From: Parasphingorhabdus litoris DSM 22379
Lineage (GTDB): Bacteria > Pseudomonadota > Alphaproteobacteria > Sphingomonadales > Sphingomonadaceae
Assembly: GCF_020906275.1 (NCBI RefSeq)
Contig: NZ_CP086727.1
Location: forward strand, 1,054,001 to 1,118,000
Length of the DNA stretch: 64,000 bases
Direction: 5' to 3'
Part shown: positions 1-64,000 of the stretch, in pieces
Position numbering within the stretch: position 1 is the stretch's first letter
How the letters are laid out: every line of letters begins with the position of its first letter
The notes under the pieces: generated by a model
The model's input: only the letters and a program-made list of their open reading frames with translations
Told to the model about the DNA's origin: nothing
Databases searched by the model: none
Made by a program: the position numbers and the translations under genes

Positions 1-924
1 CAGAAGCTGACAGATCATGAGCGCAACCTGCTCACGCAAATCTTCCGCTTCTTTACGCAGGCCGATGTCGAGGTGCAGGATTGCTATCACGACAAATATG
101 GCCGCGTGTTCAAACCGACCGAAGTCAAGATGATGCTCACCGCGTTCTCCAACATGGAAACCGTCCACATTGCGGCTTACTCGCACCTGCTCGACACGAT
201 CGGCATGCCGGAGAGCGAGTACAGCATGTTCCTCGAATATGAGGAGATGAAGGACAAGCATGACTATCTCGGCACGTTCGGTGTCGATACGGATGAAGAT
301 ATTGCCAAGACGCTGGCGATGTTCGGCGGCTTTACCGAAGGGTTGCAGCTGTTCGCGTCATTTGCGATGCTGATGAACTTCCCGCGCTTCAACAAGATGA
401 AGGGCATGGGGCAGATTGTCTCCTGGTCGGTACGCGATGAATCGCTCCACTGCGAAGGCATTGTCAAAATGTTCCACACATTTGTGAACGAGCGCGACTG
501 CCTGACCAAAGCGGTCAAGGAAGATATTATCGATTGCTGCCAGAAAACCGTCCGCCTGGAAGATGCGTTTATCGACCTGGCGTTCAGCGACGGTCCGGTG
601 ACCGGCATGACCGCGAAAGAGATTAAGCGCTATATCCGATACATCGCCGACTGGCGCCTGGGACAGCTGGGCTTTGATCCCATCTACATGATCGAAGACC
701 ACCCGCTGCCATGGCTTGCGCCATTGCTCAACGGTGTCGAGCACGCCAATTTCTTCGAAACCCGCGCCACCGAATATTCCAAAGGCGCCACCCGCGGCAA
801 CTGGAACGAAGTGTGGGATAGTTTCGATCAACGCAAAGGCGGCAAGATTATCGGTATCGAAGAAACCGATAATGATGACGATGGCGAAGATATGTTTGAG
901 CAGGCGGGGGTTGCTGCGGAGTAA
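1..924 (+). CDS. nrdB: Ribonucleoside-diphosphate reductase beta subunit (5' truncated by window)
   Basis: Reads open from the first base, so the N-terminus lies outside the window. It is the radical-generating small subunit of an aerobic class I ribonucleotide reductase, which makes deoxyribonucleotides together with NrdA. In the visible fragment the di-iron ligands appear as E53-x-x-H56 followed four residues later by Y60, the expected place of the radical tyrosine. The second metal site is in the DESLHCEG segment. The C-terminal tail is acidic and ends in a short hydrophobic stretch, as expected for docking to NrdA. No close downstream partner is visible: the next gene is an unrelated AT-richer cassette. 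Family assignment is secure; the exact subclass is inferred from the retained tyrosine. Confidence 0.96.
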   Translation, partial: QKLTDHERNLLTQIFRFFTQADVEVQDCYHDKYGRVFKPTEVKMMLTAFSNMETVHIAAYSHLLDTIGMPESEYSMFLEYEEMKDKHDYLGTFGVDTDEDIAKTLAMFGGFTEGLQLFASFAMLMNFPRFNKMKGMGQIVSWSVRDESLHCEGIVKMFHTFVNERDCLTKAVKEDIIDCCQKTVRLEDAFIDLAFSDGPVTGMTAKEIKRYIRYIADWRLGQLGFDPIYMIEDHPLPWLAPLLNGVEHANFFETRATEYSKGATRGNWNEVWDSFDQRKGGKIIGIEETDNDDDGEDMFEQAGVAAE

Positions 925-930
925 TATTTC

Positions 931-958
931 TTGACCTTTGATCAATTATTGCTAATTT
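931..958 (+). promoter_or_regulatory. Candidate promoter with overlapping operator for the HTH cassette
   Basis: TTGAC-CTTTG-ATCAA at 931-945 is an interrupted palindrome. Its left half doubles as a -35-like TTGACC, and TAATTT at 953-958 sits 16 bases downstream as a possible -10. The same TTGAY-N5-ATCAA pattern recurs twice after the cassette (1962-1976 and 1984-1998), which suggests binding by the HTH protein encoded at 1302-1928. The promoter reading is inferred from sequence only. Confidence 0.45.
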
Positions 959-990
959 CAAAGCGCCAACACTAAAACGAAGGGCGGTAA

Positions 991-1290
991 ATGGCTGCAA
1001 AACAACTTGCTATAACTACCGCCCATATTCGCGAGTATCTTATGATGTCTGAGAGAGCGATCTCTTGGCCAGTTGATATTGGCACCGTGTTGGAAGTCAA
1101 TGACCTCGACCGAATGGACGTCTTGCACGTTCTGAAGTCAATAGAGGTTAGTGAAAACCTGAAGGGGGCACTAAATGGTAGCGAAATGGTAGCAGAAGGT
1201 CAGACTTGCGAAGGAGTCACTTTACAAATTTTATATCGGATTGATCCCCTGTCATCCGACATAATCGTTGATTCTGTGACCCAAATTTAA
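991..1290 (+). CDS. Small DUF4258-like / toxin-like protein
   Basis: A 99-residue protein with a good ribosome binding site (GAAGGGCGG) before its ATG. The layout, a helical N-terminal half with MDVLHVLKSIE followed by beta-strand-like stretches (LQILYRID, IIVDSVTQI), resembles DUF4258 or MqsR-like members of the RelE-type toxin fold. The resemblance is weak and no catalytic residues can be assigned. It lies 11 bases upstream of an XRE-type HTH gene, the gene pair order seen for DUF4258 proteins with MqsA-type antitoxins. Base composition is AT-richer than nrdB, which suggests acquisition. It could equally be a non-toxic small partner of the regulator. Confidence 0.5.
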   Translation: MAAKQLAITTAHIREYLMMSERAISWPVDIGTVLEVNDLDRMDVLHVLKSIEVSENLKGALNGSEMVAEGQTCEGVTLQILYRIDPLSSDIIVDSVTQI

Positions 1291-1301
1291 GGAGTAAAGC
1301 A

Positions 1302-1928
1302 ATGTCCACGGACAAGCAGAATGCAGAGCGCATTCTGTCGGAGTTCGTCGTGGATAATCTTGGAGGCTCCTTCAAGGTAATCCTCGTCGATTCGGCGATA
1401 TGTTGCACTGATGATAATACACAAAAGGAGAGAATTAAGATTCCAGACTTTGACGGTCTAACGATTGCTATTGCGACCCTAAGAGCGATCCATGAACGTA
1501 AACTTTCTGGGACCGACGTTCGATTTCTTAGAAAACACTTAGGAATGAGATCAAAAGAACTTGCAGAACATCTGGATATTTCTCCGGAACACCTCTCAAG
1601 ATGTGAAAATGGAGATAAAGTCTTATCTTCTAACAGCGAGAAGTTATTGAGATTATTGGTTCTAATGAAGCCATATCAGATAGTCCAAAGACTGGTGGAA
1701 GAGAGTGATTCAGATAATCTGAAAAATGTGAAATCACTAGTTGCTTACGGCAAGCTAATGACCGAGATGATTTCAAATATGAAAATAGTTTCGATCTCAA
1801 ATGATGATGACCCATTAGTATTCAAGTTTAAGTTTGTAAAAGGAGAATCCGTTGTTTCTCTAGAGCATGCTAATGACGAGGATGGGAATTGGAGTAATCC
1901 GCGATTACCCAACGTAGTAGCAGCATAA
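1302..1928 (+). CDS. XRE/MqsA-type helix-turn-helix regulator, probable antitoxin
   Basis: A 208-residue protein with a strong AAGGAG ribosome binding site. Residues about 71-104 form a Cro/C1-type HTH: TDVRFLRKHLG, then SKELAEHLDISPEHLSRCENG. The segment before it (PDFDGLTIAIATLRA) is typical of YgiT/MqsA-family antitoxin-like regulators, but the zinc-binding CxxC N-terminus of classical MqsA is absent. The C-terminal 80 residues are unrecognised. It is likely co-transcribed with the toxin-like gene upstream. The three TTGAY-N5-ATCAA palindromes at 931, 1962 and 1984 are natural candidates for its binding sites. Codon use is clearly AT-richer than in the flanking core genes. Confidence 0.65.
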   Translation: MSTDKQNAERILSEFVVDNLGGSFKVILVDSAICCTDDNTQKERIKIPDFDGLTIAIATLRAIHERKLSGTDVRFLRKHLGMRSKELAEHLDISPEHLSRCENGDKVLSSNSEKLLRLLVLMKPYQIVQRLVEESDSDNLKNVKSLVAYGKLMTEMISNMKIVSISNDDDPLVFKFKFVKGESVVSLEHANDEDGNWSNPRLPNVVAA

Positions 1929-1932
1929 ATTC

Positions 1933-1963
1933 AAGGGCCTCAAAGTTTGAGGCCCTTTTTTTT
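1933..1963 (+). terminator. Rho-independent terminator of the HTH cassette
   Basis: A near-perfect stem, AAGGGCCTCAAA pairing with TTTGAGGCCCTT, is followed immediately by a T-run. It lies five bases after the stop codon of the HTH gene, so it closes the two-gene transcript. Confidence 0.9.
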
Positions 1964-2012
1964 GATCTTAGATCAATATTAGGTTGATCTAAGATCAATT
2001 TAACCCTACATT
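1962..2012 (+). promoter_or_regulatory. Paired operator palindromes and candidate promoter
   Basis: TTGATCTTAGATCAA (1962-1976) and its exact reverse complement TTGATCTAAGATCAA (1984-1998) lie 22 bases apart centre to centre, about two helical turns, so a dimeric regulator could bind both on one face. TTGATC at 1984-1989 and TACATT at 2007-2012 have 17-base spacing and form a plausible sigma70-type promoter. The predicted transcript start near 2019 is just before a structured leader. Control by the upstream HTH protein is an inference. Confidence 0.5.
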
Positions 2013-2025
2013 GTTTTCAGCAAAA

Positions 2026-2121
2026 AGGGCGAGCATCGTCTGAATCACGATACCCGCCCTCTAGAATGCCAAGGAGAATGACCACCTTGGCGGACTGGTG
2101 AGGATGTTCCCCTCAGCCAAG
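2026..2121 (+). ncRNA. Structured leader RNA or small RNA with alternative pairings
   Basis: The stretch folds on inspection. A first hairpin pairs AGGGCG/ATCGT (2026-2039) with ACGAT/CGCCCT (2047-2060). The block CCTTGGC (2085-2091) can pair with GCCAAGG (2068-2074) upstream or, as CTTGGC, with GCCAAG (2116-2121) downstream. In the second case the inner TGAGG/CCTCA (2099-2103, 2111-2115) also pairs. These two states exclude each other, as in attenuators or switches. It starts shortly after a predicted promoter and lies in the 5' region of the small gene at 2193. No known RNA family was recognised. Confidence 0.35.
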
Positions 2122-2192
2122 CACTGTGGACGTACATACTCTTTTGCTTTTTTTCAATGGTCAGAAACAAGCAAAGAAAGGGCCCTATTAAG

Positions 2193-2372
2193 ATGGCCAC
2201 TCAAGTTAGAAATCCTGTAGGTACTCGTGCCCGCACTGGTGAAATCTGTCCTGAAAGCGGAGTATGGAAAGCGGAGGCTACCCCCTCCACGACTGCTCCC
2301 ATTGCTAAAGGGAACCGTATGCCGCCTTATCGTGGAAAAGCGGTAAGCTGGAAACTCATTCAGCACGCTTAA
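2193..2372 (+). CDS. Small YjzC-like protein of unknown function
   Basis: A 59-residue protein beginning MATQVRNPVGTR. The pattern GTRARTGEICPESGVW...PIAKGNRMPPYRG...WKL resembles the short family of small proteins annotated as YjzC-like, found in diverse bacteria, whose function is not known. There is one cysteine and no signal peptide. A longer in-frame start at 2157 exists but has no ribosome binding site, while the start at 2193 follows a purine-rich GAAAGGG. A terminator follows directly. It sits between the HTH cassette and a KTSC gene in an AT-richer stretch. Confidence 0.6.
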   Translation: MATQVRNPVGTRARTGEICPESGVWKAEATPSTTAPIAKGNRMPPYRGKAVSWKLIQHA

Positions 2373-2376
2373 AACA

Positions 2377-2405
2377 AGGGGCGAACCTTGGTTCGCCCCT
2401 ATTTT
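2377..2405 (+). terminator. Rho-independent terminator
   Basis: A perfect 10-bp stem AGGGGCGAAC / GTTCGCCCCT with a four-base loop is followed by ATTTTG. It lies four bases after the stop codon of the 59-residue gene. The downstream KTSC gene begins 21 bases beyond it and would depend on readthrough or its own start. Confidence 0.85.
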
Positions 2406-2426
2406 GTATATTACAGGGCAAGAGAA

Positions 2427-2624
2427 ATGATAGCATTAAACTCACGCGCCATTCGTGGCGTATCTTACGATTCAAATACAGCCACTTTAACCATTTGGTT
2501 CACCAGTGGGGAGCAGGGCTATGACTATTACAATGTGCCAGCGCATGTTTATGATGGTTTGTTAAAGGCTAGTTCCCACGGATCATATTTCAATCACTAC
2601 ATTCGTGATCAATATGCTGCCTAA
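2427..2624 (+). CDS. KTSC-domain protein
   Basis: A 65-residue protein that consists almost entirely of a KTSC domain: NSRAIRGVSYDSNTATLTIWF, then YDYYNVP, then LLKASSHGSYFNHYIRDQY. KTSC proteins are small, and some members are linked to RNA-binding or lysyl-tRNA-synthetase contexts, but this solo form has no assigned role. The start at 2427 is preferred because an upstream in-frame start would place the terminator at 2377-2405 inside the coding region. A hairpin follows the stop codon. Confidence 0.8.
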   Translation: MIALNSRAIRGVSYDSNTATLTIWFTSGEQGYDYYNVPAHVYDGLLKASSHGSYFNHYIRDQYAA

Positions 2625-2628
2625 TGGA

Positions 2629-2653
2629 GCGGTCAAAACGCTGTTTTGACCGC
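2629..2653 (+). terminator. Hairpin terminator after the KTSC gene
   Basis: A perfect 11-bp stem GCGGTCAAAAC / GTTTTGACCGC with a three-base loop lies five bases after the KTSC stop codon. There is no strong T-run, so it may stop transcription weakly or protect the 3' end. Confidence 0.6.
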
Positions 2654-2745
2654 CCACCATCACCGCAAATAATCACTCCGCTCCGCCCCATCATAGCGAC
2701 CGGAGCACAGGCAGCGGTATTTGAAATCTCTTCCCCGAACCGCGC

Positions 2746-3192
2746 CTAAACCAAAAGCCCTCTAATCGTCTGTACCCACCCAGCGGGATCAAGCATGATC
2801 GTCACCGCGACACTCGCGCTGAACGCCGCGACGACCAGCCAGAAGCCGGGGCCGTAAGCTGTCGTCTTTTCCGGATTCTCTTTGTCGAACCAGATGAAAT
2901 AGCAGCTTTTCTGACGCTCTCCGGCCAGCTGCCATCTTCTGTGATGGACGCGGACTTGCTTTTGGTCGGGCGTATCAAATTCGATCCGCATGCTGACCCG
3001 TTTGAACCGGACGCCGCCTTCATCGCCCTGTTGGCCAAGATGGTCATAATGGCGTTCCATTGCGGAATAGTCGCTGCGCACCAGCTTCGCCAGCGCGGGG
3101 CTAAAGCGGCGCATGGTGTCGAGGCCGATCCCCACGGAAACCAGCGTCACGAAAATGGCTGTCGCCAGCAAGATGGTGGTAAACCAGTCCAT
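2746..3192 (-). CDS. Two-helix membrane protein, unknown function
   Basis: 148 residues. An N-terminal membrane segment (residues about 4-25) and a C-terminal one (about 115-135) flank a soluble central part rich in basic and aromatic residues (MRIEFDTPDQKQVRVHHRRW). No family is recognised. The ribosome binding site is weak, but no better start is available. The gene stands alone on the minus strand, with the palindromic repeat region on its 5' side. Confidence 0.6.
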   Translation of the reverse strand: MDWFTTILLATAIFVTLVSVGIGLDTMRRFSPALAKLVRSDYSAMERHYDHLGQQGDEGGVRFKRVSMRIEFDTPDQKQVRVHHRRWQLAGERQKSCYFIWFDKENPEKTTAYGPGFWLVVAAFSASVAVTIMLDPAGWVQTIRGLLV

Positions 3193-3273
3193 ATCGCCGG
3201 ACGTAAGATGCGCCGGTTAAAGATCGATTACGGTGGCGGTTGCCAATTCCGGCCAATCGTCACTTCCCTCCAT

Positions 3274-3352
3274 CGTCATCCCGAACTTGTTTCGGGATCT
3301 CTTTGGGTTTGGCGCTTCCTAGAGGAGATGCTGAAACGAGTTCAGCATGACG
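3274..3352. repeat. Dispersed palindromic repeat, full two-hairpin unit
   Basis: Two inverted half-units are bounded by CGTCAT and ATGACG. The left half reads CGTCATCCCGAACTTG and continues to GGGATCT at 3300. The right half (3326-3352) is a diverged inverse with GCTGAAACGAGTTCAGC. Each half forms its own short hairpin. The same half-unit occurs at 3703-3729 and, as an inverted pair, inside cysS at 27512-27581. The architecture is REPIN-like. Confidence 0.85.
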
Positions 3353-3375
3353 AATTTGGAGAAGTGGGCTGATGA

Positions 3376-3681
3376 TCACAGGAGCGGCTCAAACCCTATA
3401 TCCTCGGCCAGGTCGCGCCAGTCGGGATTGCCGGCCTCAATCAAATTGATCTTCCATGGACGGTGCCAGTTTTTCAATTGCTTTTCGCGGGCGATGGCCA
3501 GCTCCATCGTTCCGAATTGCTCGAAATGGACCAGTCGTTTGAGGCGGTATTTCCGGGTGAAGCCGGGCACGATGCCGGTGCGGTGCTGGTGGATGCGCTG
3601 GATCAGGTTTGAGGTGACGCCGATATAGGGTAGGCCGCGGGCTTTGTTGGTGACGATATAGACGGTGGGCTGGATGGGCAT
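3376..3681 (-). CDS. GIY-YIG single-domain nuclease
   Basis: 101 residues spanning the whole small GIY-YIG fold: VYIVTN near the N-terminus, GLPYIGVTSNL for the YIG strand, R29 in IQRIHQHR, and the later basic and acidic residues of the YhbQ/UPF0213-like group (E in EFGTMELAIAREKQLK). Members cut or nick DNA; the target of this one is unknown. The gene lies between inverted copies of the palindromic repeat (3274-3352 and 3703-3729), like an open reading frame inside a small element with terminal inverted repeats. It is not related to the RAYT transposases that spread known REP sequences. Confidence 0.85.
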   Translation of the reverse strand: MPIQPTVYIVTNKARGLPYIGVTSNLIQRIHQHRTGIVPGFTRKYRLKRLVHFEQFGTMELAIAREKQLKNWHRPWKINLIEAGNPDWRDLAEDIGFEPLL

Positions 3682-3702
3682 TTTGTCAGGGTTGCGCTAT
3701 TT

Positions 3703-3729
3703 AGATCCTGAAACAAGTTCAGGATGACG
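3703..3729. repeat. Half-unit of the dispersed palindromic repeat
   Basis: A 27-base copy, AGATCCTGAAACAAGTTC followed by AGGATGACG. It is the inverse of the left half-unit at 3274-3300 with two differences. Those changes are compensatory in the hairpin stem (C to T and G to A). It lies 21 bases upstream of the GIY-YIG start codon, so the gene is bracketed by inverted repeats. Confidence 0.8.
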
Positions 3730-3828
3730 AAGAGATGGGGTGTGACCGCTACTGTTAAGCGGCCGGCCCCGCGACATTCACCCCGCAATCATCAACGCGT
3801 CCGTTGCCTCAACAATCACACACGCAAA

Positions 3829-4680
3829 TCAACGCTTCTTGCGCTTCTTCTTAAACACCTTTTTCTCGACATATTCCGCGAAATCCTTGGCATAGGCGTC
3901 GCGCAGTTCGATCTGGGCTTTTTCGATATCGTCCTCGGTCTTGGGCGGGAAATATTCCAGCGGGTTTTTGACCTGGCCCTTGCCGATCTTGGTCTGTGTA
4001 TCACCGTCAAATTCGCGGTAGATCCAGCCGGTGAACAGGTTGCTACCGTACATCATCGCCTTGTGATAGAAGATATGCGTGGTGGTCAGCTCGGCATAGC
4101 AGGGCGCGGTGGAGTCGGTCAGGCGCTTCTTGTCCTTGATCGTCTTGTTCATCGCCTTGATCTTGGCCTTCAGTTCCGGGTCTTTCTTGGCATCCTCGTT
4201 AAATGGGGTCGGCTCCTGCACGATGATTTTATAGCCGCCCAGTTTCAGCGTCTCGTTGATGCCCAGCTTGTTGAGTTCCTCCATCTGAACTTCAGGGCCG
4301 AGATAATCCTTCATCAGATCCTTGACCGTCGCCACCCGGTTCTTGTGCGCCGCCTGATCCGCCAGCGCGCCAACAATGCCAAAGCCGGACAGCAGGCCGG
4401 TATTGATGCCGATATAATTTTCCGTCGGCCAGACATGCAGTTCGCAGACCGAACCGTCGGCCGCCAATCTATAGGTCGGCGCGACCGGTTCCGGTATGGG
4501 GGAAGGATCTAGTATTTCGTCTCCTGGAATGGTGCCGTCTTCGACGACCTCGATTTCAATGGCGGGGGGCGCCGGGGTCTCCGCTGTCGTTTCCGTTTCT
4601 GCTGTGTCCTGGGCCACGGCTGGTGTGGCTGCGAAACAGGTGGCAGCGGCAATAGCGGTCAATGTCGGCAACTTGGTCAT
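3829..4680 (-). CDS. Secreted protein of unknown function
   Basis: 283 residues with a clear signal peptide (MTKLPTLTAIAAATCFAATPAVAQ). A Thr/Glu/Pro-rich linker follows to about residue 60, then a domain of about 200 residues with GILTGL-like and LNKLGINETLKLGGYKI segments. The C-terminus is strongly basic and lysine-rich (KKVFKKKRKKR). No known domain is recognised. A strong GGGGGAGA ribosome binding site precedes the ATG. It is probably periplasmic and monocistronic. Confidence 0.65.
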   Translation of the reverse strand: MTKLPTLTAIAAATCFAATPAVAQDTAETETTAETPAPPAIEIEVVEDGTIPGDEILDPSPIPEPVAPTYRLAADGSVCELHVWPTENYIGINTGLLSGFGIVGALADQAAHKNRVATVKDLMKDYLGPEVQMEELNKLGINETLKLGGYKIIVQEPTPFNEDAKKDPELKAKIKAMNKTIKDKKRLTDSTAPCYAELTTTHIFYHKAMMYGSNLFTGWIYREFDGDTQTKIGKGQVKNPLEYFPPKTEDDIEKAQIELRDAYAKDFAEYVEKKVFKKKRKKR

Positions 4681-4816
4681 TTCATTCTCCCCCGAAAATT
4701 TCTTCGAAATGCAGCATTTTTAGTTTGAACGAGCAAGTGGAACAATGTCTCGACATGTAAAAAGTGAAGGGTTGTAACAGCTTAGGTATAGTTGAGAGGA
4801 CGTGTGAGCGGAATAC

Positions 4817-4848
4817 AAAAAAACCCCGCCGGATCGCTCCGGCAGGGT
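4817..4848 (-). terminator. Rho-independent terminator of the PEP-CTERM gene
   Basis: Read on the minus strand, a GC-rich stem (CCTGCCGG / CCGGCGGGG) with a short loop is followed by a run of seven T residues. It lies 27 bases after the stop codon of the gene at 4875-5465. Confidence 0.85.
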
Positions 4849-4874
4849 CTGTGTGTTTCGTTTGTCAGCGCGGC

Positions 4875-5465
4875 TTAGGCGTAGCTGACCTTCACGTTCG
4901 CCTTGCGGCGACGCAGCGCGCCACCGATGGCGCCAAAGCCGAGGATCATGAATGCCCAGGTCGCTGGTTCTGGCACAGCAGCCGAGACATCGATATTGTC
5001 GAGGTTAACTGACGTGCCGTTAGCGGTCAGGGTGAAATTCAGCTGATCAATGTTACCAGCGAGACCGCCAATGGTCTGAAAACCACTCGGGGACAGGCTA
5101 CCCATCAAAGAAAAGACCGAACTCCCATTGAGAAATCCGTCAACCTGATAATCGCCAGTACCGTTCTGTGTAACCAGATCGAAAGAATTAAAGTTGAAGA
5201 CGCCGCCGACCACCTGGACCGAGCCGATGGAACCGCCGCCAAAGACAGATCCGACAACCAGGCTTGGCGCTGGGTTACCAAAGATTTGCCCTTCAAAGAT
5301 ATCGCCGCGGCCGGCGCTGACAGTGAAGCCATCTTCGACATAGGGGCCGGTAAAGACAGAGCCATTACCACCGCTCAAACCGTCAAACGAAATAACCGCC
5401 GCCTGTGCTGGTGCAGTCAAAGCCATAGCTGCAACCGCAGCAGAACCGAAAATCAATTTCTTCAT
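4875..5465 (-). CDS. PEPxxWA-CTERM sorting domain protein
   Basis: 196 residues. The signal peptide (MKKLIFGSAAVAAMALTAPAQA) leads into a Gly/Ser/Asn-rich extracellular beta-type domain. Residues about 164-190 form the sorting tripartite signal: VPEPATWAFMILGFG, hydrophobic stretch, then RRRK. In sphingomonads this variant marks proteins for processing by an exosortase and export with the exopolysaccharide layer. No exosortase gene is in this window. It has its own ribosome binding site (AAGGGG) and terminator, so it is a single-gene unit. Confidence 0.92.
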   Translation of the reverse strand: MKKLIFGSAAVAAMALTAPAQAAVISFDGLSGGNGSVFTGPYVEDGFTVSAGRGDIFEGQIFGNPAPSLVVGSVFGGGSIGSVQVVGGVFNFNSFDLVTQNGTGDYQVDGFLNGSSVFSLMGSLSPSGFQTIGGLAGNIDQLNFTLTANGTSVNLDNIDVSAAVPEPATWAFMILGFGAIGGALRRRKANVKVSYA

Positions 5466-5699
5466 TATTAAACCCCTTTAGATCTTGGTCAGAAAACCAA
5501 GATAAAGCACCGGACGGCGCGTAAATTAAGCGAACCCTAACGAATCGTTAACATTTTTCGTATTGGGCAACAACCAATTCGGGAAGATAATATCGGGCGT
5601 CCCGGTTTGGGACAAAGATGGGGGAGTGGCTGAACCTATACCGTAACAGCGCAAAAAACCGCTTTCCTACACGCCCCGTTACATGCCTTAATCTGCCCC

Positions 5700-6215
5700 A
5701 TGAAAAACAGCCCATTCCCCACCAAACCCGACCCGCGCAGCGCCGCTGTTCAGAACCGATCGATATCGCGTATTCCTGCCTTTACCCCCGTGGAACTCAG
5801 GCGTGTGCGTCCCGATGGGTGGACGCCGCTTCGGCAGGCGGAGTTTATCGGCTTTCTTGCCGAAACGCGCTGCGTCAAAAAGGCGGCTGAGCGCGTGGGG
5901 ATGAGCCGCGAGACAGCCTATCGTCTGCGCCGCAAGCCGGGGGCGGATAGCTTTGTTGCGGCGTGGGATTTCATCTTGGAGGAACCGTGTCCGTCGAAAG
6001 GTGCGGATGGACGAAAGCCAAAGGTCACACTCGAAACGCTGTTTCAGCGCATCCGGATGGGCAGCTATCGCCCGATGCTGCGCGCCGGGCGCTATGTCGG
6101 AACGCTGCAAAAGCCTGATATTCAGGCACTTTTGGCCGCAATATCGCGTCTTGACATGGTGGCACCATCGGCAGACCATAGGGATAGTTTCGCGGCGAAC
6201 CGCGGTGATCCATAG
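5700..6215 (+). CDS. HTH-domain protein, sphingomonad hypothetical family
   Basis: 171 residues. Residues about 40-80 contain a homeodomain-like HTH (RQAEFIGFLAETRCVKKAAERV, GMSRETAYRLRRKPGA) used by a sphingomonad family of unstudied DNA-binding proteins. The remainder is basic with no known domain. It is likely a chromosomal regulator or a phage-derived terminase-small-subunit-like protein; the first is preferred because no phage genes are near. The next gene starts 21 bases downstream on the same strand. Confidence 0.65.
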   Translation: MKNSPFPTKPDPRSAAVQNRSISRIPAFTPVELRRVRPDGWTPLRQAEFIGFLAETRCVKKAAERVGMSRETAYRLRRKPGADSFVAAWDFILEEPCPSKGADGRKPKVTLETLFQRIRMGSYRPMLRAGRYVGTLQKPDIQALLAAISRLDMVAPSADHRDSFAANRGDP

Positions 6216-6236
6216 CGACAAAAAGGGGGCCTCACT

Positions 6237-6653
6237 GTGAACTTGACCAGCGCGAACTTGAACAGCAAATCCATCGCCCGCACCCTCTTCGCGCTTGCTG
6301 CGCTTTATGGCGTGCCCGTGCTGCTGCTCGGCCTTTTCGGAGAGGCGCAGTTTAACGCAGCAATGCCGCCAGCGATCACCCATCCCGAATTTTACTACGG
6401 CTTTCACGGTGTCGCGCTGGTGTTTCAGCTGGTCTTTGTGCTGATAGCCATTGATCCGCTTCGCTATCGCCCGCTGATGCTGGTGGCAGTGCTGGAGAAG
6501 CTGGCCTTTTTTGTCCCTGCGCTATGGCTTTACACCAATGGCCGACTGGCAGAGGGCGGGCCATTTTATGGTGCGATGATTGATGGGCTATGGGCTTTTG
6601 CTTTCCTGTTCTCATGGTGGCTGACGCGGCCGAAGGAGGCTGGGACTGGATAA
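6237..6653 (+). CDS. Four-helix integral membrane protein, unknown function
   Basis: 138 residues with about four hydrophobic helices (residues about 13-32, 55-74, 80-98, 110-130). The GTG start follows an AAAGGGGG ribosome binding site. It is probably co-transcribed with the HTH gene, 21 bases upstream. The protein resembles small sphingomonad membrane proteins without assigned function; no catalytic motif is seen. Confidence 0.65.
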   Translation: MNLTSANLNSKSIARTLFALAALYGVPVLLLGLFGEAQFNAAMPPAITHPEFYYGFHGVALVFQLVFVLIAIDPLRYRPLMLVAVLEKLAFFVPALWLYTNGRLAEGGPFYGAMIDGLWAFAFLFSWWLTRPKEAGTG

Positions 6654-6802
6654 ACGGCGGCGCTATGCCCGCTGTTTCGACATGGCCGGCTGACAAGCCA
6701 TCTTGCCCCAGCCACGATCCTTCTATACGCTTGAGATTCGGGGCTAGACTGATGAAGGGTTTCCTGATCCGGAAACGGATCGAACAGAGATAGGCTAGAC
6801 GA

Positions 6803-7846
6803 TTGAGTTTTTCGGAATTTGTAATTGCCATGGCGTTGGCCCATACGCCGGCAACCCCAACACCCCCACCGACCATAGCGGATCAACCCCTTGATATAGT
6901 GACCATTGATGTGCTGGACCGGCGCTCGTCCGGTGCGCCTGCAGCGTTGTCAGCACGGGCGCAGCTTTTCGGTGCCCTGGCCATCGCGCCGGGCGAGGCG
7001 GCGCAAGCGGAGCCATCTGGGACGCCCGCTCAGGCACCATGGCCGGTGCCGCTGGAGCCGGTACCATTGGAGCCCACAGCACCGCCGCCTGCGTTTGACG
7101 AGCCGCTTCTGCCGGTTGATCCCTTGGGGTCTGATGCCGAGTCAGTGGCGGATCCGGCAGATGGTAATGAAATTGTCGTGACCGCGCGGCCGCGCCCGCC
7201 AAAAAGCGATCCGCTGCAGGAACTGAACGCAGATACTTTTGGTGTTATTCAGGATGTTGACCAAGCCGTAGTTGGCCCGGTCGCGCTTGCCTATGAAGAT
7301 GCTGTGCCGAGCCCCATTCGCAGCGGCTTGTCCAATTTCCTGAGCAATTTGGGGGAACCGATTGTGTTCCTCAACTATCTGTTGCAGCTCAAACCGGGTA
7401 AGGCGGTCGAGACACTGGGGCGCTTTGCGATCAACTCGACGATCGGGATTGGCGGATTGGTCGATGTCGCCAAAAGACCACCATTTAATCTGCCCAAGCG
7501 CAACAATGGTTTTGCCAATACGCTGGGCTATTATGGCGTCGAACCAGGGCCGTTTCTGTTTTTGCCGCTGATCGGGCCAACGACCGTTCGTGATTTATTC
7601 GGGCGCGTGGTCGACCTGTCGGTCCTGCCGGTCGCGGTTGGCAAGCCGTTTAACCAGCTTGTCTATACGCTTCCTGCTGGGATCATAACATCGCTTGATA
7701 TTCGCGCGGAACAGGATGAGCAGATCCAGAAATTGCGGGATAGTAACGATCCCTATACCGCAACACGCGAGCTGTACTTGCAACAGCGGCAAGCGGAAAT
7801 TGACGCGCTGCGTGGTAAGGCACCGGAAAAGTCGGAGGACGAATAG
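6803..7846 (+). CDS. mlaA: MlaA/VacJ-family protein
   Basis: 347 residues from a TTG start; an in-frame ATG at 6830 is a reasonable alternative. Residues about 136-330 match the MlaA/VacJ domain that removes phospholipids from the outer leaflet: DPLQELNADTFG, RFAINSTIGIGGLVDVA, the GYYGVEPGPFLFLPLIGPTTVRD core, and the C-terminal YL-rich end. Classical MlaA is a lipoprotein, but no lipobox is visible here. The first 120 residues are instead proline/alanine-rich and contain EIVVTARP, a TonB-box-like string. No other mla genes are close. Confidence 0.85.
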   Translation: MSFSEFVIAMALAHTPATPTPPPTIADQPLDIVTIDVLDRRSSGAPAALSARAQLFGALAIAPGEAAQAEPSGTPAQAPWPVPLEPVPLEPTAPPPAFDEPLLPVDPLGSDAESVADPADGNEIVVTARPRPPKSDPLQELNADTFGVIQDVDQAVVGPVALAYEDAVPSPIRSGLSNFLSNLGEPIVFLNYLLQLKPGKAVETLGRFAINSTIGIGGLVDVAKRPPFNLPKRNNGFANTLGYYGVEPGPFLFLPLIGPTTVRDLFGRVVDLSVLPVAVGKPFNQLVYTLPAGIITSLDIRAEQDEQIQKLRDSNDPYTATRELYLQQRQAEIDALRGKAPEKSEDE

Positions 7847-7865
7847 CACTGAGCGAAAAATAAAT

Positions 7866-7913
7866 TGACCCATGCTGTATTAGCGTTATGCAACAATAAT
7901 ACAGCATGGGTCA
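7866..7913. repeat. Perfect 17-bp inverted repeat
   Basis: TGACCCATGCTGTATTA (7866-7882) and its exact inverse (7897-7913) enclose a 14-base loop. It lies between the MlaA-like gene and the NTF2-like gene. There is no T-run on the plus strand, so it is not a standard terminator. It could be a MITE remnant, an operator or an mRNA 5' stem for the following gene. Confidence 0.85.
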
Positions 7914-7945
7914 CAACGGTCCTGCTTTTCTGCAAGGACCATTAT

Positions 7946-8446
7946 ATGACACGGACGCAAAAAGTGCTTTCAACTGCCGCTCTAGCCGCTGGTACGCTTT
8001 CCGTCGGAGCCAATGCCGAAACCAAGCCAGCGGAGACCGCCGAGTCCGTGGCGGCGGACCTTCAGGCGCTTGATGCACGTTTGTTCAAGGCGGCATTTGA
8101 GGATTGCAATATGGCCGTCCTGGAGGAGTTGCTGGCTGATGATCTCGAATTTTATCATGATCGTGATGGCCTGTCCTATACCGGCAGTGACGCTTTCATC
8201 GCGGATGTAAAAAAGGACTGTGGCGGCGGAAAGCGTGTGCTGGTCGACGGCAGTTTAACCACGCACATGATCGGAGACTTTGGGGCGATGCAACATGGCC
8301 GACATGAATTTCATCAGATCATGCCCGACGGATCGAGCATCGCCCGTGAAAAAGGTGTCTTCATGCATTTGTGGAAACGCAATCCCGATAGTGGCTCTGG
8401 TTGGCAAATAACCCGGGTGATCAGTTATGATCATGAAGGCATATAA
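7946..8446 (+). CDS. Exported NTF2-like (DUF4440/SnoaL-type) protein
   Basis: 166 residues. The signal peptide (about residues 1-27, ending VGANA) precedes an NTF2-fold domain: LQALDARLFKAAFEDCNMAVLEELLADDLEFYHDRDG, then LTTHMIGDFGAMQHGRHEF, ending WQITRVISYDH. Such proteins are small-molecule binding or cofactor-less enzymes; the ligand is unknown. The start at 7946 follows AAGGA and gives a proper signal peptide, whereas a longer reading from 7865 would run through the inverted repeat. Confidence 0.85.
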   Translation: MTRTQKVLSTAALAAGTLSVGANAETKPAETAESVAADLQALDARLFKAAFEDCNMAVLEELLADDLEFYHDRDGLSYTGSDAFIADVKKDCGGGKRVLVDGSLTTHMIGDFGAMQHGRHEFHQIMPDGSSIAREKGVFMHLWKRNPDSGSGWQITRVISYDHEGI

Positions 8447-8488
8447 AAAGAAAAGTACGGATAGATATTTGCGAGCTTGGGAGGGGAA

Positions 8489-8520
8489 AGCGGAGATCGG
8501 CCCGAGAGCCTATCTCCGCT
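8489..8520 (+). terminator. Hairpin after the NTF2-like gene
   Basis: AGCGGAGAT (8489-8497) pairs with ATCTCCGCT (8512-8520) about 40 bases after the stop codon. No T-run follows, so terminator function is uncertain. Confidence 0.45.
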
Positions 8521-8546
8521 GACCAAGATTGCTTTGATCTCAGGCT

Positions 8547-8560
8547 TTGACCCAGATCAA
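8547..8560 (+). promoter_or_regulatory. FNR/FixK-type binding site
   Basis: TTGAC-CCAG-ATCAA differs at one position from the FNR/Anr consensus TTGAT-N4-ATCAA. It lies 66 bases upstream of the 39-codon gene at 8626, a suitable distance for activation under low oxygen. The regulator itself is not in the window. Confidence 0.55.
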
Positions 8561-8625
8561 GGCTGCCCGTGTCGATTACTGACATTCTAAGTACATATTG
8601 AACTTGAAATGCAGGATGAGATCAG

Positions 8626-8745
8626 ATGATACAATGGCCAGTGCTAGTCTTTATCGGAATGATGGGCCTTTTCGGTTTGGGGCTTATATATGCGACGATC
8701 GCAGAAGAGTTGAGAGAACGACGGGAAGGAAGAGAGGCGCAATAG
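8626..8745 (+). CDS. 39-residue single-pass membrane microprotein
   Basis: A short reading frame with an AGGATGAG ribosome binding site six bases before the ATG. It begins MIQWPVLVFIGMMGLFGLGL, forming one clean membrane helix, and continues into a charged tail (EELRERREGREAQ) that should face the cytoplasm. Size and shape recall accessory subunits of respiratory complexes. The FNR-type site upstream would fit such a role, but no oxidase genes are adjacent. No homologue is recognised. Confidence 0.5.
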   Translation: MIQWPVLVFIGMMGLFGLGLIYATIAEELRERREGREAQ

Positions 8746-8940
8746 GGCGGTTGACCTGATCGTTGGTTTGACGCTCCATATAGTCCGACACCTGGGTACA
8801 TAACCGATCACGTCAATGACGTTCCTGCAAAAGCACTGCCCACGTGCCATTGCATGTCTTCCGACTGAATCAGCCAAGCTGGTTTTCGTTCACGGCAGGT
8901 CCCGGAAATTGACGCCACGGGCCGTTTACTTTTAACAAAA

Positions 8941-8958
8941 CTGTCATGAAACTGTTCA
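8941..8958 (+). promoter_or_regulatory. Possible Pho box
   Basis: CTGTCATGAAACTGTTCA consists of two CTGTNNN half-repeats spaced as in PhoB boxes, with three or so mismatches to the E. coli consensus. It ends one base before the ATG at 8960, so either that start is too early or the match is accidental. Confidence 0.3.
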
Positions 8959-8959
8959 G

Positions 8960-9637
8960 ATGGTTGCGTTGAGACATGAGTTAGCGATTTACGCGGTTGC
9001 TGGATTGGGCGTTTTGGCACTCGCCCTTTGGTCATCCGATTTTCGCCATGGTCCCTTTTTTCGGGAAGATGGAATTGTCGAAATGACGGCCGCTTTGTTG
9101 TTTTTGACCGCGCTATTCATTGGTTTGCAGCGACGATTATATCAGACGCTGATTGGATTTCTATTTTGCGGACTCGCGCTGCTTGCCTGTTTGAGTGAAA
9201 TCAGTTTTGGCGCACGGCATTTCGGATTTGCCATGCCGGAAATGCAGGGCGGCGGCGAGTTGGACGGTGCGCAGGATCTGGTGATGCTGGCTTATCGTGC
9301 ACTCGATAATGCCGATATGCTGTTACCGGCCGCTATAATCGCTGCCGCCTTGATTATAAGTGCCATGGCATTCGCATATCGCACCGGCCATGCAGCGCAG
9401 ATGATTATATGGTTGCGCGCGGATCATGGTCGGCTGGCTATTTTCATTGCGCTTGGCGTTATTGGGCTCGCAGTGGTCATCGATATAATAGAGATCGCTC
9501 GCTTTGCCGAGGAGACGTTAGAATTATTCGCTGCCCTGTTGATGGCGACCGCTGCGTTGCGACTGCAGCGTAAAGAGCCACATCGAATTTTGTCGCAGCC
9601 AGGAAACGGGCTGGCGACAATCGTGAGGGATGAATAG
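8960..9637 (+). CDS. Six- to seven-helix membrane protein, unknown function
   Basis: 225 residues, nearly all hydrophobic helices (about 8-25, 40-60, 63-83, 115-135, 160-182, 190-210) with a short cytoplasmic C-terminal tail. No recognised family or catalytic motif. No ribosome binding site is evident before 8960 and a Pho-box-like sequence abuts it; a later start, for example the Met at 9083, is possible but would remove the first helix. Likely a single-gene unit. Confidence 0.55.
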   Translation: MVALRHELAIYAVAGLGVLALALWSSDFRHGPFFREDGIVEMTAALLFLTALFIGLQRRLYQTLIGFLFCGLALLACLSEISFGARHFGFAMPEMQGGGELDGAQDLVMLAYRALDNADMLLPAAIIAAALIISAMAFAYRTGHAAQMIIWLRADHGRLAIFIALGVIGLAVVIDIIEIARFAEETLELFAALLMATAALRLQRKEPHRILSQPGNGLATIVRDE

Positions 9638-9705
9638 ACCTGTTGGCATTCGTTCATATTTCTCGCGTTATTCCTGACAATCAGACGTAACCAAGGGAGT
9701 TTGAT

Positions 9706-10101
9706 ATGAAAAAGACGATGATAAGCCTCACCGCTGCAGCCCTGTTTCTTCCTGCGACACCGGCTTTGGCAGATGCTGGCGGCTATAGCGATTTTGGTGG
9801 ACCCGTTGCTGGGTTTTACCGGGTCAGCGATGATGATTGGGACGATGATGACGATGATGATCGTTACTACAAACCTCGCCGGATGAAGCGCGGGGACCGC
9901 TATTGGCGCGGTCGTGACGGGCGCTATTATTGTAAGCGTAAGGACGGAACAACAGGATTGATCATCGGCGGTGCCGTCGGTGCCCTGATTGGCCGTGAAA
10001 TCGACGGCGGTCGTGACCGGACGGTGGGAACGCTCCTGGGTGCTGCAGGTGGTGCCCTTCTGGGCCGAGAGATTGACCGCGGAAAATTGCGCTGCCGGTG
10101 A
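9706..10101 (+). CDS. Glycine-zipper 2TM surface protein (17 kDa antigen family)
   Basis: 131 residues. The signal peptide (ending PALADA) is followed by an Asp-rich run (WDDDDDDDRYY) and a basic/aromatic stretch. Residues about 85-125 form a Rick_17kDa_Anti-type glycine zipper: GLIIGGAVGALIGREIDGG, then VGTLLGAAGGALLGREID. Such proteins insert in or associate with the outer membrane and peptidoglycan. Unlike SlyB/OsmB-type relatives there is no lipobox. A paralogue is encoded at 12389-12817. Confidence 0.85.
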   Translation: MKKTMISLTAAALFLPATPALADAGGYSDFGGPVAGFYRVSDDDWDDDDDDDRYYKPRRMKRGDRYWRGRDGRYYCKRKDGTTGLIIGGAVGALIGREIDGGRDRTVGTLLGAAGGALLGREIDRGKLRCR

Positions 10102-10148
10102 CGGAGCAGGTTGGGCGCATTTGCCTAACCTATTTAAAAATTGAAAAA

Positions 10149-10185
10149 CCCGGTCCTGATGAACTTCAGGGCCGGGCTTTCTTTC
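10149..10185 (+). terminator. Rho-independent terminator
   Basis: CCCGGTCCTGA pairs with TCAGGGCCGGG around a short loop, followed by CTTTCTTTCT. It ends the glycine-zipper transcript and faces the minus-strand microprotein array. Confidence 0.8.
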
Positions 10186-10206
10186 TGGGGGCAGGGGGAA
10201 AGGGGG

Positions 10207-10326
10207 TCAGATAATCAGGGATGCGGCGTTTTGCGTAGCGGGGACAATGCTGGCGCCTACAAACAGAGCGGAAGAGATAAGGGCGGCGATGGCGGCGGTG
10301 ATTTGGGCAGTGAAATTACGGGGCAT
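10207..10326 (-). CDS. Microprotein 3 of a tandem paralogous array (39 residues)
   Basis: Begins MPRNFTAQITAAIAALISSA and ends SIVPATQNAASLII. One hydrophobic helix is followed by a conserved tail. It is clearly related to the two upstream neighbours (10362-10481 and 10514-10636): the shared pattern is Q-(I/V)-x-A-A-(I/F)-A-A-L-x-S-A-x-(x)-I/V-x-A-S-(I/V)-x-P-A-x-Q-x-x-A-S. It is the most diverged of the three. Small, alanine-rich and probably membrane-associated. The ribosome binding site (AAGGATTTC) lies just before the ATG. Function unknown. Confidence 0.75.
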   Translation of the reverse strand: MPRNFTAQITAAIAALISSALFVGASIVPATQNAASLII

Positions 10327-10361
10327 GGTGAAATCCTTTGGGTTTGGTGCCGGTCCGCTGA

Positions 10362-10481
10362 TTAGATCATCAGGGACGCGGCATTTTGGGCTGCTGGACC
10401 GACGCTGGCGCTGATCATTACGGCTGCAGAGAAGAGAGCGGCGAAGGCGGCGAGAACTTGGTTTTGAACATTGGTGGTCAT
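10362..10481 (-). CDS. Microprotein 2 of a tandem paralogous array (39 residues)
   Basis: Begins MTTNVQNQVLAAFAALFSAA and ends ISASVGPAAQNAASLMI. It is almost identical in layout to the copy at 10514-10636: NxQNQV-x-AAFAALFSAAV-x-ISASVGPA-x-Q-x-x-AS. A GGAAA ribosome binding site precedes the ATG. The 35-base gap to the next copy downstream includes a repeated GGTTTGGTG-like block, consistent with gene duplication. The hydrophobic middle could span or lie along a membrane. Confidence 0.75.
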   Translation of the reverse strand: MTTNVQNQVLAAFAALFSAAVMISASVGPAAQNAASLMI

Positions 10482-10513
10482 GATGGTGTTTCCTTGAATT
10501 TTCGGTTTGGTGA

Positions 10514-10636
10514 TTAAGCGATGAATGAAGCGGTGCTTTGAACAGCAGGGCCAACGCTGGCGCTGATCAGAACAGCGGCGGAGAACAGAGCGGCAAAAGC
10601 GGCAACAACTTGGTTTTGGATATTTACGTTCGACAT
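10514..10636 (-). CDS. Microprotein 1 of a tandem paralogous array (40 residues)
   Basis: Begins MSNVNIQNQVVAAFAALFSA and ends GPAVQSTASFIA. It is the first gene of the array in the direction of transcription, with a strong ribosome binding site (GAAGGAATT). A longer reading frame upstream exists but lacks a start signal. The conserved core QNQV-x-AAFAALFSAAV-x-ISASVGPA is shared with the second copy. No known family is recognised; similar short alanine-rich proteins are easy to miss in annotation because of their size. Confidence 0.75.
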   Translation of the reverse strand: MSNVNIQNQVVAAFAALFSAAVLISASVGPAVQSTASFIA

Positions 10637-10948
10637 TTTCAATTCCTTCTCGGTTAAATTTCGTCCTTCGCGGTTGTGTTTGCGAAGATGTCTGTAGCTT
10701 TGCATAGGGCGTGCCAGTTTTTGAAAAAGCATAAAAATCAATAGCTTACGTGGATATGACCATGATAATATATTTGGTCTAAACCAATAAATGGGAAAAA
10801 TTACCAACATATAGCTTTTGTTGTAGCGCGGTCGTGACCTTTTTTCGTAGCTGGGGGCTACGTCTTGCGAGATTGGTCAGAATCAATCGGCGAGAACAGG
10901 CAATAGGCGATAGAGTGCCGGGACACGGAGATCAGCCGGAAGTGGCTG
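10637..10948. other. Intergenic region upstream of the microprotein array
   Basis: About 310 bases without a supported gene. The stretch 10730-10810 is AT-rich and contains the palindrome TTGGT-CTAA-ACCAA (10774-10787) beside TATATTAT-like sequence, so the array promoter probably lies here. A short CGTAGC...GCTACG hairpin occurs near 10848-10864. The remainder shows nothing recognisable. Confidence 0.5.
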
Positions 10949-11323
10949 TCAGATCGAGCGTTCGATGCTTTCAACAAATGCGTGGGCTTCGGCCAGCCCG
11001 ATATTTTTGGTCTGCCGGACACGCTTGATGGCTTCGATCTTACGGCCGCGATGTAACGCAGCGCGGACGTCCCGCATCATCAGCTCCTCTTCACTATAGT
11101 CGCTTTCATCCCTTACTATAGTCGTGTCGGCTTGCAGAACGTCGAGTTTGGTAGGTGTTTCTGGCTCAATCGTTGGCTCAATCTTTGGCCGGGGCTTTGC
11201 ACCGGTGAGGTTCTTTGGCGGGGCCAAGAGATCGTCGCGATCATGGCTCGGCCAGAGCCACCAAATGACCAGCAGCACCAGAATTGTTGCGCCGATCCAA
11301 AGCTCTGTCGAACCAAATACCAT
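10949..11323 (-). CDS. Membrane-anchored protein with ribosomal L7/L12 C-terminal-like domain
   Basis: 124 residues. One N-terminal membrane helix (about 8-25, LWIGATILVLLVIWWLW) is followed by a Pro/Glu linker. Residues about 84-124 (DVRAALHRGRKIEAIKRVRQTKNIGLAEAHAFVE) match the helix-turn-helix part of the L7/L12 C-terminal fold, where the family has K-x-x-A-I-K-x-V-R and G-L-x-E-A-K. The domain binds translation factors in the ribosome; its role on a membrane anchor is unknown. The SDR gene on the same strand ends 27 bases from its start. Confidence 0.7.
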   Translation of the reverse strand: MVFGSTELWIGATILVLLVIWWLWPSHDRDDLLAPPKNLTGAKPRPKIEPTIEPETPTKLDVLQADTTIVRDESDYSEEELMMRDVRAALHRGRKIEAIKRVRQTKNIGLAEAHAFVESIERSI

Positions 11324-11350
11324 ATATTCCTACCTTGTTGCGGGATCAGG

Positions 11351-12127
11351 CTAATATTGTGCGGTTCCGCCGTCAACGCTCAGCATTGCGCCGGTTATGC
11401 CGGCGCCAGCATCTGAGGCAAGCAATAGCGCCATGGCAGCAATCTCTTCGACGGTGTTGGGGCGCTTTAATGCGCTTTCCTGCGCAAACATATCGATCAT
11501 CTCTTCAAAGGTCATGCCAAGGCCTTTGGCGGTGGTGGGGCCATTTTCAAGGATCAAGTCAGTCAGCACCAGGCCAGGGCAGATAGAATTGACGGTAATA
11601 CCCATCGTGCCAACTTCCTGTGCCACAGCCTTGGTCATGCCGTTTATTCCATGTTTCGCAATGGTGTAGGGAGCGAATGTCGGTTTGCCCATTTTACCTT
11701 CGGTTGAACTGATGTTGATAACCCGGCCCGATTGTTGTGCGATCATCGGTTTGAGTGCGCGGCGCGTTGCCCAGAATGTGGAATAAATATTCCACTTCAT
11801 GGCCTCATCAAAAGCCTCGTCGGTAAGATCAGCCAGTGGGGCAAGAGCACCAGCGCCGCCGGCATTGTTGACCAATATGTCAACTGTACCGAATTTTTCG
11901 ACAGTTTGGTCGATAAAGCCCTCGACTAAATCCTGCTGCATAACATCGCCAGCAACAAATATTGCGCGATCGCCGACCCCCAGTTCATCGAGAAGCTTTG
12001 CGCCTTTTTCTGGATTGCGCGCCATTAGGGCAACATTAGCGCCTTCAGCCAGGAACGCTTCAGCAATAGCGCGTCCGATGCCTGCCGTACCACCAGTGAT
12101 AGCCGCTGTTTTTCCTTTGAGTTGCAT
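11351..12127 (-). CDS. SDR-family NAD(P)-dependent oxidoreductase
   Basis: 258 residues from MQLKGKTAAI. Classical short-chain dehydrogenase features: nucleotide-binding TGGTAGIG near the N-terminus, NNAGG, catalytic Ser in NISSTEG, and YTIAK (YxxxK). A C-terminal GAMLSVDGGTAQY end is typical of FabG-like members. The substrate is not predictable. The start at 12127 has GGGAGA upstream; a longer in-frame extension lacks support. Likely co-transcribed with the L7/L12-like membrane protein gene. Confidence 0.92.
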   Translation of the reverse strand: MQLKGKTAAITGGTAGIGRAIAEAFLAEGANVALMARNPEKGAKLLDELGVGDRAIFVAGDVMQQDLVEGFIDQTVEKFGTVDILVNNAGGAGALAPLADLTDEAFDEAMKWNIYSTFWATRRALKPMIAQQSGRVINISSTEGKMGKPTFAPYTIAKHGINGMTKAVAQEVGTMGITVNSICPGLVLTDLILENGPTTAKGLGMTFEEMIDMFAQESALKRPNTVEEIAAMALLLASDAGAGITGAMLSVDGGTAQY

Positions 12128-12388
12128 GACATTCTCCCAAATTTTCTTTGATATAGCGCTATCGACAGGCTTTCCGCGCGGCAATGATTTAAAAGAGTAG
12201 GAGGTTAGTCGGAAACGGGATAAATTATTGATAGAAAAGAGAAACTATAGAATTGTTCATAAAAAGTGCTTCAAACATGAACCTTAGATAAAATCAACAT
12301 TCAGCAAGTGGTCAATCCGAGTCACCTAGAACCAATCTCGTCGGGCACATGAGTCGGATCGTAACAAGGCCCTTTTGGAGTAGAAGCA

Positions 12389-12817
12389 ATGATCAACAAG
12401 GTTTTAGGAACACTCGCCATTACAACCGCTGCTATTTCGGCGATGGCATTCGCAACACCTGCTGAAGCGCGTAGTGGTTATTACCAAGGCTATAATGATG
12501 GTTACTACCAGCGTGTTGGTGATGACCGCCGCTATTATCGTCGCGGCGACTATTACCGGGATGATCGTTATTATGATCGCCGTGACCGTCGCTATTATCG
12601 TGAAAAGCGTCGTTACTATCGCGACAAGCGTCGCTATCGTAATGACCGTCGCCGCTATCGCGGATGTGATCGTGGTACGGGCGGTACCATAATCGGTGCT
12701 ATTGCTGGCGGCTTGCTCGGTAATGAAGTGGCTGGCCGCGGTAGCAAGACCGAAGGTGCCATTATCGGTGGTGCAGTTGGCGCACTGGCTGGTCGGGCAA
12801 TTGATCGCAATTGTTAA
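12389..12817 (+). CDS. Glycine-zipper 2TM surface protein, Tyr/Arg-rich
   Basis: 142 residues. After the signal peptide (ending PAEA) comes a long Tyr/Arg/Asp-rich repeat region (RRYYRRGDYYRDDRYY and similar, residues about 28-92). The C-terminal glycine zipper follows: GGTIIGAIAGGLLGNEVAG, then GAIIGGAVGALAGRAID. It is a paralogue of the gene at 9706-10101 with a basic rather than acidic middle. The Tyr/Arg region is low in complexity and may bind polysaccharide or nucleic acid. A good ribosome binding site (TTTTGGAGTAG) precedes the ATG. Confidence 0.85.
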   Translation: MINKVLGTLAITTAAISAMAFATPAEARSGYYQGYNDGYYQRVGDDRRYYRRGDYYRDDRYYDRRDRRYYREKRRYYRDKRRYRNDRRRYRGCDRGTGGTIIGAIAGGLLGNEVAGRGSKTEGAIIGGAVGALAGRAIDRNC

Positions 12818-12845
12818 GGTGAGCCCGTATCGAAATTAAAGATAA

Positions 12846-12942
12846 GCCCTCTGTATTCGTTTTTGAATACAGAGGGCCCATATTCCTCGCGTCGCGTATC
12901 GAGGAAGGGGACCGTGGTCGCAAGCTCCGGTCCCCGTTTCTT
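12846..12942 (+). terminator. Two consecutive terminator hairpins
   Basis: A perfect 13-bp stem GCCCTCTGTATTC / GAATACAGAGGGC (12846-12877) is followed by a second stem GGGGACCG / CGGTCCCC (12907-12935) with TTTCTTTT after it. They close the glycine-zipper gene and separate it from the convergent cytochrome operon. Confidence 0.8.
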
Positions 12943-12962
12943 TTGTCAGTCTAGCTGATCTG

Positions 12963-15900
12963 TCATCGGCGCGCCAGCATCGGCGGTACCGGGCCAATCC
13001 AGTCCGACAGATCAACCTCGTCTTTCACAAAATATGGCTTGCCCTTGCTGTTGAGATAAAAGCGCTGCATTTCGCTGCGATTAAAGGGCCGGGAGCCCAG
13101 GCGGCCGAACACAGCCATCTGACCGCCAGTCTCATCGACAGCGCGGTCTCGATCCAGTCCTTTGGACAAAGCCAAAGCCGGTTTCGGTGTGCGGGCAAAG
13201 GCGATAAGTTCCGGCATGGGCGGCGGTGAGAAGCCATAATAATTGGGTTGGCTATCCGGCGACGTCAGCTGAATGACCTTCAGGCCATTGCGGCCATCCG
13301 CGACATAGGCAAACAGTGTGGCGTTGGTCGAGCCGACAATGACATCTTCTGCGTCATTCATCTGGCCACCAAATGTTTCCTTGCGATAAATAACCGGTGC
13401 TTCCGGGTTCGTAATATTGGCGATCACCAATCCTTGGTCTTTCGCAGCGATATAGGCATATGTACGGGCCAGATAGAGGCGTCGGGCATTGTTCAGAGCT
13501 ATTGTGCCGGACTCGACCGGAACCGGGTTTTCCATATCCGTTACATCGAACAGTTTCACGCCATCGACATCGGTGACCCAGAGATAGCGGAATTGCAGGG
13601 CAGAAGCACGCGCGTCCGTCATTGGTATGGTCACAACATGGCGTGGTTGGAGCGGATCATTCAGATCAATGACGACCAGTCCGCTTGCTGCAGTAATATA
13701 GGCATAATGGCCCGCCAGTGTAATATGCTTGGCACCGTTCAAGACGCCGTCCGCATTCCAGGTAACTGCCCGTTTGAAGAAGTTATTGCGGAACTCGCCA
13801 TCGGCCAGCGTGTTGATGTCGACAAGGATCAAGCCTTCTTCACTGTCGGTAATGACCGCATAGTTATAAATCGGGTGAAAAGCCTGTTCTTCGTTAATCT
13901 CACGCAGCTCTGCCGTGTTGCGTTCCGGTGCAATTGGCTGATTGGTGGAAAGTGCCATGCAGGTAGCGTTCTTGGTGTCGACATGTGTGTCATGGCCCAA
14001 AGAGGAGAAGGGTGCTTTGACGATCCGTTCGGAAAAGCCCTTGTTGCCGATTGAGGCAACGTCATAGGCGCGGAAGCCCCCTTTGCCTTCTGCGACAAAC
14101 ATATATTCGCCGCGCAGCTGCAGACAGCGGACGGCATCACCAGTACCCTGAACAACATTCGCAAATTCTTCGAGCGCTTTGGTTTCACCCGAAAGGTCAC
14201 CATCAAAACGGTCGCCGCGGACCCAGTTGATCAGCTCGCGGCCATTGTCCTCGACATGCATCCGCCAATAATCTGGATAGGCATATTTCTGGAGGTAAGA
14301 ACCGATGACAGCTTGCGGTTCGTCCCATTCGGTTACGCGGACGGCTTCGAAGCCTTTTTCCAGTCCGACCCAGGCATGCAGGCCGACAAAGTTCACGAAA
14401 TTCGTACCCTGGAGCAATAGCTGCGACATGATGGCATTATTGTCATTGGCTTCGCTTAAGTGACAATCGGAGCACTGCTTTGTTTCGGTTTTGCGGACCG
14501 TGTGCGGGAAGTGGGGTGCAAAGGCCTGGCTGGAGAAGCCGATGGCCGAGATTGGTGGCTGCTGCACATAGATGCGTTCGCGGTTGATGTTGGTGGAGGA
14601 AAGCACCAGCGCTGAGGTAGACCGCACTGGCGCGATAATGCTGCCCTTGGTGGTCTGGTGGCGGCCGAGCTGGAACATCTGATCGCGGGCAACTTGCGGG
14701 TTATATGTCGCATAGTTACGCGTGGTGCCGCCTTCATATTTGTGGCTTTCCGTTTGCCAATTGGCCTCAATCGGCAAGTGGCAACCGCCGCAACTGGTGG
14801 TCCAGCTCAAGTGGCAGGTAAAGCATACCATATTCTCGTCTTTATGCGCTCTGTCGGCGGCCGGAACTCCGCTGCCAAAACTGTACTTCCCGGTTTCCGC
14901 ACCGGTTTTCGACATCAGCTTGGCCCGCGCGGATTTCAGGTTAAAGTCGGGATGTGAACGATCCACGCTGTCTTTGACCAGGCTGACCCGCCAGCTGAGC
15001 TTTGGATCGAGAAGAGAGCGCTGTATCAATACCCGGTTGCCATTTGGATCCGTGAACCATTCAAACCGGCGTTGACCGTCAGGATTACGCAGCAGAGCCA
15101 GGTTCTTACCCTTTGGCCGGGCCGCCAGATTGGATGTCATCAGCGTTGGATAGGCATCAGCGGTGCCGTGGCAGTCCTTACAACTGATTTCGACGGCATT
15201 AGCGACCTCTCCATAGATCAGGCCATTGCCGTGGCTGTCCTGTGCGAAGTGGCAGTCCGCACATTGCATGCCCACCTCGGCGTGGATGCTCATCATATGG
15301 ACGGATTTACCAGGGTTGATTCCGGGTTCGACGAATTTCTCTTCATCCTCTCGGCGGAATTTCTCTGGATCATCATTCTCGACAATGTCGCCATCTTCAT
15401 CAAGCAGATTGCCATCCCGGTCTCGTTTCAGAATCGCGCGGAAATTCCAGCCGTGACCATGATAGTCGGCAAATTGCGTGTCTTTGGCCTCACTATTGAG
15501 GTCATAAACGTTGCGCAGGAAATCGAGATCACCCCACAGTCCCTTGGGTGAAGCGGCCTCGGGATTGCGGTCCAGCACCTTGCGGACTTCTTCGGCATCT
15601 GGATATTTCTGTTGCTTGTAGGTTTTCTGATATTCCTCGTCGCTCATACCCTCTGGGCGCGGCGTAGTATTATTCGGTCCGGGCCACATGAGCGGCGCAT
15701 CGGATTCATAATCCCACATGGTATAGCCGAGGAAGCTGTTCAGGAAGATATTGGGTTGGTGCATGTGGCAATTCATGCATTGCGCGGTTGGGATGGCGCG
15801 GGTGAATGCATGCTGGATCGGATGGCCTTTTTCACGTTTTGCCGGATCTATATCGCCGCTGTGATCATCCGAATGACCATCATCATGCGCATCCCCATGA

Positions 15901-17123
15901 TATCCGGCTTTCTTGCCGGATTTGTCTTTTTTCTCATAGGTGGCATCATACGTGCCGTAACTGCCCACCCGATGCTCGCCCTCTTTCAGATTGCGGATCG
16001 TGGGATCTTTGGTCTGGGTCTGTCCATCGCGGCCATATTTGGCCCAGGTCAGACTGTGACGTGGTTCGCGGTCATTGGCATAGACGACATGGCAACTGGC
16101 ACAACCGGACTGGCGATAGTCACCTGGCTGGTCGTTGGTGCCCATGAACCAGGTAAAGGGGTCGTTGAGCCGTGTTTTATGGATGTTGAGCGCCGGGATA
16201 GCGACACGCAGTCCTGTTCCTGGACCGCGGTTGGACTGTTTCAGGTCGGGGCGGCCAGGTTCCTCGAGCCGCTGGATAATACCTCCGATATTGGGCAGAC
16301 CGATTTCAGGGAATTGCGTGTTGATATTGCGGCCGCCACGTTCAAATACGCGAAATACATCGCCGGGCGGTATCGTATGCCAGGTGGGCAGGGGATAGAG
16401 AATGGGCAGGGCACCGCGCTTCTTCTGCTCTTCTGTTACCGTGCCGTGCGGGTTGCCCGGTGACTTGATCGTCGCGGGCAGGCCCTTGCGGGTATAGGCT
16501 TCGCCAAAGATGTAATTTTTGAAGGGTACGATGCCGTTATTATAGGCCGCGCCGCCCCACAGCATGGCGCCGGTTGCCATCAAGGATCGTTCGGACGCTT
16601 CGATAATTTCCATATGGCAAGCACCGCAAGCCTCGCGCGCAACGCGATAGTCGGACGGGTTGACGAAGCGGACAAATTCCGGGGATTCCTTGTTGAGCAA
16701 TGTGTAGCTGCGCTTCGGATTGGCGGACGAAGGCCAGTGCCAGCTCTTTGGATATTTGGGGAGGACATGCGCCTTTTTCAGCGCATACATATATTGCGGG
16801 CTTTTCTTGCCCCACGCATTGTCGCCATTGACGCTTGCATCACCGCCATGACAGTCGACACAGCCTAAAACCACCGCTGGCGTTTCGTGCATGGTTTTCT
16901 GGTCGCTGTCGGTATGACAGGAAATACAGCCGGTGCTTTTGGCATTGGCCGCGTCCCATGTCTGGTTCTGCGGCGCTGGCGGTGTGAATGTATAGTCAAT
17001 CTTCTGCGGCTTTTCCTTTCCAGCAGCCAACAGCGCTGGCGTGCCTGCGACGCTCAGTCCAGCAACACCAAGTCCAGCTATGACAAAGCGCCTATATCGG
17101 GAGAGGAGATTGAGAAACTGCAT
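12963..17123 (-). CDS. Decaheme c-type cytochrome fused to LVIVD beta-propeller
   Basis: 1386 residues from MQFLNLLSRY, which has a signal peptide (ending ALLAAG). Ten CXXCH heme-binding motifs occur between about residues 64 and 883: CISCH, CVDCH, CGACH, CASCH, CMNCH, CADCH, CKDCH, CFTCH, CGGCH, CSDCH. A His/Asp-rich insert (HDDGHSDDHSGD) lies between the fourth and fifth. From about residue 1000 to 1290 the chain carries LVIVD-type propeller repeats (YAYIAAKDQGLVIANI, YAYITAASGLVVIDL). The protein should be exported and heme-loaded. It is the last gene of the operon, one base after the beta-barrel stop codon, implying translational coupling. Function in electron transfer is inferred; the fusion is unusual. 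Confidence 0.9.
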   Translation of the reverse strand: MQFLNLLSRYRRFVIAGLGVAGLSVAGTPALLAAGKEKPQKIDYTFTPPAPQNQTWDAANAKSTGCISCHTDSDQKTMHETPAVVLGCVDCHGGDASVNGDNAWGKKSPQYMYALKKAHVLPKYPKSWHWPSSANPKRSYTLLNKESPEFVRFVNPSDYRVAREACGACHMEIIEASERSLMATGAMLWGGAAYNNGIVPFKNYIFGEAYTRKGLPATIKSPGNPHGTVTEEQKKRGALPILYPLPTWHTIPPGDVFRVFERGGRNINTQFPEIGLPNIGGIIQRLEEPGRPDLKQSNRGPGTGLRVAIPALNIHKTRLNDPFTWFMGTNDQPGDYRQSGCASCHVVYANDREPRHSLTWAKYGRDGQTQTKDPTIRNLKEGEHRVGSYGTYDATYEKKDKSGKKAGYHGDAHDDGHSDDHSGDIDPAKREKGHPIQHAFTRAIPTAQCMNCHMHQPNIFLNSFLGYTMWDYESDAPLMWPGPNNTTPRPEGMSDEEYQKTYKQQKYPDAEEVRKVLDRNPEAASPKGLWGDLDFLRNVYDLNSEAKDTQFADYHGHGWNFRAILKRDRDGNLLDEDGDIVENDDPEKFRREDEEKFVEPGINPGKSVHMMSIHAEVGMQCADCHFAQDSHGNGLIYGEVANAVEISCKDCHGTADAYPTLMTSNLAARPKGKNLALLRNPDGQRRFEWFTDPNGNRVLIQRSLLDPKLSWRVSLVKDSVDRSHPDFNLKSARAKLMSKTGAETGKYSFGSGVPAADRAHKDENMVCFTCHLSWTTSCGGCHLPIEANWQTESHKYEGGTTRNYATYNPQVARDQMFQLGRHQTTKGSIIAPVRSTSALVLSSTNINRERIYVQQPPISAIGFSSQAFAPHFPHTVRKTETKQCSDCHLSEANDNNAIMSQLLLQGTNFVNFVGLHAWVGLEKGFEAVRVTEWDEPQAVIGSYLQKYAYPDYWRMHVEDNGRELINWVRGDRFDGDLSGETKALEEFANVVQGTGDAVRCLQLRGEYMFVAEGKGGFRAYDVASIGNKGFSERIVKAPFSSLGHDTHVDTKNATCMALSTNQPIAPERNTAELREINEEQAFHPIYNYAVITDSEEGLILVDINTLADGEFRNNFFKRAVTWNADGVLNGAKHITLAGHYAYITAASGLVVIDLNDPLQPRHVVTIPMTDARASALQFRYLWVTDVDGVKLFDVTDMENPVPVESGTIALNNARRLYLARTYAYIAAKDQGLVIANITNPEAPVIYRKETFGGQMNDAEDVIVGSTNATLFAYVADGRNGLKVIQLTSPDSQPNYYGFSPPPMPELIAFARTPKPALALSKGLDRDRAVDETGGQMAVFGRLGSRPFNRSEMQRFYLNSKGKPYFVKDEVDLSDWIGPVPPMLARR

Positions 17124-17124
17124 A

Positions 17125-19233
17125 TCAGAAGGCCAGTATCGCGTTGAAAAGAATGGAATAATGGAAATCACGTTTGTCCGTCTGATCGAATAAATCTTCG
17201 AAACCTTTGCCGGGGAGCAGCGCAGCACCGGATAAGCGGAAAACGATGTTCTGATTGGCGTTGGGGCGGTAAATGGCCGCCGCTGAAAGGTCCCAACCGA
17301 TATCCTTTGGTATTGATCCCTCAACGCGCAGCGCTTCTAGGCTTTCAATTTTGTGGAACCAGAGATGATTGGCATTGGCGGACAGACGGAAATCCGGTGT
17401 GAGGTCCGCGTCCACGCCGACGCCTGCCAATATCGTGCCGGGGTTGTTAAAGTTGCTTTGGCCCTGTTCCTTCGATGATCGAAGGGAGTTAAGGATGCCA
17501 TTTCGGCCATTAATGCTGATTGCGCGCCCGCCGCCCGCAAAGGGAATAGTCTGCCGGATCCAGTAGCTGGTGTCGGCGCCGGCAAAGATCGGGTTCTCAA
17601 AAATCGCGTCAAACCCGGCTTCGGTATTATTGTAAGGATTGCCGTCACCGCTGGCGAACAGACCGGATGCCCGAAAGCGCAGGAAGTCGACATCATAGCT
17701 GGCCTCTGCTGCTGCAAAATAGGCGGCGATCCTGGCCGGTTCACTAGTAAAGATGCTGTTGCGATCTTCACCGAAAGCACCATAAATCTGACCGGTTACG
17801 TTGATCCGACCGATACGGCCATCGACCGCATAGCCGGGATATACAACATCGTAGGCCCGGCCCCGCAAATCACCAATCAGCGCAGGGCGAACCGGAAAGC
17901 CGTTATCGTCAATCTCGATATCGTTCTTTTCGCGGTTCATATTATAGGTGACGCTGAACTGGCTGGTCAGCCCGACAAATGGCAAATCCTGACGATAGAG
18001 ATTGGCGAAGAAAATATAGCTATCGCGTGGTGTCTGAGTGATATCGTTAAGGCCGCTATTGGTGTCTTTTTCCAGCTGCACAAAGGCGCCAAGATTATAT
18101 TGAACGCGGTTATTGTCGCGCGTGCCGAACAAGCGGAAACCCAACTGGTTATCCTGGAACAGGAAGCCGCGGAAATCAGCTTGCATCGGCTGGATACCTA
18201 TGCGGAAACTGTCGAAGTCATAACGCGCTGAGGTGTTGCGGATGTGATAGTCGAAAAACGCCTCCTGCACGCCGACAAACCAGTCGGTGCGGTTGGAGGT
18301 TTTTGAAGGTTCGACAAACAGCACGCGGCGTTCCGGAACGTTCACATGGTTGATCTGTGTAGCCAGCGTCAGGCGATACTCGACATCAGGTGGCTTATAA
18401 GCAGTTGAACCTTTGATCAGCGCCACGCCGGTGATGAAAGTCTGCGCATAGACTTCGGAACCCGATCGGCCGAACACGTCGATGCTATTGTCTCGCTCTG
18501 TCGTTTGCACGCCAACCGGGATCGGGAAGCTGCGCGGTTCGATCACTGTGTCGGAAATCGCGTTGACGACAAAGAACCAGTCGTCGCCCTTCAGGAAGGA
18601 TGGTTTCTTGTCTGCTGGTATCGGCTTGTCGCCCTTTAGCACATTTTGCGCATAGGGGTTGGATGTATTGCTGCAATTATTTTTCAGCGCGCCGAAAACT
18701 TTATAGATCGACTGATCACCGCCCTTTTGCGGGCATAGCGTTTGCAATATCCGCCAGCGGTCGGGAACGGGAAACTCGTCGGTAGGGAAAGCTTCTGGTG
18801 GTGGAGCGCTGACCGCACCGGGATTATTCTGAGTCACACGGTCCGGCAGTTCCTTGGGAACACCCGGACGGCGGCGGCCATCAATCAGCGCTTCGTCAGC
18901 ATCAAGGCCGTCAAAATCCATTTCCAGCTGTTCTGGCTGGGCAACCTCGGGTTCCGTTGTCGCCGAGGCTGCAGCGGGTGGTTCGGCTGCTTTGACTACG
19001 GCCTCTTCTTCAGGATCGGGCCCGTCGACGCCCAACATGCCTGCGCCTGCGTCTATCTCGGCGAGATCAAAATCCGAATTTTCGACGCGCATCCAGTCAA
19101 ACTGTTCGCTCGCCAACAAAGCGGTGAGCGATGTCTCCATTTCCTCAATGGATAGCCGCTGTGCCTCCATCTGTTCGGCTTGACCCGACATCACCGTCAT
19201 AATTGGCAGGAAAGAGGAGGATAGCGCCGACAC
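17125..19233 (-). CDS. Outer-membrane beta-barrel, porin-like partner of multiheme cytochrome
   Basis: 702 residues. From about residue 190 to the end the sequence alternates like beta-strands with aromatic girdles (FFVVNAISDTVIEP, WFVGVQEAFFDYHIRN, VQYNLGAFVQLEKD) and finishes ILFNAILAF with a terminal Phe, the outer-membrane assembly signal. The first 130 residues are acidic and Pro/Ala-rich. The only available start is a GTG five bases after the upstream stop codon, and the N-terminus lacks basic residues, so its signal peptide is atypical. Between heme proteins in an operon, it could form the sheath through which electrons cross the outer membrane, as MtrB does, but sequence similarity to MtrB is not evident. 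Confidence 0.75.
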   Translation of the reverse strand: MSALSSSFLPIMTVMSGQAEQMEAQRLSIEEMETSLTALLASEQFDWMRVENSDFDLAEIDAGAGMLGVDGPDPEEEAVVKAAEPPAAASATTEPEVAQPEQLEMDFDGLDADEALIDGRRRPGVPKELPDRVTQNNPGAVSAPPPEAFPTDEFPVPDRWRILQTLCPQKGGDQSIYKVFGALKNNCSNTSNPYAQNVLKGDKPIPADKKPSFLKGDDWFFVVNAISDTVIEPRSFPIPVGVQTTERDNSIDVFGRSGSEVYAQTFITGVALIKGSTAYKPPDVEYRLTLATQINHVNVPERRVLFVEPSKTSNRTDWFVGVQEAFFDYHIRNTSARYDFDSFRIGIQPMQADFRGFLFQDNQLGFRLFGTRDNNRVQYNLGAFVQLEKDTNSGLNDITQTPRDSYIFFANLYRQDLPFVGLTSQFSVTYNMNREKNDIEIDDNGFPVRPALIGDLRGRAYDVVYPGYAVDGRIGRINVTGQIYGAFGEDRNSIFTSEPARIAAYFAAAEASYDVDFLRFRASGLFASGDGNPYNNTEAGFDAIFENPIFAGADTSYWIRQTIPFAGGGRAISINGRNGILNSLRSSKEQGQSNFNNPGTILAGVGVDADLTPDFRLSANANHLWFHKIESLEALRVEGSIPKDIGWDLSAAAIYRPNANQNIVFRLSGAALLPGKGFEDLFDQTDKRDFHYSILFNAILAF

Positions 19234-19238
19234 GTGCT

Positions 19239-21239
19239 TTACAACCCCTCACAAACATTTTGGTCGTCAGTGTCGAGAAACGGCGCAAACGGGCAATTTA
19301 CATAGCGCAAACGCACCTGCGCATCGCCAAGATCAACGACGACGTTATCAGCGCGAATGGCCTTGGGCGCATTGCCAATGCCGCCAACGCGCAAGCCAGC
19401 ATTGTGCAGACCAAGGAAGCTGATCATGTCGTCCTGATCAATACCATCGCCGGATACACCAAGACCCCCGACAAGCTGATCACCTCGATAGATTGGAACG
19501 CTGCCGGGGAAAATCTGGATGCCATTTTCAAGCCGATTCTGTCCTGCTGCGGCATCCGGCGTGTTGGTGCAGCGCATCGGTGTGTCGGTTGGCGAAGCAC
19601 CGGTTACAAAGGCCAGATGCTGGCCGAGATTGGGAAAGATCAAGGCTGCTTGCAGACCGGTTGCCAATGGATTGAAGTCCGCGATCGGACGCGATAGCGG
19701 TCCGGGGGGACGCCCCAGTTCGCCGTCGGGAAAGTAAGGTCGAGCGAGATTACCACCGGACCGATCCGCAAAGGCGACCGTGCCTGTTAGCGCATTGGGA
19801 TCATTCAGGAACGTGCGAACGCGCTGTACAAAGGCAGCAACATCGGTATCGGGATTGCCCAGCAGATCGGATGCCGCAGCGCTGTTGGAAAAAAACGAAG
19901 CCGTGCGAGCCTTTTGCAGCGAGACATCGGTACCGAAAATCGGAGCATCGGGCGACCGGACAATCCCAAGTATTTCGCCATGCGTATCGACGATGGAAAT
20001 GGACACCTGCGCGCGGCTGTCCAGCGGTTGCCGGATTTGCGCGCGCGCGCGGGACATGATGATGAACGCTTCTTCCAATATTGCCCGCGTCTCTGATTCG
20101 GTGAGCGGCGCTGCTACACTGGCACCGTCTGTCGCGGCGCGGATCGGGAAGCGGTTGGTGCCTGTGCCATCGGACAGTATAAAGGCATCGCGGTTCTGGA
20201 ACTCTGCTGCAGTTGATGCCCGGATCCCCGAACCTTCAGTGCCATAGGCTGTACCAGCTATGATCGCGCCAGCTGTGTAGCCGGTTACTGCAATCAGGTT
20301 GCCGGACGTGCCGTTAATGGCGGCAAAATTGTTTTGCAGCGGTGAAAGATCGCCGACGACCATATCACTAAAGCGCAAAGACGTGCCGTCCACCGATATT
20401 CGGTTGGCAGTGATCGCAGCAGGCGGCGCAAAGCCCTGAATACCGGCCAACGCAATGGCTTCCTCATCGTCGACATCGACATCGAGAATATTGGAATCAA
20501 AACCATAATCGCCGTCACCCATGACGCCGATCGCGCCGACGACGACACCGTTTTTATAGAGCGGCAAGCCGCCTGGGTCAGCCGATAATCCCAGCGGGGA
20601 ACGCTTTGGCCCGATCAGCGCAGCTGCACCGGCGTTGCCAAAGCGCTGGTTGAGATCCGAGCAAGGCAGCTGGCTGAACTGCACCCCAAAAAGCGGACCG
20701 CTTTCCAAGCCCGCCGCCGTTGGAGCGGGCGGAAAATGTTCCTGCACGATCTGGCTCGCCGTGCGGGTTGAAAAAGCATTGCCAGAGCTGGAGAGATAGG
20801 CGCCGGTTACCGCTTTGGCGATTGCTCCAGCTGCGGCAGGCACATCGACGCCCTGCACATCAATACCGGGACTGTTTATTGTTCCCAATGCCGTTCGAGC
20901 GCTAGTTGTTGCGACTGCGCGCGCACCGTTCATTTCAAATACGGCCAGAACATTGCCAACCCGATCTGTCACCGCGATGACAGAAGGGAGATTGCGCGCT
21001 GTCGCTTCGCCGACGGCTTGCGCTATGACGGTTTGCACATCGGTAACAGAAAGCGATTCTTGGGCGGGAGGGGCAAAAGCTCCCCCATTGCCATCAACTG
21101 GATTGGGCGTTGGTGTCGGTGTTGGCGCAGGAGCGGGCGATGGCGTACCACCAAAGTCATTGCTGCCGCCGCCGCCTCCACAAGAGGTCAGCACCAAGGC
21201 AGCCGCCGAAATCGCAGCGGTGAAACGAAACTTCCGCAT
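19239..21239 (-). CDS. Lipoprotein with two GlcG/HbpS-type domains
   Basis: 666 residues. The lipobox (LVLTSC followed by a Gly-rich run) and a Pro/Thr linker indicate anchoring to a membrane. Two GlcG/HbpS (DUF336) domains follow: the first at about residues 60-270 (LSVTDVQTVIAQAVGEA, VVGAIGVMGDGDYG), the second at about 375-640 (TESETRAILEEAFIIM, LVGGLGVSGDGIDQDD). Domains of this family bind heme or sense redox. Its start codon overlaps the stop of the cytochrome gene upstream (TAATG), so it belongs to the operon. A role in heme delivery or redox sensing for the complex is inference. Confidence 0.85.
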   Translation of the reverse strand: MRKFRFTAAISAAALVLTSCGGGGGSNDFGGTPSPAPAPTPTPTPNPVDGNGGAFAPPAQESLSVTDVQTVIAQAVGEATARNLPSVIAVTDRVGNVLAVFEMNGARAVATTSARTALGTINSPGIDVQGVDVPAAAGAIAKAVTGAYLSSSGNAFSTRTASQIVQEHFPPAPTAAGLESGPLFGVQFSQLPCSDLNQRFGNAGAAALIGPKRSPLGLSADPGGLPLYKNGVVVGAIGVMGDGDYGFDSNILDVDVDDEEAIALAGIQGFAPPAAITANRISVDGTSLRFSDMVVGDLSPLQNNFAAINGTSGNLIAVTGYTAGAIIAGTAYGTEGSGIRASTAAEFQNRDAFILSDGTGTNRFPIRAATDGASVAAPLTESETRAILEEAFIIMSRARAQIRQPLDSRAQVSISIVDTHGEILGIVRSPDAPIFGTDVSLQKARTASFFSNSAAASDLLGNPDTDVAAFVQRVRTFLNDPNALTGTVAFADRSGGNLARPYFPDGELGRPPGPLSRPIADFNPLATGLQAALIFPNLGQHLAFVTGASPTDTPMRCTNTPDAAAGQNRLENGIQIFPGSVPIYRGDQLVGGLGVSGDGIDQDDMISFLGLHNAGLRVGGIGNAPKAIRADNVVVDLGDAQVRLRYVNCPFAPFLDTDDQNVCEGL

Positions 21240-22645
21240 TATCGCAATGCCCTTATGGTTCTGACCGCACTGCCCAGCGCCCGGCGGAACTGCAGCGGCT
21301 TGTAGCTGTTGGGTTCATCGACGGCTTTATAGGCCACATTGATTTGGCCGCGCAGACTGGCGGCGGCAGATTCGCTAACCTGGCCGCTATTTACCAGCCC
21401 GTTGAGCAGGGTATCGATCGCCATGACCGCCTGTACGCTCCCCTCATAATCGGTGAAGCGCGGAGAGATCGCTTGTCCGGCAATGGTTTCCATGATCCGG
21501 AAGGTTTGATCCCGGCCAAAGCTGGCTCTGGAGAAGCGATCAGCCAGTGTCTGAGCCGTTTGACGCAATCGTGCTGCGGCTTGAACCGCTGGCGCCCGAC
21601 CTTTACCCATGGCCGCATGAAATGCCTTGGACCGGGCCTCAAATTGTGTAGCCAAATCCGGCGCGGCTACTTTAATGGCGGCGCTCAGCATGATCATATT
21701 CTCGTCATTATAAGGCGGCATGCCTTCTGGAATGGGACGACCGGGATTGTTGATTGATGTCGGACGCGCCGATGCGTCATCATAGATGCGGCGGTGGCAG
21801 CTATGGCAATCATAGAAATAGAATTCCGGGAAGAGACCTTCCTGAGCCAAGGCGGGTTTGGAAAAGAGATTGAGTGAGCGTTCCAGCGCCATAGATTGAC
21901 CGACGGCCCAGAAGCGGACGGCGTTGGTCTTCCCTTTGCGCCTGACATAATCCACATCTTCATCGTGATGCTGTTGCAAGGTGGAAAACAGGTCCAGCTC
22001 GAATGAGATGCGGGGATGGCCGGCCGCCATGATCCGGTGATCAACAAACTGGCCGTTCTTGGCGCTGCCAAAGTGACAATCGAGGCAATTGCTGGCGCGT
22101 GCCTTCGGATTTTCCAGCGGTGTCAGGCCCAGCGAAACATTTTTTGCGTGGTTTGCACCAACGGCATAGTGAGCGGATAGCCAGCCGGATGAAGGACCAT
22201 GGCAGGCCTCGCAGCCAACGCCGTCACTGAGTTGAAAACGAGGGCCTTTTTTTGCTGCCGGAGTGCTGTGGCAGCCCAGGCATTGTTCCGAAGAGGCGGC
22301 ATCCTTGATACCGAGGCGCTTGGCCATGGCGATGCTGCGCGGTTCGCGAAGAACGCGAAAGGCCCGGCTATGGGCGCCGCCGGGTGTTGATTCCTCTTGC
22401 CAGCGCATCAGTTCGTCCTGACGTACGATTTCGCCGTCAGCTTCCTGCCGGCCATGGCAAGTGGTGCTGCCGCAAGTCGCTACGCCCATATAGGTTCCGC
22501 TGGATAAATCCTGCGCTGCTTCGACAGGGGCAGGTGTTGCGACTGAAGATATGAAAAGAGCTACGCCGGCAAGCGCAAAGCAGAATAGGCTAGCGGCCAG
22601 CACGGACCAGCTATGTCTCCACGACAGAATTTTCCCCATTTGCAT
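21239..22645 (-). CDS. c554-like pentaheme cytochrome c
   Basis: 468 residues with an N-terminal membrane or signal segment (about 13-35). Heme motifs: an atypical CX4CH (C58-C63-H64), then CXXCH at C122, C145, C187 and C280. The order and spacing (LGIKDAASSEQCLGCHS, DGVGCEACHGPSSGW, CLDCHFG) fit the cytochrome c554 domain. The C-terminal 180 residues are helical and lack hemes. It is the first gene of the four-gene operon and has a ribosome binding site (AGGAAAAG). It probably moves electrons in the periplasm between the inner membrane and the decaheme/porin pair. Confidence 0.9.
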   Translation of the reverse strand: MQMGKILSWRHSWSVLAASLFCFALAGVALFISSVATPAPVEAAQDLSSGTYMGVATCGSTTCHGRQEADGEIVRQDELMRWQEESTPGGAHSRAFRVLREPRSIAMAKRLGIKDAASSEQCLGCHSTPAAKKGPRFQLSDGVGCEACHGPSSGWLSAHYAVGANHAKNVSLGLTPLENPKARASNCLDCHFGSAKNGQFVDHRIMAAGHPRISFELDLFSTLQQHHDEDVDYVRRKGKTNAVRFWAVGQSMALERSLNLFSKPALAQEGLFPEFYFYDCHSCHRRIYDDASARPTSINNPGRPIPEGMPPYNDENMIMLSAAIKVAAPDLATQFEARSKAFHAAMGKGRAPAVQAAARLRQTAQTLADRFSRASFGRDQTFRIMETIAGQAISPRFTDYEGSVQAVMAIDTLLNGLVNSGQVSESAAASLRGQINVAYKAVDEPNSYKPLQFRRALGSAVRTIRALR

Positions 22646-22785
22646 CGTTGCTTTTCCTGGTCCGAAAACCAGGCCCCTCTGTAAGCTCGACGCGACCCTA
22701 GTCGTTAACTGTCTTTGTGCATTCTATTATGCTTCATTGAAAGCTCAATGCAACGGTAAAAAACCTCGAATATGATGGTTTTTCT

Positions 22786-22799
22786 ATGACTTGCATCAC
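22786..22799 (-). promoter_or_regulatory. CRP/FNR-family site upstream of the multiheme operon
   Basis: On the minus strand GTGAT-GCAA-GTCAT resembles the FixK/Dnr-type TTGAT-N4-GTCAA, differing only at the outermost bases. It lies about 140 bases upstream of the pentaheme cytochrome start, in a 250-base intergenic region that otherwise shows nothing. Oxygen- or nitrogen-oxide-dependent control of the operon is a reasonable inference. Confidence 0.4.
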
Positions 22800-22898
22800 T
22801 GTTTTTGCTTTACCTGCTGTTCAAACGTTGCCGATTTACCACTTTGATGTGGTTTGACTGCACGTTCATGAGAATTGCTTTGTAACGTGATTCGGTTG

Positions 22899-24335
22899 TC
22901 AGACTTTGCGCCGGATGACCAGATTCCGAATTTCAGTCATATCCTCCATCGCGAATCTGATACCTTCTCGGCCTAAGCCGCTATCCTTGACGCCGCCATA
23001 AGGCATATTGTCAACGCGATAGGATGACACGTCGTTAATCACGACGCCGCCGACATCAAGCCGATCCCATGCATCCAAGGTTTTGAACAGGTCACGGGTA
23101 AAGATACCTGCCTGAAGCCCAAATTTACTATCGTTAACTTCATCCAGTGCCGCGTTGAAATCGCTGAACTTGGAGAGCAGTGCGAGCGGGCCAAAAGCTT
23201 CCTCACGATTGGCAGCAGCATTGCGATCCACATTTTCTAGTAATGTGGCTTCCAGCATATTGCCGGTGCGATTACCGCCGCACAGCAGCGTCGCCCCACC
23301 CGTAACGGCCTGATCAATCCAGTCATGGAGGCGTTTGGCTTCCCCTTCGGAAATCATCGGACCAATGAAGGTATCGCGGTCTTTAGGATCACCGGCAATC
23401 AGGGTTTTGGTTCTGGCGACCAGCATATCCTTGAAAGTGTCGTAGACAGATTCATGAATTATGATCCGTTGGACACCGATACAGCTTTGGCCCGACTGAT
23501 AGAAAGCGCCGAAAATGATACGCTCCAGCGCATCGTCCAGATCAGCATCATGATCGACAATGACCGCAGCATTGCCGCCCAGTTCCAGGATGACGGGCTT
23601 CTTGCCTGCCTTAGCTTTGAGGTCCCAGCCCACACCAGGAGAACCGGTGAAGGACAGCAGCTTCAGGCGTTCATCAACGGTGAACAGGTCTGCACCATCG
23701 CGGCTGGCGGGCAATATTGAAAAAGCGCCTTTGGGCAGATCGGTTTCGGCCAAGACTTCGCCCATGATGATGGCACCCAACGGCGTCTTAGATGCCGGTT
23801 TCATGACAAAGGGACAACCCACGGCAATGGCTGGGGCGATTTTATGCGCCGCAAGGTTCAGCGGAAAGTTGAACGGTGAAATGAAACTGCACGGTCCGAT
23901 CGGTACGCGCTTCCACATGCCTTGATAGCCCTTGGCGCGCTCCGAAATGTCAAGCGGCTGGACTTCTCCGTAATTGCGGACCGCTTCCTCGGCAGCTATC
24001 CGGAACGTATCGATCAGCCGGCCGACTTCCCCTTCGGCATCCTTGATGGGTTTGCCTGCTTCGACACAAAGCGAATAAGCGAGTTCATCATAACGTTCCT
24101 GAAAGCGGGTGACGCAATGCTGCAGTACATTTTGCCGTTCATAGCTCGCCATGCGCGCCATTGGCTCGGCAGCTTCAACCGCCCCGGCAATGGCTTCTTC
24201 AATAACATCCGGCGTTGCCAGTGCTGTCCGGAAAGCGACCTCATTGGTAAACTTGTCCGTGACTTCCAGATCGGTATTCGGCTGGGCGGCTACGTTATTG
24301 AGATAAAGCGGATAAACGTCTTTGAGTTTTGTCAT
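22899..24335 (-). CDS. NAD(P)-dependent aldehyde dehydrogenase
   Basis: 478 residues, full-length for the family. Catalytic features: PFNFPLNLAAHK, cofactor SFTGSPGVG, catalytic Glu in ILELGGN and nucleophile Cys in GQSCIGVQR; the end YGGVKDSGLGREG is standard. It oxidises an aldehyde to the acid; the glyceraldehyde-3-phosphate/lactaldehyde-like subgroup is suggested by overall pattern but not proven. It lies 11 bases after the acetolactate-synthase-type gene, so both enzymes probably act on one pathway. Confidence 0.93.
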   Translation of the reverse strand: MTKLKDVYPLYLNNVAAQPNTDLEVTDKFTNEVAFRTALATPDVIEEAIAGAVEAAEPMARMASYERQNVLQHCVTRFQERYDELAYSLCVEAGKPIKDAEGEVGRLIDTFRIAAEEAVRNYGEVQPLDISERAKGYQGMWKRVPIGPCSFISPFNFPLNLAAHKIAPAIAVGCPFVMKPASKTPLGAIIMGEVLAETDLPKGAFSILPASRDGADLFTVDERLKLLSFTGSPGVGWDLKAKAGKKPVILELGGNAAVIVDHDADLDDALERIIFGAFYQSGQSCIGVQRIIIHESVYDTFKDMLVARTKTLIAGDPKDRDTFIGPMISEGEAKRLHDWIDQAVTGGATLLCGGNRTGNMLEATLLENVDRNAAANREEAFGPLALLSKFSDFNAALDEVNDSKFGLQAGIFTRDLFKTLDAWDRLDVGGVVINDVSSYRVDNMPYGGVKDSGLGREGIRFAMEDMTEIRNLVIRRKV

Positions 24336-24346
24336 GATCTATCCTC

Positions 24347-25993
24347 TTAAATCTTCGCACTGAGTTCCTTGATCTCATTGTTGAGGATACGGTCATTGTC
24401 CGAATAGTCCACAGGACAATCGATCAAATGCACGCCTTCGCTGTTCAGGCATTTGTCGATCGTTTCCTGCAGGTTTTTCGCGCTGGTGATACGGTGACCA
24501 TGAGCGCCATAGCTTTCGGCATATTTGACGAAATCTGGATTGTCGTAGGTCAGGCCCCAATCCTTGAAACCCATATTGGCTTGTTTCCAGCGGATCATGC
24601 CATAGCTGCTGTCATTGAGAATCAGCACCGTGATATTCAGCTTCAACCGAACCGCTGTTTCCATCTCCTGACTGTTCATCATGAACCCGCCATCACCGCA
24701 GATCGCCATGACCTTTCGGTCGGGATAGACCATCGCGGATGCCATGGCAGACGGCAGGCCAGCGCCCATGGTTGCCAGAGCGTTATCAAGCAACACGGTG
24801 TTCGCCTGACGCGCCTTGTAGTTGCGCGCAAACCAGATTTTATAAACGCCATTGTCGAGGCAGATAATACCATCGGCAGGCATTTGTTCGCGGATCACTT
24901 TCACCAGATGCGGCGGATAGATGGGGCAACGCATGTCATCGTCCATGGTCGCAGTATGCTCTTCTTCGGCCGCCCGCGCTTTGTACATGGCATCGAAATT
25001 CCACGAACCGGATGGAACAATATCTTCCTTCATCTGCCAGATCGCGTTGCCAATATCGCCAATGACCTCAATCTGCGGGAAATAGACCGGATCGACCTCG
25101 GCCGTGTTCATCGAAACGTGGATCACTTCGGTGCCGCCGTCTTTCATGAAGAATGGCGGCTTTTCGATCACGTCGTGGCCAACGTTGATGATCAGGTCTG
25201 CGGATTCAATCGCGCTATGCACGAAGTCATTTGCTGACAAAGCGGCACAGCCCATAAATTCCTTGTTGGTTTCATCAACAACGCCTTTACCCAATTGTGT
25301 GGTGACAAAGGGAATGCCAGTTTTCTCGATAAACTGGGTCAGCATCCGTCCGGTCGTGGTACGGTTGGCACCGCCGCCAATGACCAGGATGGGAGACTTG
25401 GCGCTCTCAATTTTCTTGGTCGCTGCGCGTACTGCCTTGGCTTCAGCAATCGGACGGCGCGAGAGGCTGGGCTTGATTGGCACGGAATCGGTCTGCTCGT
25501 CCGCCACATCTTCCGGAAACTCGATATGAGACGCACCGGGTTTTTCTTCTTCGGCCAAACGGATGGCTTCACGCACACGGCTGGGAATATTGTCCGCAGA
25601 GGCCAGTTGATGTGTGAACTTTGTAATCGGACCCATCATGTCGACGACATCGAGAATCTGGAAGCGGCCCTGCTTGGATTTCTTGATCGGCTTTTGGCCA
25701 GTAACCATCAGGATCGGCATGCCGCCAAGCTGCGCATAGGCAGCTGCAGTGACCAGATTGGTTGCCCCGGGGCCAAGCGTTGCCATGCACACTCCGGTTT
25801 TGCCCGTGTGCCTTGCGTAAGTCGCTGCCATGAAACCCGCGCCCTGTTCGTGCCGGGTCAGGATCAATTCAATTTTCTTGGAGCGTGAAAGGCTATCAAG
25901 CATGTCGAGATTTTCTTCGCCGGGAACGCCGAAAAGATATTCCACGCCTTCATTTTCAAGACATTGGACGAATAAATCAGATGCTTTGGTCAT
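24347..25993 (-). CDS. Acetolactate synthase-type TPP-dependent enzyme, large subunit
   Basis: 548 residues. N-terminal PYR domain (GVPGEENLDML, catalytic Glu in TRHEQGAGFMA), central domain, and C-terminal PP domain with the TPP/Mg motif GDGGFMMN ending about 30 residues later in NDSSYG. It condenses 2-oxoacids; the pattern is closest to catabolic acetolactate synthases that act without a small regulatory subunit, and no ilvH-like gene is near. Its operon partner is an aldehyde dehydrogenase, an association that suggests a role outside branched-chain amino acid synthesis. Confidence 0.9.
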   Translation of the reverse strand: MTKASDLFVQCLENEGVEYLFGVPGEENLDMLDSLSRSKKIELILTRHEQGAGFMAATYARHTGKTGVCMATLGPGATNLVTAAAYAQLGGMPILMVTGQKPIKKSKQGRFQILDVVDMMGPITKFTHQLASADNIPSRVREAIRLAEEEKPGASHIEFPEDVADEQTDSVPIKPSLSRRPIAEAKAVRAATKKIESAKSPILVIGGGANRTTTGRMLTQFIEKTGIPFVTTQLGKGVVDETNKEFMGCAALSANDFVHSAIESADLIINVGHDVIEKPPFFMKDGGTEVIHVSMNTAEVDPVYFPQIEVIGDIGNAIWQMKEDIVPSGSWNFDAMYKARAAEEEHTATMDDDMRCPIYPPHLVKVIREQMPADGIICLDNGVYKIWFARNYKARQANTVLLDNALATMGAGLPSAMASAMVYPDRKVMAICGDGGFMMNSQEMETAVRLKLNITVLILNDSSYGMIRWKQANMGFKDWGLTYDNPDFVKYAESYGAHGHRITSAKNLQETIDKCLNSEGVHLIDCPVDYSDNDRILNNEIKELSAKI

Positions 25994-26160
25994 GTGGGTC
26001 CTTTCCTGATCGATATGATCAGTAATTGCTCAAGTTTATGGCAACGACCCCGGAACGATTTTTCCCCTCCAGAAAAAGACTCATCCCTACCCCTATGCTG
26101 TTGGTTGATAAGTTAAATCTACATCCGTGTCACGTATCAATCGCAAAATTCCTGAAAGCT

Positions 26161-27123
26161 CTAATAACCACGATCGAGGTCAGCCATGGCGATCATATCG
26201 CTGCCTGCTTGATAGCGCTTCAAATTTTCGACAAAGCGTGCGGCGGCGCGCTGGAACATACGGGTTTGGGCGACGCCGGAAACATGCATTGTGATAAAAC
26301 AATTTTCGGCCGTCCACAAAGGATCGCCTTTCGGTAAAGGTTCGGGATCGGTGACATCCAGCATCGCTCCGCCAATGGTCTTTCCATTCAGCGCCTCTAC
26401 CAATGCAGGCTGATCAACCAGTGACCCGCGAGCGACATTGATCAACCAGGCTGATGGTTTCATCGCGGCGAATTCATCCGCCCCCAAAAGCTTCTGCGTT
26501 TCTGTCGTGGCAGGCGCGGAGACGATCACCCAGTCAAACTCTCCGAGCCGGGCTTGCCAGTCGTTAGTGCCGATCACTTCCGTTCCCAGTCCGGCAGGAT
26601 CATCACTGGCGGTCCGGCGGACGGCTGTGACATCCATCTCGAACCCCGACAGTTTTTTCGCCACCTGCTGGCCGATACCGCCATAGCCGATGATTAGAGC
26701 CTTGCCATCTGCCAGCTCGGTCGTGCCTGGTGCTTGCTCCGGCCATTCCTGCTGCCCTTGAAGTTCCAGCAATTTGTCGGTCCGTTTGGCCGCGGAGAGC
26801 ATGCCCATGGCCACAAATTCCGCGATGGGGGAGCTGTTCAATCCGGCCCCGTTGGTGACAATCGTGCCTTGCTGTTTAAGCTGGTCGAGAGGAAAATGCT
26901 CCACCCCGGCATAGATGCTGTTGAGCCATTTCAAATTGGTTGCCGCAGCAAGTACCTGCGCCATCTTTTCCTTGTCATACATGTCGAACCAACCGATTTC
27001 GGCATGGGGCGCGATTGCAAGGGCTTCCTCGGTGCTGGTGAACCAGGTGACATCAAGATCGCCGCAATGCGGTTCGACCAGGGGACGAACGAGAGAGGCC
27101 ATAGCGGCTATAGGTTTGCTCAT
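26161..27123 (-). CDS. D-2-hydroxyacid dehydrogenase
   Basis: 320 residues. NAD-binding GYGGIGQQVA at mid-length, catalytic Arg in NVARGSLVD, Glu in LDVTDPEPLP, and a His in ITMHVSG: the usual Arg-Glu-His set of the D-isomer-specific family. Substrate could be glyoxylate/hydroxypyruvate-like or a related 2-oxoacid. The start at 27123 overlaps the cysS stop as ATGA; an ATG 15 bases earlier is possible but lies deeper in cysS. Translation is likely coupled to cysS. Confidence 0.9.
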   Translation of the reverse strand: MSKPIAAMASLVRPLVEPHCGDLDVTWFTSTEEALAIAPHAEIGWFDMYDKEKMAQVLAAATNLKWLNSIYAGVEHFPLDQLKQQGTIVTNGAGLNSSPIAEFVAMGMLSAAKRTDKLLELQGQQEWPEQAPGTTELADGKALIIGYGGIGQQVAKKLSGFEMDVTAVRRTASDDPAGLGTEVIGTNDWQARLGEFDWVIVSAPATTETQKLLGADEFAAMKPSAWLINVARGSLVDQPALVEALNGKTIGGAMLDVTDPEPLPKGDPLWTAENCFITMHVSGVAQTRMFQRAAARFVENLKRYQAGSDMIAMADLDRGY

Positions 27124-28634
27124 ATCGAAATGCTCCATTCCCAGCGTAGCGGATCGCCATCCATAAGTTCGACGCCTTGCGCAATCAGTTCATCGCGGAT
27201 CGCATCGGCTGCGGCGAAATCCTTGTCTGCTTTGGCTTTCTGGCGCAGATCCAGCTTTTGCTCAATCTCTTCCTCGGTGACCGCTGCCGCCTTTGGGCGT
27301 AACCGGAGATTGGTGCGGGTCAATGTTTCCAGTTCGAGACCCAATATCTGGTCGATTTCCTGTAGTAGCGTCATACGCTGGACGGGATCGATTTTTTTGA
27401 GTGAGAGTAAGTCTTCCAACAGTGGAATGACCGGACAGCTGTTAAGATCGTCGCTCATCGCGGCGTCCAATTGATCACGCATCTCGGCAAGCTTGGGATG
27501 CAATACCCGTTCGTCATCCTGAACTTGTTTCAGGATCTCACTGTCGATGCTTCCAGATCCCGAAACAAGTTCGGGATGACGATCTTTAATCCGATCCTTC
27601 AGCCGTTCCACGCTCATCAGGATGCGCTTTAGCCGGGTCAATGCAGCTACCAAGTTGTCCCAGCTAAATTCCAATTCGCTGCGATAGTGGGCTTGCAGGC
27701 ACATCAGGCGATAGGCGAGGGGATGAATGCCCTTGTCGATCAGCAATTGCAGGCGCAGAAATTCGCCCGCTGACTTGGACATTTTGCCAGCCCGGTCGAT
27801 CAGGAAATTATTGTGCATCCAAAAACGCGCCCCGCTGTGGTCGCAGCCGCTATGGGCCTGGTTCTGGGCAATTTCATTGGGGTGATGAATCTCACGATGA
27901 TCAATACCGCCGGTATGAATATCAAAGGGCAGGCCAAGCAAGGCTTCTGACATCACCGAGCATTCCAGATGCCAGCCTGGTGCTCCTTTGCCCCACGGGC
28001 TGTCCCATTCCATCTGCCGGGTTTCGCCTTCGGGCGTCTTGCGCCAGATCGCGAAATCAGCCGCATTACGTTTGCCCTCTACAGCGTCGATCCGGCCCTC
28101 TCCATCTTCGGTTGCTGCGCGAGCGAGGCTGCCATAATCGGCGACAGTTGAGACATCGAAATACAGGCCGCTGTCCAGTTCGTAGCAATGCTTGTCGGCA
28201 ATGCCCTTGGCATAGTCGATCATCTGGGGAACATAGTCGGTTGCGATCGACCAATGGGCCGGCTGGCGAATGTTCAGCGCTTTGATATCTTCCCAATAAG
28301 CTTCGGTATAATGTTTCGCGATATCCCAGATGGACTGCGCACGCTCTGCCGCCGCTTTCTCCAGCTTGTCCTCGCCATCATCCGCATCGTCGGTCAGATG
28401 GCCGACATCGGTAATGTTGATGACATGGGTCAGCTTGTAACCTTTCCAGCTTAATGTTCGCCCGAGCAAATCAGCAAAGACATAGGCGCGCATATTGCCA
28501 ATATGCGGATAGTTATAAACCGTCGGTCCGCATGTATAAACGCGGGCCTCCCCGTCATGAACCGGCTCGAATGGCTCCAGCTTCCGCGTCAGGCTGTTGA
28601 ATAGTTTCAGTGGATGATCGGTTGTCTCTTGCAT
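27120..28634 (-). CDS. cysS: Cysteinyl-tRNA synthetase with in-frame palindromic insertion
   Basis: 504 residues, somewhat longer than usual (about 460-480). Charges tRNA-Cys. Class I signatures are intact: YPHIGNMRAY (HIGH motif) near residue 40, the zinc ligands of the catalytic core (CGPTVYN, ECSVM, GGIDHREIHH), and GKMSKSAGEF (KMSKS). Residues about 352-374 (HPELVSGSGSIDSEILKQVQ and a few more) are encoded by the dispersed palindromic repeat at 27512-27581. The insertion keeps the frame and falls in the helical anticodon-side region where an exposed loop can tolerate it. The rest of the gene is normal, so the enzyme is presumably functional. Confidence 0.97.
   Translation of the reverse strand: MQETTDHPLKLFNSLTRKLEPFEPVHDGEARVYTCGPTVYNYPHIGNMRAYVFADLLGRTLSWKGYKLTHVINITDVGHLTDDADDGEDKLEKAAAERAQSIWDIAKHYTEAYWEDIKALNIRQPAHWSIATDYVPQMIDYAKGIADKHCYELDSGLYFDVSTVADYGSLARAATEDGEGRIDAVEGKRNAADFAIWRKTPEGETRQMEWDSPWGKGAPGWHLECSVMSEALLGLPFDIHTGGIDHREIHHPNEIAQNQAHSGCDHSGARFWMHNNFLIDRAGKMSKSAGEFLRLQLLIDKGIHPLAYRLMCLQAHYRSELEFSWDNLVAALTRLKRILMSVERLKDRIKDRHPELVSGSGSIDSEILKQVQDDERVLHPKLAEMRDQLDAAMSDDLNSCPVIPLLEDLLSLKKIDPVQRMTLLQEIDQILGLELETLTRTNLRLRPKAAAVTEEEIEQKLDLRQKAKADKDFAAADAIRDELIAQGVELMDGDPLRWEWSISI
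27512..27581. repeat. Dispersed palindromic repeat inside cysS
   Basis: Inverted half-units CGTCATCCTGAACTTG...AGGATCT and AGATCCCGAAACAAG...GGGATGACG, separated by 16 bases. It is 70 bases long and bounded by CGTCAT / ATGACG. It belongs to the same family as 3274-3352 and 3703-3729. The copy is translated in frame as about 23 extra residues. Confidence 0.9.
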
Positions 28635-28638
28635 GGTT

Positions 28639-28660
28639 CACCGCCTAATGGTTTGCGGTG
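28639..28660. repeat. Short hairpin between cysS and tpsA
   Basis: CACCGC / GCGGTG stem in the 46-base gap between the tpsA stop codon and the cysS start. Both genes run on the minus strand, so it may end the tpsA transcript, but no T-run follows. Confidence 0.4.
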
Positions 28661-28680
28661 CAATAGGTCAACCGATCAAT

Positions 28681-31600
28681 TCATTCCGCAGGTTCGAGTT
28701 CTTCATCCTCGGTGGGACCGCCCTGACCACAGGATTCATCCCCTTCGGCGCACTCGCCATTTTCCTCTTCTTCGCCAACCCACAGATCGTCATTGCCCGC
28801 ACCAGTAACCGGCTCGTCAATCAACGGATCATCCACATATTCCTCATTTTCCTTGAGTTCGATGAGATTTGTTTCGAACGGATCACTGACCACTGTGCCA
28901 TCTTCATTTGGTGTCACTTCCTCCTCAATGATATCCTGTACTGGATCGTCGATTTCCGGATCAGGAGATGGATCGGGTGTTGGCGTAGGTGTTGGCGTAG
29001 GTGTTGGTGTTGGAGTGGGGGTAGGCGTCGGTGTTGGAGTTGGAGTGGGCGTCGGAGTTGGCGCGCCACAGCTGGACGGATCGATTATTACGCAGCCATT
29101 TATTGTGGAAGCGTTGTCAAATCCAACCACAGTGTCTGTTGCGAAAATTGTGTCGATCCCGGTGTCTCCACCAACGATGCCATTGATGACAATATTCGCA
29201 TTGCTGCCTGCGCTAAGCCCATTGATGGTCAAACTGTCGACCGTGAAACCGCGGCGTTCACCAAAAGCGGTGCCAGGCGCTGTATTCTGAATGAACAGAT
29301 CACCATCGACCGCGAATTGCGCAATCCCGCCGCGGATCAAGCCACCGTCGAGATCGACGCCATCATTATTTTGCAGACGAAGATCGACAGCATCTACGCC
29401 AAGGCCTGCGATATCGGCAAAGGCCTGATCAGTCATGGCATAGATGTTTTGCGCCGTCAGCGTCATCAAACCAACACCACCAAAACCGCCATTGGTATCG
29501 GTAATCTGGATCAGACCGCCATTGGCATTAATCCTGAGATCATCAAGGGATGTCATGTTGAGCGTGGTGCCGCCAGATGCATTGGTCAGATTAAGATTGC
29601 CGTCGACCCTCGTGGATTGACCGGAATCAATCGTCAATGTGCCAGAGAAGCCAATATTGGCCGTTTGTGGTCCGCTGACATTGTCGCCCGCCTGCACCGT
29701 CAAATCCTGGATGATAAGATCAGGTGTTGAAAGGCCGGTCGACTGAACAAAAAATGTCAAATCCTGATTGGACTGGATCCGCGTAAATTCAAAATTGTCC
29801 AGAGTATAGCCACCAAGATCGGAGGCGCCGCCCAAAAGCGCCTGATTGGCCCCGTTGCTTTCAATGAAAATATCATTGGTCTGCGTAAATTCGCCAAGCT
29901 GTCCGGATGAACCAATATTGATATTGGCCGATGACAGGTCGATGGTCATTCCAGTCGCAAGCGCCTGAATATCGATCAGATTGCCAGCTGTGATGGTCAA
30001 AGCATTATTCGCGTTGACGGTATCATTGATCGCAACGTCAACCGCTGCCGTTACATCGATATTGCCATTGGCGCTTACGACGGCTTGGCCACTAATGCCT
30101 GCGGGCGAGTTGCCAGCGCCACTTCCAACGATAATGAGTTCGTTCAGTTCTGCGCTACCCGCCAAGCTTGTCAGCTGGATGTTGCCTGTTGCACTGGCAT
30201 CATCAACCACCAGGTTGCCTTGGGTAACAATATTTATATTCCCAGCATTGGCAGTGGCAATGACTCTCATCGCCCCATCGGACCTGAGAAACACGTTATT
30301 GCCGATGGCGCGGACTGTATTGGTGAGCATGGCATTGTCACGCACTGCTACATCCCCGTCAGAAGACCGCAACACCGCAGAACCACCGATCAACTCTCCA
30401 ATTTCAACGCCCAAATCAGCATCAAAATTGCTGCTGACAATTTCGGCGCTTGTGACATCGATCAGCCCATCAACAAATGCCCGGAACGTGCCGGCTGCGA
30501 CGGTCTCGGCGGTAAAGTTACCATCGGCCCGGACGCTAATGAAGGAATCGGACGTCACATTGCCAAAAATAACGGAACCGAGCGACCGCAAGTCCAGCCC
30601 AGAAGGTATTTTGCTGGTCACATCGACATCACCGAAGATAATGTCGCCGGAGGCGAAAAAGTCTCCGGTGCGCGAAATATCCAGATCGCCGCCGATATTG
30701 ATGTCTCCATCGAGCGCGCGAAGGCGCAGTCCTTCGGTAAACCGCAGATCACCATTGTCCCCGGTATCGGCACCGTTCAATGTTATTGATGTGCCCTCGA
30801 GGAAGGTTTCATTACCAGAGATTACGTTGCCAATGGACAGATTGCCGGTGCCTACAACCATGATCGTCGTACCGGCGGCGAGAATATCACCTGTGATATC
30901 GCTGCCGCTGAGGTCGAGCATATTTCCGGCATCCACAGATCCGAAGTCAATGAAATCGCCAGAGGAAAGAAATATATCAACGCCTGCGTCAATGCTGCCG
31001 ACTGTTATGTCGCCGCCGTTGATATCGATATTTTGTGCGCCGGACGTAGCGCCCAAGAAAACGGATCCAGGTGCGTCTAATATTATGTCGGAATCAGGCA
31101 CATTGATCTGATCAAAACTGAAATTGCCACCGGCATCATAGTTCACATCACCGACCCCAACCGTCAAAACGCCAACATTCATGCTGCCCGGGACCGAATA
31201 GAAGCCTTCCAATATATCGCCGCGCTCATTTACGGTGGTCAGCTCGCCGCCGGTATTGATAACAGCGGCGGATATATCACCGCCAACGGTGATACCTATG
31301 TCGTTTGCGCTATTGAGCGACCCTGAGCCCAACAAACTGCCGGCTGCTTCAATGCCAAGCAAGCCGCTGGTGAGCTCTGCATCGCGCAGGTTCACATTGC
31401 CTTCGGTGCTGTTTACGAAAATTTCGTCGCTGGCGATAAAGCGCGAGGGAATGCCGTCCGCGCCCATCACAAGATCACGGCGTGTCGATACCAATATCCG
31501 ATTGGCAATTATGTCGCCATTTTCAATAACCGCCTGAATTGGGACGCCAATCTGGCCGATTTCAACAATATTGTCCGCATCAAGCGCGCCAAGGCAGAGA

Positions 31601-34600
31601 TTGCCCTCTAAGCAGTCGTCGCTAAGCAAGCCATTATCATCGGACTGACCAATTGCTGCAATTACGGCATTGGAAGGCGCATCAATAATATCGGCTCTGA
31701 TGGAACTGGCTGCAATTGTTCCGCCAAGGCCGTCCATGGCATCGGCTGTCATCACCACTGCAAACTCATTCGCATCAATTGTGCCTGCTGCCACGATCGA
31801 GGCGATGGGTGTCAGCGGCGTTGAAATGAGATCAGGCACCAACCCGCCAGCCTGCAATATCAGGTTATTGGGGTTTTCAAACGGCGAACCCAAATTAGGT
31901 GTGTCCGCAGGATTGGCGGCTGCTTCCACGCGCGCACCGGTTTGTATGATGATATCATCACCTGTAGCGATAAAGAAGCCATTGTCGGATACGCTGGTGC
32001 TGCCCGTCTGGAAAATGGCGTTGCCCCCAGCCACGACCCGAATAGCACCTGTCGAGCTGACATCGCCTGTGATCGTAGCATCGAAGCTGGGATCATAGAC
32101 TGGTGTAGGCGTTGGTGTGGGATCAAGGCCCGCTTCAATGAAAATGCCCGAACTTACGATCAGACTTGCACCAATCGGCGATACTTCAGGTGGGCCGGTT
32201 ACAGAGCCGTCATTTAGCGTGACATTTTGTGCGGCCGTCAGATTAATGAGGCCATCGGCGCGCAAATCATTGGCAAAGATATTCGCGCCTGCATTTACAT
32301 CGATGCTGGTGCCCGATTGGAGGATAGATCCCGCCATGCTGTTAAAGTCGAGCGCCGCGTCGGCATTAAAATCGGAAACCACATCGATGGATATGATCGA
32401 CGCCGCGTTGTTGGTGTGATCCACCAGGATCGATCCCAAATTTGAACGCAAATCGGCGAAACCACCAACTGTCAGCTGTCCGGTGCCATCAAAGTCATAT
32501 TCTATATTGCCGGCAACATCGACGTTCAAATCGCCCAGGACAGTTATGGCTCCGCTATTGCCGCTCATGAAAAAGCCGCTGGAAGGTCCTATGCCTGCCA
32601 AAGCTTCGGCGTTCAAAGAGCCAAGCGTTATCAGGCCAGCTGGATCAATTGATGTGTCGGTAATCTCGATCCGGCCGCCTATGCCGGTAGCAATGGATCC
32701 GTCTCCGAAATTCAATCCGTTAGCCAATAATGTGACGTTACCCAGCGTTAAAATGCCAGGGCTGCCTTCCTGAACTTCCAAAGCGGCGGTACCGCCAGTA
32801 CCGAAGCCGCCGGCACCATCAGTACCATATATGCCATTGCCCGGTAGTCCCAGTGCGCCGCGAAAGCCTGGATCACCACCTTGCCCGGTGGTGGTAATGG
32901 TTACGTCATTACCGGTAATCGTTCCGCCTTGCGCCAGCAGACGGGCAGTGCCGCCCGTTCCGTCACCGCCATCGCCACCATTTCCGCTGTTACCGCCATA
33001 TGAATAGCCGCCCGTTCCGCCTTGGCCGCCAGTACCAGTGCTAGAGAGTGTAAATTCAGGACCGCCACTAAGCGCAAAACTGGCACCTGTTCGAACCGCA
33101 ATTTCCAATGTGCCACCAGTCGCTGAACCGCCATCACCACCATCGCCACCATTGCTACCGAAAATCCCAAAGCCGGGACCACCAGCGCCGCCAAAGCCAT
33201 CGGCAGAGCTAAAAAGAGGGTCGCCGACATTGGTCAAAGATGCACCTGCGCCAACAATTTCGAGCCGCGCGACGCCGCCCTGTGCATCACCGCCATTGCC
33301 ACCATCGCCAGGCGCGGTGCGAGCGATACCGCCAATACCACCGGTTCCCGTTGCCGTGATGATCGGACTTTCTAGCGTTACAGCGGAGCCAGTAATATTA
33401 AGTACGGCAGTGCCCCCGATACCTGAGCCAGCATTGCCGCCGTTATTACCTTCACCGCCTTTTGCTCCAACTCCGCGCGCATCAACCACGTAGATCCGGT
33501 TGACGGCATCATCCTGCCGCAAGTTTATTGTAGCATTACCGCCTGTACCATTACCGCCACTGCCTGCAGACTGGCCGGTGAAGCCAACGGCCGGAGTAAC
33601 ACCGCCATAGGGGCCAATCCGGTCGGGTGCGTTGGGATCATTGCCGGCATCGCCGCCTGTTCCCACCGCTGAGACTTGTGTGGTGGTGAAGGTAACATCG
33701 CCGTTATTATTGTTGAAAACAGCGCTACCGGCTACCGCGTTACCGCCGTCGCCTGCTCTTTGCGACGGTGTCGGGGCACCCACCAAGGCATCACCGCCAC
33801 GGCCGCCTTCCGTACTTGCGGAAATTGAAGCAAGCTGAGCCGAAATCGTTGCCGTCCCATCCAGATTGAGCGTGGCAATGCCACCTAGTGAATCACCACC
33901 GCTTCCGGCATTAACGCCAGTGCCATCGCCGCCTCTGCCGCCAATGCCGCCAGAACTGATTTCCAAAGTGTTGTTGACCGTCAGGCTACCTGAATTGGCA
34001 TTGAAAGTGGCATTACCGGCGATACCAGATCCGCCATTGCCTGCATTTACACCTTCGGCATCTCTGGCATTACCGCCAGCCCCACCAATACCATCTGCGG
34101 ATACGGTAAGGTTGTTGACTGTCACATTGGCGCCGTCGAGATTGAAGACGACATTGCCGCCTTGTCCGTCACCACCATTTCCGACCACGCCGGGTGGTTG
34201 AGGAAATCCAAACGCCCCAGAATCACCGCCGAAAGAGGCGGTGCCGCCGGCCGAAACGGTCACGTCATTGGCAGAGAAATTTCCATCGACGAGATTGAAT
34301 ATCGTCTGGCCCCCGACTCCATTGCCGCCATTGCCGCGGATGGCGATTGGAACTTCCGAAAAATCGTTAATAGACCCATTGGCAGCGGCAAAGAAATTCT
34401 CGGCTGAGAACGTACCGCCATTGTTGAGGGTTAGCGTCAAATTGCCGCCAACACCGAGGCCGCGTTCCGCAGCCAGACCATCAGCGGCATTGCCGCGTCC
34501 GGAACCATTGGCTGACAGACTGACAGAAGGCGGGCTGGAAGAACCGTTAAAGGGACCATCGACAAGGTCGATTGTCCCGCCATCGACGTTTATTATGATG

Positions 34601-37164
34601 TCGCCCGCCGTGCCGGTACCACCCTGAGTGGACGAGATTGCGTTAGCGGTTACGGAAAACTGGCTTCCGGTCAGGTTGCCGTTATTTTGAACCGTGACAT
34701 TGACCGTTCCTGTGGTTCCGTCCGTTGGGGCATTGGCTAGAGCAGTTGTTGATCGGGATGATGAAAGTCCGAAGCGCGCCGAATCCAAAGTTGCATTGTC
34801 AATCAACAGATTCACATTTCCGCTGCTCGAGGCTATCCCAGCTGCTCGGGAGTTGCCCTCTGCCTGTAAATTGAATTCATTTGCGAAAGTGAGGTTGGAT
34901 CCGTTGACGATGTTAACGGATATGTCACCGGCTGTTCCGTTGCCTCTAAGATCCGTATTCACCTGTAAACCAGTGCCATTTAGCACCGTGTTGTCGAAGG
35001 TGATTGTCAAATCACCAGCGGTGGCTGGGCCAGCAATTTCATTCCCTGCGGCATCAATACCGATATTGGCATTCGCGCTGCTTTCAAAATTAAGATTTCC
35101 AGTGAGATTAAGGTTAGCATTGGTAAAATTGGCAATGATGTTGCCGGCATTGGCACCATTTTCCGAAGGCGTCAGATTCCCGGTCGCATTACCTGTACCT
35201 GACGCACTGGCGTTGAGTGACATGAATAGGGAATTGACGATTCCGTCCGTGACATCAAAGTTAATCGTACCGCCGGTGTTAGTGCCGCCCGCTGCTGTGC
35301 CCCTGAAATTTGATCCGGAATCGCCATTTGCATTAACGTTAAGGCCAGAGCCATTTGTAAATGTGCTGCCGATTCCGTTGACGTTTATGTTAATTGTTCC
35401 GCCGGTGGATTCCCCAGCAGTTACACGGCCCATATTTGGTGCTGCTGACGCATTGAATGAGGAGCTATTACCTCCCGCAGCGCTGTGAATATCCAACAAG
35501 CCGCCGTTGAGAATATCGACATTGATCGTACCGCCAAAAGTATCAGTACCATCATCTACGTCAGCGCGGCGGCTGTCGACGCCAGTCACGCGCGCATTGA
35601 CGACAAATTCGTCATCAATGATGATGTCGCCGGAGCCCGATGCTCTGATGCCTTCGCCGGCGGCCAATATATCGACCGTTCCGCCTTGGGTTTCAGAGAA
35701 GGCGTTGACAGTCAGGCTGCCGCCGATGGTGATGGATGACAATGCTCTGGAAATGATTTGTGCGCCGTTTACGGCGTTCAGTGTTACATCACCATCAATG
35801 TCGATGCTGGCACTATCACCGGCGGCTTCCATCCGGATGGAATCGCCCGCGGTCAGTGTCAGATCGAGATCATTGATACCCTGTGCACCGGTAACTCCTG
35901 CCCCGATAAGGTCTTGAATGACGATATCATTATTGGCGAATGCCTCAATGTCATTGCTGAAATTGAGGCTGCTGAGGGTAAAGCTGCCATTGATCGTTGG
36001 ATCCACCTCTTCTTCAATGGTCACCGTGAAATTGTCGGAAAAGCTGCTGCCCCGAGAATCGATATCACCGCCTGCGCTGAGGATGATTTTACCGTCGGCC
36101 TCCATTGCCGTAGCTGCAGGCGTGTAGCCAATACTACCCTGCAGGAGCATCGTCATAGCCTGGTTTTTTGGTAACGCGGCGAAATAGATCGCCTGATTGT
36201 CCTTGTTTGCGTTAAAAGCCGGATCAGGATTACGAACCGGGCCGGTGGTCGTACCCGTATGCGAAACACCCACGGGGTCGCTGGAACCCACCAAGAGACT
36301 GATATCGAACAATCCGGAATCGATCGTTATATCAGCTTGTTCGGCCGCTACATAAGCGACCGATCCATTGACATTGACTGTGCCGCCTTGGTTGATGCGC
36401 GGCGCAACCATTGCAACATAGCTACCTTGACTAATGGCATTGATTTGCGCGCCGCTTGCAATCGTTACAGCCGGAATTGGTCCGCCGACTGGCGCGGCTG
36501 GCCCCCGAAAACGAATTTCATCGCCAGATGGCCCGAGCAATCCGCCGGTTGTGTCGATTGCGTTGGTCGTCAGCAGCAATGAGCCAACGTTGATATTCGC
36601 ATTACCGCCGACGAGGACGCCGCCCGGACTGTAAAACCAGACATTGCCAATAAATGGCGCCAAGCTGCTGAGGCTGGCCACATTGCCGTTGATGCTGATG
36701 CCGCGGGTTGGATCGGCCGGGACGATACGGTTGAGGACCGTATAGTCAAGCCCGCCGTCGCGGTTGAAAACCAGACCATTGTCGCGCGGTAAGAAGTTGA
36801 TTGTACCGCCACCGGATTGATCGACCAGATTCCAGTCGATTATAACCTGATCGCTGCTGATAGTGACGGTATCGGACGTTGGACCAGGCGTGAAATTGCC
36901 GGTGCCAAGCGTAAAATTGCCACCGGAAAGCACAGGATCTGCATTGACTGCATGGCCGCTGGGTGAGGGGGCGGCCTGCGCCAGTGCATTTTGTGGTGCC
37001 AGCGCAAGCATCATGGCCGCGGCGGTAAACGATCCACTGGCCAGCAGTTTCAACTTGCTGAACGAAGGGGCGTTGGTCGGCCTATTGCTGCTTTTTTTCA
37101 TAGCATTACCGCTGATCTGACTCTTGTTTCCGGTCTTTGTCATCATCTTGCCTCTGTTCATCAT
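28681..37164 (-). CDS. TpsA-type filamentous haemagglutinin adhesin, 2827 residues
   Basis: The secreted partner of a two-partner secretion system. The long N-terminal signal (about 62 residues, ending NALAQA) precedes a TPS/haemagglutination-activity domain to about residue 300 (VIIDWNLVDQSGGGTINF, NVWFYSPGGVLVGGNANINVG). A huge beta-helical region follows. Residues about 1000-1500 are Gly-rich with GGDGGDGTGGTA-like repeats. Near the end are a CVIIDPSSC cysteine pair, a (PT)n linker and an acidic tail with CAEGDESC. A Cys pair near the C-terminus tethers HMW1-type adhesins, and the same may hold here. It lies 15 bases after the tpsB gene with ribosome binding site GAAGGCGG. Likely a surface adhesin or biofilm factor. 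Confidence 0.92.
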   Translation of the reverse strand: MMNRGKMMTKTGNKSQISGNAMKKSSNRPTNAPSFSKLKLLASGSFTAAAMMLALAPQNALAQAAPSPSGHAVNADPVLSGGNFTLGTGNFTPGPTSDTVTISSDQVIIDWNLVDQSGGGTINFLPRDNGLVFNRDGGLDYTVLNRIVPADPTRGISINGNVASLSSLAPFIGNVWFYSPGGVLVGGNANINVGSLLLTTNAIDTTGGLLGPSGDEIRFRGPAAPVGGPIPAVTIASGAQINAISQGSYVAMVAPRINQGGTVNVNGSVAYVAAEQADITIDSGLFDISLLVGSSDPVGVSHTGTTTGPVRNPDPAFNANKDNQAIYFAALPKNQAMTMLLQGSIGYTPAATAMEADGKIILSAGGDIDSRGSSFSDNFTVTIEEEVDPTINGSFTLSSLNFSNDIEAFANNDIVIQDLIGAGVTGAQGINDLDLTLTAGDSIRMEAAGDSASIDIDGDVTLNAVNGAQIISRALSSITIGGSLTVNAFSETQGGTVDILAAGEGIRASGSGDIIIDDEFVVNARVTGVDSRRADVDDGTDTFGGTINVDILNGGLLDIHSAAGGNSSSFNASAAPNMGRVTAGESTGGTININVNGIGSTFTNGSGLNVNANGDSGSNFRGTAAGGTNTGGTINFDVTDGIVNSLFMSLNASASGTGNATGNLTPSENGANAGNIIANFTNANLNLTGNLNFESSANANIGIDAAGNEIAGPATAGDLTITFDNTVLNGTGLQVNTDLRGNGTAGDISVNIVNGSNLTFANEFNLQAEGNSRAAGIASSSGNVNLLIDNATLDSARFGLSSSRSTTALANAPTDGTTGTVNVTVQNNGNLTGSQFSVTANAISSTQGGTGTAGDIIINVDGGTIDLVDGPFNGSSSPPSVSLSANGSGRGNAADGLAAERGLGVGGNLTLTLNNGGTFSAENFFAAANGSINDFSEVPIAIRGNGGNGVGGQTIFNLVDGNFSANDVTVSAGGTASFGGDSGAFGFPQPPGVVGNGGDGQGGNVVFNLDGANVTVNNLTVSADGIGGAGGNARDAEGVNAGNGGSGIAGNATFNANSGSLTVNNTLEISSGGIGGRGGDGTGVNAGSGGDSLGGIATLNLDGTATISAQLASISASTEGGRGGDALVGAPTPSQRAGDGGNAVAGSAVFNNNNGDVTFTTTQVSAVGTGGDAGNDPNAPDRIGPYGGVTPAVGFTGQSAGSGGNGTGGNATINLRQDDAVNRIYVVDARGVGAKGGEGNNGGNAGSGIGGTAVLNITGSAVTLESPIITATGTGGIGGIARTAPGDGGNGGDAQGGVARLEIVGAGASLTNVGDPLFSSADGFGGAGGPGFGIFGSNGGDGGDGGSATGGTLEIAVRTGASFALSGGPEFTLSSTGTGGQGGTGGYSYGGNSGNGGDGGDGTGGTARLLAQGGTITGNDVTITTTGQGGDPGFRGALGLPGNGIYGTDGAGGFGTGGTAALEVQEGSPGILTLGNVTLLANGLNFGDGSIATGIGGRIEITDTSIDPAGLITLGSLNAEALAGIGPSSGFFMSGNSGAITVLGDLNVDVAGNIEYDFDGTGQLTVGGFADLRSNLGSILVDHTNNAASIISIDVVSDFNADAALDFNSMAGSILQSGTSIDVNAGANIFANDLRADGLINLTAAQNVTLNDGSVTGPPEVSPIGASLIVSSGIFIEAGLDPTPTPTPVYDPSFDATITGDVSSTGAIRVVAGGNAIFQTGSTSVSDNGFFIATGDDIIIQTGARVEAAANPADTPNLGSPFENPNNLILQAGGLVPDLISTPLTPIASIVAAGTIDANEFAVVMTADAMDGLGGTIAASSIRADIIDAPSNAVIAAIGQSDDNGLLSDDCLEGNLCLGALDADNIVEIGQIGVPIQAVIENGDIIANRILVSTRRDLVMGADGIPSRFIASDEIFVNSTEGNVNLRDAELTSGLLGIEAAGSLLGSGSLNSANDIGITVGGDISAAVINTGGELTTVNERGDILEGFYSVPGSMNVGVLTVGVGDVNYDAGGNFSFDQINVPDSDIILDAPGSVFLGATSGAQNIDINGGDITVGSIDAGVDIFLSSGDFIDFGSVDAGNMLDLSGSDITGDILAAGTTIMVVGTGNLSIGNVISGNETFLEGTSITLNGADTGDNGDLRFTEGLRLRALDGDINIGGDLDISRTGDFFASGDIIFGDVDVTSKIPSGLDLRSLGSVIFGNVTSDSFISVRADGNFTAETVAAGTFRAFVDGLIDVTSAEIVSSNFDADLGVEIGELIGGSAVLRSSDGDVAVRDNAMLTNTVRAIGNNVFLRSDGAMRVIATANAGNINIVTQGNLVVDDASATGNIQLTSLAGSAELNELIIVGSGAGNSPAGISGQAVVSANGNIDVTAAVDVAINDTVNANNALTITAGNLIDIQALATGMTIDLSSANINIGSSGQLGEFTQTNDIFIESNGANQALLGGASDLGGYTLDNFEFTRIQSNQDLTFFVQSTGLSTPDLIIQDLTVQAGDNVSGPQTANIGFSGTLTIDSGQSTRVDGNLNLTNASGGTTLNMTSLDDLRINANGGLIQITDTNGGFGGVGLMTLTAQNIYAMTDQAFADIAGLGVDAVDLRLQNNDGVDLDGGLIRGGIAQFAVDGDLFIQNTAPGTAFGERRGFTVDSLTINGLSAGSNANIVINGIVGGDTGIDTIFATDTVVGFDNASTINGCVIIDPSSCGAPTPTPTPTPTPTPTPTPTPTPTPTPTPTPDPSPDPEIDDPVQDIIEEEVTPNEDGTVVSDPFETNLIELKENEEYVDDPLIDEPVTGAGNDDLWVGEEEENGECAEGDESCGQGGPTEDEELEPAE
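28975..29064. repeat. Hexanucleotide-type tandem repeat encoding Pro-Thr linker
   Basis: About fifteen units of a GG(T/C/A)GT(T/A/C/G) hexamer on the plus strand (variants such as GGTGTT, GGCGTA, GGAGTG). On the coding strand they give alternating Pro-Thr near the TpsA C-terminus. Slippage changes linker length in steps of two residues without altering the frame. Confidence 0.85.
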
Positions 37165-37179
37165 TCGCCGCCTTCTCGC

Positions 37180-38970
37180 TTATCGCGACCATGGTGCGAG
37201 TTGCACCGTCAGCGTCATCAACGCCCGCGCGCTGTCGCGCCGGGTCTGGAAAGGTCCGCGTTTCAGCGGCACCACCGCCATTACGTCCAGGCTGGCCTGG
37301 CGGCCGATGGTTGCGCGGATACCGCCACCAGCGGAGTAAATTTTTTGGGGATCGCCGGGGAAATTCTTGTTCCACACCGCCATCGCATCAAAATAGACAT
37401 AGGGTTGCCAGGCTGTCCCATTGGGTGACTCTGGTATCAGAGAGCCGTAACTCACCTCGGTCTGTAAGCCGTAGCCGCTATCACCGATGATGGTCCCTGG
37501 GTCATAGCCCCGACCGGTCGTGTAGTTACCGCCGGAAATTTCTTCATATGAAAAAAGGGCGTCGGGAGAATATTGAAACCGCGGCTTCAAGGTAAACGCG
37601 AGCAGCGGGGTAGGGCGATAGTCAAGCTTCGCCTCGCCGCGGACGACAAAGGCCGTGGGATCGCCATCCGCGCGGGTCGGAATGACGGTTTGGCCAATAC
37701 AGCGCACAAAGGCTGGACCACATCCCTCGCTAGCGCCCAATATGCCTAGTCCTTGGCGCAATTCCAGCGATCCGGCCATGGCCCATTTGGGCTCGAACGC
37801 GGAATAGCCACCACGTCCGGAGATACTGCCTGCCTCAATTTCGCTGAAGTCGAGACGGGCATAAGCGATGCTCAGATCATCCTCATTGGTTCGCGTGCCC
37901 AAGATTTCGGTTTTCTGGTCAATATATTCAAAGCCGATCGTCCCGAACAGATTGCGGGTCTGTTTGCGGATAAAGGGATATGTCGCGTAAACACCAGCGA
38001 CTAAGGTTTCTGACTCAATGTCAAAATTGTTCGGGAGATCAGGATCCGTCCACGCATAGGTGAAATTACCGCCAAAGCGCAGGCCCTCGCCGCCGACCCG
38101 AAATTCATGACTGGCTTGCAATACCTGTTGCTCACTAAAGTCAGCCGTTGAATAAGCGCTGACCGTCGTTTCATCGCCAAGACCGGTAATGCCGTTGAAA
38201 CGCGCCCGAACCAGCCCGCCAAATCGGCCGACCTGTTTGGAACCGAAATTCTGAATATTGGCATCCACATAGACAGGTGTCCGGACAACGTTGAATTCGC
38301 CAATCACATCGCCGGGGCGACCATCTGCACTAGAGGTTACCGGACGCAATGATAGGCGCACATCCAGTCCGGGAATATCGCGGGCAAGCAGCAAATAGCG
38401 CTCGGCCACATCGATGTTGAAAACAGGTTCGCTGGTGAGCCGATCGATATATTGCTGCAACAGTTTTTCGGATGATCCAGCGTCTCCCCGCACCTGAACA
38501 GATGTCATTCGGGCAAGCAGAACATCAAATTTGACATTGCCGCCTTCGATCGTTTGCGGCGGTACTTGCACGGCAGCAAGATAGCCGGCTCCACGAAGGA
38601 TGGTGGCAGCGCGATCACGGATTTCGCAAACCACGGCGACGGACACTTCCTGATCAACATAACCGGTATAGGCCGATCGCAATATCGATGCGTCGACCAC
38701 GCCCAATCCGCTAAAGTCCACCGATTGCAGCGTGAATTTCACATCAGCAAATTCCGGGCTGGCAAGCGGACAAGCTGATCGCTCAATGCCGCCCTCCACC
38801 GTGAGCGGTTGCGCTTGGCCTTTTTCAGCTTCGCCCAGCAACCCTCGCTGAATTTCCTCTCGCGTGGGGGCGGCTATGGATGATTGTGCCCAAACATTGC
38901 TATGAGCCGCCAGAATGACGGGTGCAGATATTAATAATCCCAATTTTCTTGTTGCGCGCGCTCGCGACAT
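37180..38970 (-). CDS. TpsB-type outer-membrane transporter (ShlB/FhaC family)
   Basis: 596 residues. A signal peptide (ending NVWAQ) is followed by two POTRA domains to about residue 220 (DFSGLGVVDASILRSAYTGYVDQEVS, VQVPPQTIEGGNVKFDV). A 16-strand beta-barrel follows with the family hallmark TTGRGYDPGTIIGDSGYG (RGY plus DxG). It exports the TpsA adhesin encoded immediately downstream. Compared with FhaC the length is standard. It lies 105 bases after the FecR-like gene, beyond a hairpin, and probably has extra transcriptional control. Confidence 0.93.
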   Translation of the reverse strand: MSRARATRKLGLLISAPVILAAHSNVWAQSSIAAPTREEIQRGLLGEAEKGQAQPLTVEGGIERSACPLASPEFADVKFTLQSVDFSGLGVVDASILRSAYTGYVDQEVSVAVVCEIRDRAATILRGAGYLAAVQVPPQTIEGGNVKFDVLLARMTSVQVRGDAGSSEKLLQQYIDRLTSEPVFNIDVAERYLLLARDIPGLDVRLSLRPVTSSADGRPGDVIGEFNVVRTPVYVDANIQNFGSKQVGRFGGLVRARFNGITGLGDETTVSAYSTADFSEQQVLQASHEFRVGGEGLRFGGNFTYAWTDPDLPNNFDIESETLVAGVYATYPFIRKQTRNLFGTIGFEYIDQKTEILGTRTNEDDLSIAYARLDFSEIEAGSISGRGGYSAFEPKWAMAGSLELRQGLGILGASEGCGPAFVRCIGQTVIPTRADGDPTAFVVRGEAKLDYRPTPLLAFTLKPRFQYSPDALFSYEEISGGNYTTGRGYDPGTIIGDSGYGLQTEVSYGSLIPESPNGTAWQPYVYFDAMAVWNKNFPGDPQKIYSAGGGIRATIGRQASLDVMAVVPLKRGPFQTRRDSARALMTLTVQLAPWSR

Positions 38971-39030
38971 ATTCTTCCCCGGTTTTTCATATTTCCCGCG
39001 CGACCCCGTATGGAAATATGTATTTTTAGC

Positions 39031-39062
39031 TTCACGCCTCGACCCTCACCTCAAGGCGTGAA
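39031..39062. terminator. Perfect 9-bp hairpin between FecR-like gene and tpsB
   Basis: TTCACGCCT (39031-39039) and AGGCGTGAA (39054-39062) with a 14-base loop. On the minus strand no T-run follows. It may act as a partial terminator or processing site that separates expression of the regulatory genes from the secretion pair. Confidence 0.5.
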
Positions 39063-39075
39063 ACCTTGTCTTTAA

Positions 39076-39879
39076 CTAGCTTTGTTCTTCATTTGCCGAT
39101 GAACCGTCATCCAGTGTTTCGACCAACAGATCGAGCTGGCTTTGACAGCCATTGGCGATCAAGGCAGATGCCGCATCGTTGAGATTTTCTGGTGCTTCCT
39201 TGAGCATCACGAAGTTAACCTCCACAGATTTCTCAACATTGGATCCGATGACCCGATAGCTGGCACCATCGGCCAAAGGCGCTTCGGCTTTTGGCCAGCT
39301 TTTCAGCGGATTGCCTTTCCGCCAAGCCACTTCCGTAACGGTGCCGTTGACCGGTTCGACGATGCTGGCAGTTGCCGATCCGGTATAGTCCGGACGCCAA
39401 AGCACCAATGTATTGGGATCTGAAACACAGAATTTTCCGCCCTTCGTGACGTCCAAATACCAAAGATTCGGGTTTTTCGGCGTAACACTGGTTTCCGTAA
39501 CGCCTGCGCTGCGGACGGCTCCGGTTCTGGCCCGGCTTCTCCCGCGATTGTTGATAAAGCTGGAAAGGCGGGTTGAGCTGCTCGACTGACGTGTTGCTCC
39601 GCTATTTAGGGAGAATGTGCCAGGGCCCTTAATCACACGTGTGCCGTTTTTGCCAAGGATTGTGATCCGATCGAGTTTTTTCAGCGTCACCTGCGCATTG
39701 TTGGGAAGCTTCTTCCCTGCAGGATAGGATTTTGCCGACGGTCCGGTGGAACGCACGATCATATTCTGGGCGATTGCTGTGCCAGTCATTCCAACAAGTA
39801 GGAACGCGCCAAACGCAGCTTTACCCAGTTTTCCTAGTTTTTTTCCAGATCCGGGCGATTTCAAATCAACCGAGTGCAT
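39076..39879 (-). CDS. Exported FecR-like protein of the TPS/CHAT operon
   Basis: 267 residues from MHSVDLKS, chosen because GGAG lies directly before it; an ATG 12 bases earlier is possible. A hydrophobic segment (AAFGAFLLVGMTGTAIAQ) is a signal peptide. Residues about 35-90 (VRSTGPSAKSYPAGKKL, DRITILGKNGTRVIKGPGTF) match the FecR-type beta domain, which in other systems relays signals across the periplasm. The middle is Ser/Arg-rich; the C-terminal part is unrecognised. Its 5' end overlaps the cyclase gene by 14 bases, so it is part of the operon. Confidence 0.75.
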   Translation of the reverse strand: MHSVDLKSPGSGKKLGKLGKAAFGAFLLVGMTGTAIAQNMIVRSTGPSAKSYPAGKKLPNNAQVTLKKLDRITILGKNGTRVIKGPGTFSLNSGATRQSSSSTRLSSFINNRGRSRARTGAVRSAGVTETSVTPKNPNLWYLDVTKGGKFCVSDPNTLVLWRPDYTGSATASIVEPVNGTVTEVAWRKGNPLKSWPKAEAPLADGASYRVIGSNVEKSVEVNFVMLKEAPENLNDAASALIANGCQSQLDLLVETLDDGSSANEEQS

Positions 39880-41920
39880 AGCTTTCTCCATTCTTTGTCT
39901 TTTCCAGTCTTTTACGCAAATTGGCCAAGCCTAAATCCTCGCCATATTGCGTCATCATAGCGCTAAGTGTCTGAATGTAATCAGTATCACCTTTTTTATG
40001 TGCGGCTATGACGGCTGTCACTGTCTCACGATCTTTTTCTTCCCAGTCCGGTACAGGTTCAAACACCTCCACCGGCGTGGCGCGACCCCGTAATGTGATG
40101 GTACCCATCGGGCGGTACCAATCGAGGCCAGTGCGTTCCATTGCTTCCCGGCTCACGAGAACTTTCGTTTCGAGCGTTTTGTTGGCTGCTTCCAGCCGGG
40201 CCGCCGTGTTCATTGCGTCGCCCAGCGCTGTATATTGAATGCGGCCATCGCCGCCAAAATTTCCGACAATAGCATCACCATAATGCAACCCGACACGTGT
40301 CCGGCCAATGGGCGGCACACCTTCGGGTACGTTTTTGCGAAATTCCTCGCCAGCCTCATACAGGGCGTAAGCGGCTTTAGCAGCGCGTTCTCCATCATCG
40401 GCGTAGGCAATAGGTGCACCCCAAAATGTGACCAGCGCGTCGCCAACAAACTTGTCGATCGTCCCGCCATATTCCAGCGCGACCTCGCTCAGGCGGTCGA
40501 GATAATCGTTCAGCAATGTTGCAACCATTTCTGGCTCGATCGCATGGCTCAGCTTGGTAAAGCCTTCGAGATCAGTGAAGACGGCAAAAATCTGTCGCTT
40601 TTCGCCATGCAGCGCGAGTTTCTCGGGATCGCGCAAAATTTCACCCGCAATGGATTTTGGCAGATATTTCCCAAGAGCACCCTGAGCAAAAGCCCGCTGC
40701 TTGGAGTTAATGGTTCTGGCAGCCGAGCCGACAGAGGAATAGCCAAACAGCCAACCCAGCGCCCATCCGAAAGCGGGCAGAGTCAGTGTGTCAATGCCGA
40801 TATTCTGAAGGAAAAACGGGAAGACCAGGAAAAAGACGAACTGGCCGATCAAGATCAATCCTACTTTGGCTGCATTGCCCATGATGAGCGCTGAAAGTCC
40901 GCCGCAAATCGCAACAATCAATGCCGCCAGCCATAAGGTCCAATGGGGAATTGGGGCAGGCAAGTCGTCATTAAGCAACTGTGCAAGCATATGGGCGTGC
41001 ACTTCCAACCCTATCATCTTGCCGTCTTCGCTCTGCAGGTCTGAAATAGAACCGATGGGGGTTTCGAACCGGTCGCGATCAACAAAATCGCCGCCAATCA
41101 GAACATATTTATCTTTGATGAAAGATTGCAACATGTCGGCTGTAGCCGGGTCGGCGAAGCTTTCGATCGGAAATTTGTCAAATACCGGCATATCTTGACT
41201 GGCTGGCACCAAATAGCGGATCGCGCCATTATTCGCGGCGAACTCCGGATTAGGTTTGGTCAGCGCCATGGCCATGAAAGGTGGCGCATCGGCTTTTTCG
41301 GGCGTCCAGCGCCGCTGCACGCCGTCGCTGTCGGTGTTGAGCCTGATGGTCGTTGGTTTCAACCGTTCGCCCTCAACCTCGCTCAAGAAGGATTTTAAAA
41401 ACTCATGTTCGGCAAAGGCGATTTCCGGATTATATTTCGGATCGGCATAGGCAATGTAGGTCGGGGTTTTTAGCTGTTTGAAGGCTGATTCCAGCAGCGG
41501 GTCATCGTCCTGCGGCATGGTGAAGAGGATATCGATACCGATGGACTTGGGCTGTGCAGCATCGATGCTTTCGAGCGCCTGAGCCAATATGGTTCGGTCA
41601 ACCGGTGAGCGCTGACCCGTCAGTTTCAATGTGTCCTCATTGTAGACGACCATGACGATCCGGTCTTCCTTTTCCACCTCGGGGGCAAAAACGGAAACAC
41701 GCATGTCATAAAGCGCGCGCTCGGCATCCTGGATGAGCGGTGTGCTCCAGCTAAACCGGGCCATAAGTAGGGCGAGCACAAGGAACAGTAATGTCGAACC
41801 CAGACGGATGGGACCGAGTTGATCGAACAGGCGGCGCATGGACTGCAGCACGCTGCGCGCTTCAACTTTGACATCACGGCTTGATGCGGCCGGGTCGCTT
41901 GGATGTCCTATGCCAGCCAC
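39866..41920 (-). CDS. CHASE2-domain adenylate/guanylate cyclase
   Basis: 684 residues. A first membrane helix (about 41-60) is followed by an extracytoplasmic CHASE2 sensor (to about residue 330: AERALYDMRVSVFAPEVEKEDRIVMVVYNEDTL, KYVLIGGDFVDRDRFETPIG). Three membrane helices come next, then a class III cyclase domain (about 440-640) with metal-binding Asp in FTDLEGF and in KFVGDALVTFWG, and NTAARLEAAN. It makes cAMP or cGMP in response to a periplasmic signal. The GTG start shares a G with the CHAT stop codon (TAGTG). Partners in the operon suggest a link to adhesin secretion; that is inferred. Confidence 0.93.
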   Translation of the reverse strand: MAGIGHPSDPAASSRDVKVEARSVLQSMRRLFDQLGPIRLGSTLLFLVLALLMARFSWSTPLIQDAERALYDMRVSVFAPEVEKEDRIVMVVYNEDTLKLTGQRSPVDRTILAQALESIDAAQPKSIGIDILFTMPQDDDPLLESAFKQLKTPTYIAYADPKYNPEIAFAEHEFLKSFLSEVEGERLKPTTIRLNTDSDGVQRRWTPEKADAPPFMAMALTKPNPEFAANNGAIRYLVPASQDMPVFDKFPIESFADPATADMLQSFIKDKYVLIGGDFVDRDRFETPIGSISDLQSEDGKMIGLEVHAHMLAQLLNDDLPAPIPHWTLWLAALIVAICGGLSALIMGNAAKVGLILIGQFVFFLVFPFFLQNIGIDTLTLPAFGWALGWLFGYSSVGSAARTINSKQRAFAQGALGKYLPKSIAGEILRDPEKLALHGEKRQIFAVFTDLEGFTKLSHAIEPEMVATLLNDYLDRLSEVALEYGGTIDKFVGDALVTFWGAPIAYADDGERAAKAAYALYEAGEEFRKNVPEGVPPIGRTRVGLHYGDAIVGNFGGDGRIQYTALGDAMNTAARLEAANKTLETKVLVSREAMERTGLDWYRPMGTITLRGRATPVEVFEPVPDWEEKDRETVTAVIAAHKKGDTDYIQTLSAMMTQYGEDLGLANLRKRLEKTKNGESYALG

Positions 41921-44900
41921 TATCTCAAAATTGTTTCCGCCATGTCAGAGTTGCCGGTTGCCGCAGCATCGGCGCTTTGGCTGCCAGATTCTGCGTCGGT
42001 CAAGAAAGGTCGTGATCCATCACCGATGATCGCAAAGCCTGACCAATAATAGGGATGGGAGGTTACCGGATCATCCATCAATATCTTTTGCGAGGTACGC
42101 AGTGCCGAGGCAACCGATTGGCCTTTTCCTTTTGTGAACAGGCCGCCAATCAGGCGCTCGGTTGCCTGAAAGTCATCTGGCGCCGGCCAATGGCTTGCGA
42201 GCACGGAGCGGCTGCCGGCGCCAATGAACGAGCGAACAAGCCCATCCAGTGCGGTACCTCCGCCACTGCTAACGCCAGCTTCCCGCGTCGCCCTGATACT
42301 GGCTTTACCGGCGGTATCGCAGGCTGACAGAATGACGATATCGGCGTCGAGTTTCATGTCGAAAATTTCATCAAAGGCCAGCAGTCCGTCCGATTGCTCG
42401 CCGCCAAATGACGTCAGCAAGGCCGGTTTTGCGGGACAGGAAGGCTTGGGCGCTGTAACCAGACCATGGGTCGCGAAATGCAGGATGCGATAATCGGAAA
42501 TATCCGATTTCGCCAAAATCTTGTCGTCTGAAAAGGCTGATCCGGTCAGTATTTCAGATCCCGTTTGGCCGATGATCGAACGGGCCTGAACCAGCTCGGC
42601 ATCGGAAATTGGATTGTTCCATTCGTCTATGGCCCAGTTGCACTGCGCATCCACACCGCCAGAAGCGGCCCGCACCCCACGACCACCTGTTTCAGCCGCT
42701 ACGGGCTGATTATTACCGAGACCAAGATACTGCCGAGAAGCTTTCGATGTCGGTGACTGCCGGGCATCCGCAAAGCCGCGAGCTGATACCGCAGTGCTGA
42801 TATTAGTGTCGGTGCCGAGCCAGCGCATACCGGTATAATCAAAAGGATCCCCGTCGGGCTGTTCCACGCGTTCCAGATATTCGGTGACGGACGCGTCATC
42901 GACTACCAGCAAATTGATCGGCAAACGCAGCATTGCGCCATCAGGTTCAAAGATCAGATGGCTTTTCGCAGTCAATCGCTCCGCTATCGGTTGCATCAGA
43001 TCCTGAAAAAGGCCGCGGGATGTTTCGACATCAAATGGATAAGTTACATATTGGCCATTTTCAAAAGTGGAGATGGATGCGCGCAGAGCATCCACTTTCT
43101 CATCCAGCGCTGTGGCTGAAAGCGGGCTTTTGTAAGCCGTTGCAAAGTCTTTTTCTGTGTAGAAAACAAACACATTATTTCCGACGATTGCCATGCGCAT
43201 ATAGGATTCATCATCGGTCATGCTGGCGCGCAGATCTTCAAGCGCGATCGAACTGTCGGCGATGGCGCGATATTGCGGATATTCGGCCAGGCTAACGATG
43301 GTCAGTTGCTGACTGCGCTCGAGCTCTTCGATCTCTGCCGCGAGATCGGCGCGCCTTTGCCGTGTCGTCGTCGTTTGTTCCAATTTGCCCAGGGCGGTGA
43401 AGCGCATGCGCAATCGTTCGATACTGCGATCAAGATTGGCGGACTGGCGGAACAAGCGAGCCGCCTCGTCCGTGCCGCCTCTCAGCTCGCGTGACAAAAC
43501 CGCCTGAGTTTCGGCAACACCGGGTCGCACCAATATCTGGGCGGCCTTGAAGAATTCCGCTGCCGCATCAGGATCATCAGCCGTCAGATCAAAATAGGGG
43601 GCCAATTGATTGGCGATGCCGGTTGCTGCGCTTCGCTTGCCGATCGCACTATCCACTACCTCTTGATAATATTGCCGTGCTTCAACTTGTTTGCCCTGGC
43701 GCAGCAAATAACTGGCAAGCTTTGCTTTTGCACCATTGACGGCACGGGTTTCGGGATATTGCAGCTCCACCAATTCCAAAGCATTGCGCAATAATTGTTC
43801 GGCATTGGCAAATTCGCCCTGCGTTTCTGCGATCAGCGCGAGTTCCGATAAAATCTGTGTGCGCAGCCGGGTAATGGACGTGACGCGTCCATCGCGCACC
43901 GCAACCGCCTGATTATAAGCGGTGGTCAGAGATTTTTGGGCCTCTGTAGCTTCTCCCCTTATCCGCTGAGCAGTGCCAATGAGTTGCAGCGCTTGGGCAT
44001 CGATTATTTGTCCGCGCTCTTCGGCAGTTAGCTTTAGCTCGTCGTTTAAACCGAGCAGGCCAGCGGTCTTGTCATCACCGTTTAGCCGCATTGCAATAGG
44101 CTGCGTAATCGTAAGGCCATTGGCCAGCGATTCCCGTTGCAATTCTCTTGCTGCGATCGGCAGATTAATTCGCGTGACAGCATCTTCATAGCGGCCCTGA
44201 TTCAGCAGGTGCATGGCCTCAAAATTGCGCAGCAATTTCTGGTTTACAACGCTGCCGGCATCAACCGACTTTGCTTCACGAAACAGCTCGTCTGCTTCCG
44301 CAAATTCGCCGAGATTGGATTTTTGCAAAGCACGGTTGATAAAATATTCCTGGGGATTGATATCGACATCTTCAAGACCCGCCGTCCGCTGCTGCAAGGT
44401 TTCAAAAAAGGCCGCTGCCTCGGCATAGTCGCCGCTTAAATTGCGCCGGTATCCCTCTGCCAGCGCCTGGTCCGGTTTCAAGGTCAGCGCCTGCACGCGG
44501 GCAAATGCGAACGGGTCTTCTATAGAGGTCGAGGCAATATCGATTTTGCCTTTGACGATCTTGTCCGACATTACGGATTTTAGCGCTAAAGTGGTCGCGC
44601 TGTCATAAACCGTCAGGCCTTCTGCAACATAAGATGTGTTTCCGCGTTGCTCCTGAAAGATGGAATAGGCAACCGGCTCATCCGCCAGCTTGCATGCCGT
44701 GCGGTTCAGCCCGCCAGCAGTTGCTTGCTCAGCTTGATCCGAGCAAGAAATCGCTTCGCTGCGATGGGGTGCGATACGTTGCAGGACATCGTCTTCAGGT
44801 GCGCGAAAGGCATAGACATATCCTACGGGACGAGCAGAATCGCGGCAAACCACGGCCCAGCTGCGGTCAAAAATGCTCTGCTTGGCTTTGTTTTCGATGC

Positions 44901-45060
44901 TGCGGTCCTGCACCTGGCACAATGTTCCGTCGCCTGATCCAATTGGAAAGCTATCGCGCAATGACACCGGCATTCCCTGCGCATGAGCAACAGAAGAAGC
45001 GGCAGCCAAAACTGGAAGCAGTGCCAATAGCGGCAAACGAAAATCACTCGGACCGATCAT
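41920..45060 (-). CDS. Secreted TPR-CHAT protease-like protein
   Basis: 1046 residues. Signal peptide (MIGPSDFRLPLLALLPVLAA, ending SVAHAQ), a Cys-containing N-terminal region, then TPR-like helical repeats (about 190-560). The C-terminal CHAT (caspase-fold) domain has its catalytic His in ILHFATHGLV (about residue 861) and Cys in VILSACDTAG (about 911). The CHAT fold cleaves proteins; the signal peptide places this one in the periplasm or outside, unlike the cytoplasmic CHAT proteases of defence systems. It is the first gene of the five-gene operon and has a GGGGGAT ribosome binding site. Confidence 0.9.
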   Translation of the reverse strand: MIGPSDFRLPLLALLPVLAAASSVAHAQGMPVSLRDSFPIGSGDGTLCQVQDRSIENKAKQSIFDRSWAVVCRDSARPVGYVYAFRAPEDDVLQRIAPHRSEAISCSDQAEQATAGGLNRTACKLADEPVAYSIFQEQRGNTSYVAEGLTVYDSATTLALKSVMSDKIVKGKIDIASTSIEDPFAFARVQALTLKPDQALAEGYRRNLSGDYAEAAAFFETLQQRTAGLEDVDINPQEYFINRALQKSNLGEFAEADELFREAKSVDAGSVVNQKLLRNFEAMHLLNQGRYEDAVTRINLPIAARELQRESLANGLTITQPIAMRLNGDDKTAGLLGLNDELKLTAEERGQIIDAQALQLIGTAQRIRGEATEAQKSLTTAYNQAVAVRDGRVTSITRLRTQILSELALIAETQGEFANAEQLLRNALELVELQYPETRAVNGAKAKLASYLLRQGKQVEARQYYQEVVDSAIGKRSAATGIANQLAPYFDLTADDPDAAAEFFKAAQILVRPGVAETQAVLSRELRGGTDEAARLFRQSANLDRSIERLRMRFTALGKLEQTTTTRQRRADLAAEIEELERSQQLTIVSLAEYPQYRAIADSSIALEDLRASMTDDESYMRMAIVGNNVFVFYTEKDFATAYKSPLSATALDEKVDALRASISTFENGQYVTYPFDVETSRGLFQDLMQPIAERLTAKSHLIFEPDGAMLRLPINLLVVDDASVTEYLERVEQPDGDPFDYTGMRWLGTDTNISTAVSARGFADARQSPTSKASRQYLGLGNNQPVAAETGGRGVRAASGGVDAQCNWAIDEWNNPISDAELVQARSIIGQTGSEILTGSAFSDDKILAKSDISDYRILHFATHGLVTAPKPSCPAKPALLTSFGGEQSDGLLAFDEIFDMKLDADIVILSACDTAGKASIRATREAGVSSGGGTALDGLVRSFIGAGSRSVLASHWPAPDDFQATERLIGGLFTKGKGQSVASALRTSQKILMDDPVTSHPYYWSGFAIIGDGSRPFLTDAESGSQSADAAATGNSDMAETILR

Positions 45061-45265
45061 ATATCCCCCACAACACTCGTAACAGCTTATGCCCGTCGGC
45101 TAAGTTGTTCTAAATGCGACCCGAAAACCCTCAGAATCGTTCATAAGCGACGTTTCCGAGTCTGGCATAGTAATTAATCGACACATGGGTGTAAATGAGG
45201 TGACAATTGTCACCATTTGAAACAGTCAAATATAAAAACTCTGTTTTATCAGAGGTTTATATGAT

Positions 45266-45937
45266 TTAAAAACCCTGAAATTTTACAACTTCGTCCAGCG
45301 ATACGCGTGGAACCTCGAAGTTGTTAATCGGTGCATCTGGGTCACGATAACCAATGGCCATACCGCAGAAAAAGATATGATCATCATCAATGCCCAGCAA
45401 TTCCCGCATATAGGTACCATACATGGCCCAAATTTCCTGGGGACAGCTGTCCAGCCCTTCTTCGCGCAGCAGCAACATTACGGTTTGCAGCCACATACCC
45501 ATGTCTGACCATTGTGGTGGACCCATATATTTGGGGGTGTAAGTGAAAAGCTGCACCGGCGCGCCAAAGCTATCCCAATTGGCCATCATCTGTTTGATGC
45601 GTGCACCGCCATCTTCGCGCGGAATTTTGAGAGAATCGAACATGGCTTTGCCAACGCCTTTGCGCTGCGCCTCATATCGCCCGTCCAGATCTTTGGGATA
45701 AATATCATATTCCATATTCTCACCAGATGGTGCGGTCGGGACTTTGGCTTTTACGGCATCCGCAATCCGGGTGAGTTCGTCGCCAGTAACAACAACGGCA
45801 TTCCAAGGCTGCGTATTGCCGCCAGAAGGTGAGCGAGATGCCGTTTGCAATATTTTCTGGAGAGTTTTTTGATCAACCGGTTTGTCGAGAAATTGGCGGA
45901 CGGAACGGCGGGATGTGACAGCTTCGGTTACGTTCAT
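45266..45937 (-). CDS. Nitroreductase-family flavoprotein
   Basis: 223 residues. FMN-binding pattern [14 protein letters not shown] near the N-terminus, [15 protein letters not shown], and the C-terminal [15 protein letters not shown]. It reduces nitro or quinone compounds with NAD(P)H. Next to cobT one could suspect the flavin-destroying BluB, but the GNTQPW motif and the length match ordinary nitroreductases. The start overlaps the cobT stop as ATGA, so the two are co-translated. Confidence 0.9.
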
Positions 45938-47763
45938 TTTGTTTCCTCATCAAAAAGGCCAGCCAGTTGTTCGACCATAGTCCCGCCTAATTGTTCCGCG
46001 TCCATGATGGTGACAGCGCGTTTATAATAGCGAGTCACATCATGGCCGATACCAATCGCCACCAATTGCACGGGAGACCGACTTTCAATCCAGTCGATGA
46101 CCTTGCGCAGGTGGTTTTCCAGATAAGCGCCATGGTTCACTGACAGCGTGGAATCGTCGACCGGCGCGCCATCGGAAATGACCATCAATATCCTGCGTTC
46201 CTCTGGGCGTCCGATAAGACGGTTATGTGCCCATAGCAGCGCCTCGCCATCGATATTCTCTTTCAGTAGCCCTTCCCGCATCATCAGGCCCAGATTTTTG
46301 CGGGCTCGCCGCCATGGTTCGTCGGCCTGTTTGTAAATGATATGACGCAAGTCGTTGAGCCGCCCGGGATTGGCTGGGCGGTCCGCCGCAAGCCAGCTTT
46401 CCCGGCACTGGCCACCTTTCCACGCGCGCGTGGTAAAGCCCAAAATCTCGGTTTTGACGCCGCAACGTTCCAGTGTGCGCGCCATGATATCGGCGCTGAT
46501 CGCCGCGATGCTGATGGGCCGCCCCCGCATCGAGCCGCTATTGTCGATCAGCAATGTGACGACCGTATCGCGGAAATCCGTCTCGCGCTCTACTTTGTAG
46601 GACAGACTGTGCGCCGGGTTGCTGACCACGCGGGCCAGGCGAGCGGCATCGAGCATGCCTTCTTCCTGATCGAAATCCCAACTGCGGTTCTGCTGCGCCA
46701 TCAGGCGGCGTTGCAGGCGATTGGCAAGTTTGGTCACCGCGCCCTGCAAATTGGTCAGTTGCTGATCCAAAAACGCACGAAGCCTGGTCAGCTCTTCATC
46801 GTCACATAATTCGGTCGCGCTGATAATCTCGTCATATTTTTCAGTCCACGGCGCATAGTCAAAGCCGGGCGGCAAGTCGGACATCGGGCGATTGGGACGA
46901 ACCGGCATCATGCCTTCGTCGCCGGCATCGCCCATTTCTTCTTCGGCGCCTTCTTCCAGATCGTCGGCGTTTAGTTCGCTTTCGCTGTCCTGCGCATCGT
47001 CTTCCGATTGTTCAGAGCGCATATCTTGTTGCCCCTGATCGCCAGTGGCTTCGTCATCTGCGCCATCATCTTCCTGATCATCACTCTCGTCATCGGAATC
47101 GTCTTCATTGTCATCCGCTTCAGAGCTTTCGTCGTCGCTGGTGATGAGATCGAGATGCTCCAGCAGCTGTGTCGACAGTTTCGCAAAACTATCCTGATCA
47201 TCCAGTGTGAGATTTAGGCCGTCAAGATCTGCGCCAGCGCCTTCTTCAATCCAGTCGCGCAGCATGTCGACACCTTTTTGGGTGCATTCCGGCGGCGCTT
47301 CTCCGGTCAGCTTTTCTCGCGCCAGCAAGGCGAGTGCCGTTGAAATTGGGACTTCGTCCCGATTCTGTGCCCGCGAAATCGGGTCCGAGCGCATCCGCAT
47401 TTCCAATGCGGCATCAAGGTTGCCATTCACGCCTTTCATATTGCGCGAACCCAGAGCGTCGGTGCGGACTTGTTCCAGTGCATCAAAACAGGCACGGGCA
47501 ATGGCCTCGTGCGGGGCGTTTTTGCGATGACTGCTTTCATCATGATAGCGCAGTTTGAGTGCGAAGCTATCGGCGAAACCGCGTGCCTGAGCAACCTGGT
47601 CAGCAGGCAGGTCGCGCGCCGGCATCGGGACCTTCAAATGCTGTCCTGATTGTGAGGGGGCTTCGGCCGTGTAAGCGAGTTCAACCTCAGGTTCATGGGA
47701 CATAGCGCGTGCGGCACCGCCAAGCACGTCTTTCAGGTCATCAAGTTTGGAACGGTCAGCCAT
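45934..47763 (-). CDS. cobT: CobT-type cobaltochelatase subunit (VWA domain)
   Basis: 609 residues. N-terminal CobT domain, a long acidic Asp/Glu stretch (about 205-280: [18 protein letters not shown]), then a C-terminal von Willebrand A domain with the MIDAS motif DNSGS in [13 protein letters not shown]. CobT and the AAA+ subunit CobS form the ATP-driven chaperone of the cobalt chelatase CobN. Neither cobN nor other cobalamin genes are in the window; cobS is at 50095-51084, separated by a penicillin-binding protein gene. Confidence 0.95.
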
Positions 47764-47844
47764 AGAAGCTGATAGCCATAAGCGGAAACCTGAAGTGAAT
47801 CAAAGGTCTAAATTCCACCTTTTTGCTAGGAATATCGTTGCCGC

Positions 47845-49965
47845 CTAACGATCCGTAGCGGCAGGCGCTTCTTCGCGCCTGCTCTCAATCGCCACTCCAT
47901 CATTATCAAGGCGCAGGTCGACGGGAAATCCACCAATTTCTGTGGAGATAGAAACCCCGTCTCCGCCATTGATGCGAATCTCAGCATCGCCAAGGTCAAT
48001 TGGCACGTCATCAAGGTCTTCCAAATCCGGCACATCAAACGGCTGGATTGGTCCATCGGGGTCTGGCTTTTGAATTGGTTTGGGCTGGCGCACTGTGCCA
48101 GCACCTTCCACTGCCTGCGTCATGAAATCACGCCAGATGCGCGCTGGCAAACCGCCGCCATTTACGCCTTTTAGCGGGCTGTTATCATCATTGCCGACCC
48201 ATATGCCCACGACCAGATCCTCTGCATAGCCAACAAACAGGGCATCGCGATTATTCTGGCTGGTGCCGGTTTTGCCGTAGTTGGGAATAGCCAGCTGCGC
48301 ATTGCGACCGGTGCCATCATTCACTGCAGCACGCAGCATATCCTCCATCCGTTCATGGGTATTACTGCCATAGCGCCCCGGCCAGTCGAACAGCCATTCT
48401 GCCCAGCTTTGTTCTTTCTTCTGAAAGGCATAGGGTTTGACAGGCCAGCTGTTGTTGGCGACACCAGCATAAGCAGCGGTTAGTTCCAGCAGCGTCATGG
48501 TTGACGTTCCCAGTGCCAGGCTGGGATCATCCTCAGCCAATTTTGACGTAACGCCAAGATTTCGAGCTTCTTTTATGACGGCCTTGTCGCCGACCTGGCC
48601 GAACAGGCGCACCGCCGCAACATTGCTGGATTTGGCAAAAGCCTCTTTCAAGGTAATTTCACCACGATATTTTTCGCCGGAATTTTTGGGCAGATAACCG
48701 CCTTTCGTAATCGGACTGTCATCAACCATATCATCTGGCCGGATATCGGCGCGCAGCGCAGCGAGCCAAACAAAGAGTTTGAAGGTTGATCCCGGCTGCC
48801 GTTTGGCTTGCGTCACCCGGTTGAATGCTGATTTCTTGTAATCGCGACCGCCAATCATTGCGACGACTTCACCATCTGGCCGCATGGCAACCAATGCAAC
48901 TTGCGCGGTGCCAAGCGGTGCGCGGTTGATCACGTTATTGGCAATTTTCTGCAGCCGGGAATCCAGCGTGGTGGTGATCGTCAGCTTGCTATAGCTCATT
49001 TCCGATAAGGCGCGGGCACGCGGCATCGCCCAATCGGCAAAATAGGTTCCTGTTGGCACGGTATTTTTGGCGCGAACGTCAAGTATCGGGTTAGGCAGCT
49101 TGTCGGCGTCCGCCTGGGTTAGAAAACCGCCATTGACCATGGCTGCTTTGACCAGCTTTGCGCGTTTGGCGGCGAGCTTGGGATTGCGGGTCGGAGCAAG
49201 ACGGGAAGGGGCCTGCACTAGTCCCGCCAGCATGATGGCCTGCTCTGGTTTCAAATTCTCGGGTTTGCGATAGTAATAATGCAGCGAGGCCGCCCGCAGA
49301 CCGTAGACATTATCGCCAAAATAAACATTGGAAAGATAGCGCTGAAGAATTTCGTCTTTTGACAAACGCGCCTCCATCCAGAAAGCGATCAGCATTTCAC
49401 GTGCCTTGCGGGTCAGGCTGCGCTCCGGCGTCAAAAAGGTCAGTTTGGCGAGCTGTTGGGTGATCGTGCTGCCACCCTGGGTAATGCCGCTCCCCGTTGC
49501 GTTGCTCCATGCCGCGCGCGCCAGTCCGCGCGGGTCCACGCCCCAGTGCGAATAGAAACGCCGGTCTTCAATCGCGAGAAAGGCGTTGACGACATGGTCG
49601 GGCAATTGGTCGATCTCGACCGGTTCATCAACCACTGCGCCATTGCGCGCAATCGGCTGACCATCTGCCGTTAATAGCGTGATTTGCGGCGGTGCGATCG
49701 GCTGGAGCGATTTGGACAGCGGGGCCGTAATTGCGAGCCATGCAACAAGCAGGATGAATAGAAACAGAAAGGCTGCAATACCCCGGCTAAACCACCACCA
49801 TTTGCCGCGTGGTTTTTTAAGCGGGGCAAGCGGCTCGCCTTGCAAATGCGGTGGCAGCGCATCGCCATAGGGTTCGTAGAAGACGGTTTCTACCGGAGCC
49901 TTGCGGCCAAAGGGCCAATACCAACGCCGGCGCGGCGCATCAGGGGGAGATATTCTATCCAGCAT
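47845..49965 (-). CDS. Class A penicillin-binding protein (PBP1-type)
   Basis: 706 residues from MLDRISPPDAP. Cytoplasmic N-terminus, one membrane helix (about 60-83), and a glycosyltransferase 51 domain (catalytic Glu in AIEDRRFYSHWGVD; GGSTITQQLAK). The transpeptidase domain has the Ser in RQPGSTFKLF, the SSNVAA triad and the KTGTS box. It polymerises and cross-links peptidoglycan. The C-terminal tail (about 90 residues) is acidic and unrecognised. The reading frame can be extended upstream to a TTG at 49995, but that would overlap the palindrome at 49973-49992. It interrupts the usual cobS-cobT neighbourhood. Confidence 0.93.
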   Translation of the reverse strand: MLDRISPPDAPRRRWYWPFGRKAPVETVFYEPYGDALPPHLQGEPLAPLKKPRGKWWWFSRGIAAFLFLFILLVAWLAITAPLSKSLQPIAPPQITLLTADGQPIARNGAVVDEPVEIDQLPDHVVNAFLAIEDRRFYSHWGVDPRGLARAAWSNATGSGITQGGSTITQQLAKLTFLTPERSLTRKAREMLIAFWMEARLSKDEILQRYLSNVYFGDNVYGLRAASLHYYYRKPENLKPEQAIMLAGLVQAPSRLAPTRNPKLAAKRAKLVKAAMVNGGFLTQADADKLPNPILDVRAKNTVPTGTYFADWAMPRARALSEMSYSKLTITTTLDSRLQKIANNVINRAPLGTAQVALVAMRPDGEVVAMIGGRDYKKSAFNRVTQAKRQPGSTFKLFVWLAALRADIRPDDMVDDSPITKGGYLPKNSGEKYRGEITLKEAFAKSSNVAAVRLFGQVGDKAVIKEARNLGVTSKLAEDDPSLALGTSTMTLLELTAAYAGVANNSWPVKPYAFQKKEQSWAEWLFDWPGRYGSNTHERMEDMLRAAVNDGTGRNAQLAIPNYGKTGTSQNNRDALFVGYAEDLVVGIWVGNDDNSPLKGVNGGGLPARIWRDFMTQAVEGAGTVRQPKPIQKPDPDGPIQPFDVPDLEDLDDVPIDLGDAEIRINGGDGVSISTEIGGFPVDLRLDNDGVAIESRREEAPAATDR

Positions 49966-49972
49966 CAATGAC

Positions 49973-49992
49973 TGTATTACACTAGTAATACA
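49973..49992. promoter_or_regulatory. Palindromic operator-like site upstream of the PBP gene
   Basis: TGTATTAC-ACTA-GTAATACA: perfect 8-base arms with a four-base spacer, seven bases upstream of the start codon at 49965. Shape and symmetry are typical of a GntR- or LysR-type operator. A bound repressor would block transcription of the penicillin-binding protein. Confidence 0.5.
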
Positions 49993-50094
49993 CAAAATGC
50001 GAGAGGCAATTTCGCCTGTTCAATGATCAGCCCTCCTCTTGAACCGAAGGAGGCTATATGATCGATAACCTGTGAACCCGAAATGAAGGAGTTT

Positions 50095-51084
50095 TTAGGC
50101 TCCAACCACACTTTCCGGCAGATCTTCGCCAAAGACGCGCTGATAATATTCCGCGACCAGCATCCGTTCGGCCTCATCGCATTTGTTGAGGAAGCTCAGG
50201 CGGAAGGCGAAGCCGACATTGTTGAATATCGCGGCATTTTGGGCCCAGCTGATCACGGTCCGCGGGCTCATCACCGTGGAAATATCTCCGTTGACGAAAC
50301 CCTGACGCGACAGGTCGGCGACCTTGATCATATTTTCCACCGTTTTGTCGTCGGTATCGGGAACCTTGGACAGGATTACCTTCGCCTCGGTTGCGGCAGG
50401 CAGATAGTTGAGCGTTACAACGATGTTCCAGCGGTCCATCTGGCCCTGGTTGATCTGCTGCGTACCATGATATAGTCCGCTAGTATCGCCGAGGCCAACT
50501 GTGTTCGCGGTCGCGAACAGACGGAAATTGGGGTCCGGACGAATGACGCGGTTCTGGTCGAGCAGGGTCAGCTTGCCTTCGGCTTCCAGAACACGCTGGA
50601 TCACGAACATTACGTCGGGGCGCCCCGCGTCATATTCGTCAAAAACCAATGCTGTTGGCGTTTGTAGTGCCCATGGCAGGAGACCTTCACGGAATTCGGT
50701 GACCTGTTGGCCGTCTTTCAGGACAATCGCATCGCGGCCGACCAGATCGATACGGCTGATATGGGCATCGAGGTTGATGCGGATACAGGGCCAGTTCAGC
50801 CGCGCCGCAACCTGTTCAATATGGGTTGATTTACCGGTGCCGTGAAAACCCTGCACCATCACCCGGCGGTTATACGCAAAACCAGCAAGGATCGCGGCCG
50901 TTGTGTCCTGATCAAACACGTAAGACGGATCAAGATCGGGAACGCGTTCGTCTTTCTCGCTGAACGAGGGGATCTGCATGTCGAGATCAATGCCAAACAT
51001 CTCCCGCGCATCAACGGTCTGATCCGGTGCGTCCAAAACAGTTTCGCCGCTGCCGCTGGGATGGGTATTGGGTATGTCAGTCAT
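50095..51084 (-). CDS. cobS: CobS-type cobaltochelatase AAA+ subunit
   Basis: 329 residues. AAA+ ATPase with Walker A in [14 protein letters not shown], Walker B in [13 protein letters not shown], and the sensor region [14 protein letters not shown]. It works with CobT as the motor of cobalt insertion into the corrin ring. Ribosome binding site AAAGGA precedes the ATG. The J-domain gene lies 67 bases upstream on the same strand, so both may share a transcript, as is common in sphingomonads. Confidence 0.96.
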
Positions 51085-51151
51085 GTCTGTCCTTTGAAAA
51101 CTCCGGCCTCAATATGAGATGCAAAAAGCCAGAGCCACTATCTAAAATTAC

Positions 51152-51754
51152 CTAACTAAAATCCGGTGATTCTTTTAGCTGCGTATAGGCCGCGATCACA
51201 TTTGCCAACTGTTTCTCATGACTTCTGTTGCCGCCATTGCGGTCGGGATGATATTTGCGGACCAGCTCCGAATAGCGTCTGCGAATCTCGCCGCGCTCCG
51301 CATCCTCGCCAAGCCCTAGCGTCTTAAGCGCCTTGCGGTCGCCCGCGCTGATCGCGCGGCCCGGTGTTTGGGGTCTTGAAACGCTTGCAGCAAATCTTGC
51401 GCCGATCGCATCCAGCGGATCGGTAAAATCAGCCCATGCGGGGGTGTCACCCGGTCCATTTTGATAGATTCGCCGGTTGCTGTCCCACCCGCGAATGGGG
51501 TGCTGTGCTTCAAAAATCTGTTCCTGATCCATGCCGTCGAAATAATCATAGCCCTGATTAAATTCACGAACATGGTCGAGGCACAGCCAGCGATATTCAC
51601 CGGGACCGTCATAGCTGTGCCGGGCGCCGTAAATGGGAGGCGCACGAAATTCACCCTCTTCCTCACAGCCATCAATGGCGCAGGTCCGCCCTTCGTTTTC
51701 CACCCGGCCATGAAAACGGTTTGGTTTTTTCTTTTGAGGATCGGAGGAAGGCAA
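51152..51754 (-). CDS. J-domain (DnaJ-like) protein
   Basis: 200 residues from a TTG start. The N-terminal half contains a cysteine pair and His/Trp-rich segments (GRTCAIDGCEEEGEF, YRWLCLDHVREFNQGY), probably a small metal-binding module. The C-terminal 65 residues are a J domain with the HPD signature (RKYHPDRNGGN) that stimulates an Hsp70 partner. Unlike DnaJ the J domain is at the C-terminus. No ribosome binding site is visible, so the start is uncertain. It neighbours cobS and, divergently, bolA. Confidence 0.9.
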   Translation of the reverse strand: MPSSDPQKKKPNRFHGRVENEGRTCAIDGCEEEGEFRAPPIYGARHSYDGPGEYRWLCLDHVREFNQGYDYFDGMDQEQIFEAQHPIRGWDSNRRIYQNGPGDTPAWADFTDPLDAIGARFAASVSRPQTPGRAISAGDRKALKTLGLGEDAERGEIRRRYSELVRKYHPDRNGGNRSHEKQLANVIAAYTQLKESPDFS

Positions 51755-51819
51755 CAGATTATCCGGTTATTGGCCCCAAGAAGGCGGTTCGCAAATGCTG
51801 GTGAAGCCTCTATATAGGC

Positions 51820-52107
51820 ATGATGGAAACAGAATCAAAAGGGCCAGTGGCCGCAGAAATTGAAAAGCGGCTTTTAGAAGCGCTGAACCCGACTTCCCTC
51901 AATGTCATCAACGACAGCGCCAGCCATCGGGGCCATACTGGCGACGATGGTAGTGGAGAGTCCCATTTCACGGTGGAAATCGCCTGCGCCGCCTTTGAAG
52001 GCCAGTCGCGGCTCAACCGGCAGCGGATGGTGAACAAGGCGCTCGGCGATCTGATGCATGACAAGGTGCACGCCATGGCGATCAAGGCGACGGTGCCAGG
52101 GGAGTGA
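51820..52107 (+). CDS. bolA: BolA-family protein
   Basis: 95 residues. The BolA fold is complete: SLNVINDSASHRGHTG, GESHFTVEIACAAFEG, and LGDLMHDKVHAMAIKA. BolA proteins bind [2Fe-2S] clusters with monothiol glutaredoxins and also act in morphology and stress responses. Two adjacent ATGs (51820, 51823) are possible. A TATATA sequence lies just before the start. The nudix gene begins inside its stop codon (GTGA). Confidence 0.93.
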   Translation: MMETESKGPVAAEIEKRLLEALNPTSLNVINDSASHRGHTGDDGSGESHFTVEIACAAFEGQSRLNRQRMVNKALGDLMHDKVHAMAIKATVPGE

Positions 52108-52487
52108 TCCGCTGCGCTTGTCTTTTGGAAACGAAAGGCGAGGCGCTCATGCTGGTGCGCGTACGTGACAATGATCTCTGGTATCTGCCGGGTGGAACGA
52201 TTGAGATTGGCGAGACCGACGAAGAAGCGCTTGTCCGGGAGATTGATGAGGAACTCGGTGTGGTGATCGACTGCGAAACCCTGAAATTCGATCTTCGGAT
52301 TGTCGGCCCCGCTTTGGGACGCCAAGGGGATGTGGAACTGAATTGCTATAAAGCGCGATGGAACGGCAATGTCACGCCAAGAGCCGAGATATCGGAAGTT
52401 GCTTTCATAGGTTATGAGCAGACAGAGATCATGGCTCCGGCCATCAAAATTCTGGTAGATGAATTGCAAAAAGGGCATCATTCATGA
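52104..52487 (+). CDS. Nudix hydrolase
   Basis: 127 residues from a GTG that overlaps the bolA stop. The Nudix box GGTIEIGETDEEALV-RE-ID-EELGV is perfect. It hydrolyses a nucleoside diphosphate linked to another moiety; the substrate cannot be told. The next gene overlaps it by four bases (ATGA), so bolA, nudix and cupin form one operon. Confidence 0.93.
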   Translation: MIRCACLLETKGEALMLVRVRDNDLWYLPGGTIEIGETDEEALVREIDEELGVVIDCETLKFDLRIVGPALGRQGDVELNCYKARWNGNVTPRAEISEVAFIGYEQTEIMAPAIKILVDELQKGHHS

Positions 52488-52852
52488 CGATAGAAAAGGT
52501 CAACTTGAAAGACGCGTTCGCCAGTTTCTCCGATCATTGGTCGCCTAAGATCGCTGGCGACATCAACGACGCACAGGTGAAGCTGGCGAAATTTGAAGGC
52601 AAGTTTGACTGGCATCATCATGATCATGAAGACGAGCTGTTTCTGGTAGTTGCCGGAACAATGCGTATGGGTCTGCGCACCGGGGATGTCGATGTCGGGC
52701 CCGGCGAGTTTATCATCATCCCGCGAGGGGTGGAGCATTGTCCCGAGGGGCTGGATGGTGAATGTCATGTCTTGTTGCTCGAACCCAAGACGATATTGAA
52801 CACCGGCAATGTGGTGACGGAAAAGACGGTGACTGAGCTCGACCGGCTATAA
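52484..52852 (+). CDS. Cupin-domain protein
   Basis: 122 residues forming one small beta-barrel cupin. Metal ligands: the His cluster in DWHHHDHEDE with its Glu, and the second-motif His in PRGVEHCPEG. The family includes dioxygenases, isomerases and non-catalytic sensors; the particular role is open. It is the last gene of the bolA-nudix-cupin operon and is followed by a small hairpin repeat. Confidence 0.88.
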   Translation: MTIEKVNLKDAFASFSDHWSPKIAGDINDAQVKLAKFEGKFDWHHHDHEDELFLVVAGTMRMGLRTGDVDVGPGEFIIIPRGVEHCPEGLDGECHVLLLEPKTILNTGNVVTEKTVTELDRL

Positions 52853-52853
52853 A

Positions 52854-52875
52854 GCGGCAAACCGCTTTCCTACAG
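52854..52875. repeat. Short hairpin with GCTTTCCTAC tail
   Basis: AGCGG-CAA-ACCGCT is followed by TTCCTACAGG just after the cupin stop codon. A similar ACCGCTTTCCTAC occurs at 5658-5670, and CGCTTTCCTACAGAC follows a hairpin on the minus strand at 62788-62833. It appears to be a dispersed 3'-end element. Confidence 0.5.
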
Positions 52876-53007
52876 GATCGGCTTTTGGTAGATAGAGAAT
52901 ATCGATCAAAATGGTCGAACAGCGAAGATTTTTTAACGCCATTCAGTGTAAGTTCTGTATAATCTTTATCTAACAGGCCTTGAACCTGAACAGAATTAAG
53001 TGGGTCG

Positions 53008-54075
53008 TTAGGGCATCCCCAGCCATTTGACCCAGGCTCCATGCGCATGGGCTTCACCTAGCTTGACTGGTTCGCCTCCAGCGCCATCTTCTTTTGGCCA
53101 GTGTCGGACAATCAATTCATGGCGATAGGTTTCCCGGTTGGCTTCTAGAGAGAGCCAGGCCAGCGGTCGCTCTGCCGTGGCCCGGGCACCTGCTTCTTCC
53201 ATGGCCAGCTTGATCCGTTCGCGTCCCGCTATTGGGATATATTGCCAGACGATGGAATGGACCAGTACGCGCGTGACGCCTGCTGTCTGAGGCTTGGCGA
53301 GTTGTTCGATCATCCAGTCGTCTGCGCCTGAACCCTGCAGATTGGGTGGCTGTTCGTTCACCAACTCGATAGCCGTCTTCATCCGCTCGAAGCGGACTTT
53401 ATGCTCTGGCCAGATATAAGCGGTCAGGCGCCGGGCTTGCGCAGGATCAGTCAGATCAACCGGCGCGATGTCACAGCCATGCAGGGAGTCGAACGCAAAG
53501 GGGGCATCCGGGGGCGGTGGCCCTTCCCAGTCGGGTTTGAAGGAAAGCGGGGCATCTTCAGGACCGACCGAAACCCCGCCAAGATTATAATGATAGCGGT
53601 CGATCATGAGGTTCAGGCCAGCGCTGGATCCGATTTCCAGCAGCTCATAGCGCGGCGGCAGGCCTTGCTGGGTCAGCCACAGCAGCCCTGCGATATAGGA
53701 AGAGGAGCGCCCGGCCTCATTGGTCTGCGGCGGGGAGTCGAGCCAGGGCAGTAAGGCCGCTTCGTCTGTTTCGATCGTCGCCGCAATGATCTGCTCGGCA
53801 TCTTTAGCAGCCTGCTCATCGCCCTCGTAAATGGCCGAAAGCCGGTCATGTTGACCCGCCAGATGCAGCGCGTGAAAGCCGCCAGCGACCCGCAAGGGCA
53901 GGGCATCGGCCAGTGGATTGCCTTCCCACCCAAGCACCTGGCGGCCCAGCTCAGTGCTGTCGTCCAGCGCTCCGATAATCGCCTCGACCATGCGGCCGGT
54001 AATCGGCGCGCCATTGGAACGGCAATATTCAATCTGGTTGGTGAAGGCGTCGTGTATCTTTTGCTGGTTAGACAT
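53008..54075 (-). CDS. DUF2332-family protein
   Basis: 355 residues from MSNQQKIHDAF with a GGAAAGGG ribosome binding site. The family features are present: YELLEIGSSAGLNLMIDRYHY, which resembles a nucleotide- or SAM-binding loop, and VHSIVWQYIP towards the C-terminus. DUF2332 proteins look methyltransferase-like but have no proven activity. It is transcribed divergently from hisG, 40 bases away; longer readings upstream would run into hisG. Confidence 0.88.
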   Translation of the reverse strand: MSNQQKIHDAFTNQIEYCRSNGAPITGRMVEAIIGALDDSTELGRQVLGWEGNPLADALPLRVAGGFHALHLAGQHDRLSAIYEGDEQAAKDAEQIIAATIETDEAALLPWLDSPPQTNEAGRSSSYIAGLLWLTQQGLPPRYELLEIGSSAGLNLMIDRYHYNLGGVSVGPEDAPLSFKPDWEGPPPPDAPFAFDSLHGCDIAPVDLTDPAQARRLTAYIWPEHKVRFERMKTAIELVNEQPPNLQGSGADDWMIEQLAKPQTAGVTRVLVHSIVWQYIPIAGRERIKLAMEEAGARATAERPLAWLSLEANRETYRHELIVRHWPKEDGAGGEPVKLGEAHAHGAWVKWLGMP

Positions 54076-54115
54076 ATTGCCCTTTCCGGTATGAAGCCCT
54101 AATGCGTCGGCTTCT

Positions 54116-54766
54116 ATGACCACACCCCTTATCTTTGCAATCCCCAAGGGACGGATTCTCGACGAGGCCTTGCCGATGCTGGCCAAAGTCGGCATCGAAC
54201 CTGCGCCGGAATTTTTCGACAAGTCCAACCGCAGCCTGATGTTCGGCACCAATCAGGCGCATGTCTCGATCATCCGGGTGCGCGCCTTTGATGTGGCGAC
54301 CTTTGTCGCCCATGGTGCAGCGCAGATCGGCATTGTCGGATCGGACGTGGTGGAAGAATTCAATTATAGCGAGCTTTATGCGCCGGTTGATTTGGGCATT
54401 GGCCGCTGCCGCCTGTCAGTGGCGCAACCGAAGGATGATGCCGAACAGATTAGCAATATCTCGCATATAAGGGTTGCGACCAAATATCCGAACCTGACCA
54501 GCCGCCATTTTGAGGCGCAGGGTATTCAAGCCGAATGTGTGAAGCTGAACGGGGCGATGGAACTCGCACCTTCGCTAGGTCTGTCACGCCATATTGTCGA
54601 TCTGGTCGAGTCCGGCAGCACGCTGAAAGCCAATGATCTTGTCGAAACTGACCGGATAATCGACATTTCCGCGCGACTGGTGGTGAACCGGGCAGCGTTC
54701 AAGATGCGCAGCGAAGAACTGACCGGTCTGGTTCAGAAATTCCGCGAACTGGTGGGGCAGGTATAA
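54116..54766 (+). CDS. hisG: ATP phosphoribosyltransferase, short form
   Basis: 216 residues: only the catalytic domains, with [16 protein letters not shown] at the N-terminus, [15 protein letters not shown], and the PRPP loop [12 protein letters not shown]. It catalyses the first step of histidine synthesis. The short form lacks the regulatory C-terminal domain and in other bacteria needs HisZ, which is not in the window. The stop codon overlaps the hisD start (TAATG). Confidence 0.97.
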
Positions 54767-56064
54767 TGGCCTTGCGGCTTTCAACAGCGGATTCAGGCTT
54801 TGCCGATGCTTTTGACGCGTTGGTCAACGCGCGGCGCGAAGCGGATGCCGATGTTTCAGCCGATGTTGCTGCGATTATCAAGGATGTCCGGTCCAATGGC
54901 GACGAGGCAGTAGCCCGGCTTACGCAAAAATTCGATGGCCATGATCTGGAGTTTACGGGTTGGAAGGTCTCGGTCGCGGAATGTGAGGCCGCGCTGGAAA
55001 GCCTTGACCCCAATTTGCGAATTGCCCTGGAACTGGCCGCGATCCGTATTCGTGATTATCATGAGGGGCAAAAGCCCGATAACCGGGACTATCGCGATGA
55101 TGCCGGTGTCCGCATCGGTGCGCGCTGGAACGCGGTGGAGCGGGCTGGCATATATATCCCCGGCGGCCGAGCGGCCTATCCATCTTCCGTGCTGATGAAT
55201 GCCATCCCGGCCAAGGTTGCCGGCGCAGACCGCGTCATCATGGTCACGCCAACGCCGGGTGGAGAAGTTAATCCGCTGGTACTGGCCGCGGCCCAAATCG
55301 CGGGCGTTGATGAAGTCTGGCGCATTGGCGGTGCGCAAGCCGTGGCCGCATTGGCCTTTGGCACAGAAAAAATCGCGCCCGTCGATGTGATTACCGGCCC
55401 AGGCAATGCCTGGGTCGCGGAAGCCAAGCGGCAGGTTTATGGCGTAGTCGGTATCGATATGGTCGCTGGGCCATCCGAGATTGTTGTCGTAGCTGATGGT
55501 AAAAATGATCCGGACTGGATAGCCGCCGATCTCTTGTCCCAGGCGGAACATGATCCGACCAGTCAGTCGATATTGTTTACGGATGATGCAGCCTTTGCCG
55601 ATCAGGTGGCTGCGCGGGTCGATGCCCAGCTTGCCGAACTGGCGACGAGCAAAACGGCGACGCAAAGCTGGACCGATAATGGTGCTATCATAGTGGTTGA
55701 CCGGTTGGAAAAAGCGATGCCGCTGGTCGATCGCCTAGCCGCTGAACATCTTGAACTGGCCTGTGACAATCCGCAGGCCTTGTTCAACAAAGTCCGTCAT
55801 GCGGGCTCTGTATTTTTGGGGCGTCATACCCCAGAGGCGGTCGGTGACTATGTTGCCGGCCCGAACCATGTGTTACCCACCGGAAGGCGCGCGCGCTTCT
55901 CGTCTGGCCTTTCCGTCACCGATTTCATGAAGCGGACCAGCTTTCTGGAATGCGATGAAGCGGCGCTTGGCAAAATCGGCCCGGCGGCCGTTGCCCTTGC
56001 GGAAGCCGAAGGATTGCCTGCCCATGCGGCAAGCGTAAAAAAGCGGCTAGACACGCGCCGATAA
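54766..56064 (+). CDS. hisD: Histidinol dehydrogenase
   Basis: 432 residues, normal length. Last two oxidation steps of histidine synthesis. Recognised by YIPGGRAAYPSSVLMNAIPAK, GPGNAWVAEAKRQVYG, GPSEIVVVADG and the catalytic/zinc His residues in AEHLELAC and NHVLPTG. It shares a start/stop overlap with hisG; the downstream DUF1993 gene follows after 18 bases. Confidence 0.97.
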   Translation: MALRLSTADSGFADAFDALVNARREADADVSADVAAIIKDVRSNGDEAVARLTQKFDGHDLEFTGWKVSVAECEAALESLDPNLRIALELAAIRIRDYHEGQKPDNRDYRDDAGVRIGARWNAVERAGIYIPGGRAAYPSSVLMNAIPAKVAGADRVIMVTPTPGGEVNPLVLAAAQIAGVDEVWRIGGAQAVAALAFGTEKIAPVDVITGPGNAWVAEAKRQVYGVVGIDMVAGPSEIVVVADGKNDPDWIAADLLSQAEHDPTSQSILFTDDAAFADQVAARVDAQLAELATSKTATQSWTDNGAIIVVDRLEKAMPLVDRLAAEHLELACDNPQALFNKVRHAGSVFLGRHTPEAVGDYVAGPNHVLPTGRRARFSSGLSVTDFMKRTSFLECDEAALGKIGPAAVALAEAEGLPAHAASVKKRLDTRR

Positions 56065-56082
56065 TCAAAAGAGATAGAACCA

Positions 56083-56610
56083 ATGACCATTTCACTTTAT
56101 GATGCCGTTATTCCATCACAGCTGCAGATTATTGCAGCTGTTCGCGCGCTGGTCGACAAGGCCAAAGCACATTGTGCGGAGACCGGCACGGCTGCGGAAG
56201 ACATTATCGGTGCCCGGCTGATTGAAGATATGCAGCCCTTTTCCTATCAGGTGAAATGTTGCCGTGAGCATTCGCTGGGCGCGATAGAGGCAGCGCGTGA
56301 AGGCGTGTTTACCCCCAGCCTGGCGGCACCGCCAGACAGTTGGGAGGGGCTTTACGAAAAGCTTGATGAAGCCAAGACCGGGCTTGAAAAGGTTGATGAA
56401 GCAGAGATGGCCGGTTTTGTCGGACAACCCATGGAGTTTCGTTTCAGAGAGACCGTGATGCCGTTTACAGTCGAAAATTTCCTGCTCAGTTTCGCGCAGC
56501 CCAATTTCTATTTCCACGCCACCACGGCCTATGATCTGCTGCGTGAACGCGGGTTCGAAATTGGCAAAATGGATTTCGTGGGCGTTCCGCGGATGAAGCA
56601 ACCAGCATGA
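56083..56610 (+). CDS. DUF1993-family protein
   Basis: 175 residues. Conserved pattern: MTISLYDAVIPSQLQIIAAV, LIEDMQPFSYQVKCCREHS, and FYFHATTAYDLLRERGFEIG. The family folds as a four-helix DinB-like bundle and is of unknown function. It sits inside the his/nusB operon and overlaps nusB by four bases (ATGA). Good ribosome binding site (AAGAGATAG). Confidence 0.88.
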   Translation: MTISLYDAVIPSQLQIIAAVRALVDKAKAHCAETGTAAEDIIGARLIEDMQPFSYQVKCCREHSLGAIEAAREGVFTPSLAAPPDSWEGLYEKLDEAKTGLEKVDEAEMAGFVGQPMEFRFRETVMPFTVENFLLSFAQPNFYFHATTAYDLLRERGFEIGKMDFVGVPRMKQPA

Positions 56611-57056
56611 CGGCAAAATCAAACACCCGTTCCACCGCCCGTCTTGCCGCGGTACAGGCACTTTTCCAGCATGACATGGAAAAGACACCGGTCCCGCGCC
56701 TGCTGAAGGAATTTCATGATCACCGTCTGGGCGCGGAGATTGAGGATGCGCAATATCGCCCGGTCGAGGTGGATTTCTTTGATGATATCGTCGTTGGAGT
56801 GTCCGAAAAACGCGACGAAATTGATGCGCTGATCTCCGAAAAACTGGCATCCGGCTGGTCTATGGGGCGGCTCGACAAAACTATGTTGCAAATTTTGCGC
56901 GCCGGGGCCTTTGAATTGATGGCGCGGGACGAAGTCCCGACGGGGACAGTAATTACCGAGTATGTTGACGTTGCACATGCCTTTTTTGACAAGAAGGACA
57001 GCGGCTTCATAAACGGATTGCTGGACGCAATAGCGAAGCAGGTTCGGGGCAGCTGA
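56607..57056 (+). CDS. nusB: Transcription antitermination factor NusB
   Basis: 149 residues. All-helical NusB fold: RLAAVQALFQHDMEK, WSMGRLDKTMLQILRAGAFEL, and the C-terminal YVDVAHAFFDKKDSGFINGLLD, which binds boxA RNA with NusE. It supports rRNA antitermination. The upstream DUF1993 overlaps; thiL follows 91 bases later, as in many bacteria. Confidence 0.96.
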   Translation: MTAKSNTRSTARLAAVQALFQHDMEKTPVPRLLKEFHDHRLGAEIEDAQYRPVEVDFFDDIVVGVSEKRDEIDALISEKLASGWSMGRLDKTMLQILRAGAFELMARDEVPTGTVITEYVDVAHAFFDKKDSGFINGLLDAIAKQVRGS

Positions 57057-57147
57057 GGGGCTGACATTCATGCGGTCCTGCTTTGTAGGGGAGCGTGAGT
57101 GTTAGTAATAGATGTGGGGCACATCTTCTTTGTGAAGGGGGCCTCAA

Positions 57148-58083
57148 TTGACCGAACTAGATTTTATTGACCAGCTGAAAGCACTGGCGACCCATCCGGC
57201 TGCACGCGGGTTGGCTGATGATGCCGCGGTTTTACCCTTTGGTCGGCACAAGCTGGTCATAACCCACGACATGATGATCGAGGATGTCCATTTTCTGTCC
57301 TCGGCAGATCCGGCCGATGTGGCCTGGAAGCTTGTGGCGGTAAACCTTTCTGATCTGGCCGCCAAGGGCGCAAAACCACTCGGCATATTGATGGGTTATT
57401 GTCAGACTGGTGACGGCGCCTGGGATACGGCTTTTGTTCGGGGGCTCAAGGAAGCAATTGGCCATTTTTGTGTGCCTTTGCTGGGCGGAGATACGGTCTC
57501 CGCGGGAACAGATGGCAAACGGACACTGGCACTAACCGCTTTTGGTGAGGCGAAAGGGCATATCATTCCTGCTCGCTGTGGTGCGGAACCAGGGCATACC
57601 ATATATGTCACGGGGAATATTGGCGATGCTTGGGCCGGTTTGCAGATAGCGTCTGGCAAAGCCCATGCCGTTGATATCGAAACCTCTGCGGCGCTGTTGA
57701 AAGCACATAACCGGCCTGTTCCGAAACTGGATGATGGCCGGGCATTGTCATCATTGGTCAGCACGATGATGGATGTTTCGGATGGGCTGTTGCTGGATGC
57801 CTCACGGATAGCCAGTGCCAGCGGAGTTAATCTTGAAATTAATCTGGATAATCTTCCGCTTTCACAATCCTTCAAAACTGTCTTTGGTGAGGACGAAGAA
57901 GCTAGAATGAGCGCAGCGACAGGTGGTGATGATTATCAATTGTTACTGACCGCTAGCCCGGAAACCGTATTGCCGATCAACCTGACCCAAATTGGCAAAT
58001 GCCGGCCCGGATCCGGTGTGTCGCTGGTTCAAAAGGGTGAACGGATCGGTTTACCCGAAACGCTGGGTTTTGTGCATGCTTGA
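57148..58083 (+). CDS. thiL: Thiamine-monophosphate kinase
   Basis: 311 residues from a TTG preceded by AAGGGGGCC. AIRS/PurM fold with ADDAAVLPF, THDMMIEDVHF, NLSDLAAKGAKPLG and GGDTVSAG, the metal- and nucleotide-binding segments of ThiL. It phosphorylates thiamine monophosphate to the active diphosphate. The location after nusB is the usual one. Confidence 0.96.
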   Translation: MTELDFIDQLKALATHPAARGLADDAAVLPFGRHKLVITHDMMIEDVHFLSSADPADVAWKLVAVNLSDLAAKGAKPLGILMGYCQTGDGAWDTAFVRGLKEAIGHFCVPLLGGDTVSAGTDGKRTLALTAFGEAKGHIIPARCGAEPGHTIYVTGNIGDAWAGLQIASGKAHAVDIETSAALLKAHNRPVPKLDDGRALSSLVSTMMDVSDGLLLDASRIASASGVNLEINLDNLPLSQSFKTVFGEDEEARMSAATGGDDYQLLLTASPETVLPINLTQIGKCRPGSGVSLVQKGERIGLPETLGFVHA

Positions 58084-58241
58084 TCAGACCTGATTTCTTA
58101 CAATGCGCGAGGTATCTGAATTGCTAGGATATAGCCGTAAAATCAGGGGTTGCGCCATGCGCTTCACGCTTTATAAGTTTCCGCGATATTGCCCCAATTC
58201 TGGGGCTTTTCACTATAAAATATAGGGGGAGAAGAACAGCA

Positions 58242-60359
58242 ATGACTGTTGTCACCATTTCAATAATATGCGGTTTAATAGCCGTTTTATATGGGTTTAT
58301 TACAAGCCGTCAGGTGCTCGGCGCGCCGGCTGGCAATGAAAAAATGCAGGACATTGCAGCGGCCATTCAGGAAGGTGCGCAAGCCTATCTGAACCGCCAA
58401 TATCGCGCGATCGGTATCGTTGGCGTTGTGGTTGCGGTTATTGTTTACTTGTTCCTTGGCGGCATATCGACCGTCGGTTTCCTGGTCGGCGCTATTCTTT
58501 CTGGCGTTGCAGGTTATATTGGCATGAATATCTCGGTTCGCGCCAATGTACGCACTGCACAGGGCGCTAGTGACAGCCTTCAAACTGGCCTCACCGTCGC
58601 ATTTCGCGCTGGCGCTGTAACCGGCATGTTGGTGGCTGGCCTTGCGCTTCTTGCTATTTCCATTTTCTTCTGGGTGCTCACCACGCAAATGGGCCTTGAA
58701 GCCAATAGCCGAACAGTGATTGACTCGCTTGTAGCCCTGGCATTCGGTGCTTCGCTGATTTCCATCTTTGCGCGTCTGGGCGGCGGTATTTTTACCAAAG
58801 CAGCTGACGTTGGCGCCGACCTGGTCGGTAAGGTTGAAGCGGGTATTCCAGAGGATGATCCACGCAACCCTGCTACTATCGCGGACAATGTTGGCGATAA
58901 TGTTGGTGACTGTGCTGGTATGGCGGCAGACCTTTTCGAAACCTATGTTGTGACCGTTGGTGCAACCATGGTTCTTCTGGCTCTTCTGTTTGGCGATCTG
59001 GTTGGTGATACCATGCTCAACAGCCTGATGGCTCTGCCTCTGATCGTTGGTGGTGTATGTATCATTACCTCGATCATCGGTACTTACATGGTTCGCCTGG
59101 GTAACGGCACAAATATCATGGGCGCTTTGTACAAAGGCTTCATCACTACAGCTGTTCTGTCGATCCCGGCGATCTGGTACGTCACAATGCGCACCGTCGG
59201 TGACATGAATGCTGTTATCGGCGCTAATCTGGATGGCACAGGCGGTTTCACTGGCATGGCCCTGTTCTGGTCGATGATGGTTGGTCTGGCCGTTACCGGT
59301 TTGATCATCTGGATCACCGAATATTATACCGGCACGGAATATCGCCCGGTCCGTTCGATCGCTAAATCATCGGAAACTGGTCATGGTACCAACGTGATCC
59401 AAGGCCTTGCTATTTCGATGGAAGCTACCGCATTGCCGACATTGGTAATCGTAGTCGGCATCGTTGTGGCGTTCCAGCTCGCTGGTCTGATCGGTTTGGC
59501 TTTTGCTGCAACATCGATGCTGGCCCTTGCTGGTATGGTTGTGGCTCTTGATGCTTACGGCCCCGTAACCGACAATGCTGGCGGTATCGCCGAAATGTCC
59601 GGTCTGGATGAAAGCGTTCGGGATAAAACCGATGCTCTCGATGCTGTGGGTAACACCACCAAAGCGGTTACCAAGGGCTATGCCATTGGTTCTGCTGGTC
59701 TGGCAGCACTCGTCCTGTTCTCGGCTTACACAGCTGACCTCAGAGAGTTCTTCCCGGATCTGCAAGTCAGCTTCAGCCTCGAAAATCCATATGTGATTGT
59801 TGGCCTGTTGCTTGGTGCGTTGCTGCCTTATCTCTTCGGAGCCATGGGCATGACCGCTGTGGGCCGTGCTGCCGGTGATGTTGTTGTCGATGTCCGCGAT
59901 CAGTTCGCCAAGGACAAGGGCATTATGGATGGCACATCGCGTCCAAACTATGCCCGTACGGTGGACCTTGTGACCAAGGCGGCGATCAAGGAAATGATCC
60001 TGCCATCGCTGCTTCCGGTTCTGGCACCGATTGTGGTCTATTTCGGGGTTACGGCTGTATCGGACCAGTCCAATGGGTTTGCGGCTCTGGGCGCATTGCT
60101 ACTCGGCGTGATCGTCTCCGGTCTGTTCGTTGCCCTGTCGATGACAGCCGGTGGCGGCGCATGGGACAATGCGAAGAAATATATCGAAGACGGCAATCAT
60201 GGCGGCAAGGGCAGTGAAGCCCATAAAGCGGCTGTGACGGGCGATACAGTGGGTGATCCTTATAAGGATACCGCTGGTCCAGCCGTGAATCCGATGATCA
60301 AGATTACCAATATTGTTGCCCTGCTGCTGCTCGCGGCGCTGGCACACGGCATGGCATAA
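58242..60359 (+). CDS. hppA: Membrane-bound proton-pumping pyrophosphatase
   Basis: 705 residues with about 16 membrane helices. The substrate site [21 protein letters not shown] and [19 protein letters not shown] are conserved. At the position that decides potassium dependence it has Lys in [14 protein letters not shown] (Ala in K+-dependent enzymes), so it should be the K+-insensitive H+-pumping type. It uses pyrophosphate to build a proton gradient. A GGGGGAGAAG ribosome binding site and a strong terminator delimit it as a single gene. Confidence 0.97.
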
Positions 60360-60385
60360 GCCAGACCAAATAATTGGTTTAAAAG

Positions 60386-60420
60386 ACCCTGCCGGAAGCA
60401 ATTCCGGCGGGGTTTTCTTT
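60386..60420 (+). terminator. Rho-independent terminator of hppA
   Basis: ACCCTGCCGGAA / TTCCGGCGGGGT stem with a four-base loop followed by TTTCTTT, 27 bases after the hppA stop codon. Confidence 0.9.
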
Positions 60421-60515
60421 CAGGGTTGGTCCATGGAATGGCCAAATAATCGCCGTTAATCGCTTATTACCCTATTTTTGCTAGCAAAATGCCCGGTTGA
60501 AAGAGGGCAAAGCAT

Positions 60516-61733
60516 ATGGATGCAGGCGGGTTTCAGACCCAAAGCGACGAGGCGGTTCATTACGAAACGTCCGATCGCGTGTGCTTGCAAAGCTCGGCCG
60601 CAGCTGAATTGAAGCCGATCGCCGCGATGGATGCTGATTTGCTGCCATCCTGGCAAAAACTGGCCCGCAATGCAGCGGAACCCAATGTCTTCTATGAACA
60701 TTGGCTCTTGAGCCCCGCCTTGCAGCATTTCAGCACCCATAGAGAACTCAGCCTGTTCCTGTTCTGGGCCGGTGCGCCTCATAAATCCGACTTGCTTGGA
60801 CTGATGCCGATCGGGCCATCCCGTCAATTGGGGCGCTGGCCAGTGCCTTTTGTTCAGAACTGGACCCATCATAACAGTTTTCTCGGCACGCCATTGGTAC
60901 GCATCGGATTTGAACATCAATTCTGGACGGCTTTGTTCGAGGAATTGGATATCAAAAGCTGGCCCGGTTTCCTGCATATCCGAGGGTTAACCGTCGGCGG
61001 GCCTCTCGATCAGGCTTTGCGGGCTGTCTGTGCTCGCCAGAAGCGGCGCTGCGATCTGGTGCATAGCGAGGCGCGGGCACTGCTTCAAAGTGAACTCGAC
61101 GCAGAGGCATATTATGCTGAAACGGTTCGGTCCAAGAAGCGCAAGGAATTGCGTCGTCAGGCCAAGCGATTGGCCGAGATGGGCAACCTAAAATTTTCGC
61201 ATAGCATGGATGATATCGGGCTGGGGTCATGGATCAACGATTTCCTAGCGCTAGAGCGGCAAAGCTGGAAAGGGCAAGAAGGCTCGGCGCTTGATTGTTC
61301 GGGTGAAACGCGCAGCTTCTTTCACGAAGCGTTGGCAGGCGCAGCAAGATCCGGTCAGCTCGAACGCCATGATCTCAGGCTGGATGACAAGCCGCTGGCG
61401 ATGCTGGTGAATTTTCATTCCGCTCCGGGAAGCTTCTCTTTCAAAACTGCCTATGATGCCAACTATGCGCGCTTTTCCCCCGGCGTTTTGCTGCAATTGG
61501 AAAATCTCAAAATACTCGGGCAACCGGCTATTGACTGGATGGACAGCTGCGCAGCGGAGGACCATCCGATGATCGATAGGCTTTGGTCCGGGCGCCGCCA
61601 TATTGGCCGTTTTTCCATCGAACTGAAAGGCCTGTCGCGTACCGCGATGTTCCGAAGTGTGCGCTTGGGCGAAGACTTGATGGCGCATATCAAAAAGCGG
61701 GAAATTGTCGATATTGCGCAGGTGCAGACATGA
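60516..61733 (+). CDS. GNAT-family N-acetyltransferase (CelD/BcsL-like)
   Basis: 405 residues. Two GNAT-like halves as in the FemAB/CelD group: VFYEHWLLSPALQHF near residue 57, RSKKRKELRRQAKRLAEMG in the middle, and the second-half core LAMLVNFHSAPGSFSFKTAYDANYARFSPGVLLQLE, typical of the acetyl-CoA-binding Acetyltransf_6 domain. Relatives act in exopolysaccharide acetylation. The next gene overlaps by four bases (ATGA), implying joint function. Confidence 0.88.
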   Translation: MDAGGFQTQSDEAVHYETSDRVCLQSSAAAELKPIAAMDADLLPSWQKLARNAAEPNVFYEHWLLSPALQHFSTHRELSLFLFWAGAPHKSDLLGLMPIGPSRQLGRWPVPFVQNWTHHNSFLGTPLVRIGFEHQFWTALFEELDIKSWPGFLHIRGLTVGGPLDQALRAVCARQKRRCDLVHSEARALLQSELDAEAYYAETVRSKKRKELRRQAKRLAEMGNLKFSHSMDDIGLGSWINDFLALERQSWKGQEGSALDCSGETRSFFHEALAGAARSGQLERHDLRLDDKPLAMLVNFHSAPGSFSFKTAYDANYARFSPGVLLQLENLKILGQPAIDWMDSCAAEDHPMIDRLWSGRRHIGRFSIELKGLSRTAMFRSVRLGEDLMAHIKKREIVDIAQVQT

Positions 61734-62605
61734 ACCAGATTGCCAGCAAGGATGCGTTTGAAAGACAGGTTTTCGGTGAGGCAGCCCGGCGAAAATTTGC
61801 TGGCTGCTATCCTGAAAAGCCTCAGATCATCGATCATAACATGGCGAAAAATGCTCTACTGACGCTTGATGCTCTGGCCAGGCTGGGAACAAAGTTACCG
61901 GAAACCAGCGTTGAGTATAATCCCGGTGACTTGCCGGTCGGGATTGATCCAGATGATGTGCCGGATAACGGCATGTCGATTGCCGATACGATATTGATGA
62001 TCGAAAATTCGGCAAGTTGGGCCGTGCTCAAAAATATCGAACAGGTACCGGAATATGAGGCATTGTTGCTGTCTCTGCTGGCGGAAATCGAACCGATACT
62101 GGAAAGCAGGACGGGCAAGATGCTGCGGCCGCAGGGCTTTATCTTTGTGTCGTCGCCGGATGCGATGACGCCTTATCATTTCGATCCGGAACATAATATA
62201 TTGCTGCAACTGCGCGGGGAGAAAATAATGACGGTTTTCGCCGCCGGTGATGAGAATTTCGCTCCTGCAACCGCGCATGAATCTTATCATACTGGCGGAC
62301 CGCGCAACCTGACGTGGCAAGAGGGATTTGCCGAGCAAGGGCAGGCCTTTCATCTGACGCCTGGAAAAGCAATTTTCGTGCCCGTGATGGCGCCGCATTT
62401 TGTAAAAAATGGACCGGCGCCCAGCATATCGCTTTCTATCACCTGGCGTTCCGACTGGAGCTTTGCTGAAGCGGATGCCCATGCGTTTAATCACATGCTG
62501 CGGGGGTGGGGGATAACGCCCAAGGCGCCCGGCCGTTTTCCGAAGCACAATAAAGGCAAGGCCGTGAGCTGGCGGATCTTGCGAAAACTGGGTCTGGCAA
62601 AATAG
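61730..62605 (+). CDS. Cupin-like JmjC-type protein
   Basis: 291 residues from MNQIASKDAF, overlapping the acetyltransferase stop codon. The iron ligand motif HxD is in YHFDPEHNILLQLRGEK, and the distal His in PVMAPHFVKNG; this is the layout of Fe(II)/2-oxoglutarate-dependent JmjC-like hydroxylases of the cupin_8 group. Substrate unknown. The acetyltransferase/JmjC-like pair occurs together in sphingomonads and may modify a common target. Confidence 0.85.
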   Translation: MNQIASKDAFERQVFGEAARRKFAGCYPEKPQIIDHNMAKNALLTLDALARLGTKLPETSVEYNPGDLPVGIDPDDVPDNGMSIADTILMIENSASWAVLKNIEQVPEYEALLLSLLAEIEPILESRTGKMLRPQGFIFVSSPDAMTPYHFDPEHNILLQLRGEKIMTVFAAGDENFAPATAHESYHTGGPRNLTWQEGFAEQGQAFHLTPGKAIFVPVMAPHFVKNGPAPSISLSITWRSDWSFAEADAHAFNHMLRGWGITPKAPGRFPKHNKGKAVSWRILRKLGLAK

Positions 62606-62795
62606 TTTTTTGCTCACAGAATTCGAGCGAAGTTCACAATATTCACATAGTCCATTTGGGCAAATTTTTGAATGTAATATTCTTCCAAAGTTCACACAAT
62701 TCTCACCCCGCCTCATGCGGGTGCAAGGCGGTTTCATTTCAATCCTTCAGACTGAATAAGAACAGCTTCACAATATCATATCGGCATGTCTGTAG

Positions 62796-62833
62796 GAAAG
62801 CGCCCCGTCAAAACTGCTTTGCGGGACGCTTTC
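62796..62833 (-). terminator. Hairpin after the small exported membrane protein gene
   Basis: Read on the minus strand, GAAAGCGTCCCG pairs with CGGGGCGCTTTC, followed by CTACAGAC. It lies 30 bases after the stop codon of the gene at 62863-63306. The tail matches the dispersed element near 52854 and 5658. Confidence 0.65.
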
Positions 62834-62862
62834 AGAGCAGATGTATAAAGCCCAAGCTTGGC

Positions 62863-63306
62863 CTAGGCTTCTTCCTCATCGTCTTTCTTGCCGAACAGGG
62901 TGGAATATAATCCGAACAGGATCAGCAAGCCCGCTGGATAAATGCCCCACATATGTTTCCATCTTGAAAAGCTGTACCCTTCGGTCGGGTCCGAGCCCAG
63001 TGCGGCAGTTAACTTCGACAATTCTGCTTCATTTAACGGTAGATAGGAATAACCGTCTTCGGTTTCGGAATAGAGCACGAATATGTCGGTCGCTGCCTCA
63101 GCCCAGAGCGGCACGGTAAAGAGGCTGGTTGATTCATACATATAGCCGACATCGACATAGCTGCCGTCGATTTGATACTCGGCTGTATCCGGCAGATCTT
63201 CGACCAAAGCTATTTCCTGATTGGTCGTTCCACGCTTTCGCGCTTCGGCTGGTTGCGACACAGCAATTGCTAGAAAAAAGCCAATAATTACAGTAATGTG
63301 TTTCAT
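62863..63306 (-). CDS. Small exported protein with C-terminal membrane helix
   Basis: 147 residues from MKHITVIIGF. Signal peptide (ending PAEA), a periplasmic domain of about 90 residues (YQIDGSYVDVGYMYES, VPLWAEAATDIFVLYSET), one membrane helix near the C-terminus (IYPAGLLILFGLYSTLFG) and a short KKDDEEEA tail. No family recognised. The start at 63306 has a GGGGGAATATG context; a longer start would run into a CRP/FNR-like site, which is better placed as its upstream regulatory element. Confidence 0.7.
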   Translation of the reverse strand: MKHITVIIGFFLAIAVSQPAEARKRGTTNQEIALVEDLPDTAEYQIDGSYVDVGYMYESTSLFTVPLWAEAATDIFVLYSETEDGYSYLPLNEAELSKLTAALGSDPTEGYSFSRWKHMWGIYPAGLLILFGLYSTLFGKKDDEEEA

Positions 63307-63355
63307 ATTCCCCCCTTTTGAAGCGGCGACGATAGCTCGTACAACGCCCATGTGA

Positions 63356-63369
63356 GTGATGTAGATCAC
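63356..63369 (-). promoter_or_regulatory. CRP/FNR-family binding site
   Basis: GTGAT-GTAG-ATCAC is a perfect 5+4+5 palindrome within AGTGATGTAGATCACAG, close to the CRP consensus. It is centred about 56 bases before the ATG at 63306, an activator-type distance. Confidence 0.5.
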
Positions 63370-63428
63370 AGAGAAAATAATTATGTAGCGGGGTCAGAAT
63401 ATGATGCGTGTTCCGTCCTATTCCGAAG

Positions 63429-64000
63429 CTAAAATCGCTTGCGAAAACTCACCTCAACATAGCGCCCGATTGGATCGATAAATCCCGGCTGATATCTAAG
63501 TGGAACCAATCCATCGCTGTCCCGCACGTCCTGAATATCGTTGAAGACATTATCGATCCGAAACGCGATCCGGCTGCCTTTGAGGAATTTGAATCGCTCG
63601 GTCAGAGTGCCGCGATCATCCAGATTGATAAACATACGCAGGTTGAGCGTAGTCAGATCGGAAAATCTCAGATCGGAGCTGGTCAGACCGCCATCTACGC
63701 GCGTGGCGGTTTGATGCTCTGCCTGAAGACGGAAACCTATGCCATTGTTGAACCAGCGGCCTTGTAGCTCAAATTCATGGCGGGGCTGACCGCCGGTTGA
63801 GCCGATTGCTGAGCCGTTCAGCAAGTCTAACTCTTCGACACCGGGGCGGATCAATACACGCTCATCGATGTGAACGGTGTGATAAGCCGATACACGCCAG
63901 CGACCGCCACCTCGCCTGCCGGGGCCACGACTGCTGCGCGGTGGCCGACCCGCGCGATCGCTCGAACGTTCGGCATCAGGCCGGCCTGCTTCGGATTGCT
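63429..64000 (-). CDS. TonB-dependent receptor, C-terminal part (truncated by window)
   Basis: Open to the right edge of the window, so only about the last 190 residues are present. The visible start is an Arg/Gly-rich region (RPPRSSRGPGRRGGGRWRVS). Beta-barrel strands follow (YHTVHIDERVLIRPGVEELDLLNG, RHEFELQGRWF, FRIDNVFNDIQDVRDSDG), and the chain ends VEVSFRKRF with the terminal Phe needed for outer-membrane assembly. This C-terminal pattern is characteristic of a sphingomonad receptor group. The ligand cannot be inferred from this part. Confidence 0.88.
   Translation of the reverse strand, partial: QSEAGRPDAERSSDRAGRPPRSSRGPGRRGGGRWRVSAYHTVHIDERVLIRPGVEELDLLNGSAIGSTGGQPRHEFELQGRWFNNGIGFRLQAEHQTATRVDGGLTSSDLRFSDLTTLNLRMFINLDDRGTLTERFKFLKGSRIAFRIDNVFNDIQDVRDSDGLVPLRYQPGFIDPIGRYVEVSFRKRF

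Follow-up and report, generated by a model that had tools for sequence, protein, structure and literature searches.

The described systems closest to the one analyzed here are PCC3 and PCC4, reported as putative porin-cytochrome clusters by He et al. in 2017 (PMC5566968). PCC4 joins a ten-heme cytochrome and a c554-like cytochrome with four CXXCH motifs to a flavin and Fe-S (pfam13247) redox protein and to a five-helix membrane protein with two WX3HX13H motifs and an SGXXG motif; in its Subgroup II, the Fe-S gene is separate. The extracellular and periplasmic cytochromes of PCC3 are given medians of 34 and 21 hemes in the same source. We examined a locus of Parasphingorhabdus litoris DSM 22379 that probably encodes, in a reading we hold with moderate confidence, the outer half of a seven-protein, envelope-spanning and nucleotide-gated electron chain, related to PCC4 but equipped with a different outer-membrane half.

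The window, a stretch of 64,000 nucleotides, contains these genes and the stem that follows them:

21239..22645, minus strand: c554-type cytochrome gene (468 aa; 4 CXXCH and 1 CX4CH)
19239..21239, minus strand: HbpS/GlcG-domain lipoprotein gene (666 aa)
17125..19233, minus strand: outer-membrane beta-barrel gene (702 aa; about 18 strands and an AlgE/OprD-like fold in a structure model)
12963..17123, minus strand: decaheme c-type cytochrome gene with C-terminal LVIVD repeats (1386 aa; likely signal peptide)
12842..12881, minus strand: intrinsic-terminator-like stem of 17 pairs behind the decaheme gene, by consensus match only

A first-pass annotation of this DNA had described an operon for a pentaheme c554-like cytochrome, an HbpS lipoprotein, a barrel and a decaheme cytochrome, and our data bear this out: the genes share one strand, with an overlap of 1 base between the cytochrome and HbpS genes and gaps of 5 bases before the barrel gene and 1 base before the decaheme gene. 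Its count of five motifs in the pentaheme protein holds once one of them is corrected to CX4CH; its ten CXXCH motifs in the decaheme protein are present, and the C-terminal LVIVD propeller had been overlooked. The decaheme open reading frame as listed begins at TTG 17324, but ATG 17123 is the likely start, since a signal-like hydrophobic segment then falls at the N terminus. The scan that found the terminator-like stem returned 12 such sites against 12.1 expected from shuffled sequences and thus no enrichment. The statement that such a system is not typical of sphingomonads was mistaken, as the decaheme gene occurs in 42 of 98 sampled relatives and the four-gene order, which the annotation had proposed to look for elsewhere, is kept in 73 of 80 loci, the other 7 being interrupted by contig ends. 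A further proposed check, on cytochrome c maturation, found CcmF in the genome.

The c554-type cytochrome matches Pfam Cytochrome_C554 (1.2e-10) and, with a hydrophobic segment at residues 14-32, is probably exported or anchored N-terminally. The CX4CH form of its fifth motif is kept in 13 of 17 aligned relatives. Judged by sequence, the protein is a homologue of the four-CXXCH cytochrome of PCC4-type clusters. The lipoprotein matches the Pfam HbpS-like family (6.1e-24, over 3 matched stretches) and has a lipobox-like LTSC in its sequence.

In the decaheme protein, which carries LVIVD repeats (Pfam, 9e-14), all 10 CXXCH motifs are invariant across 71 aligned rows and are therefore not chance motifs; many residues beyond them are invariant in the same alignment. 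There are 139 residues per heme, with gaps between motifs of up to 175 residues, a spacing that appears unlike that of a wire. Over the aligned heme region, identity to rows from a Colwellia query is 62-68%, a level more suggestive of an enzyme than of a plain conductor; the Colwellia echini homologue is 54% identical (tblastn). Pfam, NCBIfam and sequence matches to solved structures supplied no enzyme name for the protein, its profile found no match in a sequence search against solved structures, and the predicted structure of its heme domain (mean pLDDT 50.6) is too poor for use. Literature searches returned no paper in which LVIVD is combined with a multiheme protein. The 12-heme proteins of three further loci (L161-L163) were dropped as candidate relatives, the similarity being confined to a local stretch at 23-29% identity.

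The inner half of the chain lies 93 kb from the four-gene operon and consists of three proteins: one with FAD, cNMP and 4Fe-4S domains, a membrane protein of five helices, and an FHA-anchored cytochrome with ten hemes, the FHA match of which falls just below the cut-off. The FAD protein contains Pyr_redox_2 (1.7e-30), two cNMP domains (1e-32) and Fer4_11 (PF13247, 3.9e-11), and the presence of cNMP phosphate-binding-type motifs is consistent with cNMP binding, as its domains are with the use of NAD(P)H. The membrane protein has five hydrophobic segments, two WX3HX13H motifs and SGXXG, which together form the signature given in the text of He et al. (PMC5566968). Next to the FAD gene of this genome is a TPR gene of the CcmH/CycH type, a candidate for heme assembly that recurs in 40 of the 80 loci, and a phosphodiesterase-like gene stands beside the inner half.

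The system thus resembles PCC4 (PMC5566968) in its membrane protein, its flavin and Fe-S functions, here held by one protein, and its ten-heme and c554-like cytochromes. It differs in the absence from this operon of the five-heme cytochrome of PCC4 (about 600 aa), in the separation of its two halves, and in having, instead of a ~530-aa porin, an apparently unrelated ~700-aa barrel together with the decaheme-LVIVD protein and the HbpS lipoprotein. PCC4-type clusters with a porin and cytochromes of 4, 5 and 10 hemes, the counts published for PCC4, were recovered complete at three loci (L175-L177) and without the FAD gene in the fetched piece at a fourth (L178); their inner proteins are homologous to those described here, and their heme counts and gene content suggest that all four are PCC4 as meant by He et al. 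Aligned to the profile of the PCC4-type five-heme cytochrome, the decaheme protein reached a probability of 7.5% over 23 columns, both profiles being shallow. The barrel gave an hhalign probability of 0.4% with the PCC4-type porin, for which the profiles are so shallow (Neff 2.4 and 2.9) that very remote homology may still exist, and of 1.7%, likewise with shallow profiles, with the PCC3-type porin. PCC3 shares the FAD protein and the HX13H membrane protein, the latter at 24-28% identity, but the PCC3-type clusters at L164-L167 encode a different porin and two cytochromes, one with 21 hemes and one with 19-33, as opposed to the 10, 5 and 10 motifs found here. In a tree with long branches and weakly supported deep forks, the membrane proteins of PCC4-type clusters interleave with those of decaheme-type clusters, and this interleaving is the one feature of the tree used here; if the chain works as proposed, a single inner-membrane electron-entry module would be swapping outer-membrane halves.

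Membership in the Mtr, Geobacter Pcc and ext systems was rejected on family scores and heme counts. MtrCAB, MtoAB and PioAB follow the same logic of a barrel plus a multiheme cytochrome, with ten hemes, but the present system is without an MtrA/DmsE-family equivalog and without a Pfam match to MtrB/PioB; TIGR03508 (MtrA/DmsE) is listed for the pentaheme protein only, at 20.9 versus 192.2 bits. The first-pass view that none of the four proteins looks like a standard Mtr component agrees with these Pfam and NCBIfam results. Geobacter Pcc (OmbB-OmaB-OmcB) employs an 8-heme periplasmic and a 12-heme outer-membrane cytochrome, counts that differ from those here. ExtM, from the Geobacter ext selenite/tellurite operon, is the best NCBIfam match of the decaheme protein, but the score is 61.5 against a cut-off of 800 bits and the best stretch covers about 50 residues around heme motifs.

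MtrB is a barrel of 26 strands. A figure of 28 is predicted in one review (PMC7096707). For our model, the N-terminal part of which (residues 48-156) is not reliably modeled, the fold search also returned OccK-like matches; MtrB was absent among the 50 matches listed, and a structural relation to it may still exist. The textbook barrel formula gives a free width of ~22-24 A for the model versus 36-39 A for 26 strands, so that the barrel is probably too narrow to sheath the decaheme protein as MtrB does. No Pfam match at 0.01 was obtained for the barrel, and its profile found no match among solved structures by sequence search. To the alginate exporter AlgE it is only 11-14% identical, and no alginate gene was recognized among the conserved neighbor families checked. 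Passage of electrons across the outer membrane may nevertheless take place. The conduit role read from the four genes is partly supported: they do not make up the whole system and the model speaks against an Mtr-like sheath, but the conduit reading itself gains from the tie to a trans-inner-membrane electron module with the PCC3/PCC4 motifs described by He et al. (PMC5566968).

The two halves occur together well beyond this genome. Among the 98 relatives, the membrane protein is present in 39 of the 42 decaheme genomes, and the 3 exceptions are all less than 90% complete; six of 46 matching genomes in this sample, weaker than 1e-50, were not counted (G007, G042, G067, G073, G085, G092). None of the 39 relatives from other families of the order has the decaheme gene. 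In 385 Alphaproteobacteria, a strong membrane-protein match accompanies all 29 strong decaheme matches (29/29), under cut-offs set after viewing the lists (E<1e-60 for the decaheme protein, E<1e-50 for the membrane protein) that dropped 6 of 35 decaheme genomes and 25 of 62 membrane-protein genomes as weaker. The co-occurrence p values ignore shared ancestry. In 43 of the 80 sphingomonad-type loci, the piece fetched around the decaheme gene includes the membrane-protein gene. Of 17 distant loci, which were hand-picked from strong matches (L161-L163 were fetched alongside as weak matches), 14 have the membrane-protein gene upstream of the decaheme gene on the same strand. A phylum sample, with any match in 23 of 398 genomes, served for locus picking only. 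Homologues extend to Halieaceae and Colwellia, and in Colwellia echini all seven genes lie on one strand with both halves contiguous. The c554 gene is present in only 9 of the 17 distant pieces, in 6 of them on the opposite strand, which means that most of these loci do not keep the four-gene operon as such. In four sampled genomes (L179-L182), the fetched piece holds the membrane protein but neither a barrel nor a large multiheme gene of an outer half; the contigs of L179 and L182 are short. Two homologue searches with the decaheme protein gave matches for at least 6778 of 7997 and at least 7996 of 7998 scored candidates, and the family is therefore large.

Upstream on the same strand, the window holds a further series of genes:

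28681..37164, minus strand: large repeat protein of 2827 aa, exported, that probably partners the TpsB-type barrel
37180..38970, minus strand: ShlB/FhaC-type secretion barrel (TpsB; Pfam ShlB 1.1e-18)
39076..39891, minus strand: small exported protein after the cyclase, labeled FecR-like by eye
39866..41920, minus strand: CHASE2 sensor-nucleotide cyclase (Pfam CHASE2 3.2e-31, Guanylate_cyc 6.9e-14)
41920..45060, minus strand: CHAT-TPR protein, first in the linked stretch (Pfam CHAT 9.2e-50)

The cyclase is 46% identical to one encoded beside the conduit in 20 of the 80 loci. A match to it occurs in 42 of 42 decaheme genomes, in 5 of them at only 30-39% identity, versus 1 of 56 others. Where the best cyclase and decaheme matches share a contig, as in 28 genomes, the cyclase lies upstream on the same strand in 26. 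The small exported protein, for which there was no Pfam match, shares 38% identity with a protein whose gene neighbors the conduit in 19 of the 80 loci. On pMSHV, a CHAT gene occupies the same place and the counterpart of the TpsB barrel, 48% identical, stands beside the conduit. A relative of the repeat protein adjoins the cytochrome gene in Sphingobium herbicidovorans, and this linkage suggests that the repeat protein may have a role in the system. Genes linked to both halves suggest control by a cyclic nucleotide, for which the CHASE2 cyclase is a candidate source.

The domains, motifs, gene order and co-occurrence of the chain genes can be read directly from the sequences; for direction, donor, acceptor, gating and mode of outer-membrane crossing, we infer the following. 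Cytoplasmic NAD(P)H would reduce the FAD/4Fe-4S protein, and electrons would cross the inner membrane via two b-hemes predicted for the five-helix protein. In the periplasm, the ten-heme cytochrome with its FHA anchor, together with the c554-type pentaheme cytochrome, would carry them on to the decaheme-propeller protein. With the 18-strand barrel and the HbpS lipoprotein, this protein would deliver the electrons to an acceptor located at the outer membrane or beyond it. A cyclic nucleotide bound to the FAD protein at its two cNMP domains would gate the flux; the linked CHASE2 cyclase would supply this nucleotide, and the phosphodiesterase-like enzyme next to the inner half would remove it. 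The full version of this proposal, in which a hitherto undescribed, cNMP-gated NAD(P)H export chain with about 25 c-hemes is common in sphingomonads, Halieaceae and Colwellia-type bacteria and lets many supposed aerobic heterotrophs dump electrons outside the cell on command, is possible, although we lean against it as a whole.

The AlgE/OprD/OccK-like fold of the 18-strand barrel would suit a substrate-selective channel. The decaheme-propeller protein would then be an oxidoreductase, in the periplasm or at the surface, that acts on a soluble substrate, and no electrons would cross the outer membrane. The invariant residues and wide heme spacing of the decaheme protein fit such an enzyme, but no search gave it an enzyme's name, the inner half is common to PCC3- and PCC4-type clusters with other porins, and the HbpS lipoprotein and linked secretion system point outward; we regard this reading as unlikely. 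A chain running inward, with Fe(II), Mn(II) or another extracellular donor feeding the quinone pool or NAD(P), seems to us quite unlikely, because the pyridine-nucleotide/FAD protein favors an NAD(P)H donor and because the named carriers are mostly aerobic heterotrophs rather than lithotrophs. It is, however, the direction hypothesized by He et al. for PCC3 and PCC4, and an Erythrobacter Mn(II) oxidizer is named in their text as a PCC3 carrier (PMC5566968).

That the HbpS lipoprotein and cytochromes sense or reduce ferric heme or iron for acquisition, with the cyclic nucleotide as output, would account for the HbpS domains and for the linked cyclase and small exported protein. It is nonetheless very improbable, as 25 c-hemes would be costly for assimilation and no TonB receptor or iron-uptake gene was recognized among neighbor families present in at least 8 of the 80 loci, a check that took in ten further representatives, of which four have no Pfam name, and that covered all of these families but one. 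We give next to no credence to a soluble nitrogen or sulfur pathway of the hydroxylamine or tetrathionate type, the outcome that the first-pass annotation had named as fatal to its reading: the c554-type cytochrome is partially similar to 1bvb (residues 83-168, E 6.3e-05), but its NCBIfam c554/CycA score is 23.8 bits against a cut-off of 400, and no enzyme of such a pathway was recognized among the same neighbor families, on which grounds this reading was rejected.

The chain that we favor appears to be widespread in bacteria, its outer half unlike that of PCC4 and its inner half of the known putative kind that matches PCC4. No description of this gene set was found in the literature consulted, where the cluster lists of MHCscan (PMC11475568) and He et al. 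(PMC5566968) appear only in supplements. If the proposal is correct, very many bacteria of sea and soil, beyond the Fe and Mn specialists, would have extracellular electron transfer at their disposal as a regulated side route. Cultured carriers exist in Sphingobium, Sphingomonas, Erythrobacter and Colwellia, and the role of PCC4-like clusters is therefore directly testable.

The system to which the four genes belong is real, conserved and very widespread, and the first-pass annotation saw half of it. That annotation had placed four closely packed genes on the minus strand of the window, and its gene placement is borne out:

21239-22645, minus strand: c554-type cytochrome, first gene, four CXXCH motifs and one CX4CH
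19239-21239, minus strand: lipoprotein with HbpS domains, second gene
17125-19233, minus strand: barrel without a Pfam family, third gene
likely start ATG 17123, minus strand: decaheme protein, fourth gene, LVIVD repeats in its C-terminal part

The LVIVD repeats had gone unmentioned there. With one genome scanned per species, relatives of the decaheme protein turned up as encoded in 506 stretches. The best 80 of these form our set of loci, all from sphingomonads by name except L024, L030 and L075 (named only Proteobacteria or Alphaproteobacteria). The four genes keep the same order and strand in 73 of the 80; in the other 7, the fetched piece starts within the operon. Among 98 sampled relatives, 42 carry the decaheme gene. 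They are the window's own genome, 30 of the 31 further members of its genus and 11 of the 27 remaining members of its family, as against 0 of 39 genomes from other families of the order. With the Colwellia homologue as query, the matches listed include Colwellia, Thalassotalea, Haliea, Halioglobus and Kineobactrum, with rows showing 62 to 68% identity to the window protein over the aligned heme region; the system is therefore more than a sphingomonad oddity. No paper describing the gene set was found in the literature searched, a scope that excluded supplementary tables. The decaheme gene also occurs on large plasmids (12 records from Sphingobium, 1 from Sphingopyxis), and of the 15 records matched in total, 3 are classed as conjugative, including NZ_CP020539.1 (L168) and NZ_CP076395.1 (L169), so the system may move.

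The other half is an inner module. In other sphingomonads, four genes are conserved neighbors, mostly behind the decaheme gene on the opposite strand. Within the fetched piece, they encode a FAD/cNMP/4Fe-4S protein (43 of the best 80 of 506 loci), a small membrane protein (43), an FHA-anchored multiheme cytochrome (45) and a metallophosphoesterase (46). In the window's genome, these genes lie 93 kb off, at L106:5635-11753 (G000:C1:967634-973752). Across 17 distant loci picked by hand, the HbpS, barrel and decaheme genes stand side by side in unchanged order, and the membrane protein is encoded upstream on the same strand in 14. In Colwellia echini, all seven genes of the two halves are consecutive on one strand, with the FAD gene truncated where the piece ends. 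The c554 gene varies more in its place, being found in 9 of the 17 pieces and on the opposite strand in 6 of those. At L149:8076-8606 and, as cluster cl7, in six distant loci, a small protein of about 140 to 220 residues without a recognized family is encoded between the FHA cytochrome and HbpS genes, a place where the window operon has no counterpart.

By raw counts, not corrected for shared ancestry, the two halves go together. All 29 of 385 Alphaproteobacteria with a strong decaheme match have a strong membrane-protein match, against 8 genomes that carry the membrane protein but lack the decaheme gene; among the 98 relatives, 39 have both genes, 3 just the decaheme gene and 1 just the membrane protein, these four exceptions all being less than 90% complete.

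In the membrane protein, five hydrophobic segments go with two WX3HX13H motifs and SGXXG. He et al. 2017 (PMC5566968) give this signature for PCC3 and PCC4 membrane proteins, from putative porin-cytochrome clusters, and liken these to the two-b-heme ferric reductase domain. In the FAD protein, two cNMP-binding domains accompany a pyridine-nucleotide oxidoreductase domain and a 4Fe-4S region of ferredoxin type that includes PF13247. The FHA protein has ten heme motifs, one membrane segment and an FHA match slightly below cut-off. On the simplest reading, electrons would pass from NAD(P)H through the inner half to the periplasm. Gene and protein anatomy gives good support for electrons crossing the inner membrane and the periplasm; the outer-membrane crossing, direction, gating and acceptor we infer.

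Comparison with the PCC systems suggests that the inner half is common to both and that the outer half has been swapped. In four of the eight class-sample genomes with the membrane protein but no decaheme gene, clusters (L175-L178) match the published make-up of PCC4, with heme counts of 4, 5 and 10 and a porin of ~530 residues; their 4-CXXCH and ten-heme proteins are homologous to those of the window's system, and the L178 piece is without the FAD gene. L164-L167 are PCC3-type, with cytochromes of 21 and 19 to 33 hemes. Shallow-profile comparison detected no relation between the barrel and the PCC4-type or PCC3-type porins, or between the decaheme protein and the 5-heme protein of PCC4-type clusters. 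In the membrane-protein tree, PCC4-type and decaheme-type rows interleave, with weak deep support. L179-L182 have the membrane protein and no barrel within the fetched piece. The pieces at L180 and L181 hold membrane-protein, FAD, FHA cytochrome and c554-type genes but neither a barrel nor another large multiheme gene, and may represent a chain that lacks an outer-membrane part.

As modelled (mean pLDDT 72.3, with residues 48-156 unreliable), the barrel has ~18 long strands by manual count on the DSSP line, and its best fold match is AlgE, followed by OprD/Occ channels. By the textbook barrel formula, 18 strands leave a free width of ~22 to 24 Å versus 36 to 39 Å for 26, so the model argues against an MtrAB-like sheath. 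All ten heme motifs of the decaheme protein are invariant over 71 aligned rows. At 139 residues per heme, with up to 175 residues between motifs, the protein is unlike a bare wire; this spacing, together with the protein's conservation, would allow a catalytic role.

Two stretches lie upstream of the conduit on the same strand, the first separating it from the second:

22899-28634, minus strand: CysS, 2-hydroxyacid dehydrogenase, acetolactate synthase and aldehyde dehydrogenase
28681-45060, minus strand: CHAT-TPR protein, CHASE2 cyclase, small exported protein, ShlB-type barrel and 2827-aa exported protein

On the Sphingobium herbicidovorans replicon pMSHV, the counterpart of the second adjoins the conduit, and the chain from CHAT to decaheme gene is unbroken and faces the inner module; the first is possibly a lineage-specific insertion. 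Of the 98 relatives, every one of the 42 decaheme genomes and one further genome have a cyclase match at E<=1e-30; in 5 of the 42 (G007, G033, G043, G045 and G053) the matches are weaker (30 to 39% identity) and may be paralogues. Where both best matches share a contig, the cyclase is upstream of the decaheme gene on the same strand in 26 of 28 genomes, with starts 8 to 36 kb apart. The phosphoesterase beside the inner half is nearest to cyclic nucleotide phosphodiesterases, well under cut-offs. With a linked cyclase and a phosphodiesterase-like neighbor, a nucleotide-gated electron chain would be the natural inference. CobT- and CobS-like cobaltochelatase genes flank a penicillin-binding protein gene and adjoin the linked stretch (45934-51084, minus strand).

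A heme-attachment gene is likewise linked to the chain:

L106:4360-5355, minus strand: CcmH/CycH-type TPR gene (Pfam 1.2e-25), divergent from the FAD gene

This link follows from its place beside the FAD gene and its presence on pMSHV and in 40 of the best 80 of 506 loci. Could it encode a dedicated heme-attachment helper? CcmF of the window's genome is encoded elsewhere; at L145, ccmF, ccmH and a CycH-type gene share the piece with the operon.
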